Part shown: piece after piece, positions 1 to 64,000 of the stretch
How positions within the stretch are numbered: the stretch's first letter is position 1
Layout: every line of letters begins with the position of its first letter
Assembly: GCA_017610385.1 (NCBI GenBank)
Contig: JAFCCC010000004.1
Span: forward strand, 13,735-77,734
Reading direction: 5' to 3'
Length of the DNA: 64,000 nt
DNA from: Candidatus Nanohalarchaeota archaeon
GTDB taxonomy: Archaea > Nanohalarchaeota > Nanosalinia > Nanosalinales > JAFCCC01
Notes under the pieces: generated by a model
Databases searched by the model: none
The model's input: only the letters and a program-made list of their open reading frames with translations
What the model was told of the DNA's origin: nothing
Position numbers and translations under genes: made by a program

Positions 1-801
1 AAAACAGTTTTTCTTATCTCTGCAGTTATAATAGTCGCAGTAGTTATTGGTTTGGGAGTTTGGATCTACTCTGATCGAATTGAGCCAATTTTGGGAGGCG
101 TTATGAAGAATATGGGTGTTTATCAAATAACCATTAAAAATGAAGAACAATTTAGAGGTCTTTTACAATGTTTAGCTGCTGCACATTATCATTTTGGAAA
201 GAATTCACAAGACAAATTAACTCAAATAAATTTTAAAGATTTAGATAGCACCGAAATGCAGGGATGTACAATAACTGGAAAAGTTCCCCAAAAAGTGCAT
301 GTCAAATTCAAGATAGATAATTCAGACGGATATATTATTTTAGCAAGTGGAGATTTAATGCCGCCAGAATATAAAGCCTATGGACATGACCCCTTAGGAA
401 GCATATATGTATCAGATTTGAACATCGAAAAAGGTGACTCCCAGTCTATGTTTAATAGCAAAATTTTTCCTTTTGTAGAATATCGTGGAATTGATTGCAC
501 ACCCATAAGAGCGCTGTCTCTAGGCTCTGATGTTGGTTGGGCAGTTATTGTTCAAAACGGTATTGTTGAAAAGAATTCTACTGATACAGTATATTGTAAA
601 GGTGCTATTCACAATAAACTAAACTTAGCTTCTTTCAGAATTTACGACGGAACTGAAGCAGATTTAACAATTTATCACGATAGGAATATAGATAGAAACT
701 GGATTTTTGGGATTCTTCCTAGAATTCCTGATTTGAAATTAGATGATGTTCTCATTATCACAATGAAAATAGAAGAATCTGGAATTAAAAAAGAAAAATA
801 A
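1..801 (+). CDS. Membrane-anchored pilin-like protein, 5' end outside window
   Basis: The reading frame is already open at base 1, so the gene starts upstream; the TTG at 52 is internal. About 266 residues are visible. The first ~23 visible residues form one hydrophobic helix (KTVFLISAVIIVAVVIGLGV), resembling the helices after the Lys-Gly site of the neighbouring pilin-like proteins. The rest is a soluble exterior domain with four cysteines (in LLQCL, QGCTI, IDCTP and VYCKG), enough for two disulfides. I recognise no named domain. By position it is the first visible member of the plus-strand array that runs to 13430. It could equally be an ordinary N-anchored surface protein, because its signal region is cut off. 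Confidence 0.7.
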   Translation, partial: KTVFLISAVIIVAVVIGLGVWIYSDRIEPILGGVMKNMGVYQITIKNEEQFRGLLQCLAAAHYHFGKNSQDKLTQINFKDLDSTEMQGCTITGKVPQKVHVKFKIDNSDGYIILASGDLMPPEYKAYGHDPLGSIYVSDLNIEKGDSQSMFNSKIFPFVEYRGIDCTPIRALSLGSDVGWAVIVQNGIVEKNSTDTVYCKGAIHNKLNLASFRIYDGTEADLTIYHDRNIDRNWIFGILPRIPDLKLDDVLIITMKIEESGIKKEK

Positions 802-873
802 TCAATATAAAACACAAGCAGAACCCTGAAATTACTTTAATAAAAAGTGTTTCATAAGTCGTATGAACGAGAA

Positions 874-2259
874 TTAAGGCAATAAAAATGATTCACAGGA
901 TTCTTCTAGCATTAGATTCACTCCAGGAATGTGACGCATCCACCCAAAAACAGGATCTTTATTATACCAAGGTATAACTTGAAAAATACCATCTCCCGGA
1001 TCTGCATATATGTGACCATCTACTATTTTATATAGTCTATCTTCTCCAATAGATATTGTTGCTCGATTTGTAATTCCGTCTAGGGTGGTAATTGTCATAT
1101 GATATGGAATTCGTACAGAGCACCTATTTAATATTTCTTGTTCAGAACAAGTATTTTCTCCACGACGTCTTTCATGGGAATCACGAGTTAATCTATATTC
1201 TATTACTGTGTTTGTTTTTTGAGCTACTTTCATAGTATACTTTCCCGAACTTGTTTTTATTTCAAAACTATCTGGAGCTTTTTTTAAAACCTCATCAAAG
1301 GTTGAAGTTGTATACAGATCGTAAAGTTCATGACTTATTCCGTTTACTCTAGCGAACTGTAACTTGTCCTTTGTAGTCATATTCGGATCTAAGGGCAAAG
1401 AATATCCCTCAAAAACTCTGTCAAATTGTCCATTCCCATCTAAATCTGATAATTGTGTTACATGTGATTCTAGCTGATCTTTTTTTGTTAAGATGTCTTC
1501 CATAAAGGTTGTGGCATTATAAACAATTCCTGTTTCTGGATTTTGTATATACCAGAGATCAACAAGCATATTTGGCATTAGGCGAGAAGAAGGTAGATCT
1601 GTTAGATGCATAAATGATTCAGAAGCCCTTATTGAATATTGATCTGTAATTCCTAGATGTAGTACTTGCCCAATTGTATTTTCTAATATTTCTATAGGTG
1701 ATGGACGAGCTTTGTCATAGTATATGTCAAGCAGTGCTCCATTACCTGCTGAAATATAAGATCTTCCATCAGCACGAACCCAAAGAGATTCTGGTCCAAG
1801 ATTTAGATTAAAAAACATTTTATAAGGTGTTGTAGATAACTCCCGAAGATCATTTCGAAGCTCATTTGGAACAAAACCGCCTTCTCTTAATATTTTTTTG
1901 TAAATTTGTTCTGCACGAGAATCAACCGTGATGTTTGTATTATTTTCTGAACTTGCGCCAGCTCTAGTAGTTTCAGTTTTACCACCCGCATGAATAATGA
2001 TTGTAGTGGAATCTTCTGTTGACTTTTCTATTGGATTTTCTATATCAGAATTTGATGCAACCGAACTGCCTTGTTCAGAGGTAACCGGCCTTGTATTTTT
2101 ATTAACCGGTTTGGTACATCCAAAAAGACCGCCTCCAGAAAGAAGAGCCAAAATAGTTGCTATACTCGCACCTTTTCGAACGCGATCCCAAATCTCATGA
2201 CTTTTTGTCTCGTCTGGCAACGAACCATTTTTTAAAGAAAGGCCCACTTTCTCTATCAT
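874..2259 (-). CDS. Putative lipoprotein with an acidic DxDGNGxxD loop
   Basis: This 461-residue protein has an unusually long basic N-region, then a hydrophobic stretch (about residues 31-47) ending in GGGLFGC, with Cys48 as a plausible lipid-attachment cysteine. A Ser/Thr/Asn-rich linker follows. The exterior part contains DLDGNGQFD, an EF-hand or dockerin-like calcium loop, and a late Cys pair (TCSEQEILNRC) that could form a disulfide. I recognise no enzymatic family. It is the only minus-strand gene in the first 13 kb and points away from the pilin-like array, so it is probably transcribed separately from the shared promoter region at 2291-2300. An uncleaved N-anchored protein is the alternative. 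Confidence 0.7.
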   Translation of the reverse strand: MIEKVGLSLKNGSLPDETKSHEIWDRVRKGASIATILALLSGGGLFGCTKPVNKNTRPVTSEQGSSVASNSDIENPIEKSTEDSTTIIIHAGGKTETTRAGASSENNTNITVDSRAEQIYKKILREGGFVPNELRNDLRELSTTPYKMFFNLNLGPESLWVRADGRSYISAGNGALLDIYYDKARPSPIEILENTIGQVLHLGITDQYSIRASESFMHLTDLPSSRLMPNMLVDLWYIQNPETGIVYNATTFMEDILTKKDQLESHVTQLSDLDGNGQFDRVFEGYSLPLDPNMTTKDKLQFARVNGISHELYDLYTTSTFDEVLKKAPDSFEIKTSSGKYTMKVAQKTNTVIEYRLTRDSHERRRGENTCSEQEILNRCSVRIPYHMTITTLDGITNRATISIGEDRLYKIVDGHIYADPGDGIFQVIPWYNKDPVFGWMRHIPGVNLMLEESCESFLLP

Positions 2260-2290
2260 TTTAATCTAGTACTTATAGATAGTGGTGACA

Positions 2291-2300
2291 CTATATATAA
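2291..2300. promoter_or_regulatory. Shared TATA element between divergent genes
   Basis: CTATATATAA lies about 32 bases upstream of the minus-strand lipoprotein start and about 60 bases upstream of the small plus-strand pilin-like gene. It reads as a TATA box on both strands, so it could serve as a bidirectional archaeal promoter. Identified by motif and position only. Confidence 0.4.
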
Positions 2301-2360
2301 CTTTCCATAATTCTTATTGTTTTGATAAGCATAGTTATTTTAACAAAAAAAACGAACTTT

Positions 2361-2519
2361 ATGATGATGAGAACACAAAAGGGAATAGAATCTATTGCAA
2401 CTTTAATTCCTTGGTTGCTTTTAGCCGTGATTTTTATTGCACTAGTTATTTTCTTTGTTACAAACCGATTTGAATCAATTAAGGAGTTAATTGCAAGGAT
2501 CTTTCCAACACCCGTATGA
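2361..2519 (+). CDS. Very small pilin-like protein (52 aa)
   Basis: I chose the ATG at 2361, the first of three consecutive ATGs, because it puts the leader in the usual arrangement MMMRTQKG followed by IES and a hydrophobic helix (TLIPWLLLAVIFIALVIFF). The Lys-Gly with Glu two residues later resembles a class III prepilin site. Only about 20 residues follow the helix, so this would be little more than a pilin core helix. It is the first gene after the divergent promoter and lies 32 bases before the next pilin-like gene, in the same direction. A short membrane peptide unrelated to pili is possible. Confidence 0.55.
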   Translation: MMMRTQKGIESIATLIPWLLLAVIFIALVIFFVTNRFESIKELIARIFPTPV

Positions 2520-2551
2520 TCTAAACAAAATGCCTAAGGAGAAGAATTTAA

Positions 2552-2881
2552 ATGAAAGGAGAAATAAGTAGCTTAATAAAAGCATTAGTTGTTCTTGCTT
2601 TAGTGATAGGGATAGTTTCTTTGATAGCCTTCGGTTCCAAAGCCATAATTGCTGCAATTAAGGGGAACTCTGCGGAGCTTATTAGTACAGTAAATGACAC
2701 ATTTGTAGATGAAAATATGGCAAAGCAGTGCAAATTAGCGTTTCAACAGTGTTGTGCACTTGCAGAAGGAGATCGTGCTACAAGAACAGATCTTTGTATG
2801 AGTGTTTTAGGAAATACTTTATATGATATGGGAGATGGAGATCCAGTGGCCTGTATAAAATATTTTGAGGGAATATGTTAA
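2552..2881 (+). CDS. Small Cys-rich pilin-like protein
   Basis: 109 residues, preceded by a good ribosome site (AAGGAGAAG) about 9 bases before the ATG. The N-terminus MKGEISSLIKALVVLALVIG has a minimal leader (Met-Lys-Gly) followed by a hydrophobic helix. The C-terminal half carries six cysteines, including a CC pair and a C-terminal Cys, which suggests a disulfide-stabilised exterior domain. Its stop overlaps the start of the next gene (ATG at 2875), so the two are translationally coupled. The leader is very short for a prepilin, so it may instead be an uncleaved membrane protein. No family recognised. Confidence 0.7.
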   Translation: MKGEISSLIKALVVLALVIGIVSLIAFGSKAIIAAIKGNSAELISTVNDTFVDENMAKQCKLAFQQCCALAEGDRATRTDLCMSVLGNTLYDMGDGDPVACIKYFEGIC

Positions 2882-3393
2882 TTCACAAAACGATAATTCA
2901 TAGAAAAGGCAATTCTGTGGAGAAATTAATTTTATATGCTATTAGCGGAATCTTGTCTGGTTTGTTGATACTTGTACTTTATAATTTAACAATCAATGGA
3001 ATTACCACATCTCAAATCAATTCAGATTTAGGTATAGCCAAAATAATTCAAAAGGATTTAAGAGATCTTTGCGCCCCCATTTCTTCTAATTTGAAATTTA
3101 ATCCCGAAGAAGGATTAGCTCCGTTAGTTACTGAAAAAGTTAGATTTTCGAATAGCTTAACTGAATTAAAACTTCTAAATGATCCAGAAGGTCCTCATTT
3201 TAATCTTACTTGGAAGAATCAGCAGGCAAGACTTAGTTTAGAGGGTTGTGATTTCTTTGATGGTATTATCCTTATTTCGCCAACGCACAGAGAAAAAATT
3301 ATTGGCGGCGTAAAATATGCTATATACAGAAATGCGTATTATAATGAAACTGACCAAAAAGCATATGTAACTGTAACTTTTGAGGAGGTATAG
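2875..3393 (+). CDS. Pilin-like membrane protein
   Basis: 172 residues. The N-terminus MLIHKTIIHRKGNSVEKL places Arg-Lys-Gly directly before Asn-Ser-Val-Glu and a hydrophobic helix (ILYAISGILSGLLILVLYNL), matching an archaeal class III prepilin cleavage site with Glu shortly after the glycine. The exterior part has two cysteines (DLCAP and EGCDF) and no domain I recognise. It overlaps the previous gene by seven bases and is followed within four bases by the next start, so it belongs to the same operon. Confidence 0.72.
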   Translation: MLIHKTIIHRKGNSVEKLILYAISGILSGLLILVLYNLTINGITTSQINSDLGIAKIIQKDLRDLCAPISSNLKFNPEEGLAPLVTEKVRFSNSLTELKLLNDPEGPHFNLTWKNQQARLSLEGCDFFDGIILISPTHREKIIGGVKYAIYRNAYYNETDQKAYVTVTFEEV

Positions 3394-3397
3394 AATA

Positions 3398-3943
3398 ATG
3401 AAAAGGAAAGGGGTAGAAACATTTAATGCGGTTCTATACACCACTTTTTTTATTACGTTTGCATTATTTCTTTTATTTATTTTTCTTCAGGTTGGTGTAA
3501 AAGAAAAAGGCGTTGTTTTGGGTTCTTTAAATTCTGAACACGCCAATCGAATTTCTAATGCCATTAATTTAATTCAAACCTATGAACAAGGAACAGTTCA
3601 TATAGAACTGCCTGGAAAATACATTGTAAAACTTAGTTCTAAACGTACTACGCTGGGGCGCCTATATTACGTAGAAGTAGCTTATAAAAGTGAAAATAAT
3701 ATCGCAAATAGTAAAGGGTTTAAAATAAAAAAAGATACAAAGGTGTTTCCCATAATGAGTCAAGGTAACTTAGTAAGTTCAACTCATATTGACGTTTTTG
3801 GTGTCGTTTCTACTAAAAAAAACCCCACGAATAAAATTTGTATAGTTAAAATCAATGATAAATTATACATTTTTGATGAGGAAAACCCAACATATACTTT
3901 ACCTAACGAGGTGAATCAAGTAGAATGCGCTCTAAATTACTAA
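3398..3943 (+). CDS. Pilin-like membrane protein
   Basis: The open frame begins earlier, but the ATG at 3398 follows a strong ribosome site (GAGGAGG, 3382-3388) and gives the leader MKRKG followed by VETF and a long hydrophobic helix. The mature part (about 150 residues) is mostly beta-prone with two cysteines near the C-terminus. No known domain. Its 3' end overlaps the next gene by 19 bases. The Lys-Gly/Glu arrangement suggests processing by the prepilin peptidase encoded at 36457. Confidence 0.72.
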   Translation: MKRKGVETFNAVLYTTFFITFALFLLFIFLQVGVKEKGVVLGSLNSEHANRISNAINLIQTYEQGTVHIELPGKYIVKLSSKRTTLGRLYYVEVAYKSENNIANSKGFKIKKDTKVFPIMSQGNLVSSTHIDVFGVVSTKKNPTNKICIVKINDKLYIFDEENPTYTLPNEVNQVECALNY

Positions 3944-4971
3944 TCACACATACAAACACACATAGAAAAGGAGATTTTGAAAAGATTATCGTTTTTATTT
4001 TTCTAATTGTTGTAGGAGTGACCATTATGGGCTTTGCAGCACTAGACTTTATTCATTTCAAAGTAGACGTTCAAACTTCTGGTCAAGAAGAATACAATCG
4101 ATTTGCTTTAACTGAAAAAATACTAAATGCACCGGGTTGTACTATTTCAAGAGGAACTTTCTTAAAAAGTAAATTATTATCTCAGGACCCAGAAACCTGT
4201 CAATTTATTGATTGCCCTATAGATACTACAATTGACTGGGCGTATTCTGCACTGTCCAACGACTTTGAACTCCCAATTTGTGAAGTAACAACTAGCAGCG
4301 ACCAAACTGTAAAATATAAATTTAAAATTTCAGAAGCGATTCCTATTTTAGTTTATGATAAAGCCTCTGGCGTATATTCTAGTGCGTATTTGCTTATTTA
4401 TGGACCAGAAGGAATTTATTCTTCATCATATTCGTCTGGTAGATCTGCACCAGGAACTTTAGAGGTTTCAGAAAAAGAAAAGTATAAATCAAAAATAAAT
4501 GTAGATTATATGTATGATTTTGATTGTGACGCTCCGCAGGGATTAGAACCACGAGCAAAATGCGTCATTGATCAGGTTATTGGGAGTATAGAAGCTAATA
4601 CGGGTGGTAGATGCAATCCTTGCGAATTAAAATCTGAAGTTTATGCAGGTACAGATAAAAAAGAAACAGAAACGGTTAAAGAAGATGTAGGTGGTATTTG
4701 GAGTACCTGGGAAAAATGGACTGCAGATAATTTTGTTTCAACCGTTGTTTGGGCAGGAGAAGATACAAACATTGGAATAAAATGGAATTATGTGACTGGA
4801 AAAACAGGGTCCGGGTATTTTACGAGAAATTTCAGAAAACCTTATTTAAAAATAATTTATCGAGTTATTTGCCCACCCGGCATGGTTGCAGAGCAAATTG
4901 ATGATAAGTATCAATGTAAGGGATTAGAACCCGCAGAAGAAGAAAAATCAGAGGTACCAGAAGATGCATAA
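3925..4971 (+). CDS. Cys-rich pilin-like surface protein
   Basis: 348 residues. The leader MRSKLLITHTNTHRKG precedes DFEKI and a hydrophobic helix (IVFIFLIVVGVTIMGFAAL). The exterior domain is Cys-rich (among others GCTIS, ETCQFIDCP, CEVTT, DCDAPQ, RCNPCEL, ICPPG, YQCKG), implying several disulfides, and ends in an acidic tail rich in Glu. It shares 'CPPG' plus a late 'KG' segment near its C-terminus with the protein at 11321-12445 (CPPGYSYDR...GGCIKLE), suggesting a common small terminal module. Overlaps both neighbours, so co-translated. Confidence 0.72.
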   Translation: MRSKLLITHTNTHRKGDFEKIIVFIFLIVVGVTIMGFAALDFIHFKVDVQTSGQEEYNRFALTEKILNAPGCTISRGTFLKSKLLSQDPETCQFIDCPIDTTIDWAYSALSNDFELPICEVTTSSDQTVKYKFKISEAIPILVYDKASGVYSSAYLLIYGPEGIYSSSYSSGRSAPGTLEVSEKEKYKSKINVDYMYDFDCDAPQGLEPRAKCVIDQVIGSIEANTGGRCNPCELKSEVYAGTDKKETETVKEDVGGIWSTWEKWTADNFVSTVVWAGEDTNIGIKWNYVTGKTGSGYFTRNFRKPYLKIIYRVICPPGMVAEQIDDKYQCKGLEPAEEEKSEVPEDA

Positions 4972-5557
4972 TCACAAAGGAATGGAAGCATTTTTAGCAG
5001 TTCCTATTGGACTAGCCTTTATTATTATTATCGCTTTTGGGCTAAAAGCAGTTGGTAATGTAACCCTAATTCAATCTCACATTCTAGTTGAACAGACCTT
5101 TGCATTTGAAAGTTCATTTGGAACATTGGTTAATCAGGTGAATCAATTATTGAGTATTAAGAATCCTGATAATTTTCCTGGAGAATTACGTCTACCAAAT
5201 AAAAAAATTGACAAGCTTTCTTATTGGCTTGCATTTTATGCTCATGCAAATAAAACCAATTCAAATATTAAATATAATGTTACAGATCCAAATTCAGCTG
5301 AAATTTCTTTGGAAGACGCAAATGTCTCAATTACTGCACAACTAAACGAAACTGCCCATGCAATTCTATCAACCGATATATTTTATTCCTTACTATTCGC
5401 AGATATTGTTGTTAATCAGATTCCAGACAGAAAAATACAGACGTTTGGTAGAGCAATACTTCCAATACCAATTCCTGGTGATGAAATAAAATATTTCAAA
5501 TTTGGAAGAGAAGAAACAAATTATAATTTAGTGTTATCTCAAAAGGAGCGTGATTAA
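4964..5557 (+). CDS. Pilin-like membrane protein
   Basis: 197 residues starting MHNHKGMEAFLAVPIGLAFIII: a five-residue leader, Lys-Gly, Met-Glu, then a hydrophobic helix. The exterior part lacks cysteines and contains several Asn-x-Ser/Thr sequons. It starts eight bases inside the previous gene, and the GTG start of the giant coiled-coil pilin-like gene follows directly. The function is unknown; the class III arrangement and position argue for a minor structural subunit. Confidence 0.7.
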   Translation: MHNHKGMEAFLAVPIGLAFIIIIAFGLKAVGNVTLIQSHILVEQTFAFESSFGTLVNQVNQLLSIKNPDNFPGELRLPNKKIDKLSYWLAFYAHANKTNSNIKYNVTDPNSAEISLEDANVSITAQLNETAHAILSTDIFYSLLFADIVVNQIPDRKIQTFGRAILPIPIPGDEIKYFKFGREETNYNLVLSQKERD

Positions 5558-8500
5558 GTGAATTATAAACTTTCGAAAGGTATGGGTGAAGGAGTTATTA
5601 TTGTTATTATTCTTTTGGGAAGTTTAATCAGTCTAGTTTTAGGAATTAGCGCTCAAATGTGGACGGTCCACAACAAGGTCGCAAGAATAGAAGATTTTTC
5701 TGCAATGGTCCAAACGCATGCAATAGCAAATCATTTAGAAGAACATTATATTAATCAAAGTCTAGTTTACGCTAGCTGGGAGTCTTCTTATCAGCTAGGG
5801 AAGATTGGAGGAACTTCAGCAGAATGGAAAGAAGGAAAGCTTCCTAAAATTGATGAAATTTCTTGGAATTTGGCTCAGAATATTACACATTCAAAATATT
5901 TTAGCAGTTTTGAAAGCAAAGAATGTATTGTAAATTTTAAAGATGAGTATCAATTTGAAGATATTAATTTCAGCAAGGAAAATTCTTTTGAATTCTTCGC
6001 AAATAAGACTCCAATTGAGGTTAGTTGCTCTAAAAATAGTGCCACCGCAAAGTATTATTTAAATGCCTCTCGTTTGATAACAAGCAGTGGAAACAGATAT
6101 TTTCATTTATATGATTTATGTTATAATTTATCTAATTGGACAGATTTCTTCGCAGATCAAATCGAAGATCCAAGTGGCAATTATTATGGCATATTCGCGC
6201 TTCCAGTGGAGGGCATGTCAGATAGTTTAAAAAATACATTTACTCCCGAATGTTCCCATGAAATAACTGATTCTCCAGGATCAGTCATTGAAGCGGCTTC
6301 TTTCTTGGTTGCTCAGTTGATTGCTGAAATCGGATATCGAGGCGAAGTTTACGATGCCTATAAAAAAAGTAAAGACCTCGCAACCCTTCCAGATGGTGTA
6401 GAAATAGATTTAGAAAATGAAGCAAAATTAAGATGGCCAAGTTTAAGTCATGAAATTCTAAGTTTATTATTTCCACAGTTGATGGGAAAATTAGGTGATT
6501 TACGAGCTAATATTCAAACATTAATAGATGGTATAGAAACTCAAATTGACGCTACTTTAGCTGACTTTCAAAATTCTGGAATTATAGATATTGCTCATGA
6601 TTTATCTACTTATTTGAAAGATTCATTAACGACTGTAGAAAATATTCAAAAAATGGTCGATGACGCAAAAACAACTGCAGACAATATTCTTAATTCATTT
6701 GATTTTGTAGATTCAGCAGCAAAAACTGTTACGGATGTTGGTAACGATGTTGTTGATACAGTAGGTTCTATTACCTATAGTGATTTCATGGACGGTTTAA
6801 AGATGGATATATCTACAAAAATAACTGATTTTGAACAACAAACTGTAAATAAAATTACGAATCCAATTGAGGACCTACTAGATAAAGCGAATATTGATTA
6901 CGGAAGAAGAGCTTCTGCGTCTAGTCTTAGTGATTTTGCAGATGATACAGTCTCGCCTGTTTCCGAAGAATCACTAACTAAAGATGAATTAAAAAAACAA
7001 ATTAATGATATAATTGATTCAACGGATTTAACTGATCTTACAGTGGATTTTACAGACTCTATTAAAGATGAAGCTCATAAAAAAGTAACTGCTTTTGTTG
7101 ATGAAAATATTAAAGAAAAAATTAACGACGCAATTGAAAAAACTATTTCTGACTTAAATGAAACATTAAGAAAGGAGATTAAAGAACAGTTCAAAGAACA
7201 ATTTACAACAATAATAAGAGATAATTTAGAAGAACCAATTAAAGAACAAGTACGAAGTGTTATTCAAGATTCTATTCGAGGTTCAATAGACAGTTTATTA
7301 AATGATATTTCTGAGCAAATTGACCAGCAAATTGACCAGTATCTTGATGATATGTTAGGAATAAATTCCGAGTCTGGAGAAATTGATTATACTAGTTTAG
7401 TAGGTACAATTAGTGAAAATTGTGCTTTGCCCGACGATTTCTCTTTATTAGATAGCCTAAAAGACGAAGTTGAAAAGGTTATTAAAGAACAACTTCAAGA
7501 AAGCTTGTCTGGTGTCGTTGACCAATTAAAATCAGAAATAAAAGACGCAACTGAAAATACAATATTAACTGCTTTGGATGACACAATTGATTCTATTACA
7601 AGCGAATTAGAAACTGAAATTTTGTCTATTTTAAATGAACAAACAGATGCGATAGTAGATTATTTTGTAAATGCGTTAGACGGACCAATATCTGATTCTA
7701 TAAATCAACTTTTAGATAATTTAGAAGAGCAAATTAGTCTTAAAACAGATAATTTCATTAATTCCGCCGTAGATCAAGTAAATCCAATCGCAGAAGAATT
7801 TGATAGCAAAGTCAGCAACATCAAAAATATTGTGAAAAACGCTGCAGATTTGGCTATTGATTTAACTTATGAAAATGCAGCAGCAACTGAAACAGGATAT
7901 TTTAAAATTAAAAATGCCGCTAGTTTTGGCGCAAGATTAAAAGAGGTAACTCCCATTAATAGACGGATTAAGACCAATATCATTACCTCTATTGAGACTT
8001 CAATTCACACAGAGATATTTGAACCAGTTTTAGTTGTTGTAAATGCCTTTGAACCAATTGATGAAGAAAAAGTTAATAATTTACAACAAAATCTTCTTGA
8101 CGTAGCAGATACTGTGATGGAAGCTTCTGAAATTTTAAATGATGCTTCTGAAATAAAAGCTAAAATTGATTTGCAATTGGATCAAGTTCATTCTAATATT
8201 CAAACCACCCTAAATAATTTAGATAGTCAAATAGAAAGTACAATAAGTACACTTGATTTAATTGAACCATTCATAAATCAATTAAAATACATTAAAACAA
8301 TTGTTGTAGCAAATATTGATAAGCTTAGCAATGTTCTAAGTGGAAACACTCCTTTTGTTTTTCATTTTCCACCAGAATCCAAAAAAATGATTTTAGACGT
8401 AACTGTTCCAATTCCGACACCGGCTGGCATGGTTTACATACGAGCAGTTATTACAAGGGTTAAAATAGATCCCGAATCCGCTAAATACGACATACGCGCC

Positions 8501-8614
8501 ACAGACAACAAATTTGTTCTTCCAGTAAGCGACGGATACAAAAATTTAGAGTTCGTTTGTCCTTATAAACAAGTATTTGAAGGAACCTTAGAGCAACCTC
8601 TGCCAGAATCTTGA
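5558..8614 (+). CDS. Long pilin-like protein with ~800-residue coiled coil
   Basis: 1018 residues from a GTG start supported by AAAGGAG (5541-5547). The N-terminus MNYKLSKGMGEGVIIVIILL has Lys-Gly followed by a hydrophobic helix. Residues ~45-280 form a mixed domain with several Cys. Residues ~290-900 are almost entirely amphipathic helix rich in Asp, Glu, Ile, Lys and Gln (for example IKEQFKEQF, SEQIDQQIDQYLDD), without heptad-disrupting prolines. A compact beta-prone C-terminal domain (FHFPPESKK, VPIPTPAGM) ends the protein. This could be a long stalk presenting a C-terminal tip. It is far larger than ordinary pilins and is the last gene of the coupled set that starts at 2361. Confidence 0.75.
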   Translation: MNYKLSKGMGEGVIIVIILLGSLISLVLGISAQMWTVHNKVARIEDFSAMVQTHAIANHLEEHYINQSLVYASWESSYQLGKIGGTSAEWKEGKLPKIDEISWNLAQNITHSKYFSSFESKECIVNFKDEYQFEDINFSKENSFEFFANKTPIEVSCSKNSATAKYYLNASRLITSSGNRYFHLYDLCYNLSNWTDFFADQIEDPSGNYYGIFALPVEGMSDSLKNTFTPECSHEITDSPGSVIEAASFLVAQLIAEIGYRGEVYDAYKKSKDLATLPDGVEIDLENEAKLRWPSLSHEILSLLFPQLMGKLGDLRANIQTLIDGIETQIDATLADFQNSGIIDIAHDLSTYLKDSLTTVENIQKMVDDAKTTADNILNSFDFVDSAAKTVTDVGNDVVDTVGSITYSDFMDGLKMDISTKITDFEQQTVNKITNPIEDLLDKANIDYGRRASASSLSDFADDTVSPVSEESLTKDELKKQINDIIDSTDLTDLTVDFTDSIKDEAHKKVTAFVDENIKEKINDAIEKTISDLNETLRKEIKEQFKEQFTTIIRDNLEEPIKEQVRSVIQDSIRGSIDSLLNDISEQIDQQIDQYLDDMLGINSESGEIDYTSLVGTISENCALPDDFSLLDSLKDEVEKVIKEQLQESLSGVVDQLKSEIKDATENTILTALDDTIDSITSELETEILSILNEQTDAIVDYFVNALDGPISDSINQLLDNLEEQISLKTDNFINSAVDQVNPIAEEFDSKVSNIKNIVKNAADLAIDLTYENAAATETGYFKIKNAASFGARLKEVTPINRRIKTNIITSIETSIHTEIFEPVLVVVNAFEPIDEEKVNNLQQNLLDVADTVMEASEILNDASEIKAKIDLQLDQVHSNIQTTLNNLDSQIESTISTLDLIEPFINQLKYIKTIVVANIDKLSNVLSGNTPFVFHFPPESKKMILDVTVPIPTPAGMVYIRAVITRVKIDPESAKYDIRATDNKFVLPVSDGYKNLEFVCPYKQVFEGTLEQPLPES

Positions 8615-8615
8615 T

Positions 8616-8730
8616 CATTTTATTTTAAATAGTATCCACGTCCCTTACTAAACACTTACTTGACCATTATTTTAACTAGTATCCCTTAATCTTACTAAAC
8701 ACTTATCCATTTTATTTTAATTATTCTCCT
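8616..8730. repeat. Imperfect tandem repeat in intergenic DNA
   Basis: Two and a half copies of a 43-49-base unit with the core ATTTTAA..TAGTATCC...CTTACTAAACACTTA are visible, the last copy truncated. The repeats lie between the stop of the coiled-coil pilin-like gene and the promoter of the PKD gene. They are AT-rich, lack an obvious hairpin and look like local duplication rather than a mobile element. Confidence 0.6.
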
Positions 8731-8750
8731 TTAAAGTAAGATTTACTATA

Positions 8751-8768
8751 AGATTATCTTTATAATCT
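8751..8768 (+). promoter_or_regulatory. TATA-overlapping dyad upstream of the PKD pilin-like gene
   Basis: AGATTAT and ATAATCT form a perfect seven-base inverted repeat separated by CTTT. The right arm and spacer contain a TATA-like TTTATAAT about 25 bases upstream of the ATG at 8789. This fits a leaderless promoter with a possible repressor site on the TATA box. The motif is seen; binding is inferred. Confidence 0.4.
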
Positions 8769-8788
8769 AAGATACGCAATTGTATATT

Positions 8789-10312
8789 ATGTACTCTAAG
8801 AAGGGAATGAGCACCATGGCTTTTTTAATTGTGGGTATTGTTCTAGCGGTAATTGTTGCATTATTAATTACTCTGCAAGTAAGAGCAAGTAACTCTAGTG
8901 TTGATGGACTATATTCAAAAGCAAAGCAACAGTGGATTAATTTTTTTGGAGATAGTACACAGAACTCACATGATTCAAATGGAGATAACGGCGCTTCAAC
9001 ACATTTAGAATGTATAAATGAAATTTGTGTTGAAAAAGAAGGTAAAGGAACTGATAGCTCATCCTGTTCAACCGTTGGGGAAAGTTGCACTTTGGGTGCG
9101 TTGACTGCAGCATTTACTGTCAGTCCAAATAATCCGACAACTCAGGATACTCCCCAGTTCAATGCTGAAAACTCACAAGGAGATATAACTCTTTATGAAT
9201 GGGATTTTGGAGACGGATCTGACAAAAAGGCAGTTACCAACAAAAAAATAAATCATGCGTATAATGTTCCCGGGATATTTACAGTTAAACTAGTAGTCCA
9301 TGACGATGTAGGGAATTTAGATGAGATTGCACTTAAAGTAACTATTATTGCGGTTAGCAATAACGAAGTACCTCCTTTAGCCGCATTCACTGTTTCTGCA
9401 GAATATCCAGGACCAGGGCAACCAGTTCAATTTACAGATGGCAGTAGCGATTCTAATGGCGTGATTGATATTGAAACACGAACTTGGGATTTCGGAGATG
9501 GACAAACTTCTTTACTTACAGATCCAGAACATACATATTATGAATTAGGAGAGAAGGAAGTATCATTAACGGTTGTTGATAGGGCAGGAGAACAGAATGT
9601 AGCTCAAAAAATCCTCATGGTAAAAGAATATCCTATTGCTGATTTTAGGATTATACCAAATCCCGATACAAATGAACTCAGAGTTGGAGATAGTATTACT
9701 TTTAATGGAGAAAATAGCCAAGACCCAACAGAGCCCACCAAGGCAATTTCTAAATGGGAATGGAATATTAGTGCTCGTAGCAGTTACTCAGGTTCCATAG
9801 ACGATGTTATTCTTCAGGGCAGCTATGTTTCACACGTGTTTACAGAAGAAGGAACCTATTCAATTGCTCTGACTGTTACATCAGCCGATGGAAACAGAAC
9901 AAATACGCTTATAAAAGAAATTGAAATATTACCAAAATTAATAATAGAACCAAGTGTAACTCACATTTATCGATACGTTGAAGGTACAATAGACAAATCA
10001 ACTAAAATAAGAATAAAAATTAAAAATGAAGATGAAACTGCACTTAATATTTACGCTTCTATTAAAATTATGGATGATACAGAATGTGATAGTGATAGCC
10101 CCTCCATCATCATGCCTTCTTCACTACTAATTCAACCAGGAGATACAACTGACTTTTTAGACTTCAAAAACCTGTGTTATTGGCCACTCAATAAAGAAAC
10201 TCACATACAAATTACAACTGGTCAAGAAGGTAGTTCAACTATGTGGTACACTTGTGTGACCTGCAAGGCAAATACTGCGCAATGTGGTCCTATAATTCCC
10301 GGACGGTGTTAA
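8789..10312 (+). CDS. Pilin-like protein with three PKD domains
   Basis: I prefer the ATG at 8789 (507 residues), about 25 bases from a TATA box, over the TTG at 8780. The N-terminus MYSKKGMSTMAFLIVGIVLA is a leader, Lys-Lys-Gly and hydrophobic helix. After a Cys-containing spacer come two clear PKD domains with the hallmark YEWDFGDGS and RTWDFGDGQ motifs, then a third, degenerate one (KWEWNISARS ... HVFTEEGTYSIALTV). A C-terminal beta domain ends with several Cys (CVTCKANTAQCGP). PKD domains in archaeal surface proteins usually mediate adhesion or polysaccharide contact. The combination suggests a displayed adhesin anchored or assembled through the pilin-type helix. Confidence 0.8.
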   Translation: MYSKKGMSTMAFLIVGIVLAVIVALLITLQVRASNSSVDGLYSKAKQQWINFFGDSTQNSHDSNGDNGASTHLECINEICVEKEGKGTDSSSCSTVGESCTLGALTAAFTVSPNNPTTQDTPQFNAENSQGDITLYEWDFGDGSDKKAVTNKKINHAYNVPGIFTVKLVVHDDVGNLDEIALKVTIIAVSNNEVPPLAAFTVSAEYPGPGQPVQFTDGSSDSNGVIDIETRTWDFGDGQTSLLTDPEHTYYELGEKEVSLTVVDRAGEQNVAQKILMVKEYPIADFRIIPNPDTNELRVGDSITFNGENSQDPTEPTKAISKWEWNISARSSYSGSIDDVILQGSYVSHVFTEEGTYSIALTVTSADGNRTNTLIKEIEILPKLIIEPSVTHIYRYVEGTIDKSTKIRIKIKNEDETALNIYASIKIMDDTECDSDSPSIIMPSSLLIQPGDTTDFLDFKNLCYWPLNKETHIQITTGQEGSSTMWYTCVTCKANTAQCGPIIPGRC

Positions 10313-10456
10313 TGGTACTAAAGTATATTTGCTAAAGCAAATTAAGAACTTAAATTACGAAATCAAATGAGAAAAATTAAAAGTAACAAATCAAATTATT
10401 AAATTAACTTAGAAAACCAAATTATAAAATTATATGAAAGTGGAAAGTGAAATATC

Positions 10457-11302
10457 ATGAAAAGAAAAGGATTTAACACAATTATGACCACCATAATTGT
10501 CGTAGCGGCAGTAATGATAGCAGTAGTGATTAGTTTGGTCGCTTTTTCAGCACCTGTAAAAGACCTAGGTAACAGAACCCTAAGCACGATTAAAGATGTT
10601 TTTGATAATATCTTTTCCATAGGTCCTGGTGGAGCAACAACCCACGCGGCACTATTTGATACTGCAAGTTTGCCTTCGGGAGGAGTTAGAGATACTGCGA
10701 AAGCCTCTAATAAGGCCCTAACCGCTCTTTCAGATGTGACTGAGCCATTAGAGGATCTAGTGTCAGATGCTGGAAATGGCGTCACCGCAGCAGCAATCAA
10801 GGCTGCCGTAGATTCAGAAATAGACATATCCTACGATATAGTTAATTACAACCCTCCACCAATCTATGACAATAAAATTTTCTATTCTGGATTTGAAGTA
10901 AGCCCAGACATAACAGATTGGGATTTGCAATTTAAAGAAAATCTTCTTGTTATGACGTTAAATTTCGTTGTTGGAGGTCAAGCTAAGCAAGCAGAAGGCT
11001 CTGTGGAAATTCCATTAGTTAATCAGGACTTAGAATTAGAATATGATATAGGTAGTTTAGTAACTCCAATTGGAACTGCAGAAGCATCTCTGGAATTTAG
11101 TGGAAAAATTCAAGCAGGAACGCATGGATTTCCATTACAGGGTGGAAAAACCTATAATTTAGGTGCGCATGCAGAGTTCGTTGGACGTAATAGTGATAAT
11201 CTCACAATTACTGTCAACGTTCACACAACTGACGAGGGTTTAGAAGCATCAGCTTCTGGCGATGCCGTATTGCAAATAATTGTTTTCGCTGAAGAAGCAT
11301 AA
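10457..11302 (+). CDS. Pilin-like surface protein
   Basis: 281 residues. MKRKGFNTIMTTIIVVAAVMI is a short basic leader, Lys-Gly and hydrophobic helix. The helix is followed by an Ala/Ser/Thr-rich helical segment, then a beta-rich domain (from about residue 130) that contains no cysteine and ends FAEEA. No domain recognised. The 144-base gap upstream is AT-rich and holds a small TTTGC-TAAA-GCAAA hairpin near 10329. A ribosome-site-like GTGGAAAGTGA precedes the ATG. Confidence 0.7.
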   Translation: MKRKGFNTIMTTIIVVAAVMIAVVISLVAFSAPVKDLGNRTLSTIKDVFDNIFSIGPGGATTHAALFDTASLPSGGVRDTAKASNKALTALSDVTEPLEDLVSDAGNGVTAAAIKAAVDSEIDISYDIVNYNPPPIYDNKIFYSGFEVSPDITDWDLQFKENLLVMTLNFVVGGQAKQAEGSVEIPLVNQDLELEYDIGSLVTPIGTAEASLEFSGKIQAGTHGFPLQGGKTYNLGAHAEFVGRNSDNLTITVNVHTTDEGLEASASGDAVLQIIVFAEEA

Positions 11303-11320
11303 TGCACTTGTGGTGGTTAA

Positions 11321-12445
11321 ATGAAAAAAGGATTGCAAATAATTACAGCTTTAGTTATCGTTATGGCGATTTTACTAGCAGGAGGCATAGCATATACTTC
11401 GGTAGCACAGGTCTGGAATAAAATAACAGAAGAGGGCACAAAAGCAAATCCTTTTGCAGATGTAATAAATCTTCTTATGGGTAAAAAAGCGTTTTCAGTA
11501 AGAGTAGATGATACACAATATACTATTCACAAAATAGATGTTGTTGGAGCTTCTGGAACGGTTTTAAAATCTATTGAAGATTCAAACGTGATTGAATTTC
11601 CTATTAAGCCCGGCAAGAAATATTCTATTAATTTTTACGTTGAAGATCCCATTGGAAATAAACTAACAATTCAAAGCCAATCCTTTTCTACTAGAGAAGA
11701 CAAAGGTAAAACCATTTTATTGTCTGGAAGTTTTAACGGAGATGTATTTGTATTTTCCAAAGCCAAAGTTTACTTGAATGGATTAAAAAGTGTTGGAGGT
11801 ACACCCATAAAATTCCCCAAAATTATGGAATACTCTCCAGAACCATCTGACGCAAGTGTGGATTGCAGTACCCAAACAAATTTTAAAACACAGATAGTGA
11901 ACACAGGACTTATTTGTCCTGCATGGGATAAAGGAGCAGATAAGGTCGGTTTTTGTGCCCTTGGCAGAATAGATGCAGGTTTTTGTCTTCCAAGAATTTA
12001 TCAGACCACGAGGCTGTCTGGAGGAATTATGTTAAATTTGAGTAACAAGGTATATGTATGTGAACAAGGACTACCTAGAGCAAGTGATAAAGATAATGAT
12101 ATTCCTCAAGAATTTAAAGAGCTTTGTGGAGTTTCCCCCTCTTCTGGAGATGTTATTATGGTTGTAACTGAAGAAATAAGTCCACAACTTATTTTTACAT
12201 CCGCGGAAAATACAAGAATTCCTCTTTCAATTGCAATTAACACATATTCACGTATTTTCATTAATGAAAAATCAACAAGAGGATTAGAAAGCTGCTTAGA
12301 CCCAAACAGAAAAAGCATCCTATCTTCTTATAAAAGAGGAGATTGTAAAATCAATTTTTATTATTACAAAGTGTGTCCTCCAGGATATTCTTATGATAGA
12401 AGTACTACTGACGGTGGTTGTATTAAATTAGAAGCAGTCAATTAA
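11321..12445 (+). CDS. Pilin-like surface protein with Cys-rich C-terminus
   Basis: 374 residues from an ATG preceded by GGTGGTT. MKKGLQIITALVIVMAILLAG is a minimal leader plus helix. Residues ~60-170 look like a beta-sandwich (VRVDDTQYTI ... GKKYSINFYV); the C-terminal half carries about nine cysteines and ends in a CPPG...GGC segment similar to the end of the protein at 3925-4971. It follows the previous gene by 18 bases, so is probably co-transcribed. Function unknown. Confidence 0.7.
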   Translation: MKKGLQIITALVIVMAILLAGGIAYTSVAQVWNKITEEGTKANPFADVINLLMGKKAFSVRVDDTQYTIHKIDVVGASGTVLKSIEDSNVIEFPIKPGKKYSINFYVEDPIGNKLTIQSQSFSTREDKGKTILLSGSFNGDVFVFSKAKVYLNGLKSVGGTPIKFPKIMEYSPEPSDASVDCSTQTNFKTQIVNTGLICPAWDKGADKVGFCALGRIDAGFCLPRIYQTTRLSGGIMLNLSNKVYVCEQGLPRASDKDNDIPQEFKELCGVSPSSGDVIMVVTEEISPQLIFTSAENTRIPLSIAINTYSRIFINEKSTRGLESCLDPNRKSILSSYKRGDCKINFYYYKVCPPGYSYDRSTTDGGCIKLEAVN

Positions 12446-12448
12446 CGA

Positions 12449-12460
12449 ATATATTTATAT
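12449..12460 (+). promoter_or_regulatory. TATA box before the paired Cys-rich pilin-like genes
   Basis: ATATATTTATAT sits about 40 bases upstream of the ATG at 12499, and AAAGGGGTT (about 12486-12494) lies close before the start as a possible ribosome site. The spacing fits an independent transcript for the two paralogous genes that follow. Confidence 0.45.
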
Positions 12461-12498
12461 GGGGTAATTCCATAATAATATACAAAGGGGTTTAGTAG

Positions 12499-13056
12499 AT
12501 GATAAAACGAAAAGGAATGACCATGGCAATTCAAATTGTCATAGTAATTATTGTTTTAGTTGTTCTAGCGCTTCTAGTTATCGGAATTACAAGAGGTCAA
12601 ATATTTGGCGGTTTGGGATTCCTTCAAACTAAAGGAGATCAACAAGATTGTTTGTCTAGTAGGGATATTTATTGTCAAACAGAACCTACGGGTTGTTGGG
12701 CTTCTTCAGAAGAAAAAATTCAAAAATCCATTGAAGACGAAGGTAGATTTTGTCATACAATCTTAGGTAAAAAATTAGAGAATTCTTATTATTCTTGTCA
12801 ATATAGGGAATATATTGATGAATCAGCTTACTCCATTATTGAAGGCATAAATACCACAGAAGAATACTATACAGCAGCTCGATCTGAAAGTGAGGGTGGC
12901 ACTTATCGAGGTTATTTAAAGGATATTTGCAGAGGATTTAAGAAATATTGGGATTCCGATAAGCTTAATTGCACAAAAAGCAAAGCAGAACAATCTCCCG
13001 AAGATATAATTGATCTTACATTTTTAAACGCCTTGGATTGCAAATCTCTTAATTAA
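12499..13056 (+). CDS. Cys-rich pilin-like protein, first of a paralogous pair
   Basis: 185 residues. MIKRKGMTMAIQIVIVIIVLV is a basic leader, Lys-Gly and helix. The exterior domain contains QQDCLSSRDIYCQTEPTGCW and later YYSCQYREYI, which align with equivalent segments of the next protein (NICIANKNTYCQQNPSACW and LFNCKERTYY). The shared pattern C-x6-C-x6-CW suggests a conserved disulfide fold. This copy has an extra ~60 residues at the C-terminus. The pair appears to be an old tandem duplication. Confidence 0.72.
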   Translation: MIKRKGMTMAIQIVIVIIVLVVLALLVIGITRGQIFGGLGFLQTKGDQQDCLSSRDIYCQTEPTGCWASSEEKIQKSIEDEGRFCHTILGKKLENSYYSCQYREYIDESAYSIIEGINTTEEYYTAARSESEGGTYRGYLKDICRGFKKYWDSDKLNCTKSKAEQSPEDIIDLTFLNALDCKSLN

Positions 13057-13064
13057 GTGATAAT

Positions 13065-13430
13065 ATGAAAAGAAAAGGAATGACTATGACGATGCAGCTG
13101 TTGATTACAGCAATTGTATTAATTGTAACTGCTTTAACTGTATTATTAATTGTAAATAGCAAATTAGTTAGCGGTCCACAAAGAGTAGATGAAGTAGGCA
13201 ATCGGAATATTTGTATTGCGAATAAAAATACATATTGTCAGCAGAATCCAAGTGCTTGTTGGAACGCAAGCGAGGCTATTGTAAAAGAAATTTCTTGTGC
13301 TGAAAGGTTAGGTAAATCTGAAAAAGGAACATTATTCAATTGTAAAGAACGCACATATTATACAAGTGAAGAATATGATAGTATTCTAGCAGGAATATTA
13401 GAGGTTTCTTGCGGCGCAGAAGAAATGTAA
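13065..13430 (+). CDS. Cys-rich pilin-like protein, second of a paralogous pair
   Basis: 121 residues, starting eight bases after the preceding stop. MKRKGMTMTMQLLITAIVLIV matches its neighbour's leader nearly residue for residue. It keeps the C-x6-C-x6-CW pattern but lacks the C-terminal extension. Last gene of the plus-strand array. The 61 bases to the convergent FEN1 gene hold three degenerate copies of a GTAAGTTTAAAA-like unit and no gene. Confidence 0.7.
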   Translation: MKRKGMTMTMQLLITAIVLIVTALTVLLIVNSKLVSGPQRVDEVGNRNICIANKNTYCQQNPSACWNASEAIVKEISCAERLGKSEKGTLFNCKERTYYTSEEYDSILAGILEVSCGAEEM

Positions 13431-13491
13431 AAGTAAAAGAAACAGTGTGCGTTTAAAAAGACCGTGTAAGTTTAAAATAAATACCGTAAGC

Positions 13492-14517
13492 TTAAAAGAA
13501 ACTACCCAATCCTTTTTGTGAGCTTTTTTTTAATTCAATTAATTTATTTAATGTTGACGCAATTCTATTTAGTGAAAAATCATGTTGCTCATTTAAAAAT
13601 TCTCTGAGTTTTTCTGGATTCGGATCCTTAAATTCAAAATCAACTTTTTTAACTGGCGGATTCTTAAAAAATTTTAGAATCTTATCTGGATCATTTTCGC
13701 ATTCCCATTTAACTTTTGGGTCATCGAGAACAGAATCAAACGTTTCATGTTTTTTAACGATTTCCAATGCCTTTTTAGGACCAACTCCTTTTATTCCTTC
13801 TGGATTAAAATCTGTGCCAATTAATATCGCAATCCAAATTAGCTTCTCATGAGAAATACCAAGATGCTCTAATACTTTACTGGTTTCAATAATTTCTGGA
13901 TTTATTTTGATATAAGCATCCTTTCTCGGAATCTTTCTTTTTCCACTGATACTTAAATTTTTGATGAATCTTTTGCAATTAAACAAAATAGAATCATAGT
14001 CTTGAGATGCAACTGCCCAGACTTGCCCGCTTTGATTCATAAATGCAGCTTGCGCTTCTCCTTCGCTTTCTGCCTGTATATACGGAACACCCATATATTC
14101 TAAAAGTTTTTTAGATTCAGTTACTATGTCTTTTGTTACTTTAGTTGCCTGCATAGCTTTTTGATAAGCTTCCTTTGTTTTTCCTTCTGATTTTAATCTT
14201 TCCCATTCCTTAAATGCTTCTTCTCTCCTTTTCTTACGCGCGGCATTTTCTGTAGCCTTTAAATCTGGCGATTTTCCATCAAAAACGTAAATTGGTTTTA
14301 TTCCATATTCCATGAATTTTACAGTTCTATAAAATAATCCAGACAAATGCGATGTAATGTTTCCATGAGAATCTTTTAGAGGAGTACCATCAAATTGCCT
14401 AATTATAGACAAAAACTGATATAGTGTATTCATTCCATCAACTGCTATTTTCTTGTCTAAAAGTTTTTCAAAAGAAATTTTCTCAGTTGAAATTAAAGCA
14501 GATAAATCGACACCCAT
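13492..14517 (-). CDS. fen1: Flap endonuclease 1
   Basis: 341 residues, the normal length for archaeal FEN1. It cleaves 5' flaps at the branch point during Okazaki-fragment maturation and base-excision repair. The N-terminus MGVDLSALI and the metal-binding carboxylates are present: AVDGMN, YVFDGKSPDL, ESEGEAQAA and SQDYDSILF, plus GTDFNPEGIKGVGPKKA of the helix-two-turn-helix DNA-binding region. The last residues QKGLGSFF form a PIP box for PCNA binding. It is divergent from the winged-helix gene at 14596. Confident family assignment. Confidence 0.96.
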   Translation of the reverse strand: MGVDLSALISTEKISFEKLLDKKIAVDGMNTLYQFLSIIRQFDGTPLKDSHGNITSHLSGLFYRTVKFMEYGIKPIYVFDGKSPDLKATENAARKKRREEAFKEWERLKSEGKTKEAYQKAMQATKVTKDIVTESKKLLEYMGVPYIQAESEGEAQAAFMNQSGQVWAVASQDYDSILFNCKRFIKNLSISGKRKIPRKDAYIKINPEIIETSKVLEHLGISHEKLIWIAILIGTDFNPEGIKGVGPKKALEIVKKHETFDSVLDDPKVKWECENDPDKILKFFKNPPVKKVDFEFKDPNPEKLREFLNEQHDFSLNRIASTLNKLIELKKSSQKGLGSFF

Positions 14518-14595
14518 ATTTTAACAAGGGTATTTGAATTATAAAGTAATTTGCCTAAAGTTTATTTTAAATAGAAAAAAATACTTATATTATAC

Positions 14596-15354
14596 ATGGT
14601 TAAAGAGATTCTGACGAAAGGAAAGCCCGAGTGGAAAGAAACAATTATCAGTACAGATGTTGACCGCCTTTTAAAATATTTGACAGAAAAGGGTTCTGCT
14701 AATACTAAAAGAATATCCAAGGATCTTGGAATTCCAGAACAAACAATTTTAGGCTGGGCAAAGGCACTTACTTCTAGTAAGCTAATTGAAAAGGAATATT
14801 CTACAAAAGGAGTAATCTTAAAAGTAGGAAGTAAAAACCAAAAGATTACTCAAAAGAAAATTGCTGAAGTGCACAAGGAGATTGGAAGAAAAATTAAAAG
14901 AGTAAGAAGCAACGTACAAGGAGAGTCTCAGACAATAACCGAAGTAAAAAAAGAACTTGAAAAATTAGGGATTCTTTTAGAAAAAGATCGAAAAGAAAGT
15001 TACTATTTAGAAAAAAGAATTTTTTCTTTAAAGGACACTCAGATTAAATTAAAAAAAGAATTACTAAAAGATATTCTTTCTGAACGAGAAATTGAGACTG
15101 AAATTTCTTCTGTCTTAAATAATGTTCATAAAACCCTTTCTAATTTGAAAGAAGCCGAAGGAGCTTTTAAAAAATTTGTAGGCGCCAAAAAAGAATTAGA
15201 TGAAGATATTAATACACTAAAACAGCTTAGACAGTATGATACGAATATAGACTTGATGCTTAAAACAAGCAAAAAAGTAAGCGTTAAAGAACAAAGAACC
15301 AATTTAATTTTTAGAAAAGCTATGAGTTCTTTAAAGAAACTATTAAGAAAGTAA
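14596..15354 (+). CDS. Winged-helix/coiled-coil protein upstream of the pilus ATPase
   Basis: 252 residues. Residues ~20-75 resemble a winged helix-turn-helix (DVDRLLKYLTEKGSANTKRI, then LGIPEQTILGWAKALTSSKL). Residues ~85-230 are mostly charged coiled coil. A TATA-like TTTATTTTAA centred about 30 bases before the ATG suggests leaderless transcription. It lies 52 bases before TadA, in the same direction, so it may regulate or scaffold the pilus genes; this link rests on position only. A second TATA-like element (ACTATATAAGT, about 15367-15377) separates it from TadA. Confidence 0.7.
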   Translation: MVKEILTKGKPEWKETIISTDVDRLLKYLTEKGSANTKRISKDLGIPEQTILGWAKALTSSKLIEKEYSTKGVILKVGSKNQKITQKKIAEVHKEIGRKIKRVRSNVQGESQTITEVKKELEKLGILLEKDRKESYYLEKRIFSLKDTQIKLKKELLKDILSEREIETEISSVLNNVHKTLSNLKEAEGAFKKFVGAKKELDEDINTLKQLRQYDTNIDLMLKTSKKVSVKEQRTNLIFRKAMSSLKKLLRK

Positions 15355-15406
15355 AACTAAAAAAATACTATATAAGTAAAACTGGAAAACTGCCAAGGAA
15401 ATAAAA

Positions 15407-18400
15407 ATGAAAGAATATATGGAAGAATATATTGTAGATTCAGACGGCGTTCCCGCCAGAATAAGAATTATTGATGGAACAGATTATGTACCTCATTATG
15501 AAGTAGACCGTCCAATTATTAATGAAGCAACTGAAGCAATTTTAGAGGAAATCAAAAGTGGTTTAGTACGAGAAGTTACAATTTCTATTAAAGAATATGT
15601 TGATTCAAAAGAATTAGAAGGTGTTAAAGAAAAATTTATAGCAAAAGCAAATGAATTAATTAAATCAGTTCTTCCTCGTGTTGGAGAAGCCCAACGAAAG
15701 GTACTAATTGGAAATTTAATTCATGAGATGCTTGGTTTGGGAGATTTAGAAATTTTACTAAATGATGATAAATTAGAAGAAATTGTAATTAATAGTTCAA
15801 AAGAACCAGTCTGGGTTTATCATAAAAAATTAGGCTGGTTAAAAACAAATATTATACCAAAAAGTGAAAGTGAAACTTATAATTATTCTTCAATTATTGG
15901 TAGGAGAGTTGGTCGCCAAATTTCAAATTTAAATCCCTTATTAGATGCACACTTGCCGTCGGGGGATAGAACAAACGCGACAATATTTCCAATTTCAACC
16001 AAAGGAAACACATTAACTATCAGAAAATTTGCAAGATCTCCATGGACTATTACTGATTTTATTGAAAATCATACAATATCTGCAGATATTGCCGCATTGA
16101 TTTGGTTGTGTATGCAATATGAATTGAATGTCCTAATATCTGGAGGTACGGGATCTGGCAAATGTGTTTCAGGAGACACACAAGTTTTATTATCAAATGG
16201 AGAACTTAAACGTATCAAGGATGTAGTTGATGAGAACCTAAGTTCTAATTGTGTACCTAGCGATGATGGTTGGTATTCAAAACAGACCTCAGTTTCATTA
16301 TTTTCAATGAATTCTAATTTAAAACTAAATGAAAGAAGTTGCTCGCAAATTTGGAAAAGAGAGGCCCCCGAATATTTGTTTGAACTTACCTTTCAGAGTG
16401 GCAAAAAAATCAAAGTTACTCCAGAACACCCGTTCTTTGTTAATGATGCAGGAGATATACGAAAAATCTGTGCAGAAGATCTTACAACCGGCCAAAGAGC
16501 CGCTACAACTAGAAAGATTAATATAAAAGGCGAAGTCTATTCTTTAGAAGAGAAATTGAGCAATCTAAGTTTCTTCAGGCAAAAAGAAAAAGATTATGTG
16601 CTTTTGTGCTCACCGAAAGGACTGCCTGTAAAATTCCCTACCAAATTATCCCCTGAACTGGCTAAATTTATTGCGTATTTATTAGGAGATGGACATTTGA
16701 GTAAAGATGGTTCTCAATTAGCATTTCATAATACCAATCATCGCCTTTTAAATGAGTTTCAAAATCTTGGTGAAAAGCTATTTGATATAAACTTCCACCA
16801 CAAGAAACCTAAAAATCGTGTTGAATGTATTCGTTGTTATTCCAAAACCTTATGCGAGACCATTTCTCAAGTATTTTGTATTCCCAAAGGTGTAAAATCA
16901 CACAGGATTTTAGTACCAAAAGAAATTTTAGGAGGCACAGAAGAAATCATCTGTGGATTTGTAAAGGCACTAATGGATTGTGAGGGGTCAGTTAGTCTCA
17001 ATAAAGATGAGATAGAATTTGGTTCTAAAAGTTCAGAGATTGTTAACCAGTTGCAATATCTTCTAAATAGAATAGGCATTATTTCTCGAGTGAAGTTTGG
17101 TAAGAACAACAGAAATAGACTATTTATTTCTTCAAGAGATGTTAGAATATTTACTAAGAAGATTGGTTTTACACACCCCCTTAAAAAAGATAAGTTAGAA
17201 CAGCTTCTGACCAAAAAATTAAATCCCAACTTTGATCTACTTCCCTGTCAATCCCTTCTGAAAAAAGTTTGTAATAATTTTTCATTATACGACAAAGAAG
17301 TAGCATTAGGATCTAAACTAAGTCGAAGGAGTATTTCTCGGTACTTAGATGGATCGAGAATGCCTTCCCCCGCAAATTTACAAAGAATATATAATTTTCT
17401 AACTCATAAAAATGACCAAATAAAGCAGGAATTAGAAAGATTCTCATTAGTCGAAGGGTTAATTAAAAAAATACCGGAAAAAGAAGCATTATTACATTGC
17501 ACTAAAATTCTTGATCTAACTCATTTAAACACTAATGATATTCTTTTCAAGAGCGGATTAAGTAATTCGATTTATTGGCAATGGAAACAAGAGGTTACAC
17601 CATATACAAAAAATTTAGTTAAATTTGGAAACTGCGTTGTAGACTCATTTGAAAATTTTGAAAAGAATGTGATGAATGCTGAAACTCTAGAAGATTTTAC
17701 CAACTGCGGAATCTATAAAAAAGAGATTGCAGAATATGCAGAACTGCCACTAAACCAGGTTTATAAAAAAAGCAAAATCAACAAACCTTTAAATCATTTG
17801 CAGTTGGATGCTGTAAAACTTCAAGAATCTGTTCTTTTAGAGGAAGTTAGAGCTGAGGCTAAAAAACTCAAAGAAATTCTGAGCAGTTGGGATAAAAAAG
17901 ATTACCAAGCAATTTTTAGTGAAATTGTTCGTCTAAGAAATTTATTGAGGTTGTACCCTGAAAAAACAAAAAAGGATTTGGGTTATAGTATTCCTCAAAG
18001 CACCGAGTCTGTTGTTCAGTATTCTAAAGAAAAGCTTACGGGGATTTCTAATTATCTTCGCGAGACTCTAGAGCAAATGCACGCAAATGGAACGAAATTA
18101 CTTCGAAATTTGGAAAATTTGGTTAAAAGCGATGTTCTTTGGGACAAAATTGTTACCATTAAACAGATAAAATCTACTGAAAAGTGGGTTTATGATTTAA
18201 CTGTTCCAGATACACACAATTTTGTTGCTAATGGTATAATTGCACATAATACGTCTTTATTGAATGTTCTAATGCCATTTATACCCGCAAATCAAAGAAT
18301 TGTTTCAATAGAAGATACTAGAGAAATTCAGCTTCCAAATTTTTTACATTGGGTTCCTTTAACAACTAGACAACAAAATCCAGAAGGCAAAGGAAAAGTT

Positions 18401-19054
18401 TCAATGTTAGATCTTTTAGTTAATTCTTTAAGAATGAGACCAGATAGAATAATTGTTGGAGAAATACGAAGAAAGAGGCAGGCAGAGGTTTTATTTGAAG
18501 CTATGCACACAGGACATTCTGTTTATTCTACCCTCCATGCAGATACTGCACAACAAACGATTAGGCGATTAATAAATCCTCCAATTGATGTTCCAGTATC
18601 TATGATTTCGGCAATAGATTTAAATGTTGTAATGTTTCGAGATAGACGAAGAAACTTTCGAAGAGTTATGGAGGTAGCCGAAGTTATTCCAGAGTTTCAG
18701 GGAGCTAATTCCGAAGCCAATGCTAATATAATTTATCGCTGGCATCCCAAATCAGATGTAATACGAAAAGAAGGCAGAAGCATTAGAGTAAATAGTCAAT
18801 TAGAATTGCATGCTGGGCTAAGTCAAGAAGAAATACGAGCCGACATCGCAGAAAAAGTCAAAATTCTAAATTGGATGGTCAAAGAAAATATTAGAGATAT
18901 TGAAGAAGTAGGCAAACTTATTGCAGAATATTACAAAGATAAAACTGTCGTATTAAATTTGATTAGTAAACCATACCACTTAAAATCTACCAAGGTTCAA
19001 GTAATCAAACCAAAACGTGTGAATTCAAAAACAATAAGAAAAGCCAAAAAATAA
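15407..19054 (+). CDS. tadA: Pilus/secretion ATPase TadA family, intein-containing precursor
   Basis: The precursor has 1215 residues; removing the intein (residues 253-948) leaves 519, the usual size for archaeal type II/IV secretion ATPases (TadA/GspE/FlaI family). The N-extein carries the typical N-terminal domain and ends in the P-loop SGGTGSGK. The C-extein resumes TSLLNVLMPFIPA with the Asp box IVSIEDTREIQL and the Walker B/His box region RPDRIIVGEIR and STLHADTA. ATP hydrolysis would drive assembly of the pilins encoded nearby, with the TadC-like platform proteins that follow directly. Without splicing the P-loop is split and the ATPase should be inactive. Confidence 0.93.
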   Translation: MKEYMEEYIVDSDGVPARIRIIDGTDYVPHYEVDRPIINEATEAILEEIKSGLVREVTISIKEYVDSKELEGVKEKFIAKANELIKSVLPRVGEAQRKVLIGNLIHEMLGLGDLEILLNDDKLEEIVINSSKEPVWVYHKKLGWLKTNIIPKSESETYNYSSIIGRRVGRQISNLNPLLDAHLPSGDRTNATIFPISTKGNTLTIRKFARSPWTITDFIENHTISADIAALIWLCMQYELNVLISGGTGSGKCVSGDTQVLLSNGELKRIKDVVDENLSSNCVPSDDGWYSKQTSVSLFSMNSNLKLNERSCSQIWKREAPEYLFELTFQSGKKIKVTPEHPFFVNDAGDIRKICAEDLTTGQRAATTRKINIKGEVYSLEEKLSNLSFFRQKEKDYVLLCSPKGLPVKFPTKLSPELAKFIAYLLGDGHLSKDGSQLAFHNTNHRLLNEFQNLGEKLFDINFHHKKPKNRVECIRCYSKTLCETISQVFCIPKGVKSHRILVPKEILGGTEEIICGFVKALMDCEGSVSLNKDEIEFGSKSSEIVNQLQYLLNRIGIISRVKFGKNNRNRLFISSRDVRIFTKKIGFTHPLKKDKLEQLLTKKLNPNFDLLPCQSLLKKVCNNFSLYDKEVALGSKLSRRSISRYLDGSRMPSPANLQRIYNFLTHKNDQIKQELERFSLVEGLIKKIPEKEALLHCTKILDLTHLNTNDILFKSGLSNSIYWQWKQEVTPYTKNLVKFGNCVVDSFENFEKNVMNAETLEDFTNCGIYKKEIAEYAELPLNQVYKKSKINKPLNHLQLDAVKLQESVLLEEVRAEAKKLKEILSSWDKKDYQAIFSEIVRLRNLLRLYPEKTKKDLGYSIPQSTESVVQYSKEKLTGISNYLRETLEQMHANGTKLLRNLENLVKSDVLWDKIVTIKQIKSTEKWVYDLTVPDTHNFVANGIIAHNTSLLNVLMPFIPANQRIVSIEDTREIQLPNFLHWVPLTTRQQNPEGKGKVSMLDLLVNSLRMRPDRIIVGEIRRKRQAEVLFEAMHTGHSVYSTLHADTAQQTIRRLINPPIDVPVSMISAIDLNVVMFRDRRRNFRRVMEVAEVIPEFQGANSEANANIIYRWHPKSDVIRKEGRSIRVNSQLELHAGLSQEEIRADIAEKVKILNWMVKENIRDIEEVGKLIAEYYKDKTVVLNLISKPYHLKSTKVQVIKPKRVNSKTIRKAKK
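16163..18250 (+). other. Intein with LAGLIDADG endonuclease and HTH regions, in TadA P-loop
   Basis: Cys253 (CVSGDTQVLLSNG) starts the splicing block; VTPEHPFFV is the N-terminal TxxH block; VYDLTVPDTHNFVANG and the terminal IIAHN form the C-terminal blocks. The first residue after the intein is Thr. The 696 residues are long for an intein. Two dodecapeptide-like blocks (LAKFIAYLLGDGH near residue 417 and FVKALMDCEGS near 518) indicate a LAGLIDADG homing endonuclease. After them lies a helix-turn-helix-like stretch (LGSKLSRRSISRYLDGSRMP) and further helical repeats. Insertion directly after the P-loop lysine is a classic intein site. Whether the endonuclease is active cannot be told. Confidence 0.93.
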
Positions 19055-19067
19055 ATAGGTGATTTTG

Positions 19068-19913
19068 ATGAAGAAAAAATCCCAAAATTACCAAATTTTC
19101 TTACCTTTAGCACAAAAATTGAAAGTTTTATTTCCAACTTTAAATCGTGAAATTATTCAAGCAAAATTGAAAGATGATCCTGTTGTTTTATTGGCCAAGG
19201 CAATTTATAGCGCACTTATACGATCCATAATAATCTCTTTACCTCTTATCGTGACTGGTATTTTAATTTCAATTAAACTTCTTTGGTTTGGTCTAGCTGC
19301 TTTTCCATTAGTTTTATTATTCAGTTTTTTTACTGGCGCAAAAACCCCGCAAAGAAAAGCTATAAAACGAGTTAGATTATTAGAGCGAGATTTACCATAT
19401 GCTTTACGGCACATTTTAATTGAGGTTAAGTCTGGAATACCTCTTTTTCAAGCCATGGTTTCTGTTTCAGAGGGATATGGTGAATCTTCCAGAGAATTTG
19501 AACAAATTGTGAAAGAAATTCATTCGGGAATACCCGAAGTTCAGGCCCTAGAGAATGCAATTTTTCGAAATCCTTCTTTAGAATTTAGAAGATCTCTTTG
19601 GCAAATTATTAATTCTTTGGAATCAGGAGCCAATGTTTCTTCTACATTAGAATCTTTAGTTGATTCTATAGTAAATAATCAGGTTTTAAGTGTCCAAAAA
19701 TACGGAAAAGAATTAAATCCATATACTTTAATTTATATGCTGGCGGCAGTAATCTTACCATCTTTGGGAGTTACATTTTTAATGATTTTATCTACCTTTA
19801 CAGGAATAAAAACCTCAGACACCCTGTTTTATGGAATTCTTGTATTTTTAATTTTATTCCAATACTTTTTCATTAATTTCATTAGAAGTAAAAGACCATT
19901 AATAAAAGTTTAG
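19068..19913 (+). CDS. tadC: Pilus assembly membrane platform protein, TadC-like (first copy)
   Basis: I prefer the ATG at 19068 (281 residues), preceded by AGGTGAT, over the GTG at 19059. Type II secretion F-domain features are present: two hydrophobic segments near residues 50-90, the conserved central region ERDLPYALRHILIEVKSGIP ... and two C-terminal hydrophobic segments. It would anchor the TadA ATPase at the cytoplasmic membrane. It starts 13 bases after TadA stops and is followed nine bases later by a second T2SF protein, the usual archaeal pilus arrangement. Confidence 0.85.
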   Translation: MKKKSQNYQIFLPLAQKLKVLFPTLNREIIQAKLKDDPVVLLAKAIYSALIRSIIISLPLIVTGILISIKLLWFGLAAFPLVLLFSFFTGAKTPQRKAIKRVRLLERDLPYALRHILIEVKSGIPLFQAMVSVSEGYGESSREFEQIVKEIHSGIPEVQALENAIFRNPSLEFRRSLWQIINSLESGANVSSTLESLVDSIVNNQVLSVQKYGKELNPYTLIYMLAAVILPSLGVTFLMILSTFTGIKTSDTLFYGILVFLILFQYFFINFIRSKRPLIKV

Positions 19914-19921
19914 GAGTTACC

Positions 19922-20887
19922 ATGCAAAAAGAAACATTATTTAATTTATTACCAAAAAAATACAGAACGCTGTTGGAGAGCGAGGCACAATTCGCGCATA
20001 TTCGTAATTATATTCCGATTTCACTGAATGTCATAACAATAATTTCAGCGATCTCTAGTTTGTTGGCGCTTTTTTTACATGTTTCTTTGATTTTAAAATT
20101 AGTTATTCTGTTAGGTGGAATCTCGTTAGCATTCATAATGCCTTACATGATTTTTACACTGACTGCAGAAAAGCGTAAAACAGAAACAGAGCAAGTTCTT
20201 CCTGATGCTTTGTTGCTTATGAGCGCAAACATTAAATCTGGTTTAACAGTAGATAAAGCATTTTTATTAAGTGCAAGAGACGAATTTGGTCCTTTGGGTC
20301 TTGAAATCAAAGCAGTTGCAATGGAAATTTTTGGGGGCAAACCAATCAGCGAAGCTTTACTACGTCTAAAGAAAAAAACTAACTCTAAAATTCTAGGGGA
20401 AATCGTAGCACTGATTGCAGATGGGATAAAATCTGGCGGAGAACTTTCCAAACTATTAGAAAGTGCCGCTCGAGATATTAGAAAAACAATGTTATTAAAA
20501 AAAGAGATTGCTGCAAATGTAAGAACTTATATTATTTTTATTACGATGGCGGCCTTAGTTGGATCCCCATTGCTTTTCGCAATTTCTACATATTTAACGT
20601 CAACTACCGCCCAAATTTGGGGGTCAACAGCGATAGATTTTAGTACAGTATCTGCTGGGGGTTTTTTTAGTTTTCAAAAACCCCACTTTAATCCAGAGTT
20701 CTTTAGAATTTTTTCTATATTAGCTATAATTATTACTAATTTATCTGCATCCTTCATAATTTCTGAAATAAAATACGGAACAATAAAGAAAGGATTCAAA
20801 AATGCACCAATTTATGTGCTATTATCTTTAGCAATATTTTTTATTGTAAGGTTTATAATTTCTAGAGCTCTCTCAACCCTAATTTAA
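19922..20887 (+). CDS. tadC: Pilus assembly membrane platform protein, TadC-like (second copy)
   Basis: 321 residues. The T2SF signature is clear around PDALLLMSANIKSGLTVDKA and IADGIKSGGELSKLLESAAR, with hydrophobic segments near residues 35-85, 200-220 and at the C-terminus. The start follows GGAG closely. Paired T2SF proteins are common in archaeal type IV pilus operons, where they may form a heteromeric platform. Ends the assembly operon; the pilin downstream has its own promoter. Confidence 0.85.
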   Translation: MQKETLFNLLPKKYRTLLESEAQFAHIRNYIPISLNVITIISAISSLLALFLHVSLILKLVILLGGISLAFIMPYMIFTLTAEKRKTETEQVLPDALLLMSANIKSGLTVDKAFLLSARDEFGPLGLEIKAVAMEIFGGKPISEALLRLKKKTNSKILGEIVALIADGIKSGGELSKLLESAARDIRKTMLLKKEIAANVRTYIIFITMAALVGSPLLFAISTYLTSTTAQIWGSTAIDFSTVSAGGFFSFQKPHFNPEFFRIFSILAIIITNLSASFIISEIKYGTIKKGFKNAPIYVLLSLAIFFIVRFIISRALSTLI

Positions 20888-20910
20888 TTATTAAGGTGTT
20901 TCAGAAGCAA

Positions 20911-20920
20911 TTTATATATA
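20911..20920 (+). promoter_or_regulatory. TATA box of the major pilin gene
   Basis: TTTATATATA is centred about 53 bases upstream of the chosen ATG at 20969. This predicts a short leader of about 25-30 bases and a transcript independent of the assembly genes, sensible for a highly expressed subunit ended by a strong hairpin. Confidence 0.5.
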
Positions 20921-20968
20921 CTTCTTTAACCAATTTTTAATAAAATACAAATTGTCGAGTTGACTAAA

Positions 20969-21439
20969 ATGATAAAAAACGTTTTTAACCAAAAATCAAA
21001 GAGAAAGGGGCAAAGCGCTATAGAATACCTAACAACATATGGCTGGGCAATATTGGCTATTGTTATTGCAGGAGCAGTTATTATCGCTTTTATGCAGGGC
21101 CGATGTCCAAAGACTCAAACATTGACTCCACAAGACATTCAACTTACAAGCTGGGTTTATACGGCAACAGACGCAATTGATGTCAGATTCACTAACTTAG
21201 CTTCAGATAGAATTACTGTTCAAGGTATTTTCTTAGATACCAATGGAGATGGGACCTACGATGATTTCGGTACCAATTACTCAGATTCCTTGAATGTCGG
21301 AGATTCTTTGACTAAATCTTTAAGTTCAATTGGAACAACCAGCGGTTGTAACAAAATAAGCATAAAGATTCAGTATTTGTTAACAGGTATGAATAATCCC
21401 GCTAACGCAACTGGAACTTTACAAGGAAAAGCTCCTTAA
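20969..21439 (+). CDS. Type IV pilin, canonical archaeal class III signal peptide
   Basis: I chose the ATG at 20969 (156 residues) rather than the TTG three codons earlier. The leader ends KRKG and the mature protein would begin QSAIEYLTTYGWAIL, a widespread archaeal pilin signature with Glu at position 5. The exterior domain is beta-rich and includes TNGDGTYDDFG, a calcium-loop-like segment, and two Cys (RCPKT and SGCNK). Its position after the TadA/TadC genes, own promoter and own terminator suggest it is the main pilus subunit. Confidence 0.88.
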   Translation: MIKNVFNQKSKRKGQSAIEYLTTYGWAILAIVIAGAVIIAFMQGRCPKTQTLTPQDIQLTSWVYTATDAIDVRFTNLASDRITVQGIFLDTNGDGTYDDFGTNYSDSLNVGDSLTKSLSSIGTTSGCNKISIKIQYLLTGMNNPANATGTLQGKAP

Positions 21440-21480
21440 GAAGGTTTAACCCCTTCTTATATTTTTTATTTTATTTTGAT
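21438..21480 (+). terminator. Hairpin and T-rich terminator after the pilin gene
   Basis: AAGAAGG (21438-21444) pairs with CCTTCTT (21452-21458) across a seven-base loop, and is followed by a T-rich run (TATTTTTTATTTTATTTT). The stem begins at the stop codon. Archaeal termination needs mostly the T tract; the hairpin may also protect the 3' end. Confidence 0.65.
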
Positions 21481-21499
21481 TTGTTCTAAACAACAAATC
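21478..21499. repeat. Perfect 8-bp hairpin downstream of the pilin terminator
   Basis: GATTTGTT and AACAAATC are perfect inverted copies around CTAAAC. It lies in the convergent intergenic region to 21650, which otherwise holds two copies of ATAATCAATAA about 36 bases apart and no gene. It may be a back-up terminator for either strand. Confidence 0.5.
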
Positions 21500-21650
21500 A
21501 GATTCTACCTATTATGGTTAATTCAATAATCAATAAATTAGATTTTAACTGCTACAATTAATTTCATAATCAATAAGTCGAATTCAAAGCGTATTGCAGG
21601 TAACCTCCTTCATTCATCAAGTCAAATTCTAATCACTATTAAATTTTTGA

Positions 21651-22892
21651 TTAATAGGTTAAAGAAGAAATATTCCACAAATCTATGTGTATTTGATCTA
21701 ATTTGAACCAAGACTCGACATTAGAAACACCCATTATCCTATGTGTTGTTCCATACGCGGAATCATTCCAATAAACAAAATCTAAAGCACTACTTGATTT
21801 TTGTAAGTCTACTGGAAGTTCTAAAATATTTATAAAATGACCTATCCCTTCATGAGACCCAACTAATTTATTTTCAAACCGATCAAAAAAATTAGGGCCA
21901 TCTGATGTATAAAAATAACAGTTTTCTATGAGTTCATTATAAATGTTATTTATCCAGACATTATTTCCTACTAGAACCACCGTTAAATTAGCTTTTAATG
22001 TGTTATCTAATACAAAAACACCCGAAATCGCGTTACTGAGAACCAATCCTTTGTTACACGGATTAGAAACATTAAAACTTGTTTGAGAGACAACGCCCAG
22101 GTAATCCTCCAAATAGCCTAGTTCAAAATCAGAATAACTGCAGATATCCTTTACAAAGGCAATTTTAGTTTCTCTATTCGTAGTTGTACTAACGGGTTCA
22201 TTATTCAAAAATAATGCCGCCGTGCCAGAAGTCCAATTAGAACTTGAATATTTATTAGAATTGCCAGTTCCACTTTGTTTGGCTCTAAAAGAATAAGAAC
22301 ATTGCGTATATGCAGAAGTCCTTTTTCCTTCTGTTCTTAAAAAAAACAAAGGATCTTCAATTTCAGATATATTTATTAAGGAATTTATTGATTCAAGGGG
22401 ATTAAAAGAGGATTTAGATCGCGGGTCTGATAGATTTATGCTATTTAAATAGTTTAAAGAAATATATGGAAATATTGAAGAATTTGCTATAAGTCTAATT
22501 AGAGTAATGTCTAATGAATATCCTGATATTTGCGCCAGGGTTTGAATTTTTTCTTTCCAGTCTTGTATGGAAGAATCTTCCATTATCGTAGATTGAGAGC
22601 CATTTAATGTGCCCTCTTGTATTAATTCAATTAAATCTGTTTTTGGTTCTGACAAAGCAGAGCCAGAACTTACAACCGCATTTGAAAGTGCAACTGCTGC
22701 TCGTTTTGTAGAGATATCATAAGCACGAATCATATCTTGTTCAATACTTTTTAAAAAATAATCTGTTTCATCTGTTCTAATTTTTTGACCGCGTCCACGA
22801 TATGTTCTTAAATTTAGCGGAAGAACTATTAAAATAATTAACATAGAAATTACAAATAAAACAAAAAATGTATACACAAATCCCTTTCTCAC
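21651..22892 (-). CDS. Minor-pilin-like protein, last gene of the VWA cluster
   Basis: The frame is open further upstream, but the GTG at 22892 overlaps the preceding stop as GTGA and gives the leader VRKG before FVYTFFVLFVISMLIILIVLP, so I use that start (413 residues). The helix is followed by a helical segment (TDETDYFLKSIEQDMIRAYD) typical of pilin-like N-terminal stems, then a large exterior domain with few cysteines and several sequons. No named domain. Co-translated with the VWA protein. Confidence 0.7.
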   Translation of the reverse strand: MRKGFVYTFFVLFVISMLIILIVLPLNLRTYRGRGQKIRTDETDYFLKSIEQDMIRAYDISTKRAAVALSNAVVSSGSALSEPKTDLIELIQEGTLNGSQSTIMEDSSIQDWKEKIQTLAQISGYSLDITLIRLIANSSIFPYISLNYLNSINLSDPRSKSSFNPLESINSLINISEIEDPLFFLRTEGKRTSAYTQCSYSFRAKQSGTGNSNKYSSSNWTSGTAALFLNNEPVSTTTNRETKIAFVKDICSYSDFELGYLEDYLGVVSQTSFNVSNPCNKGLVLSNAISGVFVLDNTLKANLTVVLVGNNVWINNIYNELIENCYFYTSDGPNFFDRFENKLVGSHEGIGHFINILELPVDLQKSSSALDFVYWNDSAYGTTHRIMGVSNVESWFKLDQIHIDLWNISSLTY

Positions 22893-25660
22893 CCCCACAC
22901 CTCCAATCTTATTTCTGCAGGGCCCCACATCCACGGAATTTTTCCAATTGCAATACTGTCTGTTTTAATATTTGATGAACTTAGTTTTACATCAATTATG
23001 CTATTATTATCTGTATCTAAAGAGGATATAAGTCTTTGAACCGCATCATCCAAGGAATCATTGTTTGGATCCCAGATATCCTCGTAGTTGCCCACCTGAA
23101 TTGTAAAATTGCCAAGTTCAGATTCAAATATTCGCGTGCTTCCTTCTGCCCGTTCAAATGCATTTCCATATGGAACATAACCTTTAATCAATAATGTGTA
23201 AATTACCTTATCATCTGGAGACCCGCCTTGTGTTGTGTCCTTTTCCGTGGCCGTATCTACTTGAATTTCGTTTTCCCCAGAAACAAGAGTATTTACTGGA
23301 ATTTGAATTACAAAAGGATCCCCCAAAATTTGATAATTCTCTCCAAAGTCCCACAATTTGTATGTATAATTGTATTCTTGCGTTGTTTGATTTTTAACTA
23401 ATATTCTATCTGTCCAAAAATTAGAAGAATAAGACGTAACCATAAGTTCTTTTACCTCTGTATTATTTGGAAGAGTAAATGAAAAATTCTTAGGCGATTC
23501 AATTATGCCCCCAAATTTTTCGGTTTCCTGTGTCAATGAAATTTCACCGAAGCCCGAAGAACTATACGAAGTATAATTGAATTTAAGATACGAATCTGAA
23601 TATAATACATTGTTTGTTGAGAAATTACCAGAAAATTCAATTGTCTGCGCAGAATAACTCGCATCTTTTATGCTTGTACCAATATTTTGATAAATTTCAG
23701 CTAATTGTTCCACATTTGAGGCATTATAGTACATAGAATCGTTGCACGCCATTGCTTTTAACGTAGTTTCATCTGCGTCCGCACCAAATCCTATTGTATA
23801 TACTGAAATATTTTGATCACATGCTGCCTGTGCTGCCAAAATAGCATCTTGTTTTGAATTTCCACTTCCTTGTTCAGCGCAGGCTTTATTGGCTTCTCCA
23901 TCACTCATAAGCACAATGCCTCTAAATTTGGTTTCATCGCTTTGTTCTTTTAACATTTCTATAGCTTTATTAACTCCACAACAAGTGCAAGTGCCCCACC
24001 AGGTTTCAGTAGAATCTACTGCTGCCTGAAGTGTTAAATTGTTCTCTGTTAAATTCACTGTTCGAGCAATGCTGTCTGAAAATGGAATTACACAACCAGG
24101 ATTATATGAATTCCATCCACAAGAATTTGGATACTCACAAACATAACAGTAATACCAACTCCACATTTGAGCACAGCCGCCATAATCATTTGTATAATCT
24201 ACCATACCCATTTGATTTCCAGAATTATTCAAAATGCTATTAACAAATATTTTTCCAGCAGCTTTTGCGACATCAATTTTCTTTTCACAACCAGTTACGC
24301 CCCATCTTTGACCTCGTAAATGATCAGAATCATCATACCAATCAGTGCATTGTTGAGATCCTGTTTGTCCGTTTGTGCACCATTCCATACTTCCGGATAC
24401 GTCTGTAACCAAAATTACATCCGCGCCTATTCTTTCAATTGACGAAGAAATATTCTTAAATCCAACTCTTATAGGAATAGTATTGCCGCTTAAAACATTA
24501 ATTGAAATATTGTCTTGAGTTAAATTTCCTATGATTTGATCATTATTTAAATAAATAGTCTCATTAACTCCAGACGCATTTTTTTCAAAGATGGTTGCAT
24601 TACCTATTGACATAAAAGTAGTATAATTTGATTTATAGTGCAAATATGCTTCAATTGAATTTAAGGTTCCTGGTACATAAAACGAAGAAAATAAATTAAT
24701 TACCCCTTTAATTCCAGGCAATTTAGCATACTTGATTTTATACGATGTTTCTTCCAAACTAATATTTTGAGTGGAATTATACTTAATTTTAATTAAACCG
24801 CCGCCAATGTATGCTGGAAAGTTTTCAAATTTAAATTCAATTAAATTCTGATCAGAAAAGTAATTGCAATAATCTGGATTAAATGTTTCATTACAAATTA
24901 GAAAATCACTAGAAGATAAATTACCTTCTATAGGAATAAAGGCTCCTGCAAAATTGTTATTAATATAAACTTTAAAGGGGTTCGACGCATCAAGTTCTAT
25001 TTGTGCCTCAAAAACATTATTCATATTTTCTAGACTTAAATTCTGTGTTATATTTCCATCGCCCACGTAACCACCAAAATATCCAAACTTTGTGTCCATC
25101 TTATTTACTTCTGTTAAAGAAACCTTTGCAACATAGCCAGTTCTGGGAACTGACCGTTTTACTCCAGAAATTAAGCGTCTTGCTACAGTAATCTTACTTT
25201 CATTATCTACTTCTGAACTAGTATATATTACAGTTTGTCCGTCTTCGTCTGAAATAAGTACGCGATAATTCGTGTTTGAAGGCATTAGTTGTTCCAAATA
25301 GAGTTGAGTTAGGTTTTGTGCTAAAGTAGCATTTCCAGCAGCCCACAAAATTGCCAGCGAATCTATAATAGATAAATTTAGATCATTTTCAGTTAATACA
25401 GAATTATTGATAAAACAATCAGTCTGTGATTTTGTAAATGCCTCTGAAATTTTTTGATACGTCATTAATTGCAAAGCATCTTCTCCAAGCGAGTTCAGTT
25501 CTGTGTATTTATTTATTTCTTTTTCTATTGGATTGCTGGTTAATTCAAAGTTAGTTAATAAAATCATAATTCCTATAACAAATGCCAGTGCAATCATCGC
25601 ATCAAATGAGAAATAGAATCCCTTTGATTTTATTTCGAATTTCCTAGTTTTTATTTCCAC
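22889..25660 (-). CDS. Pilin-anchored von Willebrand factor A protein
   Basis: 923 residues. The N-terminus has KSKGFYFSFDAMIALAFVIG, a Lys-Gly site and helix. Residues ~410-630 form a VWA domain: ILVTDVSGSM supplies the MIDAS DxSGS, and VLMSDGEANKAC supplies the downstream Asp. The domain holds an unusual insert with many cysteines (CTDWYDD, YYCYVCEYPNSCGW, CTCCGV). Beta-rich regions flank it. VWA domains bind partners through a metal ion, and VWA tips on pili act as adhesins in other organisms. Here it would be a displayed or tip subunit. It overlaps both neighbours by a few bases. Confidence 0.85.
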   Translation of the reverse strand: MEIKTRKFEIKSKGFYFSFDAMIALAFVIGIMILLTNFELTSNPIEKEINKYTELNSLGEDALQLMTYQKISEAFTKSQTDCFINNSVLTENDLNLSIIDSLAILWAAGNATLAQNLTQLYLEQLMPSNTNYRVLISDEDGQTVIYTSSEVDNESKITVARRLISGVKRSVPRTGYVAKVSLTEVNKMDTKFGYFGGYVGDGNITQNLSLENMNNVFEAQIELDASNPFKVYINNNFAGAFIPIEGNLSSSDFLICNETFNPDYCNYFSDQNLIEFKFENFPAYIGGGLIKIKYNSTQNISLEETSYKIKYAKLPGIKGVINLFSSFYVPGTLNSIEAYLHYKSNYTTFMSIGNATIFEKNASGVNETIYLNNDQIIGNLTQDNISINVLSGNTIPIRVGFKNISSSIERIGADVILVTDVSGSMEWCTNGQTGSQQCTDWYDDSDHLRGQRWGVTGCEKKIDVAKAAGKIFVNSILNNSGNQMGMVDYTNDYGGCAQMWSWYYCYVCEYPNSCGWNSYNPGCVIPFSDSIARTVNLTENNLTLQAAVDSTETWWGTCTCCGVNKAIEMLKEQSDETKFRGIVLMSDGEANKACAEQGSGNSKQDAILAAQAACDQNISVYTIGFGADADETTLKAMACNDSMYYNASNVEQLAEIYQNIGTSIKDASYSAQTIEFSGNFSTNNVLYSDSYLKFNYTSYSSSGFGEISLTQETEKFGGIIESPKNFSFTLPNNTEVKELMVTSYSSNFWTDRILVKNQTTQEYNYTYKLWDFGENYQILGDPFVIQIPVNTLVSGENEIQVDTATEKDTTQGGSPDDKVIYTLLIKGYVPYGNAFERAEGSTRIFESELGNFTIQVGNYEDIWDPNNDSLDDAVQRLISSLDTDNNSIIDVKLSSSNIKTDSIAIGKIPWMWGPAEIRLEVWG

Positions 25661-26139
25661 AGGTATAATTTTAATACACCTCTTTCTAGTTTATTAGAAT
25701 CATTTAACAAAATTATTCTGCTTTGAGCTAAAACCATGCTCGAATTTATGTTCCATAAACTTCCTAGAACAAATGAGTTATTTGTGGTAGTAATATTCAA
25801 TAGAAGATTATAATCTCTAATTCTCAGTTTATCTTTTATTTGAGTTATATTCATTGAAAGAAGTTGATTTAATTTAGATAACTGAAGAATATGATCTTTT
25901 GAGGATAAACCAATAATTCTAACATTTTCTTCTGTCCAATTTTCTGGATAACCTGGTGTTCTAATCATTAAATCCGTTATTTGAAATAATCTTTCTTTCA
26001 TCAAATTTTGTTCGCTAAAATAGGAACTTTTGTCATATGTTCTATTCCAAAGGTAAAAGCATATCGTGACTAAAAACATGAAAATAATAAGGCTAATTAC
26101 AACGTCCAAAGAAAAAACCTGAGCTTTTTTAGTTCGCAT
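25651..26139 (-). CDS. Minor-pilin-like protein
   Basis: 162 residues. MRTKKAQVFSLDVVISLIIFM has Lys-Lys-Ala in place of Lys-Gly, then Gln-Val-Phe-Ser-Leu-Asp and a hydrophobic helix. Ala at the cleavage position is tolerated by some prepilin peptidases. The exterior part is Asn-rich, without Cys pairs. It overlaps the VWA gene by ten bases and the upstream pilin-like gene by eleven, so the set is co-translated. Confidence 0.72.
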   Translation of the reverse strand: MRTKKAQVFSLDVVISLIIFMFLVTICFYLWNRTYDKSSYFSEQNLMKERLFQITDLMIRTPGYPENWTEENVRIIGLSSKDHILQLSKLNQLLSMNITQIKDKLRIRDYNLLLNITTTNNSFVLGSLWNINSSMVLAQSRIILLNDSNKLERGVLKLYLWK

Positions 26140-26539
26140 AAATCATTCCTCTTGTATTTCTAAGTATATTTGAACCAGGATTAAGTGATCCAGACAGATT
26201 GGCTATGGTATATCCTATTGAATAACGGTTATCATAATAAACATAGATCAACGTGAAATTATCACTAGTCTCGTAAGATACATTATACTCATAAACTGAA
26301 ATTTTATATGGCAGTTCAAACTCTTTTGTAAAGTTTTCCCCATGTGTAAGCGCCAAGTTTACTTCATAACCAATGTATTCTGCAAGCATTTTGGCTTCTA
26401 AGTCAGTATTGTACTTTATAGCATTCATTTGTTTGTGTAGTAATGCACTATAAAAACCCGCAAAGATTAATAGGGTCAAAGAAACCATTATTATAAATTC
26501 CAATGAAACCTGCCCTTTCTTAGCCTGAAATCTTAACAT
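26129..26539 (-). CDS. Minor-pilin-like protein
   Basis: I chose the ATG at 26539 (136 residues), which has GGCGGTGGA a few bases upstream, over the ATG at 26560. The leader MLRFQAKKG precedes QVSLEFIIMVSLTLLIF, matching the archaeal Q-x-S-x-E pattern exactly. A helical stem and a small beta domain follow. It overlaps the upstream gene by 20 bases. Confidence 0.78.
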   Translation of the reverse strand: MLRFQAKKGQVSLEFIIMVSLTLLIFAGFYSALLHKQMNAIKYNTDLEAKMLAEYIGYEVNLALTHGENFTKEFELPYKISVYEYNVSYETSDNFTLIYVYYDNRYSIGYTIANLSGSLNPGSNILRNTRGMIYAN

Positions 26540-26951
26540 AATTTTCCACCGCCCTAACAATAATCTTGTGCGTTCCCGGAGTTATTGGAATACTTCCGGT
26601 TACATTAAAATCAACAATTTCATAAACAGGTATTAGTCCTTTATGCGAGTTCAAATTAATTGAAATTTCTCTTCCATTAATTGTTGTGGCATTAATTCCT
26701 GCCGGAAAAGTTACTTGAATTGACGTTCTAGCGGGTTCTCCTTGAGAATAAACAAGCTCTACAGCTTCTCGAATTGCACTTAACGCGTTTTTTGCTATTG
26801 CCGATCTCGAAACCAAAGTTAAATCCACTGATGAATTCTGAGTACTGAAGATAATTGGAGCTGCTAAAAGTAACGCAAACGCTATAATTACTAAGTATTC
26901 TAAAGCAATTTGTCCTTTTATTTTATTTCCTAAAAAAGAGATCATACACAT
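26520..26951 (-). CDS. Minor-pilin-like protein, first gene of the VWA cluster
   Basis: 143 residues from 26951; the in-frame ATG at 26945 is an alternative, about 23 bases from a TTTAAA element and possibly leaderless. The leader ends KIKG and the mature protein begins QIALEYLVIIAFALLLAAPI, a strong class III signal with Glu at position 5. The exterior domain is a short beta sandwich. It heads the five-gene minus-strand cluster ending at 21651. Confidence 0.78.
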   Translation of the reverse strand: MCMISFLGNKIKGQIALEYLVIIAFALLLAAPIIFSTQNSSVDLTLVSRSAIAKNALSAIREAVELVYSQGEPARTSIQVTFPAGINATTINGREISINLNSHKGLIPVYEIVDFNVTGSIPITPGTHKIIVRAVENYVKISG

Positions 26952-27044
26952 AATTTATCTTTAATTGTTTAAATGTCTAAATTCATACAGAGTTATGTGT
27001 TTTTTAAGAGCACAAATTTAAACTTAATTATAAAACCTACTTTT

Positions 27045-27842
27045 ATGGAAATTTTAATTCCCTCTACGTTTGGTAGCGAAGAGCGTGATCCTAAATTAAT
27101 TGCATTTAAAATAGGTCAAATTGCACGTATTTGTGGCATCTTTGGAGTAAAAAAAATCATAATCTATAGAGATATTGATGAAAAAGTTAATACGAAACTG
27201 ACTTCTGTACGCATTGAAAAATTTTTAAAATATCTTGAATGTCCACCATATCTAAGAAAATTATTAATACCATACGATAAAGAATTAAAAGAAGCAAATG
27301 TTCTTTCACCATTACAAATACCCGCTCACGGCTACTCTGAAAAATATAGAGAGGGACTGGTTCTTAAAAATCAAAATCCCTCCATTGTAGAAGCAGGATT
27401 TAAAAACCCCGTGGAAATTAACCAAAATCTAAAAAAAGGTTCAAGAGTAACTCTAGAAAAAACAGACTCGGGATTTAAACTAGCAGAAAAAATACACGGT
27501 TTCTGGACATTTGAAATTGAAAATCTGGATTTAGACCTCAAAACAGTTTTAGAAGAAAAGAAAAAAGAAAATAAAATTATTATTGGAACTTCCAAAGTCG
27601 GGGAAAAAATTTCAAAAGTAAAATCACAGATAAAAAAATTGAATTTTGAAAATATAGTTATTGTTTTTGGTTGTGCCTGGAGAGGAATTCAAGAAATACT
27701 AAAGAATTGTAATGTATCTGAAAGCGAATTAAAAACGTATTTTGATTTTATAATTAATACAATCCCAAATCAACACACTAAGACTGTTCGTACAGAAGAG
27801 GCACTCAGTATAACCTTGGGACTTTTTAATTCTTGGGAATAA
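27045..27842 (+). CDS. SPOUT-family RNA methyltransferase (putative, COG2106-like)
   Basis: The frame opens at 26973, but MEILIPSTFGSEERDPKLIA from the ATG at 27045 (265 residues) starts where the family starts and lies about 25 bases from a TTTAAA element. IARICGIFGVKKIIIYRD resembles the SPOUT Rossmann core; the C-terminus (IINTIPNQHTKTVRTEEAL) fits the knotted SAM-binding region, with an OB-like insert between. The archaeal family (DUF171, Methyltrn_RNA_3) probably methylates rRNA; the substrate is not evident here. Divergent from the minor-pilin cluster. Confidence 0.82.
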   Translation: MEILIPSTFGSEERDPKLIAFKIGQIARICGIFGVKKIIIYRDIDEKVNTKLTSVRIEKFLKYLECPPYLRKLLIPYDKELKEANVLSPLQIPAHGYSEKYREGLVLKNQNPSIVEAGFKNPVEINQNLKKGSRVTLEKTDSGFKLAEKIHGFWTFEIENLDLDLKTVLEEKKKENKIIIGTSKVGEKISKVKSQIKKLNFENIVIVFGCAWRGIQEILKNCNVSESELKTYFDFIINTIPNQHTKTVRTEEALSITLGLFNSWE

Positions 27843-27848
27843 GAAAGA

Positions 27849-28103
27849 TTAAAGAAGCTCCATTCGTTCAACTTCTACTGATTGAACTCCATCAATCGCT
27901 CTGATTTTGTCCAGATTTTCATCTAGTATTCCTTCTATGTCTTGCAGTTCCATTGCAACTTTTATTGCCTTTAATCCAAAAGCAATATCCTCCAGACCAA
28001 AATCCTTTGCATCAACAGTTTCTTTAATTTTATTTTGAAGTTGGTCCAAATCTACATCAACACTTTCTGGCATAACTTTTAAGATTAATGCTACATTTCC
28101 CAT
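27849..28103 (-). CDS. ef1b: Translation elongation factor 1-beta (EF-1B)
   Basis: I use the ATG at 28103 (84 residues), with GTGAT upstream. It is the compact archaeal form of the EF-1 guanine-nucleotide exchange domain: MGNVALILKVMPES, the central LEDIAFGLKAIKVAMEL and the terminal IDGVQSVEVERMELL. It exchanges GDP for GTP on aEF-1 alpha during translation. A 55-residue zinc-ribbon gene ends 11 bases upstream, a pairing common in archaea. Confidence 0.93.
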   Translation of the reverse strand: MGNVALILKVMPESVDVDLDQLQNKIKETVDAKDFGLEDIAFGLKAIKVAMELQDIEGILDENLDKIRAIDGVQSVEVERMELL

Positions 28104-28114
28104 AAGAATCACAT

Positions 28115-28282
28115 TTATGGACCTACAAATCCACAGTTAGAGCAAGTATAATTATTTTTTAGTTTTTTACAATGCGCACATCTAGCAATTATTTCTTTGC
28201 CACAGTTTGGGCAAGGAAAAATAGAAAAAGTTTCTCCAGATGCCAAATTTGCACCACACGTTGAACATTCTGTAATTTTCAT
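28115..28282 (-). CDS. Small zinc-ribbon protein upstream of EF-1 beta
   Basis: A 55-residue ORF beginning MKITECSTCGANL. Four CxxC-type pairs are visible: CSTC, CPNC, CAHC and CSNC, giving two treble zinc ribbons. This matches the small archaeal HVO_2753-like zinc-finger family, which is typically encoded next to EF-1 beta. It lies 11 bases before that gene and AGGTTAT precedes the start. Its role is not established; the pairing suggests translation. Confidence 0.85.
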   Translation of the reverse strand: MKITECSTCGANLASGETFSIFPCPNCGKEIIARCAHCKKLKNNYTCSNCGFVGP

Positions 28283-28442
28283 AATAATAACCTATATTTT
28301 GTTAGTTTATTTATCTTTTGAATTTTACTGTATTCTATATACAGCTTTATATGATTAACTAGAAGTTCATTATTTTGACGAAATACATGAAAAGCTACTT
28401 ATAATGTACTTCGTAATGGCCTAATCCCATACAAAATTTGCT

Positions 28443-28515
28443 GCTCCTGTGGTCTAGCTGGATATGATATGACCCTGCGGAGGTCAAGATCTCGGGTTCG
28501 AATCCCGACAGGAGC
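28443..28515 (+). tRNA. tRNA-Arg (anticodon GCG)
   Basis: GCTCCTG pairs with CAGGAGC to form a full seven-base acceptor stem. The T arm TCGGG-TTCGAAT-CCCGA is perfect; the anticodon stem TGACC/GGTCA encloses CTGCGGA, with the anticodon GCG at 28477-28479. No intron and no encoded CCA. A TATA-like CTTATAATG lies about 45 bases upstream. The DUF192 gene begins five bases after the 3' end. Confidence 0.95.
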
Positions 28516-28520
28516 GTAAA

Positions 28521-28871
28521 ATGAAAATAAAAAACACTACAAAAGAAATTGAATTGGAACACATTAAATTATGCAGAAGTTTTGGCAGTTTAATGAAGGG
28601 ACTTATGTTTAAAAAAGAAGGAAAAGCGCTTTTAGACTTTAAGAGAGAAGGTTTTTATGGTATTTGGATGCTTTTTATGCGATTTTCAATTGATATGGCC
28701 TTTCTGGATAAAAATAAAGAAATTATAGACCTTAAACGAAATGTACAACCAATTAGTATAAATCCAAAAACGTGGAAAACATTTTACCCCAAAAAACGTG
28801 CAAGATATGTATTAGAAGTTGAACACGGAAGATTAGATCAATTTACTATTGGGGATCATTTAGATTTTTAA
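28521..28871 (+). CDS. DUF192 family protein
   Basis: 116 residues, the typical size of the DUF192/COG1430 family of small beta-barrel proteins. Family motifs are visible: SLMKGLMFKKEGKALL, GIWMLFMRFSIDMAFLD and ARYVLEVEHGR near the C-terminus. Many relatives are secreted, but this copy has no signal sequence. The molecular function is unknown. The gene starts five bases after tRNA-Arg with no room for a promoter, so it is probably made from the tRNA transcript. The 88 bases after it contain a CCTTATC/GTAAGG hairpin (28886-28907) and no gene. Confidence 0.85.
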   Translation: MKIKNTTKEIELEHIKLCRSFGSLMKGLMFKKEGKALLDFKREGFYGIWMLFMRFSIDMAFLDKNKEIIDLKRNVQPISINPKTWKTFYPKKRARYVLEVEHGRLDQFTIGDHLDF

Positions 28872-28959
28872 TGGGTCGGGAGAGGTCCTTATCTTTTTAG
28901 GTAAGGGTTCGATAGAGAAGTAATCTTAACGAAGTTTGTAAGGAAATAACTTTCTTTTT

Positions 28960-30654
28960 TTATGATTTTGGATGTTCGTGACCCAATTTTTTTCTATTTT
29001 CCAAGTATTTTTTATGTTCTTCTTGTTCGTTTAAAAAAGCATTAAGATCCAATTTATAGTTCTCAATCATTATGGATACGTGCGAACCTCCCAGAAAATG
29101 AGGTAAGATTACATAAGTAGCTCCTCTAGAATATAATTCAATTGCATCATTTACTGTATCTGAAACCACCAGAATAATCGAATCTGAGTTTATTTCTCTA
29201 ACTTTATCTATTATTAGAAAATTTGTTTCTAAATCAGGAATGGTGGATACAATTAGCTTCATCTGTGCCAAATTTAATTCATTTAAGAATTCTTCGTCAT
29301 CTGCGTCTCCATATCTGCATGCTATTCCTTCTTTGCATAGATTCTGAATGATTTCGGGATTATAATCCACAACGAGGAAATTCTTTTTTAATTTTTTGAA
29401 CGCCTCTAGAATGTCATATCCTATTCTATTATATCCAAATAAAATCAATTCCTGATTTCCTACCCATTCTTTAGTATCTTTCATTCTTTCTCTTTCAAAA
29501 ACAGATATATATTGAGATACATGTTTGTATATCTTATCAGAGTAGGTTATTAGATACGTAGAACCTGAAATAGTGATTAAACCCACAATAGTAACTAAAG
29601 AGAGAATTTCTGCATTTAAGTGACCCAATGATAGCCCCAATGAAACAAGGATTAAAGAAAATTCACTTATTTGCGCTACGGTAAGTCCTGCTTGGAATCC
29701 AACCTTTTTCTTATATCCTAAGGCGCCCATTAAAATCATCACAATTAGCGGATTTCCTACCAGTATGAACAATGAAAAAATTAGAGCAGGAACAATTAAT
29801 TGAGAAATATTTCCAAAAACCATTTGAGAGCCTAAAAGAATAAAAAACAAAATAATAAAGAAATCCCGTAAAGGCCTCATTCTAGAGCTAATTTCATAGT
29901 GATACGGAGACATAGAAAGGGCAATCCCGGCAATTAATGCTCCAATTTCCATTGAAAATCCTAGATAATAAAATAGTGCCGCCAGACCTAAGCCCCAACC
30001 AATTGAAAATAAGAATAAATATTCTTGAGATTTTGCGAAAAAACTAGACAATTTTGGAAGACCGAAAATGCTTATTAGAATAAACGCCACAATCGATAAA
30101 ACCGCCAAAACAATGGACCATACGGAAATACTCATTAGGCTTGTTCTATTTGAAACTGAAGAAACAATCATTAAAAGGACAATGACAAAAATGTCCTGAA
30201 CCAATAAAAATCCTATTGAAATTTTTCCATATAGTTTTTCTAAATCTTTCTTATCCGATAGCAACTTCATAATGATGATCGTGCTGCTAAAAGTTAGCGC
30301 TATCGCAATATATGCTGAGACAAGTGCAGAGAATCCTAATAATAAACTTATAAGAAAACCAATCAATGATGTAAAAATGATTTGACCTAAACCTGTAATG
30401 ATGGAAACTTTTCCTACTTCTTTTATCACCTTAGGACTTAGGCTTAGGCCAACCACAAAAAGAAGAAAGGCCACCCCAATACGAGAAAAAAGAGTTATTG
30501 TTTCTGTAGAATGAACAAGATCAAGAAGATAAGGACTAACCAATATGCCCGTCAAAATGTAACCAATGATGAGGGGTTGTTTTAATAATCTCATTACCCC
30601 TGCGATTAGAACCGTTATTACAATTATTAGACTTAATTCTAGAAAGATTTCCAT
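28960..30654 (-). CDS. Kef-type cation/proton antiporter with TrkA-N domain
   Basis: 564 residues. The N-terminal ~380 form about twelve membrane segments of the CPA2 family (GYILTGILVSPYL, FLLFVVGLSLSP). The C-terminal part has a Rossmann nucleotide-binding TrkA-N domain (LILFGYNRIGYDILEAFKK and NFLVVDYNPE, then ACRYGDADDEEFL). It likely exchanges K+ or Na+ for protons with gating by NAD(H). It follows the CBS gene by three bases on the same strand, suggesting regulated ion transport. Confidence 0.9.
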   Translation of the reverse strand: MEIFLELSLIIVITVLIAGVMRLLKQPLIIGYILTGILVSPYLLDLVHSTETITLFSRIGVAFLLFVVGLSLSPKVIKEVGKVSIITGLGQIIFTSLIGFLISLLLGFSALVSAYIAIALTFSSTIIIMKLLSDKKDLEKLYGKISIGFLLVQDIFVIVLLMIVSSVSNRTSLMSISVWSIVLAVLSIVAFILISIFGLPKLSSFFAKSQEYLFLFSIGWGLGLAALFYYLGFSMEIGALIAGIALSMSPYHYEISSRMRPLRDFFIILFFILLGSQMVFGNISQLIVPALIFSLFILVGNPLIVMILMGALGYKKKVGFQAGLTVAQISEFSLILVSLGLSLGHLNAEILSLVTIVGLITISGSTYLITYSDKIYKHVSQYISVFERERMKDTKEWVGNQELILFGYNRIGYDILEAFKKLKKNFLVVDYNPEIIQNLCKEGIACRYGDADDEEFLNELNLAQMKLIVSTIPDLETNFLIIDKVREINSDSIILVVSDTVNDAIELYSRGATYVILPHFLGGSHVSIMIENYKLDLNAFLNEQEEHKKYLENRKKLGHEHPKS

Positions 30655-30657
30655 ATT

Positions 30658-31161
30658 CTAACTCCTCTGCAAAAACTTAATTACACTGCTAGGGGTTACA
30701 ACACCAACAACTTTTTCTTTTTCATTTAGTACTGGAATATATGAGAACCCTTCTTTGTGGATTAATTCTATCACCTCTTTTAAAGAGTCCGAAAACTTTA
30801 CAGTGGATCTGTGTTCATTAACTAGCTCTTTAGCAGATTTATACAAAAATTTACGAGTATATGCAACACCTAATTTTTGAGTAATCGAATCATTTAATTG
30901 TTCCAAAAAAAGATTAATTAAAACCTTAACGTCGATTTCTCCCACGAATTTTTTATCGTTTGTAACCACAATACAAACTTCAGTATCTTCTCTCTTCAAT
31001 TTCCTCATAATTTTTTTTGCGCTATCATCCGTTTTGAGTAATACTGGTTTAATCATTACATCTTTCGCAGTTTTACCTATGTGATAACCGTCCATCTCAA
31101 GTAAATTTGATAATTCTTCTGCTTGATTCTCTCTTAATTTCTTAATTTTGACATTTTCCAT
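30658..31161 (-). CDS. Paired CBS-domain protein
   Basis: 167 residues with two CBS domains, roughly residues 30-95 (VMIKPVLLKTDDSAKKIM) and 105-165 (VKFSDSLKEVIELIHKEGFS, IPVLNEKEKVVGVVTPS). CBS pairs bind adenine nucleotides and sense energy state or ionic strength. Coupling to the antiporter gene three bases downstream suggests it controls that transporter. A TATA-like TTTAAAAG lies near 31196-31205, and a dyad lies upstream at 31239. Confidence 0.88.
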   Translation of the reverse strand: MENVKIKKLRENQAEELSNLLEMDGYHIGKTAKDVMIKPVLLKTDDSAKKIMRKLKREDTEVCIVVTNDKKFVGEIDVKVLINLFLEQLNDSITQKLGVAYTRKFLYKSAKELVNEHRSTVKFSDSLKEVIELIHKEGFSYIPVLNEKEKVVGVVTPSSVIKFLQRS

Positions 31162-31238
31162 CTAGAATCCCTTATGGGAAAATATGACCAAGAGTCCTTT
31201 TAAATGTTTCCATATTTCTCAATTAAGCAACTATGCAA

Positions 31239-31257
31239 TATGAAATATTATTTCATA
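31239..31257. promoter_or_regulatory. Perfect operator-like dyad between the ArsR gene and the CBS/Kef operon
   Basis: TATGAAAT and ATTTCATA are exact inverted copies with a three-base spacer. The dyad lies just past the ArsR gene's 3' end and about 35-45 bases upstream of the TATA-like box of the CBS/Kef operon. ArsR dimers bind such dyads, so this is a reasonable target of the adjacent regulator. The symmetry is seen; binding is inferred. Confidence 0.5.
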
Positions 31258-31285
31258 CGAAAACAAAACCAACATAAAAGCGAAA

Positions 31286-31561
31286 TTATTTTTTCATTAA
31301 TTTTACAACGCTATCATAAATCTTGAAAAATTGTTTTAATTCTTTAAATTTTAAGAAGTAATATTTTTCAGGATGCTCTCTTTCAAAATTTAAAAAACCC
31401 AAATCATACAACAATTTAAGATGTTTTGATGCGGAAGACTCTGTTATGTTTAATTGTTCCGCAACTTCATGAACTGAAACCCTTTGTTTCTTATACAGAA
31501 TATGAAATATGTCTCGTCTTATCTTAGATCTTATTGCTCTGGCCAATTTTTCATCTGGCAT
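31286..31561 (-). CDS. ArsR-type winged-helix regulator
   Basis: 91 residues. The helix-turn-helix VSVHEVAEQLNITESSASKH is followed by LKLLYDLGFLNFEREHPEKYY, the wing. The typical ArsR metal-binding cysteines are absent, so the ligand is probably not a metal, or it acts without one. TTAATTAAAA about 25 bases upstream of the ATG suggests a leaderless message. It precedes the CBS/Kef operon on the same strand. Confidence 0.88.
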   Translation of the reverse strand: MPDEKLARAIRSKIRRDIFHILYKKQRVSVHEVAEQLNITESSASKHLKLLYDLGFLNFEREHPEKYYFLKFKELKQFFKIYDSVVKLMKK

Positions 31562-31710
31562 ATTATATAATAGGGTGTTAGGGTTTTAATTAATTACTTT
31601 TTATTCTTCCCCCAGATTGCATAGACCCTCCATGATAGATTCGTATGTGATTCGGTTTGGGTCCGAAAAATTATTGTCTCAAACGTACGGGATTCGTATA
31701 GGGGTGTATT

Positions 31711-31783
31711 TGGGTCTGGGGAGAATCGAACTCCCGACCTTTGCCTTGTAAGGGCAACGTCATAACCCCTAGACCACAGACCC
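31711..31783 (-). tRNA. tRNA-Val (anticodon UAC)
   Basis: On the minus strand GGGTCTG pairs with CAGACCC, with A as the discriminator base. The anticodon stem TTGCC/GGCAA encloses CTTACAA, giving the anticodon TAC (31748-31750). The T arm TCGGGAG-TTCGATT-CTCCC is well formed. No intron, no encoded CCA. An upstream TTTAAATTAA near 31840 could be the TATA box. Confidence 0.95.
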
Positions 31784-31981
31784 AAAATTTCTGAAAGTTT
31801 CACTGACTGACAAATCAAAGAGCGTTCATTTCTGTTTAATTTAAATTAGGCCCTTCACAGCCACACGAAACACAATACACTATAATTCCTTTTTCAAAAA
31901 AGTTTTTAAATGTGTGTTGTTGATAATTGACTTTTTGAAAGGTTTGTATGTTGTTAAGTTAGTTGTTTGTATTCTATTTAG

Positions 31982-31991
31982 TTATATTATA
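31982..31991 (+). promoter_or_regulatory. TATA box upstream of the hairpin-rich element
   Basis: TTATATTATA sits 20-29 bases upstream of the first 44-base repeat. The spacing predicts transcription starting at or very near base 32010, exactly where the structured repeats begin. Confidence 0.5.
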
Positions 31992-32010
31992 CGTGACTTT
32001 ATCAGATTAT

Positions 32011-32116
32011 TTTTGTGAAGGTTGCCTCACAGAGTGAGTGCAGCCTAAAGCGTTAACCGATTTCGCGGTTACTTTTGTGAAGGTTGCCTCACAGAGTGAG
32101 TGCAGCCTAAAGCGTT
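32011..32116. repeat. Two identical 44-bp direct repeats, period 62
   Basis: The segments 32011-32054 and 32073-32116 are identical over 44 bases (starting TTTTGTGAAGG, ending AAAGCGTT). The 18 bases between them form a separate hairpin. Perfect identity suggests recent duplication or selection on structure. The surrounding 31819-32242 region holds no protein gene. Confidence 0.9.
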
Positions 32117-32207
32117 GATTAACTTGACCGGAAAATATAATTTAATGTTAAGTTAGCCCAATCACGTTAATCAATTAACCGATTTCGCGGTTATCCGAGC
32201 GCTCGGA
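32011..32207 (+). ncRNA. Candidate structured RNA of unknown family
   Basis: A ~197-base island of paired sequence in otherwise AT-rich, gene-free DNA. It contains two identical hairpins in which GGTTGC-CTCAC pairs with GTGAG-T-GCAGCC around AGA (first at 32020-32045), two identical hairpins TAACCG-ATTTCG-CGGTTA (32054-32071 and 32176-32193), a nine-base long-range pair (32115-32123 with 32166-32174) and a terminal 14-base palindrome TCCGAGCGCTCGGA (32194-32207). A TATA box lies at the right distance upstream. I do not recognise it as RNase P, SRP, 5S, tRNA or box C/D RNA. The strand is inferred from the promoter. Confidence 0.5.
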
Positions 32208-32242
32208 GTTAAAAATAAAAATACTCAATCCAAAGTAAAAAA

Positions 32243-32869
32243 ATGAATATTAAAGAACAAATCAAAGTTCTAAAAGAAAAAGATCCAATTTTAGGAGAAG
32301 TAATAGATCAAATTGGCATAATTACCATACCTCACAAAGAGGAAAATACGTTTATTGCGCTGTCAAACACAATAATTTATCAACAATTAGCAGGAAATGC
32401 CGCCAAATCCATTTATGGACGATTTAAAGCACTTTGTAATAATGAAATAGCCCCAAAAAAAGTGCAGAGTTTATCTCTCGAAGAATTAAGAACTGCGGGT
32501 CTCTCTGAGCGAAAAGCTTTATATCTGAAGGACCTCGCAAGGAACTTTATTAAAGGTATGATTCTTCCTGAAAACTTTAGTAAATTAAGTAATGAAAAAA
32601 TTATGGAAAAACTAATGGCTGTAAAAGGAATTGGTCCATGGACTGTAGAAATGTTTTTAATATTTAACCTAAATCGGCCAGATGTTTTTTCAGCCAAAGA
32701 TTTGGGATTGCATAAGGGAATTTGTAAATTATACAATAAAAAGTATCCTTTAACAGAAAAAGAATTAAATGAAATCGCAGAAAAATGGAGTCCGCATAGA
32801 ACTCTAGCTTCTTTATATTTATGGAAAATTAAAGACCGCGTGAATTTTGAGCCAATGTTTATTGATTAA
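32243..32869 (+). CDS. alkA: DNA-3-methyladenine glycosylase II (AlkA-like)
   Basis: 208 residues of the HhH-GPD superfamily. The helix-hairpin-helix LMAVKGIGPWTVEMFLIF is followed by DVFSAKDLGLHKG with the catalytic Asp in KDLG. It removes alkylated purines from DNA as the first step of base-excision repair. Shorter than E. coli AlkA because the N-terminal subdomain is missing, as in many archaea. It ends by overlapping the 3' end of convergent herA by four bases. Confidence 0.92.
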   Translation: MNIKEQIKVLKEKDPILGEVIDQIGIITIPHKEENTFIALSNTIIYQQLAGNAAKSIYGRFKALCNNEIAPKKVQSLSLEELRTAGLSERKALYLKDLARNFIKGMILPENFSKLSNEKIMEKLMAVKGIGPWTVEMFLIFNLNRPDVFSAKDLGLHKGICKLYNKKYPLTEKELNEIAEKWSPHRTLASLYLWKIKDRVNFEPMFID

Positions 32870-35800
32870 ATTTGTTTTCCAGTAATCGCATCAATAACTA
32901 TCTTTTGAGTTGCGTAATATGGGTAATAAATTATATCTGCTCCATCTATTTCCCCTTTAATTACTTTTTTGGCCCGAGAAACCGCGTTATTTCTTGAATA
33001 GTCTATTTCTAATACTTTAGCATTCTGAGCGTCTACTTTTCCTATATTTGCAAATGGATTTTCTTTACCAGAATAAAATGTTTTTTCACCATCCAGAAAT
33101 CTCTTAACAAATTTTTGAGAAACCAGATGATCTAGCATTGCTGAAAGATCACTAAAACTTATTGATAACTTTTCAATTAATTCATTTTTTGTTCTAGGTT
33201 TTAAACTAACTATATTCAATAATTCAAGTTCTCCACCACTTAAATTCGGACTTCTAAATTTAAGTTCGCCATTTTTTCCATCTAACACCAATTTTAAATT
33301 TCCAGAAGTTATGACCCAAAGCGGATAATATACTTCTTTCATGGATTCTCTAAGTTTTTTTTCAAAATAATCTTTCGAATACTTTGGAGAAAATATTTTC
33401 AACATTTTAGTAGATTCTGTCATTACTTTCATTTCTCCACCATGTTTAGTTTTCCTGACTCGTATTTCAGTCATAATTGGATAGTCTTTTCCTAAAACCA
33501 AGCCCACACCAGACGGAAGTCCACGTATAGCTCCCTTAACGCTTTTTGTAACTCCCTCAAAGGATTTAGAAATAGCGTTTAAATCGCTTGGATTGGTAAC
33601 CCTTAAAATAACTTGTGTATTGCACTGGGATAAAATATTATTATCTATTCTAGCAGGTCTTTGAGAAACAACAATTAATCCTAGACCGAATTTTCTTCCT
33701 TCTGATGCAATAGACATTAATGTGTTAGAACTTGCCGCCTTTCCAATATTCCTCTCAGGAATAAAATTGTGTGCTTCCTCAATTAACATTAAAAAAGGAC
33801 TAACTTCCCCTCTTTTTCTTAAATAAAATAGATTTTTAGAAAGTAAATGCACAATAATTTCTTGGGTTTTTGGTGCAACACCCTTCAAGTTAATTAATGT
33901 TGCTTGCCCAGGTTTTATTAAATTTTTGAGTTCTGTGGGATTTTTAGAAAATAGACTGCTTTTTCTAAGTAATTCTAGTAAATTAATCAAACCCCACTTT
34001 GCTTTGGATTCTGACGCCGTACAAAAAGAGAGTATATCATCCAAAGAATAGTTTTTACCTTCTAACTCTCTCAAAATTGTATATAAAATACCTAATTGAG
34101 AATTAGTTAATTTAGATGGTAAAACATCCATAATATCTTGTGCTTTCAAATTCATTTCTGAGAAAGTTAATAATTGTGCTTCACTATTCACACTGGATTC
34201 CCCAGTAAATTCAACAACTTTGTAACTTTTTGGAGTTACTTCAAATTTTTCCTGTTGTTCCTTAGTAATTTTATTTTTGGTTCCTAAACTATGATATTCT
34301 CCATGTGGATCTATTATTAATACTGGATAATTTTTGTCTAATAGTTCTTCACATACGACCCCAGCAAGATAACTATTATGAGAAACAATTCCTCCTCGCC
34401 CAGCTATAAAAGTATGGGTGTCGTCTACAGTGAGATCATAAACATACCCATCATCACTAGTTTTTTCATTAATTTCTGTAATTTGATCCCAAAATATATC
34501 CGAATCAGCCAACAAACTTATTTTTTTAGAAGGCAAAACTTCTTTCAGTTTTTTAACAGCCTCTCGAGACGGAAATCTGTTTTCTAACTCATATCTACTA
34601 ATAATCATATCACTCATTCCAATTCTCTTACTTAACTCCATTTGAGATAAACCATTTTCTTTTCGGGTTCGAAGAATTTCTGGCCCAAGATGGGGTATAA
34701 TATCTACATTTGTATTTCCTTTTGTGTTGTTAACATAAGATTTTAGTTTTTCTTGTTTTCGTTTTATAGAAAATCCAATACGGTCTGAAAATTTACAAAG
34801 ATTTCCAGCGCCACTAATTGAGACTTCATAATACCAATTACCAGAATGATTTGAATTAGTTGCTTTTTTAAATGACTTCCTCAGCCTTGCGACAATCTTA
34901 AAGTTTAATAGCAAATACATGATCTTATTGGCTATATCTTTGCTTGCACTGGATAGTGTAACCGCACAATTTTCCATACAGCCTTCACAATCATAAAAAG
35001 TTCTTAAAAATGATTTCTTACAGTTTATATCTGACTTTAAAATGCAATCCGGAATATTTTTCTCCCGAGATTTATGACTTACCTCATATCCAATGCATTC
35101 CAAAAATAATTTTAAAGATTTAGAATCAATATATCGTGCACAATCTGAGAACTTGCCGGTTTTTAATCCAAAAAGCTTCATTCCAAGATTTGAGAATCTT
35201 CGTAATAGTTTTTCATCATAATTAGTAAAAATGATTCTGAAACTAGTTTTATCTACTTCAGCTCCCTCTGCAATACTCAATGCAAGAAATTCTGCTAAAT
35301 CGGGACTCATCGCAGTGGGATATGAAATGGCCTTACTAAATTTTGAATGTATTAATATACAACCTCGTGAAGAATTAAGGGGCGAATCGTCCTCGTAGAT
35401 CCAATTATCAATAGTCTTTCTTTTTTCAGGAATACCCAAAATATTACAAATTCTTTGTGCCCCAAAACCTTCTTCTCTTAATCGCATAACTTTTGTATAC
35501 GTCTTTTTTGCTTCTTTTCTTAAGTCGTTGATCTGATTACTTTGTTCTAAAACAGATTCGGGAATCTTCAAATCATTTTTACTGTTTACCAAGGTTTTTC
35601 TTGGAATTGCAATATAGTCCCCTTTCTTTAGAACACGAGACTCCTTAAATTGAACTTCGTCTTGAATTGTAAGCAAAGGATGTTCTTCAGAAACCTCTAT
35701 TTTTCTCCCAGAGGCAGTTCTAAGTTCTAATATTTTATCGCATTTTTTCCTGTATGCAAAACTTGCTGGAGATGTTTTTAGTTTTAAATTTTTATCTATA

Positions 35801-36351
35801 GATTGCACGAAAACATTTTCAAGTGATATTAATTTTTCTTCTTCAGAATTTTTAATCACATTATTTTCACTGTCTTTAAAAATAGCTCTTATTGTCTTTA
35901 ATGATCCATCATCCAATAAAATTTCAGTGTTCCCACTTACACATTTTCCCGAGCCAGTCTGAGCAAGAATTGCGACGTGTTTGTAAAATGATTCAGGATC
36001 TAGATGAATTTTAACATGCGTATTAGATTCTAACTTTCCAATATATAGTCCACGTTCATCTAAACCCAGAGTTTCTGAAATTAATTCTTGCGATGCAGAG
36101 TAAATCATAGAATTTGGTTTAATTGCAGATTTTGGTCTTCTCAATAATCCTTTTTCTCTGTAACCAATAATAGAAGTTTGCGCTTCTGTTTTACCATCTT
36201 CATATTTTTTAACTTCTTGAACTTGTGCCAAAATCCATTGTTCTTGTTTTTTAACTGCCACAAAATCAAATTTTTTAATTTCTGTATACGCTCTAAACTT
36301 AAATTCCGAGGTAGATACGGTACCTTCAATCTCTCCAATTAACATATGCAT
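32866..36351 (-). CDS. herA: HerA-type DNA-translocating ATPase, intein-containing precursor
   Basis: The precursor is 1161 residues; the intein takes residues 137-659 and leaves 638. The N-extein is a HAS-barrel (MLIGEIEGTVSTSEFKFRAY) ending in AQTGSGK, the P-loop. The C-extein resumes SYLAGVVCEELLDK and includes IDPHGEYHSL, the Walker B FLMLIEEAHNFIP, SEGRKFGLGLIVVSQRP and an extra ~200-residue C-terminal part. HerA pumps DNA in end resection with the nuclease NurA; no nurA gene lies in this window. ATG at 36345 is an alternative start. Confidence 0.92.
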   Translation of the reverse strand: MHMLIGEIEGTVSTSEFKFRAYTEIKKFDFVAVKKQEQWILAQVQEVKKYEDGKTEAQTSIIGYREKGLLRRPKSAIKPNSMIYSASQELISETLGLDERGLYIGKLESNTHVKIHLDPESFYKHVAILAQTGSGKCVSGNTEILLDDGSLKTIRAIFKDSENNVIKNSEEEKLISLENVFVQSIDKNLKLKTSPASFAYRKKCDKILELRTASGRKIEVSEEHPLLTIQDEVQFKESRVLKKGDYIAIPRKTLVNSKNDLKIPESVLEQSNQINDLRKEAKKTYTKVMRLREEGFGAQRICNILGIPEKRKTIDNWIYEDDSPLNSSRGCILIHSKFSKAISYPTAMSPDLAEFLALSIAEGAEVDKTSFRIIFTNYDEKLLRRFSNLGMKLFGLKTGKFSDCARYIDSKSLKLFLECIGYEVSHKSREKNIPDCILKSDINCKKSFLRTFYDCEGCMENCAVTLSSASKDIANKIMYLLLNFKIVARLRKSFKKATNSNHSGNWYYEVSISGAGNLCKFSDRIGFSIKRKQEKLKSYVNNTKGNTNVDIIPHLGPEILRTRKENGLSQMELSKRIGMSDMIISRYELENRFPSREAVKKLKEVLPSKKISLLADSDIFWDQITEINEKTSDDGYVYDLTVDDTHTFIAGRGGIVSHNSYLAGVVCEELLDKNYPVLIIDPHGEYHSLGTKNKITKEQQEKFEVTPKSYKVVEFTGESSVNSEAQLLTFSEMNLKAQDIMDVLPSKLTNSQLGILYTILRELEGKNYSLDDILSFCTASESKAKWGLINLLELLRKSSLFSKNPTELKNLIKPGQATLINLKGVAPKTQEIIVHLLSKNLFYLRKRGEVSPFLMLIEEAHNFIPERNIGKAASSNTLMSIASEGRKFGLGLIVVSQRPARIDNNILSQCNTQVILRVTNPSDLNAISKSFEGVTKSVKGAIRGLPSGVGLVLGKDYPIMTEIRVRKTKHGGEMKVMTESTKMLKIFSPKYSKDYFEKKLRESMKEVYYPLWVITSGNLKLVLDGKNGELKFRSPNLSGGELELLNIVSLKPRTKNELIEKLSISFSDLSAMLDHLVSQKFVKRFLDGEKTFYSGKENPFANIGKVDAQNAKVLEIDYSRNNAVSRAKKVIKGEIDGADIIYYPYYATQKIVIDAITGKQI
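34375..35943 (-). other. Intein with LAGLIDADG endonuclease and XRE-type HTH, in HerA P-loop
   Basis: 523 residues from Cys137 (CVSGNTEILLDDG) to Asn659 (GGIVSHN), followed by Ser. Splicing blocks SEEHPLLTI and VYDLTVDDTHTFIAG are clear. Endonuclease-type blocks are LAEFLALSIAEGAEV and FLRTFYDCEGCMEN. Two HTH regions are present: KVMRLREEGFGAQRICNILG before the endonuclease and an XRE-like LSQMELSKRIGMSDMIISRY after it. The insertion point, directly after the P-loop Lys, is equivalent to that of the TadA intein. Confidence 0.93.
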
Positions 36352-36352
36352 A

Positions 36353-36387
36353 TCTTGAGTGTTAAACTCTTTAAACTTAACTCAAGA
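36353..36387. promoter_or_regulatory. Interrupted dyad at the herA 5' end
   Basis: TCTTGAG (36353-36359) pairs with CTCAAGA (36381-36387), and TTAA repeats inside each arm (36362-36365, 36377-36380). It starts two bases upstream of the herA start codon. It could be an operator or an mRNA hairpin. A GAGTACTC palindrome overlaps its outer arm (36386-36393). Confidence 0.35.
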
Positions 36388-36456
36388 GTACTCGACGTTT
36401 AATTGTATTTAATAGATAGCGTTTAGTTTATATTCCTAAAAGTTTAATAAAATAAA

Positions 36457-37371
36457 ATGTTCAGTTACATTTCATTTGGTTTCTTTTCAATTGTGATCGC
36501 TTTATTTGGATCTTCTATAGCCGCTTATTTTGACGTTAAAACTACAGATGTTCCAGATTTTATTGCTATTTATATGGCAATTGCCGGAGTTACAATAAAT
36601 GCAATTCAAAGTTATTTAACAGGAAATAACACGTACATTATTGGTTCATTGATTGTGGGTGGCATTTTTACTGCGATAGGTGCTTTGAAATATTATACCC
36701 GGTTGTGGGGTGGTGCTGATTTTCTTTTGTTTGGTGCTATAGGGTTTTTAATTCCACGTATGCCAAGCACATTCGTCACTGTTTCTGCACCTTGGCCATA
36801 TCCTGTCACACTGGTATTCAATATCATGATTATTGGTGCAATATATTCTATAATTTATTCAGTATTGTTAGCAATTAGAACAAAGGGATATTGGAAATTA
36901 TTTTTGAATAATTTTAGAAAATCCAGAAAAACACTAATTCTCGGTTTAATATTGTATTTTGGTTTGGTTTTCATTTTATCTGGAGCAACGTCTATTATTA
37001 CTTCAATTCCTTTTACATTTATTTTTATAGGTTTTTTGCAAAAATTTATTTTATATTTTATTGCTTTAATTTTCTTGACTGTTTTTTTGCAAACAATTCA
37101 ATTTGATATTTTAAATAAAAAGATTAGAACTACCCATTTAAAAGAAGGTGATGTTCTATCTGAAAAAGTAATATTAAGAAAAAAAATAATTCCCGCAAAT
37201 AAAATTATTGGACTTACCAAAGAGCAAGTTAAACAAATTAAACAAGAGAAGCGATTTATTAAAATCACTCAAGGCGTACCATATATTCCGATATTTCCAA
37301 TAGCCATTATAGTCACTTTCTTTTTCGGAGATATAATTTATATATTACTTCCAATTGCTGGAGTTTATTAG
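36457..37371 (+). CDS. Archaeal prepilin peptidase (A24 family)
   Basis: 304 residues with about seven hydrophobic segments. The two catalytic aspartates of the type IV prepilin peptidase family are visible: Asp26 in AAYFDVKTTDVPD and Asp88 in LWGGADFLLFG (a GxGD variant). It cuts the leader of class III signal peptides after Gly or Ala, preparing the many pilin-like proteins encoded elsewhere in the window. It is not in a pilus operon but between herA and a coiled-coil gene. A TATA-like GTTTATATT lies about 30 bases upstream. Confidence 0.9.
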   Translation: MFSYISFGFFSIVIALFGSSIAAYFDVKTTDVPDFIAIYMAIAGVTINAIQSYLTGNNTYIIGSLIVGGIFTAIGALKYYTRLWGGADFLLFGAIGFLIPRMPSTFVTVSAPWPYPVTLVFNIMIIGAIYSIIYSVLLAIRTKGYWKLFLNNFRKSRKTLILGLILYFGLVFILSGATSIITSIPFTFIFIGFLQKFILYFIALIFLTVFLQTIQFDILNKKIRTTHLKEGDVLSEKVILRKKIIPANKIIGLTKEQVKQIKQEKRFIKITQGVPYIPIFPIAIIVTFFFGDIIYILLPIAGVY

Positions 37372-37683
37372 ATGGATTTATTAGATTATACTCTTCAGTA
37401 GTTTATGGGAATTAATTTAGGATATTTATTCAATTACATTATTTATTGAATTAGAATTATATCCTTTATTTAATTCGAATTATACTATTTATTAAATTCT
37501 CCTATTTATTAGATTCTATTTTATTAGTTATTAGATTAGATTTTATTATTTATTAGATTATATTTTATTATTTATTGGATTATGATCTTATGTAAATTCG
37601 ATCAGTTATTAAATTTTGAATATTAATTTATACTATTTATTAAATTACAATCATTAACTTGTGCTATTTTTAACCTATAACCT
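37372..37683. repeat. Degenerate TATTTATTRRATTA repeat tract
   Basis: About 310 bases contain no ORF. The tract is almost pure A/T and built from many degenerate copies of a roughly 16-20-base unit, TTATTTATTAGATTA or TACTATTTATTAAATT. It separates two convergent genes. It resembles slippage-expanded intergenic DNA. No tRNA, hairpin or CRISPR-like spacing is evident. Confidence 0.6.
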
Positions 37684-38811
37684 TTATTGAATTATAGTAG
37701 TTCTATTTGTGTTTAAAGAAATAATATTTTTCTCAATATGATTTACTAATCCCTTCATATCATCCCTTAAAGTATAAATGTGAGATTCATTTTTCAAAAG
37801 AGCATCTTTTAAATTATTAATTTTAGAGGTTATTTCATGAATCTCATTATCTAAAACTTTAACTTCTTCTAAATTTAATTGATTTTCCAAGTTTTTTTGC
37901 CTGTCCTCAATTAATTGAATTTTTTCCAAAAGTTCAAAAGGAACTTCTAATTTTGAAACTTCTGGTTTTTTTAATTTAGAAATACTCTTTCTTAAATCTG
38001 ATTCTACAAGATTCTGCGCATGAGCTAACTGTGTTACTCTATGTTCTAATGTTTTTAATTGTGAGTCCATATTTTCTGATTTTTCAGAGATATATGTTCT
38101 ATGTTCTTTGATTCCTCCATGAATGTTTTTAAAGTTTCCTTTTACTTCTGAAAATTCCCTCCGAATTTGTGATTCAAATTGCTTAAACCTAGACATTAAA
38201 TCATCTTCAAACAGGCCCAAATCCGCCCTTAAATCCTTTCTAATATTTTTTGGTTGATCTGTTATAGGATATTTTGCATCAACTCGTTTATCTAATAAAT
38301 TTAATTTGTGCTGAATCTCTCGTATTTTATTTTTTAAAATTCCAGTTCTAGAATACAGCTCATCTATTTCCTTAATATCCTCTGTCGGCAAAGTCTTTAG
38401 TGTCCTGGACAAATATTCCACATTTTCTTTTAATTTGGAGGTAACTTCAACTTCTTTGTTGAGTTTATTTATCTTTTTACCAAAGGATTCAAGTTCTGAA
38501 TAAAGAAAATTCAATTTTTTATGAACATTATTGTTTTCATAATCTTCCTGAATTTTTTCCAAAACCTTAATTTGATTTTCAAATTCTGAAGACTTTAGAA
38601 ATTCTATTCTTTCTAATGGATCTAGTACAATTCCCTGTCCCTTCTTTACAGTTTTATTGCTATTAGTCTTTACAATATTAGTACGCCCCTTCTTTACAGT
38701 TTTATTACGATTACTCTTTACAAGATTATTACTTTTCTTCTTTACAAGATTATTACTTTTCTTCTTTACACGCGTATTACTACCACTCTTTTTTACTTTT
38801 TCTTTAACCAT
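37684..38811 (-). CDS. Basic-tailed coiled-coil protein
   Basis: 375 residues. Residues 1-60 are a Lys/Asn-rich repeat region (KKKSNNLV twice; KTVKKG twice with a NIVKTNSN linker). Residues ~70-375 are long charged coiled coil with no membrane segment. The basic repeats could bind DNA or RNA, with the coil bringing copies together, but no family is recognised. It is divergent from the methylthiotransferase gene. Unrelated in sequence to the coiled-coil genes at 44578-48475 as far as I can tell. Confidence 0.75.
   Translation of the reverse strand: MVKEKVKKSGSNTRVKKKSNNLVKKKSNNLVKSNRNKTVKKGRTNIVKTNSNKTVKKGQGIVLDPLERIEFLKSSEFENQIKVLEKIQEDYENNNVHKKLNFLYSELESFGKKINKLNKEVEVTSKLKENVEYLSRTLKTLPTEDIKEIDELYSRTGILKNKIREIQHKLNLLDKRVDAKYPITDQPKNIRKDLRADLGLFEDDLMSRFKQFESQIRREFSEVKGNFKNIHGGIKEHRTYISEKSENMDSQLKTLEHRVTQLAHAQNLVESDLRKSISKLKKPEVSKLEVPFELLEKIQLIEDRQKNLENQLNLEEVKVLDNEIHEITSKINNLKDALLKNESHIYTLRDDMKGLVNHIEKNIISLNTNRTTIIQ
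38717..38764. repeat. Two exact 24-bp tandem repeats within the coiled-coil gene
   Basis: 38717-38740 and 38741-38764 are identical and encode the eight-residue repeat KKKSNNLV. A 24-base period keeps the frame. The surrounding basic tail contains further diverged copies. Confidence 0.9.
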
Positions 38812-38864
38812 ACGTTAAACTTATTAAAAATAAGATATAAAATTTCCCTTTATGTGGTGAAAAT

Positions 38865-40124
38865 ATGAATATTTACATAGAAACCTATGGATGCACCAAG
38901 AATAAAGCAGATTCAGAGATAATGACAAATATACTTCTAAAAGAACACAAAATAACCTCTTTTGAATCTGCGGAATTAGTAATCTTGAATAGTTGCGCAG
39001 TGAAATTAACCACAGAAAATAAAATTTTGTACAGAATAACAAAAATAATAGAAACAAATAAGAAATTAATTGTGGCCGGTTGTATGGCGAATACAGAAAA
39101 AGACAAAATACTTCGAATTGATAAAAATATTTCATTAATTTCTCCACAAGCAATTCACAGAATTGCAGAATTAGTTGCAATCGTAAAAAAAGGAGAGCGA
39201 GCTGAATTTTTAGAGGATACCAAAGAAGACAAACTAAAATATCATAAATCTAGAAAACAATTGATTGAAATAATTCCTATTGCAGAAGGTTGTTTAAACG
39301 CCTGTAGCTTTTGTCTGACCAAACTCGCGAGAAAAGATTTATTTTCATACCCAAAAGAAGAAATTCTTAAAATTATCAAAAAAGCAGTTTCTATCGGTGT
39401 TAAAGAATTTTGGCTCTGCGGAGAAGATACTGGTTGTTATGGCTTTGATAGAGGATATACTTTAGCAGATCTTCTCTATCAGATTTCTGAAATAGATGGA
39501 AAGTTTAAGGTACGAATTGGAATGATGAATCCCAGCAACGCACTTAAAATTTTAGATGAGTTAGTAGATTCTTTTGAGTCAGATAAAATTTACAAATTTA
39601 TTCACATTCCAGTTCAATCTGGATCAGATAAAGTCCTTAAAGACATGTTAAGACAAAACACAGTTAAGGATTTTTTAACAGTAGTTCACGCATTTAGAAG
39701 AAAATATCCAAGAATTAGTATTGCAACTGATATCATCGCCGCATTTCCCACAGAAACACAAAAAGATTTTCAAAAAACCAAGAAACTTTTAAAAAAAGTT
39801 AAGCCAGATATAACAAATTTGTCGCGGTACAGCCCCAGACCAAATACTCTTGCAAAAAAACTTTATTCTGAAATTAATTCCAAAATTGTAAAAGCACGTA
39901 CAAGAGAACTTACCAAATTAATAAATACAATTTCATTCAAACAAAACAAAAAATGGATTGGGTGGACTGGCGAGGTTTTAATTTCAGAGCGCGGTAGAAA
40001 AGGATTTCTACAAGGACGGAATTATGCATATAAACCAATAATTGTTAAACAGGCTATGCTTGGTAATACAGTTACTGTAAAAATAAAAGCAGCATACAGA
40101 AGTCATTTATTAGCAAATATGTAA
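38865..40124 (+). CDS. tRNA t6A methylthiotransferase (archaeal e-MtaB-like)
   Basis: 419 residues. The MiaB/RimO/MtaB architecture is present: an N-terminal domain with three conserved Cys (ETYGCTKNKADSE, LNSCAVK, AGCMA), the radical-SAM cluster GCLNACSFCLTKLARKDL with its CxxxCxxC, and a C-terminal TRAM domain (GWTGEVLISERGRKG). It should convert t6A to ms2t6A at position 37 of tRNAs. GGTGA precedes the ATG. Confident about the enzyme family; the tRNA substrate is by analogy to archaeal members. Confidence 0.93.
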   Translation: MNIYIETYGCTKNKADSEIMTNILLKEHKITSFESAELVILNSCAVKLTTENKILYRITKIIETNKKLIVAGCMANTEKDKILRIDKNISLISPQAIHRIAELVAIVKKGERAEFLEDTKEDKLKYHKSRKQLIEIIPIAEGCLNACSFCLTKLARKDLFSYPKEEILKIIKKAVSIGVKEFWLCGEDTGCYGFDRGYTLADLLYQISEIDGKFKVRIGMMNPSNALKILDELVDSFESDKIYKFIHIPVQSGSDKVLKDMLRQNTVKDFLTVVHAFRRKYPRISIATDIIAAFPTETQKDFQKTKKLLKKVKPDITNLSRYSPRPNTLAKKLYSEINSKIVKARTRELTKLINTISFKQNKKWIGWTGEVLISERGRKGFLQGRNYAYKPIIVKQAMLGNTVTVKIKAAYRSHLLANM

Positions 40125-40156
40125 TTTATATATCTTATTAAATTCAATTTCTATTT

Positions 40157-40609
40157 ATGTTGCGCAAGGGTATTTCACCAGTAATTGCTATTGTACTAAT
40201 TTTAATGATGACTGTTTCACTTGCTGGACTGGCATACGTTTGGATTAATCGTATGATGAAAAATAACATGAAAAATACAGATAGCACGTTGGAGACCAAA
40301 TTAGAAATTTTAGGACTGGATTGTACAGTGAATAATATAATTAATTTAACTGTGCAAAATATTGGCAAAAGAAAAATCAATGCAGGAACCACGTATATTT
40401 ATTTTAGGGATGTTTCTAAAGATCGTGTTATGGGTCGACTCGAGGTTGATTGGAGCGCTCAGGATTTTGTAAATCCAGATGGTTTTTCAATAATTCCAAA
40501 TCTCGACATCTCTTCAGTTGTTAATTGGACAAAAGGAGATTATTATGAATTGCGATTCGAATTCCCAACCACGAATTATAAAATAGAGAAAACATGCACA
40601 GTTCAATAA
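40157..40609 (+). CDS. Archaeal type IV pilin (DUF1628/pilin_N-like)
   Basis: 150 residues. MLRKG is the leader and ISPVIAIVLILMMTVSLAGL the helix, the ISPVIA signature of the archaeal pilin/archaellin N-terminal family. A TTTATATAT element about 25 bases upstream of the ATG suggests leaderless expression. The mature domain is a beta sandwich with two Cys (LDCTV and KTCTV). It is separated from the assembly operon but should be processed by the peptidase at 36457. Confidence 0.85.
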   Translation: MLRKGISPVIAIVLILMMTVSLAGLAYVWINRMMKNNMKNTDSTLETKLEILGLDCTVNNIINLTVQNIGKRKINAGTTYIYFRDVSKDRVMGRLEVDWSAQDFVNPDGFSIIPNLDISSVVNWTKGDYYELRFEFPTTNYKIEKTCTVQ

Positions 40610-40733
40610 ATTTGTTGTAGAAAATTCTGATTTAAACTCAATTGCAAACGGATTCTGCTTTGAATTCAATTACGATTTAGTTCTAATTTGAACCTGATTA
40701 TAATTCAAACCCACTTATACTTTAAAAGGAAGC

Positions 40734-40770
40734 CCTAATTTAACTTAAATATATTCTTAACTAAATTAGG
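40734..40770. promoter_or_regulatory. Dyad flanking the gatD TATA box
   Basis: CCTAATTTA (40734-40742) and TAAATTAGG (40762-40770) are perfect inverted copies, 19 bases apart, with TTAAATATATT between them as the likely TATA box about 22-28 bases before the ATG at 40774. The right arm covers the expected start of transcription. A regulator or symmetrical promoter folding is possible. The rest of 40610-40733 is AT-rich, without a gene. Confidence 0.5.
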
Positions 40771-40773
40771 AAC

Positions 40774-42135
40774 ATGTATTCCTATAGTATTCAAAGGGCT
40801 CTGGAAAAGAATAAAATAGAGATAGGCGATAGAATTTTAATAAAGAAGGCCAAAATCTCTTACGAAGGTATCTTAATGCCCCGCTCTGAAATAGGCAACC
40901 CCAATGCGTTAGTAATTAAAATAGACAGCGGATATAATGTCGGACTTTTGTATGATAAAAACACGAAACTTAAAAAAAGTCATCAAAAGTCTTCAAGAGC
41001 TTTGAAAGAAGAAAACGAAATCGAACTTGGTAAAATACGTAAAGAATTATTAAACATTACCTTTGATTCAAAAAAAGATCCGATTTCACTTATTTCTGTT
41101 GGCGGGACCATCTCTTCTCGTGTAGACTATAAAACGGGCGGTGTGACTGGGATAATGAATCCAAAAGAGTTTTTACATAATGTTCCAGAATTGCAGGACA
41201 TAGTTAACATAAAAACTATTAAACGACCGTTTAATAAGATGAGTGAGGATATGAATCCAAAAGACTGGCAAATAATTGCTAAAGTCTGTGAAAAAGAACT
41301 AAATAAAGATATTAAAGGAGTTATAATTACCCATGGAACAGATTTTTTGCATTACACAAGCGCTGCACTTTCTTTTATGCTAAAGAATTTAGGAAAACCC
41401 GTTGTTTTGATGGGCGCACAGAGGTCCCCTGATCGCGGTAGTAGTGACACTGGATTTAACTTAATTTGTTCTTCTTATGCTGCTATTTCAGATATAGCAG
41501 AAGTTGGAATCTGTATGCATGGAACAACAAATGATGATTATTGTTTGTTTAATCGAGGTACTCGAGTTAGAAAGATGCATTCAAGTAGAAGAGATGCATT
41601 CCGCCCGATTAATGATTTGCCTCTAGCGAAAATATTTCCAAATGGTAAAATAGAGCCCATTAATAAATTTCACACCAGAACAAACTCTAAAGTCAAAGCA
41701 GATACGAAATTCGAGCCAAAAGTAGCAATATTAAAGGCATATCCCGGCTCTGATCCAGAACTTATTGATTTTTATGTGGAGAACGGATACAAAGGACTAA
41801 TTATAGAGGCTGGTGCATTAGGTCATGTTCCCACCAATTCTGAAATATCTTGGATTCCACATCTAAAAAAAGCCATCAAATCCGGAGTTTTTGTTGGTAC
41901 AACGACCCAATGTTTATACGGCAGAGTTAACTCAGATGTTTATAGTAATCTTAGAATACTCTATCATGATATAAACGCAGTTCCTTTAGAGGATATGTTA
42001 ACTGAGACCGCATATGTAAAATTAGGTCATGTTTTGGGACACACCCAAAATTTAGAAGAAATAAAAAAAGATATGCTAACGAATTATGCAGGAGAAATTT
42101 CAAAAAGATCATTAAGAGAAACATTTCTTTACTAA
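40774..42135 (+). CDS. gatD: Glu-tRNA(Gln) amidotransferase subunit D
   Basis: 453 residues, the normal archaeal length. The N-terminal ~90 residues match the GatD-specific extension; the rest is an L-asparaginase fold with the active-site segments ISVGGTISSRVDYKTGG and ITHGTDFLHYTS, and LMGAQRSPDRGSSDT. GatD releases ammonia from glutamine or asparagine and passes it to GatE for Glu-to-Gln conversion on tRNA-Gln. gatE follows 92 bases downstream. An archaea-specific enzyme. Confidence 0.96.
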   Translation: MYSYSIQRALEKNKIEIGDRILIKKAKISYEGILMPRSEIGNPNALVIKIDSGYNVGLLYDKNTKLKKSHQKSSRALKEENEIELGKIRKELLNITFDSKKDPISLISVGGTISSRVDYKTGGVTGIMNPKEFLHNVPELQDIVNIKTIKRPFNKMSEDMNPKDWQIIAKVCEKELNKDIKGVIITHGTDFLHYTSAALSFMLKNLGKPVVLMGAQRSPDRGSSDTGFNLICSSYAAISDIAEVGICMHGTTNDDYCLFNRGTRVRKMHSSRRDAFRPINDLPLAKIFPNGKIEPINKFHTRTNSKVKADTKFEPKVAILKAYPGSDPELIDFYVENGYKGLIIEAGALGHVPTNSEISWIPHLKKAIKSGVFVGTTTQCLYGRVNSDVYSNLRILYHDINAVPLEDMLTETAYVKLGHVLGHTQNLEEIKKDMLTNYAGEISKRSLRETFLY

Positions 42136-42145
42136 TGTGTAAAAA

Positions 42146-42199
42146 TAGAAATTAAATGATAAATAGAAATTAAATGATAACTAGAAATCAAATGATAAA
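42146..42199. repeat. 18-bp tandem repeat between gatD and gatE
   Basis: Three nearly identical copies of TAGAAATTAAATGATAAA fill 42146-42199, with a fourth, diverged copy to about 42210. The array sits directly upstream of gatE and ends about 20 bases before its ATG. It may be slippage-derived and could vary in copy number. Confidence 0.85.
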
Positions 42200-42227
42200 T
42201 AAAAATCAAACATATTGAGATGTAAAA

Positions 42228-44093
42228 ATGAAACAGAAATTCAGATGTGGTTTAGAAATACACCAGCAGCTAAATACCAAAGAAAAATTGTTTTGTAGTT
42301 GTTTAAATTCTGTTGAAAATATTCAACCGTATTCTAAATTAGAACGATTTTTAAGACCTGTGACATCTGAGCTCGGTGAGAAAGATCCAACCGCTTTATT
42401 CGAATTTCTAAAAAAGAACAAATTCATTTACAACCTGTATCACAACAGCACATGTCTTGTTGAATTAGATGCAGAGCCACCCCATCGTTTAAATGAAGAA
42501 GCACTTAGAATTGTTCTAGAAGCCGCATTATTAATGAATTGTCATATTCCCGATGAAATACAATTTATGCGTAAAATGGTTCTAGATGGTTCAAATACTG
42601 CTGGTTTCCAGAGAACCTCTATTGTCGGCATGGATGGCTATATTGAAACTTCTGAAGGAAAAGTAAGAATCAAAGATATAGAATTAGAAGAAGAGGCCGC
42701 TGCACTAAATCAAAGACAAAATAAATCAGTTATATATGATTTAGATAGATTAGGCATACCTTTAATTGAAGTTGGAACTGAAACGGATATAAAAAGCATT
42801 GAACACGCGAAAGAAGTAGCACTTAAGATTGGAATGCTTTTAAGAAGTACTGGAAAGGTTAAACGAGGTTTAGGGACCATTCGGCAGGACGTTAATATTT
42901 CAATTGATGGGGGATCTAGAGTCGAAATAAAAGGATTTCAGGACGTTAAAAACATAGATAGTTTAATTAAGTTAGAAATCACGAGACAGCGTTCTTTGAT
43001 CCAAATTAAAAAAGAATTGAACAAAAGAGGAGTAAAAACATTCAAACTAGAACAAATGGATAGTTCTAATTTATTTTTAAAAAGTGAAAATAAATTAATA
43101 AGATCAATTTTAAAGGAAAATGGAGTAGTACTTTCTGTAAAACTGCCAAAGTTTGCGGGTTTAATGAAAAAAATTATTTCTGATGAAAAGACCTTAGCAA
43201 AAGAATTAGTGGATTATGTTAAGATTTATGGACTAAAAGGAATAATTCATTCTGATGAAAATCTTAAAAAATATGAGATAGAAACTGACTTTGAAAGATT
43301 AGCAAATAAACTCAAAAAAGAAAAAGAAGATGTTGTTCTTATTGTTGCTGGGCACAAAGATCAAGTAAAAAAAGCAATGATGGCCCTCTGTAAACGAATT
43401 GAATTTCTTCCAATCGGCGTCCCAGAAGAAACAAGAGCTGCTGATTTAAATTATACCACACATTATTCTAGACCATTGCCTGGGAAATCTCGAATGTACC
43501 CAGAAACAGATATTCCCCCCAAAGAAATTTCAAAAGCACTTTTATCTAAAATCAAAAAAGAATTGCCGCAAACCTTAGAGGAAAAAGAAAAAAAATACTC
43601 TAAATTAATTGGAAAGGAAATGGCATCACAATTAGTTGATTCTTATCATTTCGTCATATTTGAAAAAATAATTTCTGAGTCCAAATTTGATAAGAAAATT
43701 ATTGCTAATATTTTTACAAATGTACTTAACAGTCTAGATAAACGTGGTTTTCTAACTGCCAAACTAACAAAAAAACACTTTTTAGATATTATTAAATTAT
43801 TAGAAAGTAGAAAAATTGCGACTAATTCAACTTCACTAATCTTATCTAAATTATGTTTAAAGCCAGAACTTTCTGTTAGTGACGTTATAAAACAAAATAA
43901 CTTAGCTAAATTAACTGACAAGGAACTTAAAGAATTAATTAAAGTTACTATTTTTCAAAATAAGAAAGACCTTGCCGGAAAAGAATATCACGCAGAAAAA
44001 ATACTTATGCAAATTTTAATGCGAAAAATTGGTGGTCGTGCCGAAGGATCAAAAATATCTGAATTCTTAAAAAAAGAACTTAAAAATAATTAA
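42228..44093 (+). CDS. gatE: Glu-tRNA(Gln) amidotransferase subunit E
   Basis: 621 residues. The GatB/GatE catalytic core begins RCGLEIHQQLNTKEKLFCSC; SRMYPETDIPP is a further family motif, and the C-terminal ~150 residues form the YqeY-like tRNA-contacting tail. With GatD it makes Gln-tRNA(Gln) from misacylated Glu-tRNA(Gln). The gene ends directly against the stop of the convergent pilin gene, with no spacer. Confidence 0.96.
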   Translation: MKQKFRCGLEIHQQLNTKEKLFCSCLNSVENIQPYSKLERFLRPVTSELGEKDPTALFEFLKKNKFIYNLYHNSTCLVELDAEPPHRLNEEALRIVLEAALLMNCHIPDEIQFMRKMVLDGSNTAGFQRTSIVGMDGYIETSEGKVRIKDIELEEEAAALNQRQNKSVIYDLDRLGIPLIEVGTETDIKSIEHAKEVALKIGMLLRSTGKVKRGLGTIRQDVNISIDGGSRVEIKGFQDVKNIDSLIKLEITRQRSLIQIKKELNKRGVKTFKLEQMDSSNLFLKSENKLIRSILKENGVVLSVKLPKFAGLMKKIISDEKTLAKELVDYVKIYGLKGIIHSDENLKKYEIETDFERLANKLKKEKEDVVLIVAGHKDQVKKAMMALCKRIEFLPIGVPEETRAADLNYTTHYSRPLPGKSRMYPETDIPPKEISKALLSKIKKELPQTLEEKEKKYSKLIGKEMASQLVDSYHFVIFEKIISESKFDKKIIANIFTNVLNSLDKRGFLTAKLTKKHFLDIIKLLESRKIATNSTSLILSKLCLKPELSVSDVIKQNNLAKLTDKELKELIKVTIFQNKKDLAGKEYHAEKILMQILMRKIGGRAEGSKISEFLKKELKNN

Positions 44094-44531
44094 TTAAGAA
44101 GTAGTTATTGATGTTTCTTCATCAATTAAATTTGGACAATCGGGAGTTGTGATTGTTATTTTATCTGGCAAACTTGAAATAGAGGTTATTGTTATGGTTT
44201 TTATATCTGCGGATTGTAATGTTCCTGAGTTCTCATTTCCTTCCTGAACTCCAGACCGATATACATAAACATTTACGTCTGTTAAATCTATTGCACCAGT
44301 ATTTGCTATAGAAACTAGCATTCGATCATTTGTATCATCCCACACGGCATCATAAATCGCAATCCCCGCATAAGAACAAGAAATAACCTGATTAGATCTA
44401 TTACCCACATTTTCAGTTTGTTCTTTTGTAAATGTCGTTAACCAAGCAGTTAATATTGCTGCTACAGCCATTGTAAATGCTATAAGAAGTACTGCAGCAA
44501 TTAAAGGAGATACACCCTTTTGTTTATTCAT
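44094..44531 (-). CDS. Archaeal type IV pilin (DUF1628/pilin_N-like)
   Basis: I chose the ATG at 44531 (145 residues), with GAGGCGA upstream, over the one at 44543. The leader MNKQKG precedes VSPLIAAVLLIAFTMAVAAI, the same family as the pilin at 40157. The mature domain is beta-rich. A TTTTATATACAAA element (about 44561-44573) gives it its own promoter although it follows the coiled-coil operon on the same strand. Not obviously co-regulated with the assembly genes. Confidence 0.85.
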   Translation of the reverse strand: MNKQKGVSPLIAAVLLIAFTMAVAAILTAWLTTFTKEQTENVGNRSNQVISCSYAGIAIYDAVWDDTNDRMLVSIANTGAIDLTDVNVYVYRSGVQEGNENSGTLQSADIKTITITSISSLPDKITITTPDCPNLIDEETSITTS

Positions 44532-44577
44532 GATTCGCCTCATATTATAAGTTACGAAAGTTTGTATATAAAACTAT

Positions 44578-44871
44578 CTACTCTTTAATCTTGTCCTTAA
44601 GGAACTCTATTTCGTCTGTAAGAACTTTCTGGTTCTTTTCTAGCAATTCTACGGAATGAAGGATCTCATTTGTCAGTTTTTCAAAATTCTGACGCTGTAC
44701 TACTTCCTTACCCAAAAGTTTTTCATACTTTTCCTTATCATTGCTTTGCACAGTCTCTAAATTACATTCTAATTCATTTAGCTTACTAAACATATCTTTT
44801 TCAAATTTTTCCAAGTTTTTTTTAACGAACTTAAGTTCCCGTCTTCTTCTTTTTTTAAATAAAAATGTCAT
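44578..44871 (-). CDS. Small coiled-coil protein, end of the giant-ATPase operon
   Basis: 97 residues. A very basic start (MTFLFKKRRRRELKFVKK) is followed by a continuous charged coiled coil to the end. It starts by TAATG overlap with the stop of the preceding coiled-coil gene, so it is co-translated with it. No signal peptide or membrane helix. Probably a small partner of the larger coiled-coil proteins; the function is unknown. Confidence 0.7.
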   Translation of the reverse strand: MTFLFKKRRRRELKFVKKNLEKFEKDMFSKLNELECNLETVQSNDKEKYEKLLGKEVVQRQNFEKLTNEILHSVELLEKNQKVLTDEIEFLKDKIKE

Positions 44872-46052
44872 TACATCCCCATCTTTTCAAGAAGCATTTC
44901 AATTAATTCTGCGTTCTTTTGTTTAGTATCTTCAAAAGCATTTTTTAGTTTATTTATTTCTCCTTTACCTGCTTTTGTAATTTCCAAATCCCTTAACTTA
45001 TCTTTGTATTTATGCAATTCATATTTCTTTAGTTCTTTAAGTGTCTCACGCAATTCTTTTTCTATCTCGTTTAATTCAGAGATATTATCTTTAACTTTTT
45101 CTTGATCACTTTCAATGGAAAATACCTTAACCATTAATTGTTCTAGTTTATTGTTCATCTCTAATAGTTGTAAATTCCGTTTTTCGAATGCCTCTTGAGT
45201 ATCTTTTAAGACTTGTTCTGTATGTTTTTCTTGTTCTTGTACTGTTGGTAACTCACGGGTTCTTTCATCAACATCTTTAATATTAATCTTAATTTTAGAA
45301 CAATCTGCCTTGGTGCTTTGTAATTCGTGTTTGAAATCCTTTAAAAGGTCTTTGATAGCAAGAACTTGTGCTGCGGTTTTTCCATTTTCAGTTAGTTTAT
45401 TCCAGATTAATTCATAAGATTGCTTTAATCTATCAAATGCAGGAGTCATAACAAAATCTGTTTCAATTCTATTTTTTAACTCATCAAATTCTTCTCTAAA
45501 CTTCTTGGCCCACAATAAGCTCATTTGTAATTCTTCTTCTTTTTTATCTAGTGTAGAAATTGAACCCATCATTTTTTTCTGAGTTTCTATTATTTCAAAG
45601 ACTTTCCCAGAAACTCCTTCTAAATCTTCTCTTTGTTTTTTCGATAGTTGATATTGTTCTTCTAGCTCTGCACTGTATTTTTCAATCTTTCTATCTAATT
45701 CATAAACTTCTGCCTTTGAAAAATCTTGATTTTCTTCTAATTTAATTATTCTCTGAACGAATTCAACATTTAATTTACTCTCTAAATTATGCAGAGTCTC
45801 TGTCAAAACAGCTATTTTTCGCATAGTTTCAGCTTCTGTTGTTTCTGATGTTCTAAATTCCTCATTGACTTTTTGTTTAAAGTCATCTGTACTTTTAACT
45901 AATTCCCAGATTTCTGAACGAAGTTCTTCTGATTCTTTGACATTTTTGTCTATTTTAGAAGTATATAAAACCCCTTTTTCTTCTAATTTCTTTTCAAAGT
46001 TCTGCCCAATTATTTCTATCTTCTGATTAATTGTTTGCTGTAAATTACCCAT
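44871..46052 (-). CDS. Coiled-coil protein, 3' part of a broken gene
   Basis: 393 residues from MGNLQQTINQK, almost entirely charged coiled coil. The tail QKNAELIEMLLEKMGM matches the tail RKNAEVVESMLDKMGI of the 611-residue protein at 46640-48475, so the two are related. The start has no clear ribosome site, and the codons before it, read in the frame of the middle fragment minus one copy of the 14-base duplication, continue the coil without a break (QGNEHVSHLKELMGNLQQ). I therefore think this is the C-terminal part of a longer gene; separate translation by re-initiation is possible. Confidence 0.7.
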   Translation of the reverse strand: MGNLQQTINQKIEIIGQNFEKKLEEKGVLYTSKIDKNVKESEELRSEIWELVKSTDDFKQKVNEEFRTSETTEAETMRKIAVLTETLHNLESKLNVEFVQRIIKLEENQDFSKAEVYELDRKIEKYSAELEEQYQLSKKQREDLEGVSGKVFEIIETQKKMMGSISTLDKKEEELQMSLLWAKKFREEFDELKNRIETDFVMTPAFDRLKQSYELIWNKLTENGKTAAQVLAIKDLLKDFKHELQSTKADCSKIKINIKDVDERTRELPTVQEQEKHTEQVLKDTQEAFEKRNLQLLEMNNKLEQLMVKVFSIESDQEKVKDNISELNEIEKELRETLKELKKYELHKYKDKLRDLEITKAGKGEINKLKNAFEDTKQKNAELIEMLLEKMGM

Positions 46053-46069
46053 TAATTCTTTAAGATGAC

Positions 46070-46320
46070 TTACATGTTCATTTCCCTGTGTTCATTTCCC
46101 TGTTTTACAGAAGTATCAAATGTTTCAATATGTTCTGATAAAGACTGAATTTTATTTCCTATTTTTATTAAATCAGTCTGTTTAGCTGCTTCAGTATCTA
46201 AATTTAATGCCTCAATTTCTCCCAACCGTTCATTTAACTCTGTCACGGTTTCCGCAAGTTTATTTGTTTCTATTTTTGAAATCCTATCAGTAATCCCGCT
46301 TACTTCTTCTTGTATTTGAC
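46070..46320 (-). pseudogene. Middle fragment of the broken coiled-coil gene
   Basis: Read in its own frame (first codon base at 46321), this stretch encodes about 80 coiled-coil residues, beginning GQIQEEVSGITDRISKIETN and ending at a TAA at 46070-46072. It has no good start codon. The N-terminal fragment leads into it by a two-base excess (or one-base deficit) near 46330, and the 14-base tandem duplication at 46075-46102 throws it out of frame with the C-terminal fragment. All three frames keep heptad-like composition, which argues for one ancestral gene. Confidence 0.7.
46075..46102. repeat. Perfect 14-bp tandem duplication that shifts the reading frame
   Basis: TGTTCATTTCCCTG occurs at 46075-46088 and again at 46089-46102. 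Removing one copy joins the middle fragment in frame to the 393-residue ORF. The duplication is therefore the direct cause of that break and is potentially reversible by slippage. Confidence 0.9.
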
Positions 46321-46638
46321 CTAATTTCTTATCTGTATTTTAGTCAGTGTTTTAGTTTCCAAAGTAATAATTCTTTCTTTTAATTCCCTATTTTTTTCAT
46401 TTACTTTATCAAAATCCTTATCTACTAGCGATAAATTCCTATTCAATTGCTCACTTAAATTAAACGTAATTCTCTTTTCTAAATCACTCAATTTTGATTC
46501 GATAGGACTTAGTTTTGAAATTCGATTTTTCAGAGATTCAATTTCTTTCTGTCTCCTGTTATCCTTAGTTTTTATACTTTCAATACTACTGGTCACCCGT
46601 TCTTTTAACTCCGTTAGATGTTTTTCAATATCTTCCAT
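46321..46638 (-). CDS. Coiled-coil protein, 5' fragment of a broken gene
   Basis: I use the ATG at 46638 (MEDIEKHLTELKERVTSS), one base after the stop of the 611-residue gene, rather than 46671. About 105 residues of charged coiled coil end prematurely at TKIQIRN. Two bases fewer near 46330 would give TKIDKKLGQIQEEV and run into the middle fragment. Restored, the gene would encode roughly 590 residues, close to the neighbouring 611-residue paralogue. Confidence 0.65.
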   Translation of the reverse strand: MEDIEKHLTELKERVTSSIESIKTKDNRRQKEIESLKNRISKLSPIESKLSDLEKRITFNLSEQLNRNLSLVDKDFDKVNEKNRELKERIITLETKTLTKIQIRN

Positions 46639-46639
46639 T

Positions 46640-48475
46640 TTAAATCCCCATTTTATCAAGCATAGATTCAACTACTTCAGCATTCTTACGAAGTGCTCTT
46701 TCTAAAAATAGGTTGAGCTCCTTTAAATCTTGCATGTTTGCCTTTGATTCATTAACTTGTTTGATTTCAAATTCAAATTTCTTACCCAAACTAGAATTAT
46801 AATCTTTTAGTGCCACCAACCCATCTTTTAACTCTTGTTGACTTTGTTCTAATAAGAATAATTTCCCAGCCAAATTATTTATTTTGGTGTCTATTTGAAC
46901 ATCAATTAAACCTTTCTTTGTAAGTTCAGACTTATAATTTTCTAAAACCCGATTAAATCCTTTTTCTGAATCATTTAGTTCTTCCATTTTTCGTTCAACA
47001 GATTTAAATTGCCTTATATTTTCCTTAATCTTAGAATATTCTTTTTCAAAGTCCCCTAGTCTTGTAGATAATATTTTTAAAGAACTTTCAATTGGTTTCT
47101 GCCGTTCCCCGATTTCTTTAGTTTCATCTAGTCTTTCTTTGAATTCTTTTAGTTTTCTGGTAATCTTTCCAACATCTTCTTTGGTAATCACATCTGAAAT
47201 TTTCTCATTTAGCAAATTAGTTTGATTTTCAACAGATTTAATAGTCTTATACATAATTTCCTTGTTTAAACGCTCTAAAATAGCATTAATGTTTTCTATT
47301 CTTGATTTATTTGCTCGTTCTAATTCCAAATATGCTCTCTCAGAAATACTTCCTGTTTCAAAATCCTCCCGCGCTTTCTTCAATAGTTTCAGAATATTTC
47401 TTTTTTCACCTTCTAATTCTTCTGGACCTTCCATACTTCTAGAAAGAATCTCCATTTTTTCTTCTACTTTGCGGTCCAAATCATTGCTTTTTTCTTCTAA
47501 TGCTTGCTCTAAATTTGTGATTTTTTTGGAAATACCTTTAGTTAATTTACTAATTTCCAGTTTAATTTCATCAAAAGACCCAGATAGTTCTTTCTTTTGA
47601 GATTCGTTTTGCAATTTATATTTTTCCAAACTTTTTAAGGATTCTTCTAATTCTTTTAATTTTTCAGAAATTTCTTTGGGTAATTCTTTAATTCCAATAT
47701 TTTTAACTTCCTGCACCAATTGATTTTTAAATTTGTCTAAATCTGTTTTTTTGATGACATCTTCATTAAATTTTAAGTTTAATCCATCTTGTTGTTTTAC
47801 TAATTCTTGAGTTAATTCATCTACTTTTTCTATGGTACTTAGGTTTTTAGTTAAATCTGCGGTTTTATTATTCACTTCCATAAAAATGCTCTCTATTTTA
47901 GCGGCAATTCTTTCATTGTATCTTTTTGTGTGCTCAATCGAATCTATATCTTCTTTAATCTTATTTGATAACTCTACTAAATTTTCTAAACTTTTTATTT
48001 TTTCAAAAGAACCCCTAATTGACTTTAATTCATTATCAACGCTTCCAAATACTTTTTCATTTCTTTCTATTTTTGCAAAAGATTTATCCACCTCTAAATT
48101 TAATTTTTCAATTTTCATTGCAAATTTTTCTGGGGAAACCTCTTCCATAATTTCTTTAAATTTATCTATATTGAGTTCAATTTCTCTTTGAGATTTTTCA
48201 CGATCCAAAATCATTCTTCTTAAATCTCCAATCTCTTCAGAAACTCTATTTAATCTTTCATTTACCTGAGGTCTAAAGCTATCAACTAGTTCTAACTTTC
48301 CCCCCAGCTTCTCTATTTCTATAACAAGTTTTTCTACTTGAGAATCCTCGGTTTTTAAGAAAGGAGTTTGTTTTACTGGTTCTATTTTGGTTACCTTAAA
48401 TTTATTCCAGCAAGAATCACAAACACTACCTTTTTCGTCTTTCAAATCTTTTCCACAAATAATACATTTTCTCAT
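46640..48475 (-). CDS. Zinc-ribbon coiled-coil protein
   Basis: 611 residues. The N-terminus MRKCIICGKDLKD followed by VCDSCWNKF is a four-Cys zinc ribbon (CxxC-x(n)-CxxC). The rest is long coiled coil with one linker (FETGSISERAYLELE) resembling the short helical motifs that bring partner subunits together. The tail RKNAEVVESMLDKMGI is shared with the downstream coiled-coil gene. No membrane helix, so cytoplasmic. Its ATG overlaps the upstream stop as ATGA. It likely acts with the membrane ATPase upstream; the role is inferred from coupling only. Confidence 0.78.
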   Translation of the reverse strand: MRKCIICGKDLKDEKGSVCDSCWNKFKVTKIEPVKQTPFLKTEDSQVEKLVIEIEKLGGKLELVDSFRPQVNERLNRVSEEIGDLRRMILDREKSQREIELNIDKFKEIMEEVSPEKFAMKIEKLNLEVDKSFAKIERNEKVFGSVDNELKSIRGSFEKIKSLENLVELSNKIKEDIDSIEHTKRYNERIAAKIESIFMEVNNKTADLTKNLSTIEKVDELTQELVKQQDGLNLKFNEDVIKKTDLDKFKNQLVQEVKNIGIKELPKEISEKLKELEESLKSLEKYKLQNESQKKELSGSFDEIKLEISKLTKGISKKITNLEQALEEKSNDLDRKVEEKMEILSRSMEGPEELEGEKRNILKLLKKAREDFETGSISERAYLELERANKSRIENINAILERLNKEIMYKTIKSVENQTNLLNEKISDVITKEDVGKITRKLKEFKERLDETKEIGERQKPIESSLKILSTRLGDFEKEYSKIKENIRQFKSVERKMEELNDSEKGFNRVLENYKSELTKKGLIDVQIDTKINNLAGKLFLLEQSQQELKDGLVALKDYNSSLGKKFEFEIKQVNESKANMQDLKELNLFLERALRKNAEVVESMLDKMGI

Positions 48476-49491
48476 TTACTTGTTCCCACCTTCTTTTTTA
48501 ATGAAGTCAAATATTCTTGGCACATTTTGTACATCCCTTTATCATATTTTTCTTTTACTAATGCCAATTCAAGTTCTAAATCACGTAATCCCTTTTTCTG
48601 AGACAGTTTTTTAAGTGCAATTTCTATATTTTTTATTTGGTCTTTAAGTTCTGCAGGGCTTTTTTTGATTTTTTGTGATGCTTTATTTTTTAAATGCGCT
48701 TTGACACCTTTTAAATGTTCTATATTTAATTTTCTTTTTCTTACAATAAATTTCTTTCTCCCAAAACTCAAATAAAATATCAAAAGACCTATTGCGATTA
48801 TCGCTACAGAAACACCATATTTTAAAATCTTAGACCAAAGCTCTTTATTTTCCTTAGCTTTTAGAAGTAAATCTCTTTCCTTTGCCATAAACTCTGCAGT
48901 ATGATTTGAGTTCATGAGTACTCCCTCTATTTCTTCCAATGAAATTCTAATAGATTCCAAAGAAGTATATGCTGTATCGTAGTCTTCATCTGCATAGCTT
49001 TTTTTCGCGTCATCTAATTTAGTTCCCATTTCAAAAATCGATACTTTAATTTCATCAGAAGTTTCATTTAATAGTGATTTTAATACTTGTAATCTGCCTT
49101 CATAATACTCAATTAAACTTTTAATCTGATTTGGGACCTGACTAACTCTTATTGTAATTTGTTTAGAATAATTTTCACTTTCCATCCCCATTAAAAGAGG
49201 ATAATATCCAATTTTACTTCCAGATTTCACTGTTATAGTAACTGACTCTGCTGTTTGCGCATTCAGAAGAATCGTTTTTTGTTTTGGTTCAATAGCTAAA
49301 TCACTAGCCAAATTTAAGAGATATGCTCTTTCAATTCTATCTTGATTTAAAATCGTCAATTTAATAAAGTACGTAGAATTAGGGAGCATAATAATCTCTG
49401 ATGGTGCGCTTATTATTACTTCTGCATTTGTTAAGCCAACAAAAAGAAAAAATAAAGTCAAAAAAGCCGCCAATATAGCAAGTTTATTCAT
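48472..49491 (-). CDS. One-TM surface protein with cytoplasmic tail like the giant ATPase
   Basis: 339 residues. A signal peptide (MNKLAILAAFLTLFFLFVGL..NAE) precedes an exterior beta domain of about 90 residues resembling the NEW3/COG1470 type (LPNSTYFIKLTILNQDR ... KSGSKIGYYPLLMG), a helical stalk, one membrane helix (YGVSVAIIAIGLLIFYLSFG, about residues 240-260) and a cytoplasmic coil. The end, DLELELALVKEKYDKGMYKM..., resembles the last residues of the giant ATPase. The start overlaps the giant gene's stop (TAATG). Likely a membrane partner of that ATPase. Confidence 0.78.
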   Translation of the reverse strand: MNKLAILAAFLTLFFLFVGLTNAEVIISAPSEIIMLPNSTYFIKLTILNQDRIERAYLLNLASDLAIEPKQKTILLNAQTAESVTITVKSGSKIGYYPLLMGMESENYSKQITIRVSQVPNQIKSLIEYYEGRLQVLKSLLNETSDEIKVSIFEMGTKLDDAKKSYADEDYDTAYTSLESIRISLEEIEGVLMNSNHTAEFMAKERDLLLKAKENKELWSKILKYGVSVAIIAIGLLIFYLSFGRKKFIVRKRKLNIEHLKGVKAHLKNKASQKIKKSPAELKDQIKNIEIALKKLSQKKGLRDLELELALVKEKYDKGMYKMCQEYLTSLKKKVGTSK

Positions 49492-52400
49492 TATATCTTC
49501 TCCCCATAATTCTTTAGACTTTCTCTCAAACTTTCCATGTAGATTTCAGTCATTCTAAATGCCCCTGTTTTTAATTTATCTAATGCAAGTTTATACTCTA
49601 ATTCAATATCTGTAACGTCCGTTCCCTTCTCTTTAATTCTCTCAATAGCCAATTCAACTTTCTTTAATTCTTCTCCGAATTTCTTGTATGTTGAAAGTTC
49701 TTGCTCAGTAATTTTGTGTGGTTCGTGCAATAGCGGTCTAAATTTAATGAAATATGGCCTTCCTTTATTGTACTTTGGGTTCTGTAACATGCCTACACCC
49801 ACTTCTTCTTTTGTGACTCTCTTAGCGTAATCTTCTCCGTATTTGTCTTTTACACGACCAATATCTTCCAAAGCCTTTGTATGCATCTGAATTTCTGTTA
49901 ATACATTACCTCTTAATGCTTCTTTGAAATCTGCTAAAACCTGAGAAATCATAATTAGACCAATACCCCACTTTCTAAATTCTCTTGCAGCTTTTTCTAA
50001 TGCAATATAACCGCCTTTTCCACCATATCTTTCTAATAATCTATGAACCTCATCAAATACAATAAACATTTTTAGTTCAGTAGATTCTTCCCAAGGTTCC
50101 TTAAATATTGTACTTACAATAGAGCTTACTGCTTGATCATATTGCCCTGGCTTTAATTTATTTAATGTAAATATCGTAATCTCACCAGGATTCATATATT
50201 TCTTAAAGTCAATATGCAAATCTGGATCAGTTACTTCGTAAATCATTCCTTTAAATGGTCTGGAATCACTTTCTTTCATTCCAAATTCTTTATATAGTTT
50301 CAATAGATTTGGGTCTTTTACTCTTTTAACAAACCCAGTCCATTGTGCTGTTGGATCAAACACAATGATTGGAATATTTTTATTTAATAATTCTTCTACC
50401 ATGACCATCGCAGATACGGATTTGCCACTTCCTGTGGCCCCCGCAGTTATCATATGTGTACTTAAATCGGCGGAATTAAATGTGGCTTTTGTATTTGTTT
50501 CTGCTATTTTTCCCAAATACAAATCTCCTGATGGAAGTGTTTTGAAAGACATTGGGAAAATATACTTTGATTTAGACAATTTCCATTTTAAGTAATATCT
50601 CCTGCCGTAAAATGCACCCAACCCTCCCAAAATAACACCTAATATAGAAATAGCAATTATTATTCTTATAGGTGTCCAGAAGGGTTTAATTACTTCAAAT
50701 ATGTCTGCAGATGAAGCGGTTTTATTCTCATAGGTTGCTGTTGTTTCTATGAAATATCTACCCAAGTCAATATTTGTTAATGGTACTGATCTAACAAAGG
50801 ATAATGAGGTTTCCAAAGCTAATTCTTCCTCTTGTTGCAATAAAACCTTTTCACTGTCAATTGATTTTATATTATAGGTTAAATGCACATCAAACTTCTT
50901 CTTAAATCCTAAATTATAGATGGAAGTATGGAACTTTAAAGAACTATTTGAGGTTACGTATTTTGTTAGAGTCTCTACTTTAATATCTAATAGTGCTTCT
51001 TGTTCTGGAGTTACAAACAAGGTTACTGGAATTGTTTGTGAACTTGTCCCAACTGTTATTTTTATTTCTCCTGTATAAATTCCAGGCTGTGTTGTTGGTA
51101 ATGTAAACACTTTTACTTTAAGATCTTCTGTTGTGCCACCCTTCATTGTAAATACATCTTTTTCAAGTACGATATATTCCCATACAGAACCACTTACTTC
51201 TAATTTTGTTTCTTGAGTTGTTTCTTGATTATTTGTAATCCAAAGAGAATACATCTTACTATCTCCTGGGCTCAAAGTAGCTTCTATCAAATCTGTTTTA
51301 ACTGAAAAAGAGGGTACTGCCGCTTGTTCTTTATTTAATTTATCTAATTCATCTTGTAATTGACTTAATGAAACTCCTCCTCCTCCGCTACCTCCAGAAT
51401 AGCTAGTAGTGCTTCCACAAGAGCCACAGTCTTCTGAACAAGATGTGCAGGTTTCATATTGTGCGTCACATACACCATCTCCACAAACAACCATTTCTGC
51501 TACTGCATAAGCAGAGAAAGAAGTTAATCCAGTGACTGTAATAGTTTCTGAATTTACATCAGGCGTTCCGCCAACACAAACCCAAGTAGAATTGCAGCTT
51601 CTTGAATTAAAACTCCAATCTGAGCATTTATACACTCTTAGAGAATCAACATTAGTATAACTTGTTCCTGAGAAATTCAATTGTAATGATACTCTACTTA
51701 AATTAAAGGCATTTTGAACTGATAGTACTCTCTGAGTGCTTTTTGTACTGGTTACCCCTACGAATCTTAAAGGCACATCATCAAATTGTATGGGGTCAAG
51801 TGTATTTTCTGTAATTGGAACATCATACAGTGTAATCCAATGATCAAATGTTCTTATTTTCAGATCGTATGTTGCATTGTATATTGAAGAGTTATAATAT
51901 CCAGTTCCGTTTGTAGTTAAATTAAATTGATTATAATTTCCTTCTAAACTTTTATTTACTCTATATAATTCATAAGTAACATCTACGGTACTGTTTTGAG
52001 AATCCAAGAAATTTCCAGACAAAGTTATCTTATTGAAGAATACTTCAAACCAACCAGTATAATTATCATAGTTTCCAGTTGTATCATTAAAGCCTAGACT
52101 ATAATCATAACTGCCCAGTTCTGTGAGATTGTATAATAACACACTCCACGTAGTATTTGTTAAATTGCTTGTAACATTTGTTAAGGTATACTTTGTTACA
52201 GTTCCATTAGGATATGTCAAATTCAAGAAAACTTGACTAACATTCACATTATCTGAAATATTTGCATAAATGGTATTGTTTTGACCGTAGATTATGTCTG
52301 GAATAGTAACATGTTCTAAAATTGGTGCAGAAATATCTCTATAGGTTATCGCATTACTTTCTATGTCTGTACGTTCAGCACCTACTGTAGCATATGTTGC

Positions 52401-55400
52401 TTGTAATGTAATATCATATGTTTGTGCATCTGTGTTGTTTGGCGCCGTACAATTTAAATCCCAAAGTTCTATTGTGTTGTCGTAATTATAGCTTACGTTT
52501 TCACAAGCATTAGAACCAATAGCTGCTGTCCAAGTTATATTTTCATCTAAAGATTCGCCGGCCCAGGTTGCGTTTGCCGTTAAATTAATTAACTCCCCAG
52601 AACTAACATTTGTTAGTGGAGCAGTACTGTTTGGAGTCAATATATCCAGTCCAAATTCAGTTACTTTCATGGAAATAGACGTATTTGACTGAATCGGATT
52701 TGCAGTTAAATTTGAAATGGAAATTACTGCAGAATAATTCCCACCCAAAACCGGAGCAGTATAATTAATTTTAATTACTTCTGTATTTGTTGCATTAATT
52801 ACAAAATTAGAGGTATTTGCTGTAAGGTAATTAGATAGATTTCCAGAAATACTTAAGGAAAAATTAATTGGAACATTACCTATATTTGTGACATTAATTG
52901 TTCCTGCATCATCCTGATTTCCTGTACCGGTTATAATATTAGTAAAGTTACTCGGAGTTCTAGTCCAATTCAAATCTCGTGGTATAATAATATATGCAGG
53001 AATGCTGTCGTAATGTCTTATATCTCCTGTAGAATTTTGTGTTGTTATATTTAACCAAAGCGTGTAATTTCCAGGACTATAACCATACGGAACACCAACA
53101 TTCATTTGAATTAGTTTTAATTCTGAAATACTTAGGTTGAATAAGCTCTCATTGAAAGCTACACTAAATACATTACATAAATCAGAAGAGGCATTACATG
53201 TTAAATTGCTGTTATATAATTGATCATTCCCCGTTGAATTAATCAACAGATTTAGTGCTCCACTGTTATTATGCCAAATGTTTGTGGTCATTGAATTATT
53301 AATTATGTCTACAACTGGATTTGATTGCACCACAACAAGCACCCCATCGCTTGTAGCACTTGCAACTTGATTTGGATTTGTCCATTTTCCACTTGCATTT
53401 ATCCAATAATTTCCAGGACTGGTTCCTGCCGGAACTAATATGGAGGTTATATTGCTGTATATTTGTTGTTCTGTTATGTTTCCATATGTCAAATTACTTG
53501 GGGTCGCATTCCATCCTGTTGGAGTTGTTAAGGTTATATTTGACCAGTATCCTCCGCCCAATCCAGTATTATTCAAAGTCAGATTTAATGCAAAGTATTC
53601 TCCACTGCTTTGAGTAATTTCTGTAATGATAATGGTGCTTGAATTTGAAACAATACTCAAACTCGTTGTTGCAATTGCAGTAAATGTTTCCCCTGAACTG
53701 CTATTTATTAAAGAACTCATAGTGTCATTTGCCCACAATTTTACAGTATGTTCTCCCACCACAATTGGAGTATAATTATACTGGTAAGTTCCATTTAGAG
53801 AATCTCCAGCAATTCTCGTGGTAGTGTAATTCATTTGAGTTGAGTTTGGAAGAGTTAATTCAACCCACACTGTATTTGTTTCAATATTGTCTGAGACCTG
53901 ACCTTCCAAAATAACAGTTTCATAGTTCATATCAACTGAACTCTCACTTACACCAAAGCTTTCCATTTTTGGTGCAATATCCTGTACAGTTACATTAATT
54001 ACTGTTGCAAGAGATGAAGCAGTTCCGGTAATAGAACTATTTGCAAAAGATATACTTCCATAATAATAACCTACGTTGCTCGCGTCAAAGCTAATGTTAA
54101 ATACAGCTGTGCTATTTCTTAGAACATATATGTTTGTTGGCCAACCTGTTCCTAAATAATGTGTCATGGTGCCTAAAGAAGAAATATTTCCTGTTCTAGA
54201 AACCGTGTAATTTACAGCCTCATTTCCAGTATTATTTATTGTTATATTCCAGTTTACAGTAGTTGCATATGCAATTAATTGATTAAACGCACTTGGAGTA
54301 ATATTCCAAGAATAATCAGAAGGCACATTCACATTAATTGTAAAATTATCATGACAATTTGTTTCAGGTGTGCATGTTGATCCTGTAGCATTTGCTGTAA
54401 GATTTACTACATAATCCCCAGAATTATAATATTCTGGAACAGTTATGGTCACACCAACCCATCTGCTAGAAGCTTTGGCCAAATCATTTACACTTGGACC
54501 AAAATTAGAATACTCTATTGACCAATTTTGAGGTAACTGCTCTATAAATTCAATGTCTGATGCAAAATCATTCCCCTTTGATACCAGCCACAATGTGGTT
54601 TCATTACTGCTTCCATGATTAATCTTTATTGAAGATTCGCTTTCATTGATTTCCAAGATTGGATTGCTTTCAACATAAACCTGAGTTCTATTTTCCTTGT
54701 ACCCTACACTTAAATCTGGGTTTTGCCATGTGAAATTGCTCCAGATGCTATGTGTTTCTTGAGCACTGGCCTCATAGGTCATATTAACTTCAAAAGAATA
54801 TACACAAGTTTGTCCCAAGCTTAGATTAGAGCAATTTTCAAATGTAGAATTTATCACAAATCCAGAATCATAAGATATTGTCAAATTAACATATCTCATT
54901 AGGCCCAAGCCAGTGTTATTTAGTGTAACATTAAAGCTTAAAGTGTCGTTTTGTACTATACTGATATTTGACGCGGTTACACTAAGAGGATATTGAACAT
55001 TTGTTGAATTTAATGTTCCTATTACTGAAAAGCTTCCTGCATTTGTGCTGTTTACATTTCCAGAAGTGTCTGTTGCAAACAGAAGTACGTTATGAGTCCA
55101 ACCAGTTATTGGTGTATAAGTCACTTGATAAGTTCCATTTCTGTTATTTCCAGAAATCAAACTCATTGTTTCATTATGTTGAGTTGAATTATGTAGAGTA
55201 ATCTGCGCCAAAACACCAGAAATATTCAAATTATCACTTATGTTTGCACTAATATTCAAGGAATCGTACTGCGCTTCTAAAAGTGTTTTGCTGATATTTG
55301 TTCCTTCAAAGACCGCAGGAATATTATCCTCAACATTCATGTTTAATGTTGTATTTCTCTGTGGCGGATATGCTGTTGAATTTGAAATGGAAATCACTTG

Positions 55401-58400
55401 CTGATACAAGTCATAATTCTGGTGCAATGGAATTGTATAATTTATTGTTAGATTTTCTTCACTATTATTTTCAACATAAATGTATGCTGGAATTTCCAAA
55501 AGTGATGAAGCATTTCCAGAATTACTAATTGAGTAATTCAAATCAATGGCTCCTGTATTATTAATTAGAATTCTTATCTCGTTATTAGTGTTTGTATAAT
55601 ATGTAGAGCTATTAGTTTCTGGAGTCCTGTTCCATGTTTTATCTGTTAATGTAATTATAGTATTATTTGTCAAAGTTGAAATTGTTCCATTTGGATTTTC
55701 ATAATTCACAGTATAATTTATAGTATAATTTCCAGCAGGTGTTGCATTTAGCGCAGTTATTTCAATTGCTTTTGTACATGTTGACCCAGAAACTCCTGAT
55801 TCTTCTATCTTTCCGCAGTTTATTGATGTTTCATTTGCACTAATGTTCGTTGGTGTGCTTATTGTTAGATTTGTGGCATATGCCCCACCAAGCCCAGTAT
55901 TATTAAACGTCAAAATTGCAATAAAACTTTCATTATTATTATAAGTTACACTAGAAAGTTCTATTGTAGTCACATTTGTTTTAAATGTGGCATTAGTGTA
56001 CCCAACAACTGTAAAGTAGTTTATTTCAGATGTGTTAGTTTCTTTAGAGGTGTCTCTCGCGTATATATATACATTTTGATAACCCAGGGTTGTAAAGCTT
56101 AAATTATACTGGTAAGTTCCGTTTTTGCTGTTCCCAGAAACCAGATCCATTAGAGCTGCTCCAACAGTATTACCTAATAATTGAACAATTTCTATTTCAA
56201 TATTGTCAGAAACATTCGACTGGAAGATTAATTCTTCTTTATTCTGATCAACAATTCCTTGGGTAGATGGCGCGATTATTGAAAAGTCTTCTATTATCGG
56301 CTTTTGATTATCTTCTACAATTATTGTTTCATTTGCTTCTGTTAAAGAAACATTATAATATAGTGTTTGATTATTGGATATTATGCTGCGTATTAAGAAA
56401 ACTGCTTCTAAATTATTATCAGAATCACTATCTAATACATATAATGAAGTTAGATTTACCGGAGTCCAAGATATTTTTGCCCATCCAGTTGAATTAGTGT
56501 AACTCGTTCCTATTTCTGTGTTATTATAATAGAACACCACAGGATAGTTTTCTATCGGGTTTGAGCTATTTGAATCAACAACCGCACAACTTACATTTAA
56601 TACATTTGTTTGATTATGAATTGGAATGTTCGGAGAAATCGTAATATTTTCAACCCGGCTCCAACCAGAAATTTCCAAGTCAATTAATGCAGTATTATTA
56701 TCATAATAAGTTCTGTTGCTGGTTGCGTTTATTGTGAAGAGAGATTCACCATAGCTTGCAGGGATTGTCCAGTTTATTTGTTCATTAGTGTTGCCTGTTG
56801 CCAATACGGTTCCAGTAGAATTTACAATTGTTATGGATGCTGCCACGTCATTATTATTCTCATCAATTGCAGTAGTATTAAATGTAACTACTTCTGTTTT
56901 ATGATATATTGACTCATTCGCAGGACTTACAATAGTTGTAGACAATATTCCTTTTGCTACTACCCAACTTGCTGAATCTATTGACGGATTTCTTGCAGGA
57001 TGTGACGCATTCGCATAAACTGAATAATTCCCAGGCACAATCGTATCTGAGATATTATATGTTATATTACACCAGCCAGTTGAATTTGTTAAGCAGGTTC
57101 CAATTGTAACATTATTATGATCTCTTAATTGTACTGTTGCCCCTTCTTGATCACCCAATAACGCTCTTGTGACTTGCATTTCAAAGTAAGCGGAATTTGG
57201 ACTAAATGAATCATTTCTATAAAATGTTTGATTTGTTACTAAAATTGTGCTTACAGTTAATTCATCTTTTAGTTCAATTAATTCAGAAGTTTCAGCTAAT
57301 GAACTATTATAATATGATGTGGAATTATCAGTTATATTTGCTTTAATTTCATACCATCCAGCATTTTCTTCAGTGGTGTTCCAACTATAATACGCAGTGC
57401 CATCACTTTCTGTATAATTAATTCCCAATAATGTGTTATTTTTCCAGAATGAAACAGGATAACTTGCAATATTATTTGAATTATTTGCGTCAATTACTTT
57501 TACACTTATTTGAATCTGACTTCCAACCAAATCCCAATTTGCTCCTACGGAATCTATGTCAAATTCACTTACATTGCTCCACCCATAAAATATTACTTCA
57601 ACCAAATCAGAGCTTGAATCATAATAACTTCCGCTTACATTTGCTGTTAAATTCATTGATCCTAAAGTATGATTATTACTTACAACCCAATATGTGTCTT
57701 CTCCTGTAGCAACGGTTCCTCCTGTCGAATTATGCCACGTTACAGTAAAGGAATCAATTGCCGGTGTTCCAGTTAAATCACTTACAGTTGAAGTCAAACT
57801 TAAGTTTTCTGTTCTGTGAACAATTTGGCTTGCACTTGGCGTATTAATTGTAATTGTTAACGTATCATTCAAAATTGTGCTTGTACTATCTAATATTATA
57901 TTTCCATCGTAGAAGCTCGAGGTCAAATTCTCAATTCTCACAGTCAAATTATATAATCCCAATGAAACAGATCCATTTGCAACCCAACTCACATTACAAT
58001 TTCCAGTTGAATTTGTTGTGCTATTTCCTATATTTGTATTGTTCGCATAGAATGCGCACTCATAACCGGAAATTCCTGTTCCAGTCAAAGAATCAACTAC
58101 TGTTGCATTCAAAGTCAAATTATTCATTCTATAAAGTGTGCTTGATGCCTCTTGGTCAAGCGAAACATTTGCTTTACCCCAAATTACAATGCTTGTTTCA
58201 TTAACAGCAGAATTATAATTAGTTAAATTACTTGAAACATTTAGGATATAGCTTCCCAAAGCTTTATCATTCGGAATTAACCAGGTTCCATCTTCTGTAT
58301 TATTAATTTCAGATGCATTCAAATACCAGAACGTGCTTGCCCCACTGTCAGAACAATCATAGGAAACTGTTGAATTCAACTCGATTGTTTCTGATTTGTA

Positions 58401-61400
58401 GAACTTCTGATTTTCAGCTGGCAAATTAATTACTGTTCCCAAAGTACCAAGAACAGTTACATCATGTTCTGAACCATTAATTAAATCATACTTTGAATCA
58501 TTTGTTCCTATGATCCAGTGTTGGGCCCCGACTGCAAAACTGCAAGTTGGATCAAATGTCATGTTTACATAACCATTATTTGAAGTCCAGTTTTGCTCAT
58601 ATACTGTGTAAGTACTTCCGTCTGTTGTAACCCACAATGAAACATTTACTCCGCTTTCAATCAATGTGCTTCTGTCAGTATCATTCAATTGTACTTTAAA
58701 TGTGGCCACGTTTGTTCCAGTTCTATTAACTTGCGAGTTGTTCCCAGCCACGTAACTTATACTCACATTGTCTCTTAAAACCACTACTGAACTTGGATTA
58801 TATTCATTAATACCGCTGTGGCCGTCACTTGCATTAAACTTAAACCACTGAGTTCCAATATCACTTGAGTTTCTGTTCCAGCCAGGATTGATTACAAAAG
58901 CAATTGCAGTATTGACGCAGCCTCCCGTACAATCTTGATTTGTTGAATTAATTAATTCCCAATTTCCTGTTCTATTATACCATAATGAGATATTAACTGT
59001 GTCAGGATTTGGATCAGTTAAGTTAATATTATAAGTCCAAGTTTCTCCCCAACCACCATCTTCGTCATAAGAATAATCAGAATCACTCAAAACAGGGCTT
59101 GTTGTATTTACTGTAAATTTATCACTAAATTCTTGTGAATTATCATTGTAATTTGTTTTGGAGCTGTTAATTCTAACAGAGTAAGTTCCATAAGTTTGAT
59201 CATCTGGAATGGTCCATGTACAATTATAATATCCAATAGTACTTCCTGTTTCATTATTAATTAAACAACTTGAACTAATATCTTCCCAGTTTCCAGAAGT
59301 TTCTTTTACTTCAAGTGTTTGAACCACATTTTCAACCAAGTTTGAATTGTCTTCTGTAACATTCCACCCAAATATAATTGAATCTGTTCCACTTCTGTAC
59401 GTTTCTACATCAGGAATAATCAGATTAGATGTTAAATTACCTAAAACAGTTAATGTATAATTTTCAGTTTCATTATCTGTATAATAAGCTCCTGTATAGT
59501 TTGTTTTCCACTTCTTTTCCCCCACCAAAAAGTTATTTTCAGGATTCCAGAATATTGTTGCGTTTCCATCAGAATCAGTTAGGTTGTATCCTATCAAACC
59601 CCATTCATCTGTTTCAAACAGCCAGAAGGAAACATTTTCTCCTTCAACAAAAACAATCCTATCTGTATCATTAAATCTTACACCTAATTCAACTGTTTCA
59701 GAGCCAATTCTATTAACATTTGAGTTATTTCCTGCTTTGTAGATCAAACTGGAATTATCTTTTTCAACTGTTACATTATATATAGAGGTATTTGCCCAGT
59801 CGTGAAGTGGAGTTCCATCGGCACCGCTTAAGTCAGTATATTCAAACAAATAATTTCTGATTCCAATGTCGTTTTCATTAAACGGAGTAATATACCATGA
59901 AAAGTTCCCTGAGCTCCAAACCTTCTTTGTTTCATTCTTTTCCCACCCAGAACTTCTATTAATCCATAAAGTGACATTAAACCAGTTAGTGTTTATGTCA
60001 AAACCGCTGACTGTGAAATTAAATGGCTCTCCCCAACCACCCGAACTTGGAACAACATTTTCCTCAGACAAAACAGGAGCGTCATTTGAAACAGTGACAT
60101 TCAAAATAATATCCTTGTAACAGTCATTTTCATTATCACAAATGCTGTCTGAAGCGTTAACTCTGATGGTTCCCCAGTAGCTATAATCTACCGAAGCAAA
60201 TGACTGCGGATGAACGTTAATCTGAACATTCTGATAGGAACACCCACTTAAATTAAAATTATTTGGACTAAAGAGTACTGTGAAGTAATTAGTCAAGCAT
60301 AGTGATCCTCCACCAGGATTGGTTGTTCCTCCGCTTCCTACTACACATTGAATTGTCATATTCGTTAAAATACCATTCCCAGTTGAATTAACAGTCAAAT
60401 TAGCAACATTGCTTGTAATCTCTTGTGAAGCATTGCCTGACAAGCTGCTTTCTGTCAAGTTAAGTATTTTCTTATCAGCAACTGTGATGTTTATTGAAGT
60501 TTCATTTGTTCCGATGCTGTTATTTGAATTAAGCCACTGTGCTGTTGCATTTAGTATATAACTTCCTGGAGGAGTGCAGCTTGAAATTGAAACTGTGCTT
60601 TCATTTGAATAAATTGTGCTTTCTGTGATATTCCAGTACTCTAAAGTAGATGGAGTAGCGGTCCATGCAGACCAATTCTCATTTCCTTGCGGCAATTCCC
60701 AGGTTGTATTTGCCCAGTAAGCTCCTGAGTTCCCAGTGTTGTTCAAAGTAATATTAAACACAGTAGAATTTGTAGTGTATTGTGTTATTCCTGTAATTGT
60801 AACGGCACTTATGTTTGAAAGTACACTTAGATTTGTTTTTGGAACTGCAGTAAACTGATACTGAGCAGTATGATTTTCATTGGAAGTTGTATCATTTGCA
60901 TAAATAGTAATATTGTGCGCGCCTTCGATTACTGGAGTATAATTATACTGGAAAGTACTACCAGAGACAAGAGTTAATGTTCTGTTAACTTGCGTTGAAT
61001 TTGGCATACCAATTACAGCCCATACAACAAACTCATTAGCTGCATCAACATTGTCGCTTACATCTGTTTGAATTACAACGTGCTCATAATTCATGTCTAG
61101 GCTGGTTGGAGAAACCGAAGTTGAGCTGAACGTAGGTTCAATATTATCCAAAGTAAATGAAATAACATCTGTTGCATTCCAGTTTCCAGAAGAATCATTT
61201 AGATAAATTCTCCAGTGTACAATTGAACCAGAACTTAATCCTTCAGTATCAATACTAAAGTTGCTCCAGGATTCATTTGAACTGAAAGTTAAATTAGAAC
61301 TTGTTTCTGAGCTATTGCTCCATGATCCTGTTTTATTTACACTTAAAATAGCCCAGCTTAAGTTAACATTATCTGTCCAGTAAGTGCTTACATTAACCAA

Positions 61401-64000
61401 GTCTCCGACAGCAGGCATATTTGTATTTTGGCTCTGAGCATACCAATACGGTTTTGTATTGTCTTCAATTGTCAGGGTTATTGTCACATTATGTTGTTCT
61501 GGATTATAATTTAATCCTGCAGTATTATTTGTAATTGAAACGATTGTTTCATAAATTCCAGTAGTTTGATGCAATGAAATCGAGTAATTTATTAATATAT
61601 TTGCTGAAGTTTGTTTGCTTAATGTTGGAGTTGTATCTGAAATAGCAATTAAACTGCTTCCATTTCCTGATTTAGTGATAGTAAATACTTCTTCTACGTT
61701 TCCGGTATTGTTAATTGTAATATTAAACAGATCTCCACTAGTATCTTGAGCTAAAGTAGAACTATTTGTTTCAGGACTTCTGGTCCAAGAGCTATTTGTC
61801 AGAACTTCAACATTTAATGTAATATTCTGCCAGCATTGTTCTATAGGAGAGCAAACAGAATCTGTTGCATTAGCCCTTACAATTCCAGAATAATTTCCTG
61901 GATCTAATCCTGTGGTAGTATTAACACTTATTTGAACTGATTGAGTGCTTCCATCTTCCAAACTTGTTATATTGTCAGGAGTAAAGTCTACTGTAAAATT
62001 CGTAGTCTGAGTACAAACTTCCCCTGAAATGCAACTGTAAGTTGTATTATATAGATAATCATTTCCTGTTGAATTAACTGTGAAATTAGAGCTGTTTAAT
62101 TTTCCATGTTCAATTGTAATATTAACTTCAGATTCATCCAGATCTAGAATAGGATTGCTGCCTAGTATCACAACAGTAACATTTAAGACCCCTCCGTCCG
62201 CATTTGAGGAATTTGGTTGTGTCCAGTTTCCGGCGAAATTCAAAGTATAAGTTCCAGGATCTGTTGCACTTGGGATAGTTATTTCAAAGGATGTTGAACA
62301 GTTAGTTCCTATTCCAATTGCTCCGCATTCATAATTTGTTTCATTTATTAACCAGCCAGAAGGCATTGCAGAAGCATTACTTATGTTTGCACTGTACATT
62401 CTTCCATTTCCTGTATTATTTAAAGTCATATTTGTAATGAAACTGAATCCAGTAGTTTGATTAATCAGATTATAAGTCAAACTTTCATTTCCCAACAAAA
62501 TCCCTGTAGTGGTATGATTTTCCAAGTAGAACTCTTTATGATTGCTGATGGTGCCTCCAGAATAATATGAGCTATCATCACTGCTTGAATTAATTTTAAT
62601 ATCATAATAACCCAAAGTTTTTCCAGAGCTGTTAAATGTACAGTTATATTTACCATAGTATCCTTTACTGCTCATGTCATTTGCAGGGCTCGGATTACAA
62701 GAACTTACAATTCCCGTTGAATTATCAATTGCCCAGAAATACACATTCAAATTAGAGTATTGTATAGTCGGATCGCAGTATGTGCTTGCATTGCCTTTAA
62801 AGGTAATTTGTTGTCCCTCAAACCGATAATCATTTGCATAACTGCTTTCAACAGAGTCTATATCAAAGATACTATGAATTATTTGCCCGTAAATTCTATA
62901 TGATTGGTCACTCTGGTTTGTTTCCTTGTATATGGCATTTGTTTTTAATTCTGCTTTCCATTTCTGGTTTGCAGTCCAGTATGAGCAATCAGGAGTCAAG
63001 GCAGTAAGGCAGGCTCCTGTTGAATCTGTTGTGTTGGAGAGATCAATAACATAATCGCCACCGGTCTGTGTGAACCAAATTCCACAATCAAATCCAGAAC
63101 TTATGTTTTCATTTCTATCTGAATCATACATTCTTACTTGGAATGTATGGGTATCTGATTCATTCCTTACAAGTATCGGATTTCCTCCGCCTTCTAAAAC
63201 AGTAAATGAAATATCATCTTTTATTACAGTAACATTTTCTGCTGCTGCTTCATCTGTTCCTAATTCGCCGTCACTTGCATTAAACTTAAACCATTGAGTT
63301 CCAAGATCAGTTGAGTTTCTGCTCCAGCCAGGATCAATAACCAAGCTAATTAATTGATCAGAACATCCACCAGAACAATCAACATTTGTTGTATTAATCG
63401 CTTCCCAGCTCCCTGTTCTGTTATACCACAAAGTTAGATTGATTGTGTCGTGTCCAGTGTAACTTACATTTACAGAATAGTTCCAGGCTTCACCCCAACC
63501 ACCATCTCCTTCATAACTGTGAATTGAAGTGCTTAGTGAAGGTGCAACATTGTTTATAGTTAGATAATAACTTACACCAGAATTATTTGCGCTAAAGTTG
63601 GCGTTTCCACTCAAATTCGCCTTAATTTCATAAATTTCATTTTCATAGTTTCCCAAATACGTTTCATTCCAGACCAAATTATTAGAGTTATTCCAAAGAG
63701 TTAAGGTTCCTGTCAAATTCGTCCAAATGTTCACATTAAGTCCGTTGATAGAATAACTTTCCCAGGCAGTTAAATTAGCAGTTTCATTTTCATAATATTC
63801 TTTGTTTGCTTGAGTTCCATTTAGTGCCAAGTAAACTATTGGATCTGCTTTATTTACAACATATTGTAAAGTAGAAGTTTCATTCCAATTATTAGCAGAA
63901 TCGTTTGCATACCACGTAAAGTTATATCCGCTTACATTCGCAACCAAATCAGTTAAGGTAATATAATACACATTTCCATTATTTTGAATTGCAGGAGTTG
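49491..64000 (-). CDS. Giant surface protein fused to a cytoplasmic HerA/DUF87-type ATPase, 5' end outside window
   Basis: The frame is open to the right edge; at least 4835 residues are visible and the true start is beyond 64000. About 4000 residues are Asn/Ser/Thr-rich beta modules (Ig-like, NEW3, CARDB-like), dense with N-glycosylation sequons. Near 51420-51490 is a Cys-rich CGDGVCDAQYETC..CSEDCGSC motif, then a Gly-rich linker with a short coil, further NEW3-like domains, one membrane helix (WTPIRIIIAISILGVILGG, ~50600-50690) and, inside the cell, a P-loop ATPase: GATGSGKS at 50418-50441, Walker B MFIVFDEVHRLL and FRKWGIGLIMISQV, as in HerA/VirB4-like enzymes. A helical tail ends it. First gene of the coupled minus-strand operon. 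Biological role unknown. Confidence 0.88.
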   Translation of the reverse strand, partial: TPAIQNNGNVYYITLTDLVANVSGYNFTWYANDSANNWNETSTLQYVVNKADPIVYLALNGTQANKEYYENETANLTAWESYSINGLNVNIWTNLTGTLTLWNNSNNLVWNETYLGNYENEIYEIKANLSGNANFSANNSGVSYYLTINNVAPSLSTSIHSYEGDGGWGEAWNYSVNVSYTGHDTINLTLWYNRTGSWEAINTTNVDCSGGCSDQLISLVIDPGWSRNSTDLGTQWFKFNASDGELGTDEAAAENVTVIKDDISFTVLEGGGNPILVRNESDTHTFQVRMYDSDRNENISSGFDCGIWFTQTGGDYVIDLSNTTDSTGACLTALTPDCSYWTANQKWKAELKTNAIYKETNQSDQSYRIYGQIIHSIFDIDSVESSYANDYRFEGQQITFKGNASTYCDPTIQYSNLNVYFWAIDNSTGIVSSCNPSPANDMSSKGYYGKYNCTFNSSGKTLGYYDIKINSSSDDSSYYSGGTISNHKEFYLENHTTTGILLGNESLTYNLINQTTGFSFITNMTLNNTGNGRMYSANISNASAMPSGWLINETNYECGAIGIGTNCSTSFEITIPSATDPGTYTLNFAGNWTQPNSSNADGGVLNVTVVILGSNPILDLDESEVNITIEHGKLNSSNFTVNSTGNDYLYNTTYSCISGEVCTQTTNFTVDFTPDNITSLEDGSTQSVQISVNTTTGLDPGNYSGIVRANATDSVCSPIEQCWQNITLNVEVLTNSSWTRSPETNSSTLAQDTSGDLFNITINNTGNVEEVFTITKSGNGSSLIAISDTTPTLSKQTSANILINYSISLHQTTGIYETIVSITNNTAGLNYNPEQHNVTITLTIEDNTKPYWYAQSQNTNMPAVGDLVNVSTYWTDNVNLSWAILSVNKTGSWSNSSETSSNLTFSSNESWSNFSIDTEGLSSGSIVHWRIYLNDSSGNWNATDVISFTLDNIEPTFSSTSVSPTSLDMNYEHVVIQTDVSDNVDAANEFVVWAVIGMPNSTQVNRTLTLVSGSTFQYNYTPVIEGAHNITIYANDTTSNENHTAQYQFTAVPKTNLSVLSNISAVTITGITQYTTNSTVFNITLNNTGNSGAYWANTTWELPQGNENWSAWTATPSTLEYWNITESTIYSNESTVSISSCTPPGSYILNATAQWLNSNNSIGTNETSINITVADKKILNLTESSLSGNASQEITSNVANLTVNSTGNGILTNMTIQCVVGSGGTTNPGGGSLCLTNYFTVLFSPNNFNLSGCSYQNVQINVHPQSFASVDYSYWGTIRVNASDSICDNENDCYKDIILNVTVSNDAPVLSEENVVPSSGGWGEPFNFTVSGFDINTNWFNVTLWINRSSGWEKNETKKVWSSGNFSWYITPFNENDIGIRNYLFEYTDLSGADGTPLHDWANTSIYNVTVEKDNSSLIYKAGNNSNVNRIGSETVELGVRFNDTDRIVFVEGENVSFWLFETDEWGLIGYNLTDSDGNATIFWNPENNFLVGEKKWKTNYTGAYYTDNETENYTLTVLGNLTSNLIIPDVETYRSGTDSIIFGWNVTEDNSNLVENVVQTLEVKETSGNWEDISSSCLINNETGSTIGYYNCTWTIPDDQTYGTYSVRINSSKTNYNDNSQEFSDKFTVNTTSPVLSDSDYSYDEDGGWGETWTYNINLTDPNPDTVNISLWYNRTGNWELINSTNQDCTGGCVNTAIAFVINPGWNRNSSDIGTQWFKFNASDGHSGINEYNPSSVVVLRDNVSISYVAGNNSQVNRTGTNVATFKVQLNDTDRSTLIESGVNVSLWVTTDGSTYTVYEQNWTSNNGYVNMTFDPTCSFAVGAQHWIIGTNDSKYDLINGSEHDVTVLGTLGTVINLPAENQKFYKSETIELNSTVSYDCSDSGASTFWYLNASEINNTEDGTWLIPNDKALGSYILNVSSNLTNYNSAVNETSIVIWGKANVSLDQEASSTLYRMNNLTLNATVVDSLTGTGISGYECAFYANNTNIGNSTTNSTGNCNVSWVANGSVSLGLYNLTVRIENLTSSFYDGNIILDSTSTILNDTLTITINTPSASQIVHRTENLSLTSTVSDLTGTPAIDSFTVTWHNSTGGTVATGEDTYWVVSNNHTLGSMNLTANVSGSYYDSSSDLVEVIFYGWSNVSEFDIDSVGANWDLVGSQIQISVKVIDANNSNNIASYPVSFWKNNTLLGINYTESDGTAYYSWNTTEENAGWYEIKANITDNSTSYYNSSLAETSELIELKDELTVSTILVTNQTFYRNDSFSPNSAYFEMQVTRALLGDQEGATVQLRDHNNVTIGTCLTNSTGWCNITYNISDTIVPGNYSVYANASHPARNPSIDSASWVVAKGILSTTIVSPANESIYHKTEVVTFNTTAIDENNNDVAASITIVNSTGTVLATGNTNEQINWTIPASYGESLFTINATSNRTYYDNNTALIDLEISGWSRVENITISPNIPIHNQTNVLNVSCAVVDSNSSNPIENYPVVFYYNNTEIGTSYTNSTGWAKISWTPVNLTSLYVLDSDSDNNLEAVFLIRSIISNNQTLYYNVSLTEANETIIVEDNQKPIIEDFSIIAPSTQGIVDQNKEELIFQSNVSDNIEIEIVQLLGNTVGAALMDLVSGNSKNGTYQYNLSFTTLGYQNVYIYARDTSKETNTSEINYFTVVGYTNATFKTNVTTIELSSVTYNNNESFIAILTFNNTGLGGAYATNLTISTPTNISANETSINCGKIEESGVSGSTCTKAIEITALNATPAGNYTINYTVNYENPNGTISTLTNNTIITLTDKTWNRTPETNSSTYYTNTNNEIRILINNTGAIDLNYSISNSGNASSLLEIPAYIYVENNSEENLTINYTIPLHQNYDLYQQVISISNSTAYPPQRNTTLNMNVEDNIPAVFEGTNISKTLLEAQYDSLNISANISDNLNISGVLAQITLHNSTQHNETMSLISGNNRNGTYQVTYTPITGWTHNVLLFATDTSGNVNSTNAGSFSVIGTLNSTNVQYPLSVTASNISIVQNDTLSFNVTLNNTGLGLMRYVNLTISYDSGFVINSTFENCSNLSLGQTCVYSFEVNMTYEASAQETHSIWSNFTWQNPDLSVGYKENRTQVYVESNPILEINESESSIKINHGSSNETTLWLVSKGNDFASDIEFIEQLPQNWSIEYSNFGPSVNDLAKASSRWVGVTITVPEYYNSGDYVVNLTANATGSTCTPETNCHDNFTINVNVPSDYSWNITPSAFNQLIAYATTVNWNITINNTGNEAVNYTVSRTGNISSLGTMTHYLGTGWPTNIYVLRNSTAVFNISFDASNVGYYYGSISFANSSITGTASSLATVINVTVQDIAPKMESFGVSESSVDMNYETVILEGQVSDNIETNTVWVELTLPNSTQMNYTTTRIAGDSLNGTYQYNYTPIVVGEHTVKLWANDTMSSLINSSSGETFTAIATTSLSIVSNSSTIIITEITQSSGEYFALNLTLNNTGLGGGYWSNITLTTPTGWNATPSNLTYGNITEQQIYSNITSILVPAGTSPGNYWINASGKWTNPNQVASATSDGVLVVVQSNPVVDIINNSMTTNIWHNNSGALNLLINSTGNDQLYNSNLTCNASSDLCNVFSVAFNESLFNLSISELKLIQMNVGVPYGYSPGNYTLWLNITTQNSTGDIRHYDSIPAYIIIPRDLNWTRTPSNFTNIITGTGNQDDAGTINVTNIGNVPINFSLSISGNLSNYLTANTSNFVINATNTEVIKINYTAPVLGGNYSAVISISNLTANPIQSNTSISMKVTEFGLDILTPNSTAPLTNVSSGELINLTANATWAGESLDENITWTAAIGSNACENVSYNYDNTIELWDLNCTAPNNTDAQTYDITLQATYATVGAERTDIESNAITYRDISAPILEHVTIPDIIYGQNNTIYANISDNVNVSQVFLNLTYPNGTVTKYTLTNVTSNLTNTTWSVLLYNLTELGSYDYSLGFNDTTGNYDNYTGWFEVFFNKITLSGNFLDSQNSTVDVTYELYRVNKSLEGNYNQFNLTTNGTGYYNSSIYNATYDLKIRTFDHWITLYDVPITENTLDPIQFDDVPLRFVGVTSTKSTQRVLSVQNAFNLSRVSLQLNFSGTSYTNVDSLRVYKCSDWSFNSRSCNSTWVCVGGTPDVNSETITVTGLTSFSAYAVAEMVVCGDGVCDAQYETCTSCSEDCGSCGSTTSYSGGSGGGGVSLSQLQDELDKLNKEQAAVPSFSVKTDLIEATLSPGDSKMYSLWITNNQETTQETKLEVSGSVWEYIVLEKDVFTMKGGTTEDLKVKVFTLPTTQPGIYTGEIKITVGTSSQTIPVTLFVTPEQEALLDIKVETLTKYVTSNSSLKFHTSIYNLGFKKKFDVHLTYNIKSIDSEKVLLQQEEELALETSLSFVRSVPLTNIDLGRYFIETTATYENKTASSADIFEVIKPFWTPIRIIIAISILGVILGGLGAFYGRRYYLKWKLSKSKYIFPMSFKTLPSGDLYLGKIAETNTKATFNSADLSTHMITAGATGSGKSVSAMVMVEELLNKNIPIIVFDPTAQWTGFVKRVKDPNLLKLYKEFGMKESDSRPFKGMIYEVTDPDLHIDFKKYMNPGEITIFTLNKLKPGQYDQAVSSIVSTIFKEPWEESTELKMFIVFDEVHRLLERYGGKGGYIALEKAAREFRKWGIGLIMISQVLADFKEALRGNVLTEIQMHTKALEDIGRVKDKYGEDYAKRVTKEEVGVGMLQNPKYNKGRPYFIKFRPLLHEPHKITEQELSTYKKFGEELKKVELAIERIKEKGTDVTDIELEYKLALDKLKTGAFRMTEIYMESLRESLKNYGEKI
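58821..59085. repeat. Internal DNA-level repeat of the giant gene, copy A
   Basis: This segment closely resembles 63267-63520 at the DNA level, with identical runs such as TCACTTGCATTAAACTTAAA. It encodes a ~90-residue module beginning DEDGGWGETW and containing SLWYNRTGNW and GTQWFKFNASDG. Similarity at DNA level within a much more diverged protein suggests recent duplication or gene conversion. A third, diverged copy lies near 59800-60070 (SSGGWGEPFNF). Confidence 0.75.
63267..63520. repeat. Internal DNA-level repeat of the giant gene, copy B
   Basis: Counterpart of 58821-59085, encoding EGDGGWGEAW, TLWYNRTGSW and GTQWFKFNASDG, about 4.4 kb away in the same orientation. Recombination between the two copies would delete a whole number of codons only if the interval is a multiple of three (63267-58821 = 4446, which is), so the frame would be kept. 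Confidence 0.75.

Follow-up and report, generated by a model that had tools for sequence, protein, structure and literature searches.

What could a single polypeptide do that carries thousands of residues outside the cell and a motor ATPase inside it? This question is raised by a locus in a 64,000-nucleotide stretch of a Nanohalarchaeota genome (henceforth the window; the genome is 788 kb and 93.5% complete), where an earlier sequence-only reading had noticed a giant surface protein fused to a HerA/DUF87 ATPase. It touches a wider one, namely how DPANN symbionts and their hosts exchange material, for which the SPEARE family, to which this giant belongs, is among the best candidates. Some of its members rank with the largest proteins of archaea, and they combine adhesion with a motor in one chain.

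The frame concerned (49491-63998(-)) contains no stop over 4,835 codons, which bears out the earlier statement that at least 4800 residues are encoded without interruption, and it is still open at the window edge. This edge is also the end of the contig (C8, 77,734 bp), so the 5' end and the signal peptide of the giant are lost here and the true protein is longer. The contig, whose extension had been proposed as the way to find both, stops at this edge, and when the 600 residues at the start of the visible part were used as a query against the genome, only repeats within the same ORF came back. In complete relatives, the giants do possess an N-terminal hydrophobic signal.

The topology of the visible part is clear from several signals. 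A single strong transmembrane helix, as had been claimed, lies at aa 4446-4464 (50607-50663(-)); its mean KD hydrophobicity is 2.38, and that of the next-best segment in the protein is 1.41. The ectodomain before it (aa 1-4438 of the visible part; 50685-63998(-)) consists of NEW3/Ig-like beta modules and contains 316 N-glycosylation sequons, compared with 127 +/- 9 in shuffled sequences, while the cytoplasmic part after the helix contains none; the net charge is -276 outside versus +9 inside. Pfam places NPCBM_assoc/NEW3 (5.9e-17) outside and DUF87 (1.2e-9) inside, and it finds no serine protease domain in the visible part. The exterior is therefore sequon-rich, as the sequence-only reading had it, but where that reading speaks of "thousands of beta modules", residues must be meant: at about 100 aa each, the ectodomain would comprise some 45 modules.

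A frame that runs into a contig end could be an assembly artefact in which an adhesin gene has been joined to a HerA gene. The relatives make this explanation next to impossible. The nearest, in the same order (G001), is 60% identical across the ectodomain, the helix, and the ATPase; complete single-contig genomes encode giants of 8,573, 8,880, and 9,409 aa with the same domain order in one ORF; and the fusion recurs in several genera with complete genomes, as well as in several phylum-level lineages. A frameshift or an assembly join is rejected because dozens of independent assemblies keep the one-ORF order, and the succession of ectodomain, helix, and ATPase that was to be sought in other DPANN genomes is found there, complete chromosomes included. 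Nor are the relatives always encoded as two genes: in the great majority of 80 loci fetched with a profile, most of them cut by the 10-kb flank or a contig end, the ATPase ends one long ORF and is preceded by a helix, and a few loci are unresolved (L123 and L124 look split). An in-frame stop in L016 is the natural end of the protein; stops are likewise flagged in some other relatives.

The architecture is thus genuine, but it is not new. The sequence-only reading knew of no described system of this kind, yet the SPEARE proteins have been published (PMC6642349, PMC10266531, PMC8470020). They were named in 2019 by Hamm et al., who took the cytoplasmic part for a restriction enzyme (PMC6642349); a member of 12,127 aa was reported in 2021 (PMC8470020); and Reva et al. 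re-identified the cytoplasmic domain in 2023 as a VirB4/TraG-like secretion ATPase and proposed that the protein is a secretion straw (PMC10266531). The window giant is a SPEARE protein: it is a very long and mostly extracytoplasmic polypeptide with a membrane helix on the C-terminal side and a cytoplasmic C-terminal part. The signal peptide and the laminin-G or other adhesion domains that mark the N-terminal end of SPEARE proteins would, in the window giant, fall beyond the contig end. Two giants found here in the order of the window genome have exactly the published lengths (9,409 aa in G017 and 8,880 aa in G003), and the cytoplasmic domain of the window giant is 39-42% identical to those of SG9 and of the carriers of these two giants. 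From these published relatives, it therefore follows that the window giant is a further member, from another family of the same order. The suggestion that it is a surface-contact machine agrees with the published view of the SPEARE family.

The distribution was established by a profile scan of GTDB species genomes, which gave 293 relatives, of which 80 were kept. These are mostly from Aenigmatarchaeota; Pace-, Woese-, Parv-, Micr-, and Altiarchaeota, Jingweiarchaeum, Nanohaloarchaeota, and Hydrothermarchaeum are also represented, and lone matches from bins of Heimdallarchaeota and Omnitrophota may reflect errors in binning. With a whole-genome match at E <= 1e-60, carriers make up 23/34, 54/156, 5/10, and 3/28 genomes in four phyla, and none of the 147 genomes of an archaeal phylum with larger genomes matches at the same threshold. 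The SPEARE family is, in short, widespread in small-genome archaea, and the longest open frame among the relatives reaches 12,145 aa. One full SPEARE-type gene (L059) lies on a 1.9-Mb contig of Candidatus Hydrothermarchaeum profundi, which by its name is not DPANN; horizontal transfer or a wider ancestry is possible.

What kind of motor does the giant carry? The HerA-type P-loop ATPase domain (49701-50597(-)), for which the closest fold is SsHerA 4d2i, displays in order Walker A GATGSGKS (aa 4520-4527; 50418-50441(-)), a strand FDPTAQW, Walker B IVFDEVHR (aa 4646-4653; 50040-50063(-)), and REFRKWG (aa 4672-4678; 49965-49985(-)), a candidate arginine finger at the position of "EGRKFG" in HerA; it is followed by a C-terminal helical hairpin (49494-49706(-)), which the model and an alignment show to be common to the giant and the product of the next gene, P0002. 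Both Walker motifs are those that had been read from the sequence. Across 59 sequences, each of the motor motifs shows no or almost no variation; one count of motif conservation is partly built in, its scan having been seeded with two motifs, and an independent set gives the same result. An AF2 model of the helix plus the ATPase, made from the 59-sequence alignment, has a pLDDT of 93.1, and its nearest solved structure by Foldseek and VIA-align is HerA 4d2i (Z 26.4 over 255 residues, 3.0 A), followed by VirB4 (Z 23.2), TrwB (19.1), and FtsK (about 18). The comparison with HerA, VirB4, and TrwB that had been recommended thus comes out in favour of HerA, which is also first when a sequence profile is compared with the PDB (4d2i, 3.9e-13).

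The P-loop core with its Walker A and B and its RKxG motif is that of HerA, and the profile and the modelled fold support the view that the cytoplasmic end is an FtsK-HerA ring ATPase closest to HerA. There is no room in the giant for the N-terminal HAS barrel because only about 50 residues separate the membrane helix from Walker A, and there is no adjacent NurA gene, the neighbours being P0002, coiled-coil proteins, and a pilin-like protein. The restriction endonuclease of the 2019 reading was also considered for the cytoplasmic part and rejected: ResIII is a weak P-loop match, and DUF87/HerA is far better. 

Other genes in the window deserve mention in their own right. A canonical HerA gene (32866-36351(-), DUF87 1.5e-25) is separate from the SPEARE giant and contains an intein (LAGLIDADG plus helix-turn-helix) inside its Walker A (GSGK|C...HN|S). 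A type II/IV secretion-type (PilB/FlaI-like) ATPase of 1,215 aa (15407-19054(+)) has an intein with LAGLIDADG at aa 261-948, so that two motor ATPases in the window have inteins near the P-loop. A 923-aa protein (22889-25660(-)) has a von Willebrand factor A domain. A prepilin peptidase A24 and two archaeal pilin-like proteins are encoded at 36457-37371, 40157-40609, and 44094-44543, and for the pilin that comes right after the SPEARE operon, G001 has a homologue at the same place.

The published proposal that the giant is the straw of a true type IV secretion system, with VirB4/TraG-type ATPases injecting protein effectors into the host, appeals to an adjacent second ATPase and to a VirB4 N-domain (PF03135) claimed in SVXNc_0299 (PMC10266531). 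It would also suit the 11-nm cytoplasmic bridges between a SPEARE carrier and its host and the foreign methylation in the genome of the SVXNc host (PMC11001535), which fit a transfer without tying it to the SPEARE protein. VirB4 is indeed close in fold, and TrwB/T4SS-DNA_transf models exceed the Pfam cut-off in the window giant. However, HerA outscores VirB4 both by profile and by fold. PF03135 is absent at E<=0.1 from the counterpart of SVXNc_0299, so the published claim was not reproduced, and it is found in none of ten carrier genomes, although the same search is positive in control genomes. VirB6/TrbL (PF04610) is likewise found in 0/10 carrier genomes, with a search that is positive in the controls, a result to be read with the proviso that a very divergent archaeal VirB6 analogue would escape the model, just as divergent archaeal VirB2 analogues lie beyond the reach of the models used. 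The pilins near the locus are archaeal type IV pilin-like genes (class III signal). Since HerA is the best match for the motor, and since PF03135 and VirB6/TrbL were both missing from the ten carrier genomes, the "type IV secretion" label is not supported, and we consider such a system quite unlikely. The label is now steering the literature and should be either dropped or proved.

The stop codon of the giant shares one base with P0002 (48472-49491(-)), a partner membrane protein with a signal peptide, an Ig domain, a helix, the hairpin, and no ATPase; P0002 overlaps by four bases with P0003 (46640-48475(-)), for which Pfam and neighbourhood comparison indicate an N-terminal zinc ribbon and a long coiled coil. 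A small coiled-coil ORF of 116 aa (46321-46671(-)) and the coiled-coil protein P0004 (393 aa; 44871-46052(-)) probably belong to the same operon. P0002 resembles the giant at two points: its Ig domain matches the membrane-proximal Ig domain of the giant (hhalign E 5e-6, probability 86%), and its C-terminal hairpin scores 85 against that of the giant, compared with 29 +/- 6 for shuffles (0/2000 as high) and 62 for the best other coiled-coil stretch.

Genes like P0002 follow the giant in G001, in G045, and in loci from Pacearchaeota, Aenigmarchaeota, and Altiarchaeota. Nanosalinaceae, Woesearchaeota, and some others have, instead of P0002, a short paralogue that combines a signal peptide with an Ig pair, a helix, and a full ATPase; the Hydrothermarchaeum partner resembles this short paralogue but stops after the helix. 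A second ATPase gene directly downstream, of the SVXNc/BNXNv type, is absent from the window and from most relatives, and the window's genome contains only one strong copy of the ATPase. A cytosolic coiled-coil protein comes next in nearly all loci, the version in the window being the one with the zinc ribbon; these neighbours fell into one 120-member component partly through coiled-coil similarity, and for this reason only their position is claimed, not their homology. The operon of giant, small membrane partner (an ATPase paralogue or ATPase-less), and cytosolic coiled-coil protein is conserved. In many Aenigmarchaeal and Altiarchaeal loci (L101, L105, L109, L120, L128, and L131), a second surface protein, of about 600-2,100 aa with a helix on the C-terminal side, and/or a MinD/ParA-like ATPase lies near the SPEARE gene.

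Do the giant and its short neighbour work together? Within a locus, their ATPase halves are 73-97% identical, and the adjoining outer halves only 16-30%; in 7/8 loci, the ATPase identity within the locus is at or above that between orthologues. In four Nanosalinaceae, the outer halves form two clades, one of giants and one of shorts (100/100), which means that the duplication is old. The ATPase halves of the same proteins reject these clades (delta lnL 75.6, AU p 0.000227). This test covers four genomes; for another four loci, the agreement comes from identity and tree alone. In a wider tree, giant and short pair by locus in L089, L090, L091, G003, and G020. In G003, G008, G017, L085, and L091, giant and short share runs of 26-50 identical codons, whereas orthologous giants share no run longer than 15; this suggests that the motor half has undergone gene conversion. 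The G020 pair has 97% protein identity but only 85% DNA identity, so that here selection, rather than recent conversion, has likely kept the two alike. Conversion also seems limited to the motor half in L089, L090, L091, L133, and L137.

Sequence identity is thus maintained only where the proteins would build a ring, and the simplest explanation for this is a mixed ring: to judge from these sequences, the giant and short subunits probably share one ring. An external partner common to both is the alternative. If the ring is indeed shared, it offers a concrete and testable complex for purification, and conversion confined to the motor half could be useful as a general sign of shared rings.

The arm and the membrane are connected by a distinctive joint. 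Comparison with relatives reveals a Cys-rich motif, CGDGVCDAQYETCTSCSEDC, followed by an SGGSGGGG linker (51375-51485(-)); the Cys motif occurs in 59/81 proteins, about 310-400 residues ahead of Walker A, and either the motif or a Gly/Ser linker run in 74/81. Next comes a membrane-proximal pair of Ig-like domains (50685-51323(-)), recognised from an AF2 model and a fold search. The model of the pair plus the helix has a pLDDT of 96.3, and its nearest fold is WxLIP 9i1y (Z 13.6), from Gram-positive surface complexes, which is only loosely superposable as a pair. In a cultured relative, the ectodomain and the TM/cytoplasmic piece were found in different gel fractions (PMC6642349), so the arm and the motor may be separated after synthesis; a cleavage near the Cys/Gly joint would explain this.

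How might these parts operate? We give roughly even chances to the idea that SPEARE proteins make up the base of a membrane translocase that works on contact, in which a HerA ring bears giant host-binding arms. A signal peptide would export the glycosylated arm of 4,400+ residues, which would reach out and bind a partner cell, while the Cys-rich/Gly joint and the Ig pair would dock it beside the single membrane helix. Beneath the membrane, the HerA-type ends would assemble as a six-membered ring that would also contain the small co-operonic subunit, namely the ATPase paralogue in Nanosalinaceae and Woesearchaeota or the ATPase-less P0002 here; not every position in the ring need then carry an arm because the small membrane subunit would share it. 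The cytosolic coiled-coil protein of the operon would probably feed or regulate the ring, and once contact is made, ATP hydrolysis would drive a polymer, either DNA or unfolded protein, through the membrane where the two cells touch. The path of the polymer through the membrane is unexplained because no channel-forming polytopic protein is conserved in the operon, where the neighbours are bitopic or soluble. The different gel fractions of arm and motor in the cultured relative also count against the model.

Alternatively, the ring could pull DNA of the host or the environment into a nucleotide-dependent symbiont, as in Ced/Ted. HerA is a DNA translocase (4d2i, 9x1m), the HerA/VirB4-like CedB imports DNA (PMC9905601), and a MinD/ParA-like gene lies near several relatives, as it does in Ted loci. 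Against this, no polytopic channel with six or seven helices like CedA is conserved in the SPEARE neighbourhood, and the structure leaves both substrate and direction unfixed; such an uptake machine seems unlikely. Still less likely is that nothing is translocated and that the ATPase ring serves to cluster, position, tension, or release the arms of a mechanical or regulatory adhesin. The proteomic suggestion that the arm is cleaved from its base (PMC6642349) would fit this explanation, as would the lack of a channel component, and of an ATPase in P0002. Bitopic subunits and coiled-coil partners would also suit a scaffold. Nevertheless, the full set of translocase motifs is invariant, and the FtsK-HerA ATPases that have been described typically pump polymers.

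To the published picture of the SPEARE family, the present analysis adds its spread, partner subunits that are probably in the ring, the lack of any sign of a type IV secretion system, an ATPase-less partner, and co-evolution of the motor alone. These features raise the tentative suggestion, in which our confidence stays below even, that the SPEARE complexes are a class of their own among contact-dependent translocases, independent of T4SS. Giant adhesive arms and small subunits without arms would share a mixed HerA ring, gene conversion limited to the ATPase half would keep the motors compatible, and in some lineages, that of the window among them, a partner without ATPase would have replaced the small subunit.

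Comparison with known systems places the window giant closest to the SPEARE proteins of Nanohaloarchaeota (Ca. Nanohaloarchaeum antarcticus, SG9, SVXNc_0300, and BNXNv_0298), with which it shares the giant Ig-like ectodomain, the one helix on the C-terminal side, a homologous ATPase (the 600-aa C-terminal modules are about 40% identical), a helical/coiled C-terminal tip, and an operon that also encodes a small membrane partner and a coiled-coil protein. It differs in the partner gene: the ATPase-less P0002 stands at the position that in SG9, SVXNc, and BNXNv belongs to a short paralogue with an ATPase. HerA itself offers the same ATPase fold and motifs and the best match in profile and structure, but, unlike the HerA of the HerA-NurA complex for DNA-end resection, the giant is anchored in the membrane and has neither a HAS barrel nor a NurA neighbour. 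With VirB4 and TrwB of type IV secretion, it has the FtsK-HerA superfamily and the association with the membrane in common, and a hexameric ring is to be expected in it; it differs in carrying an exterior arm in cis and, to judge from the ten carrier genomes, in having no VirB4 N-domain and no VirB6/TrbL. The Ced/Ted systems also have a HerA/VirB4-like ATPase (CedB) at the membrane and ParA/MinD-like genes, which lie beside some SPEARE loci too, whereas no conserved polytopic channel like CedA adjoins the SPEARE gene. Finally, TraB of Streptomyces and TdtA of Thermus, ring ATPases for DNA transfer from cell to cell that need no type IV or other full secretion apparatus (PMC5365140), are precedents in this respect, although, unlike SPEARE, they are without an extracellular adhesive arm.
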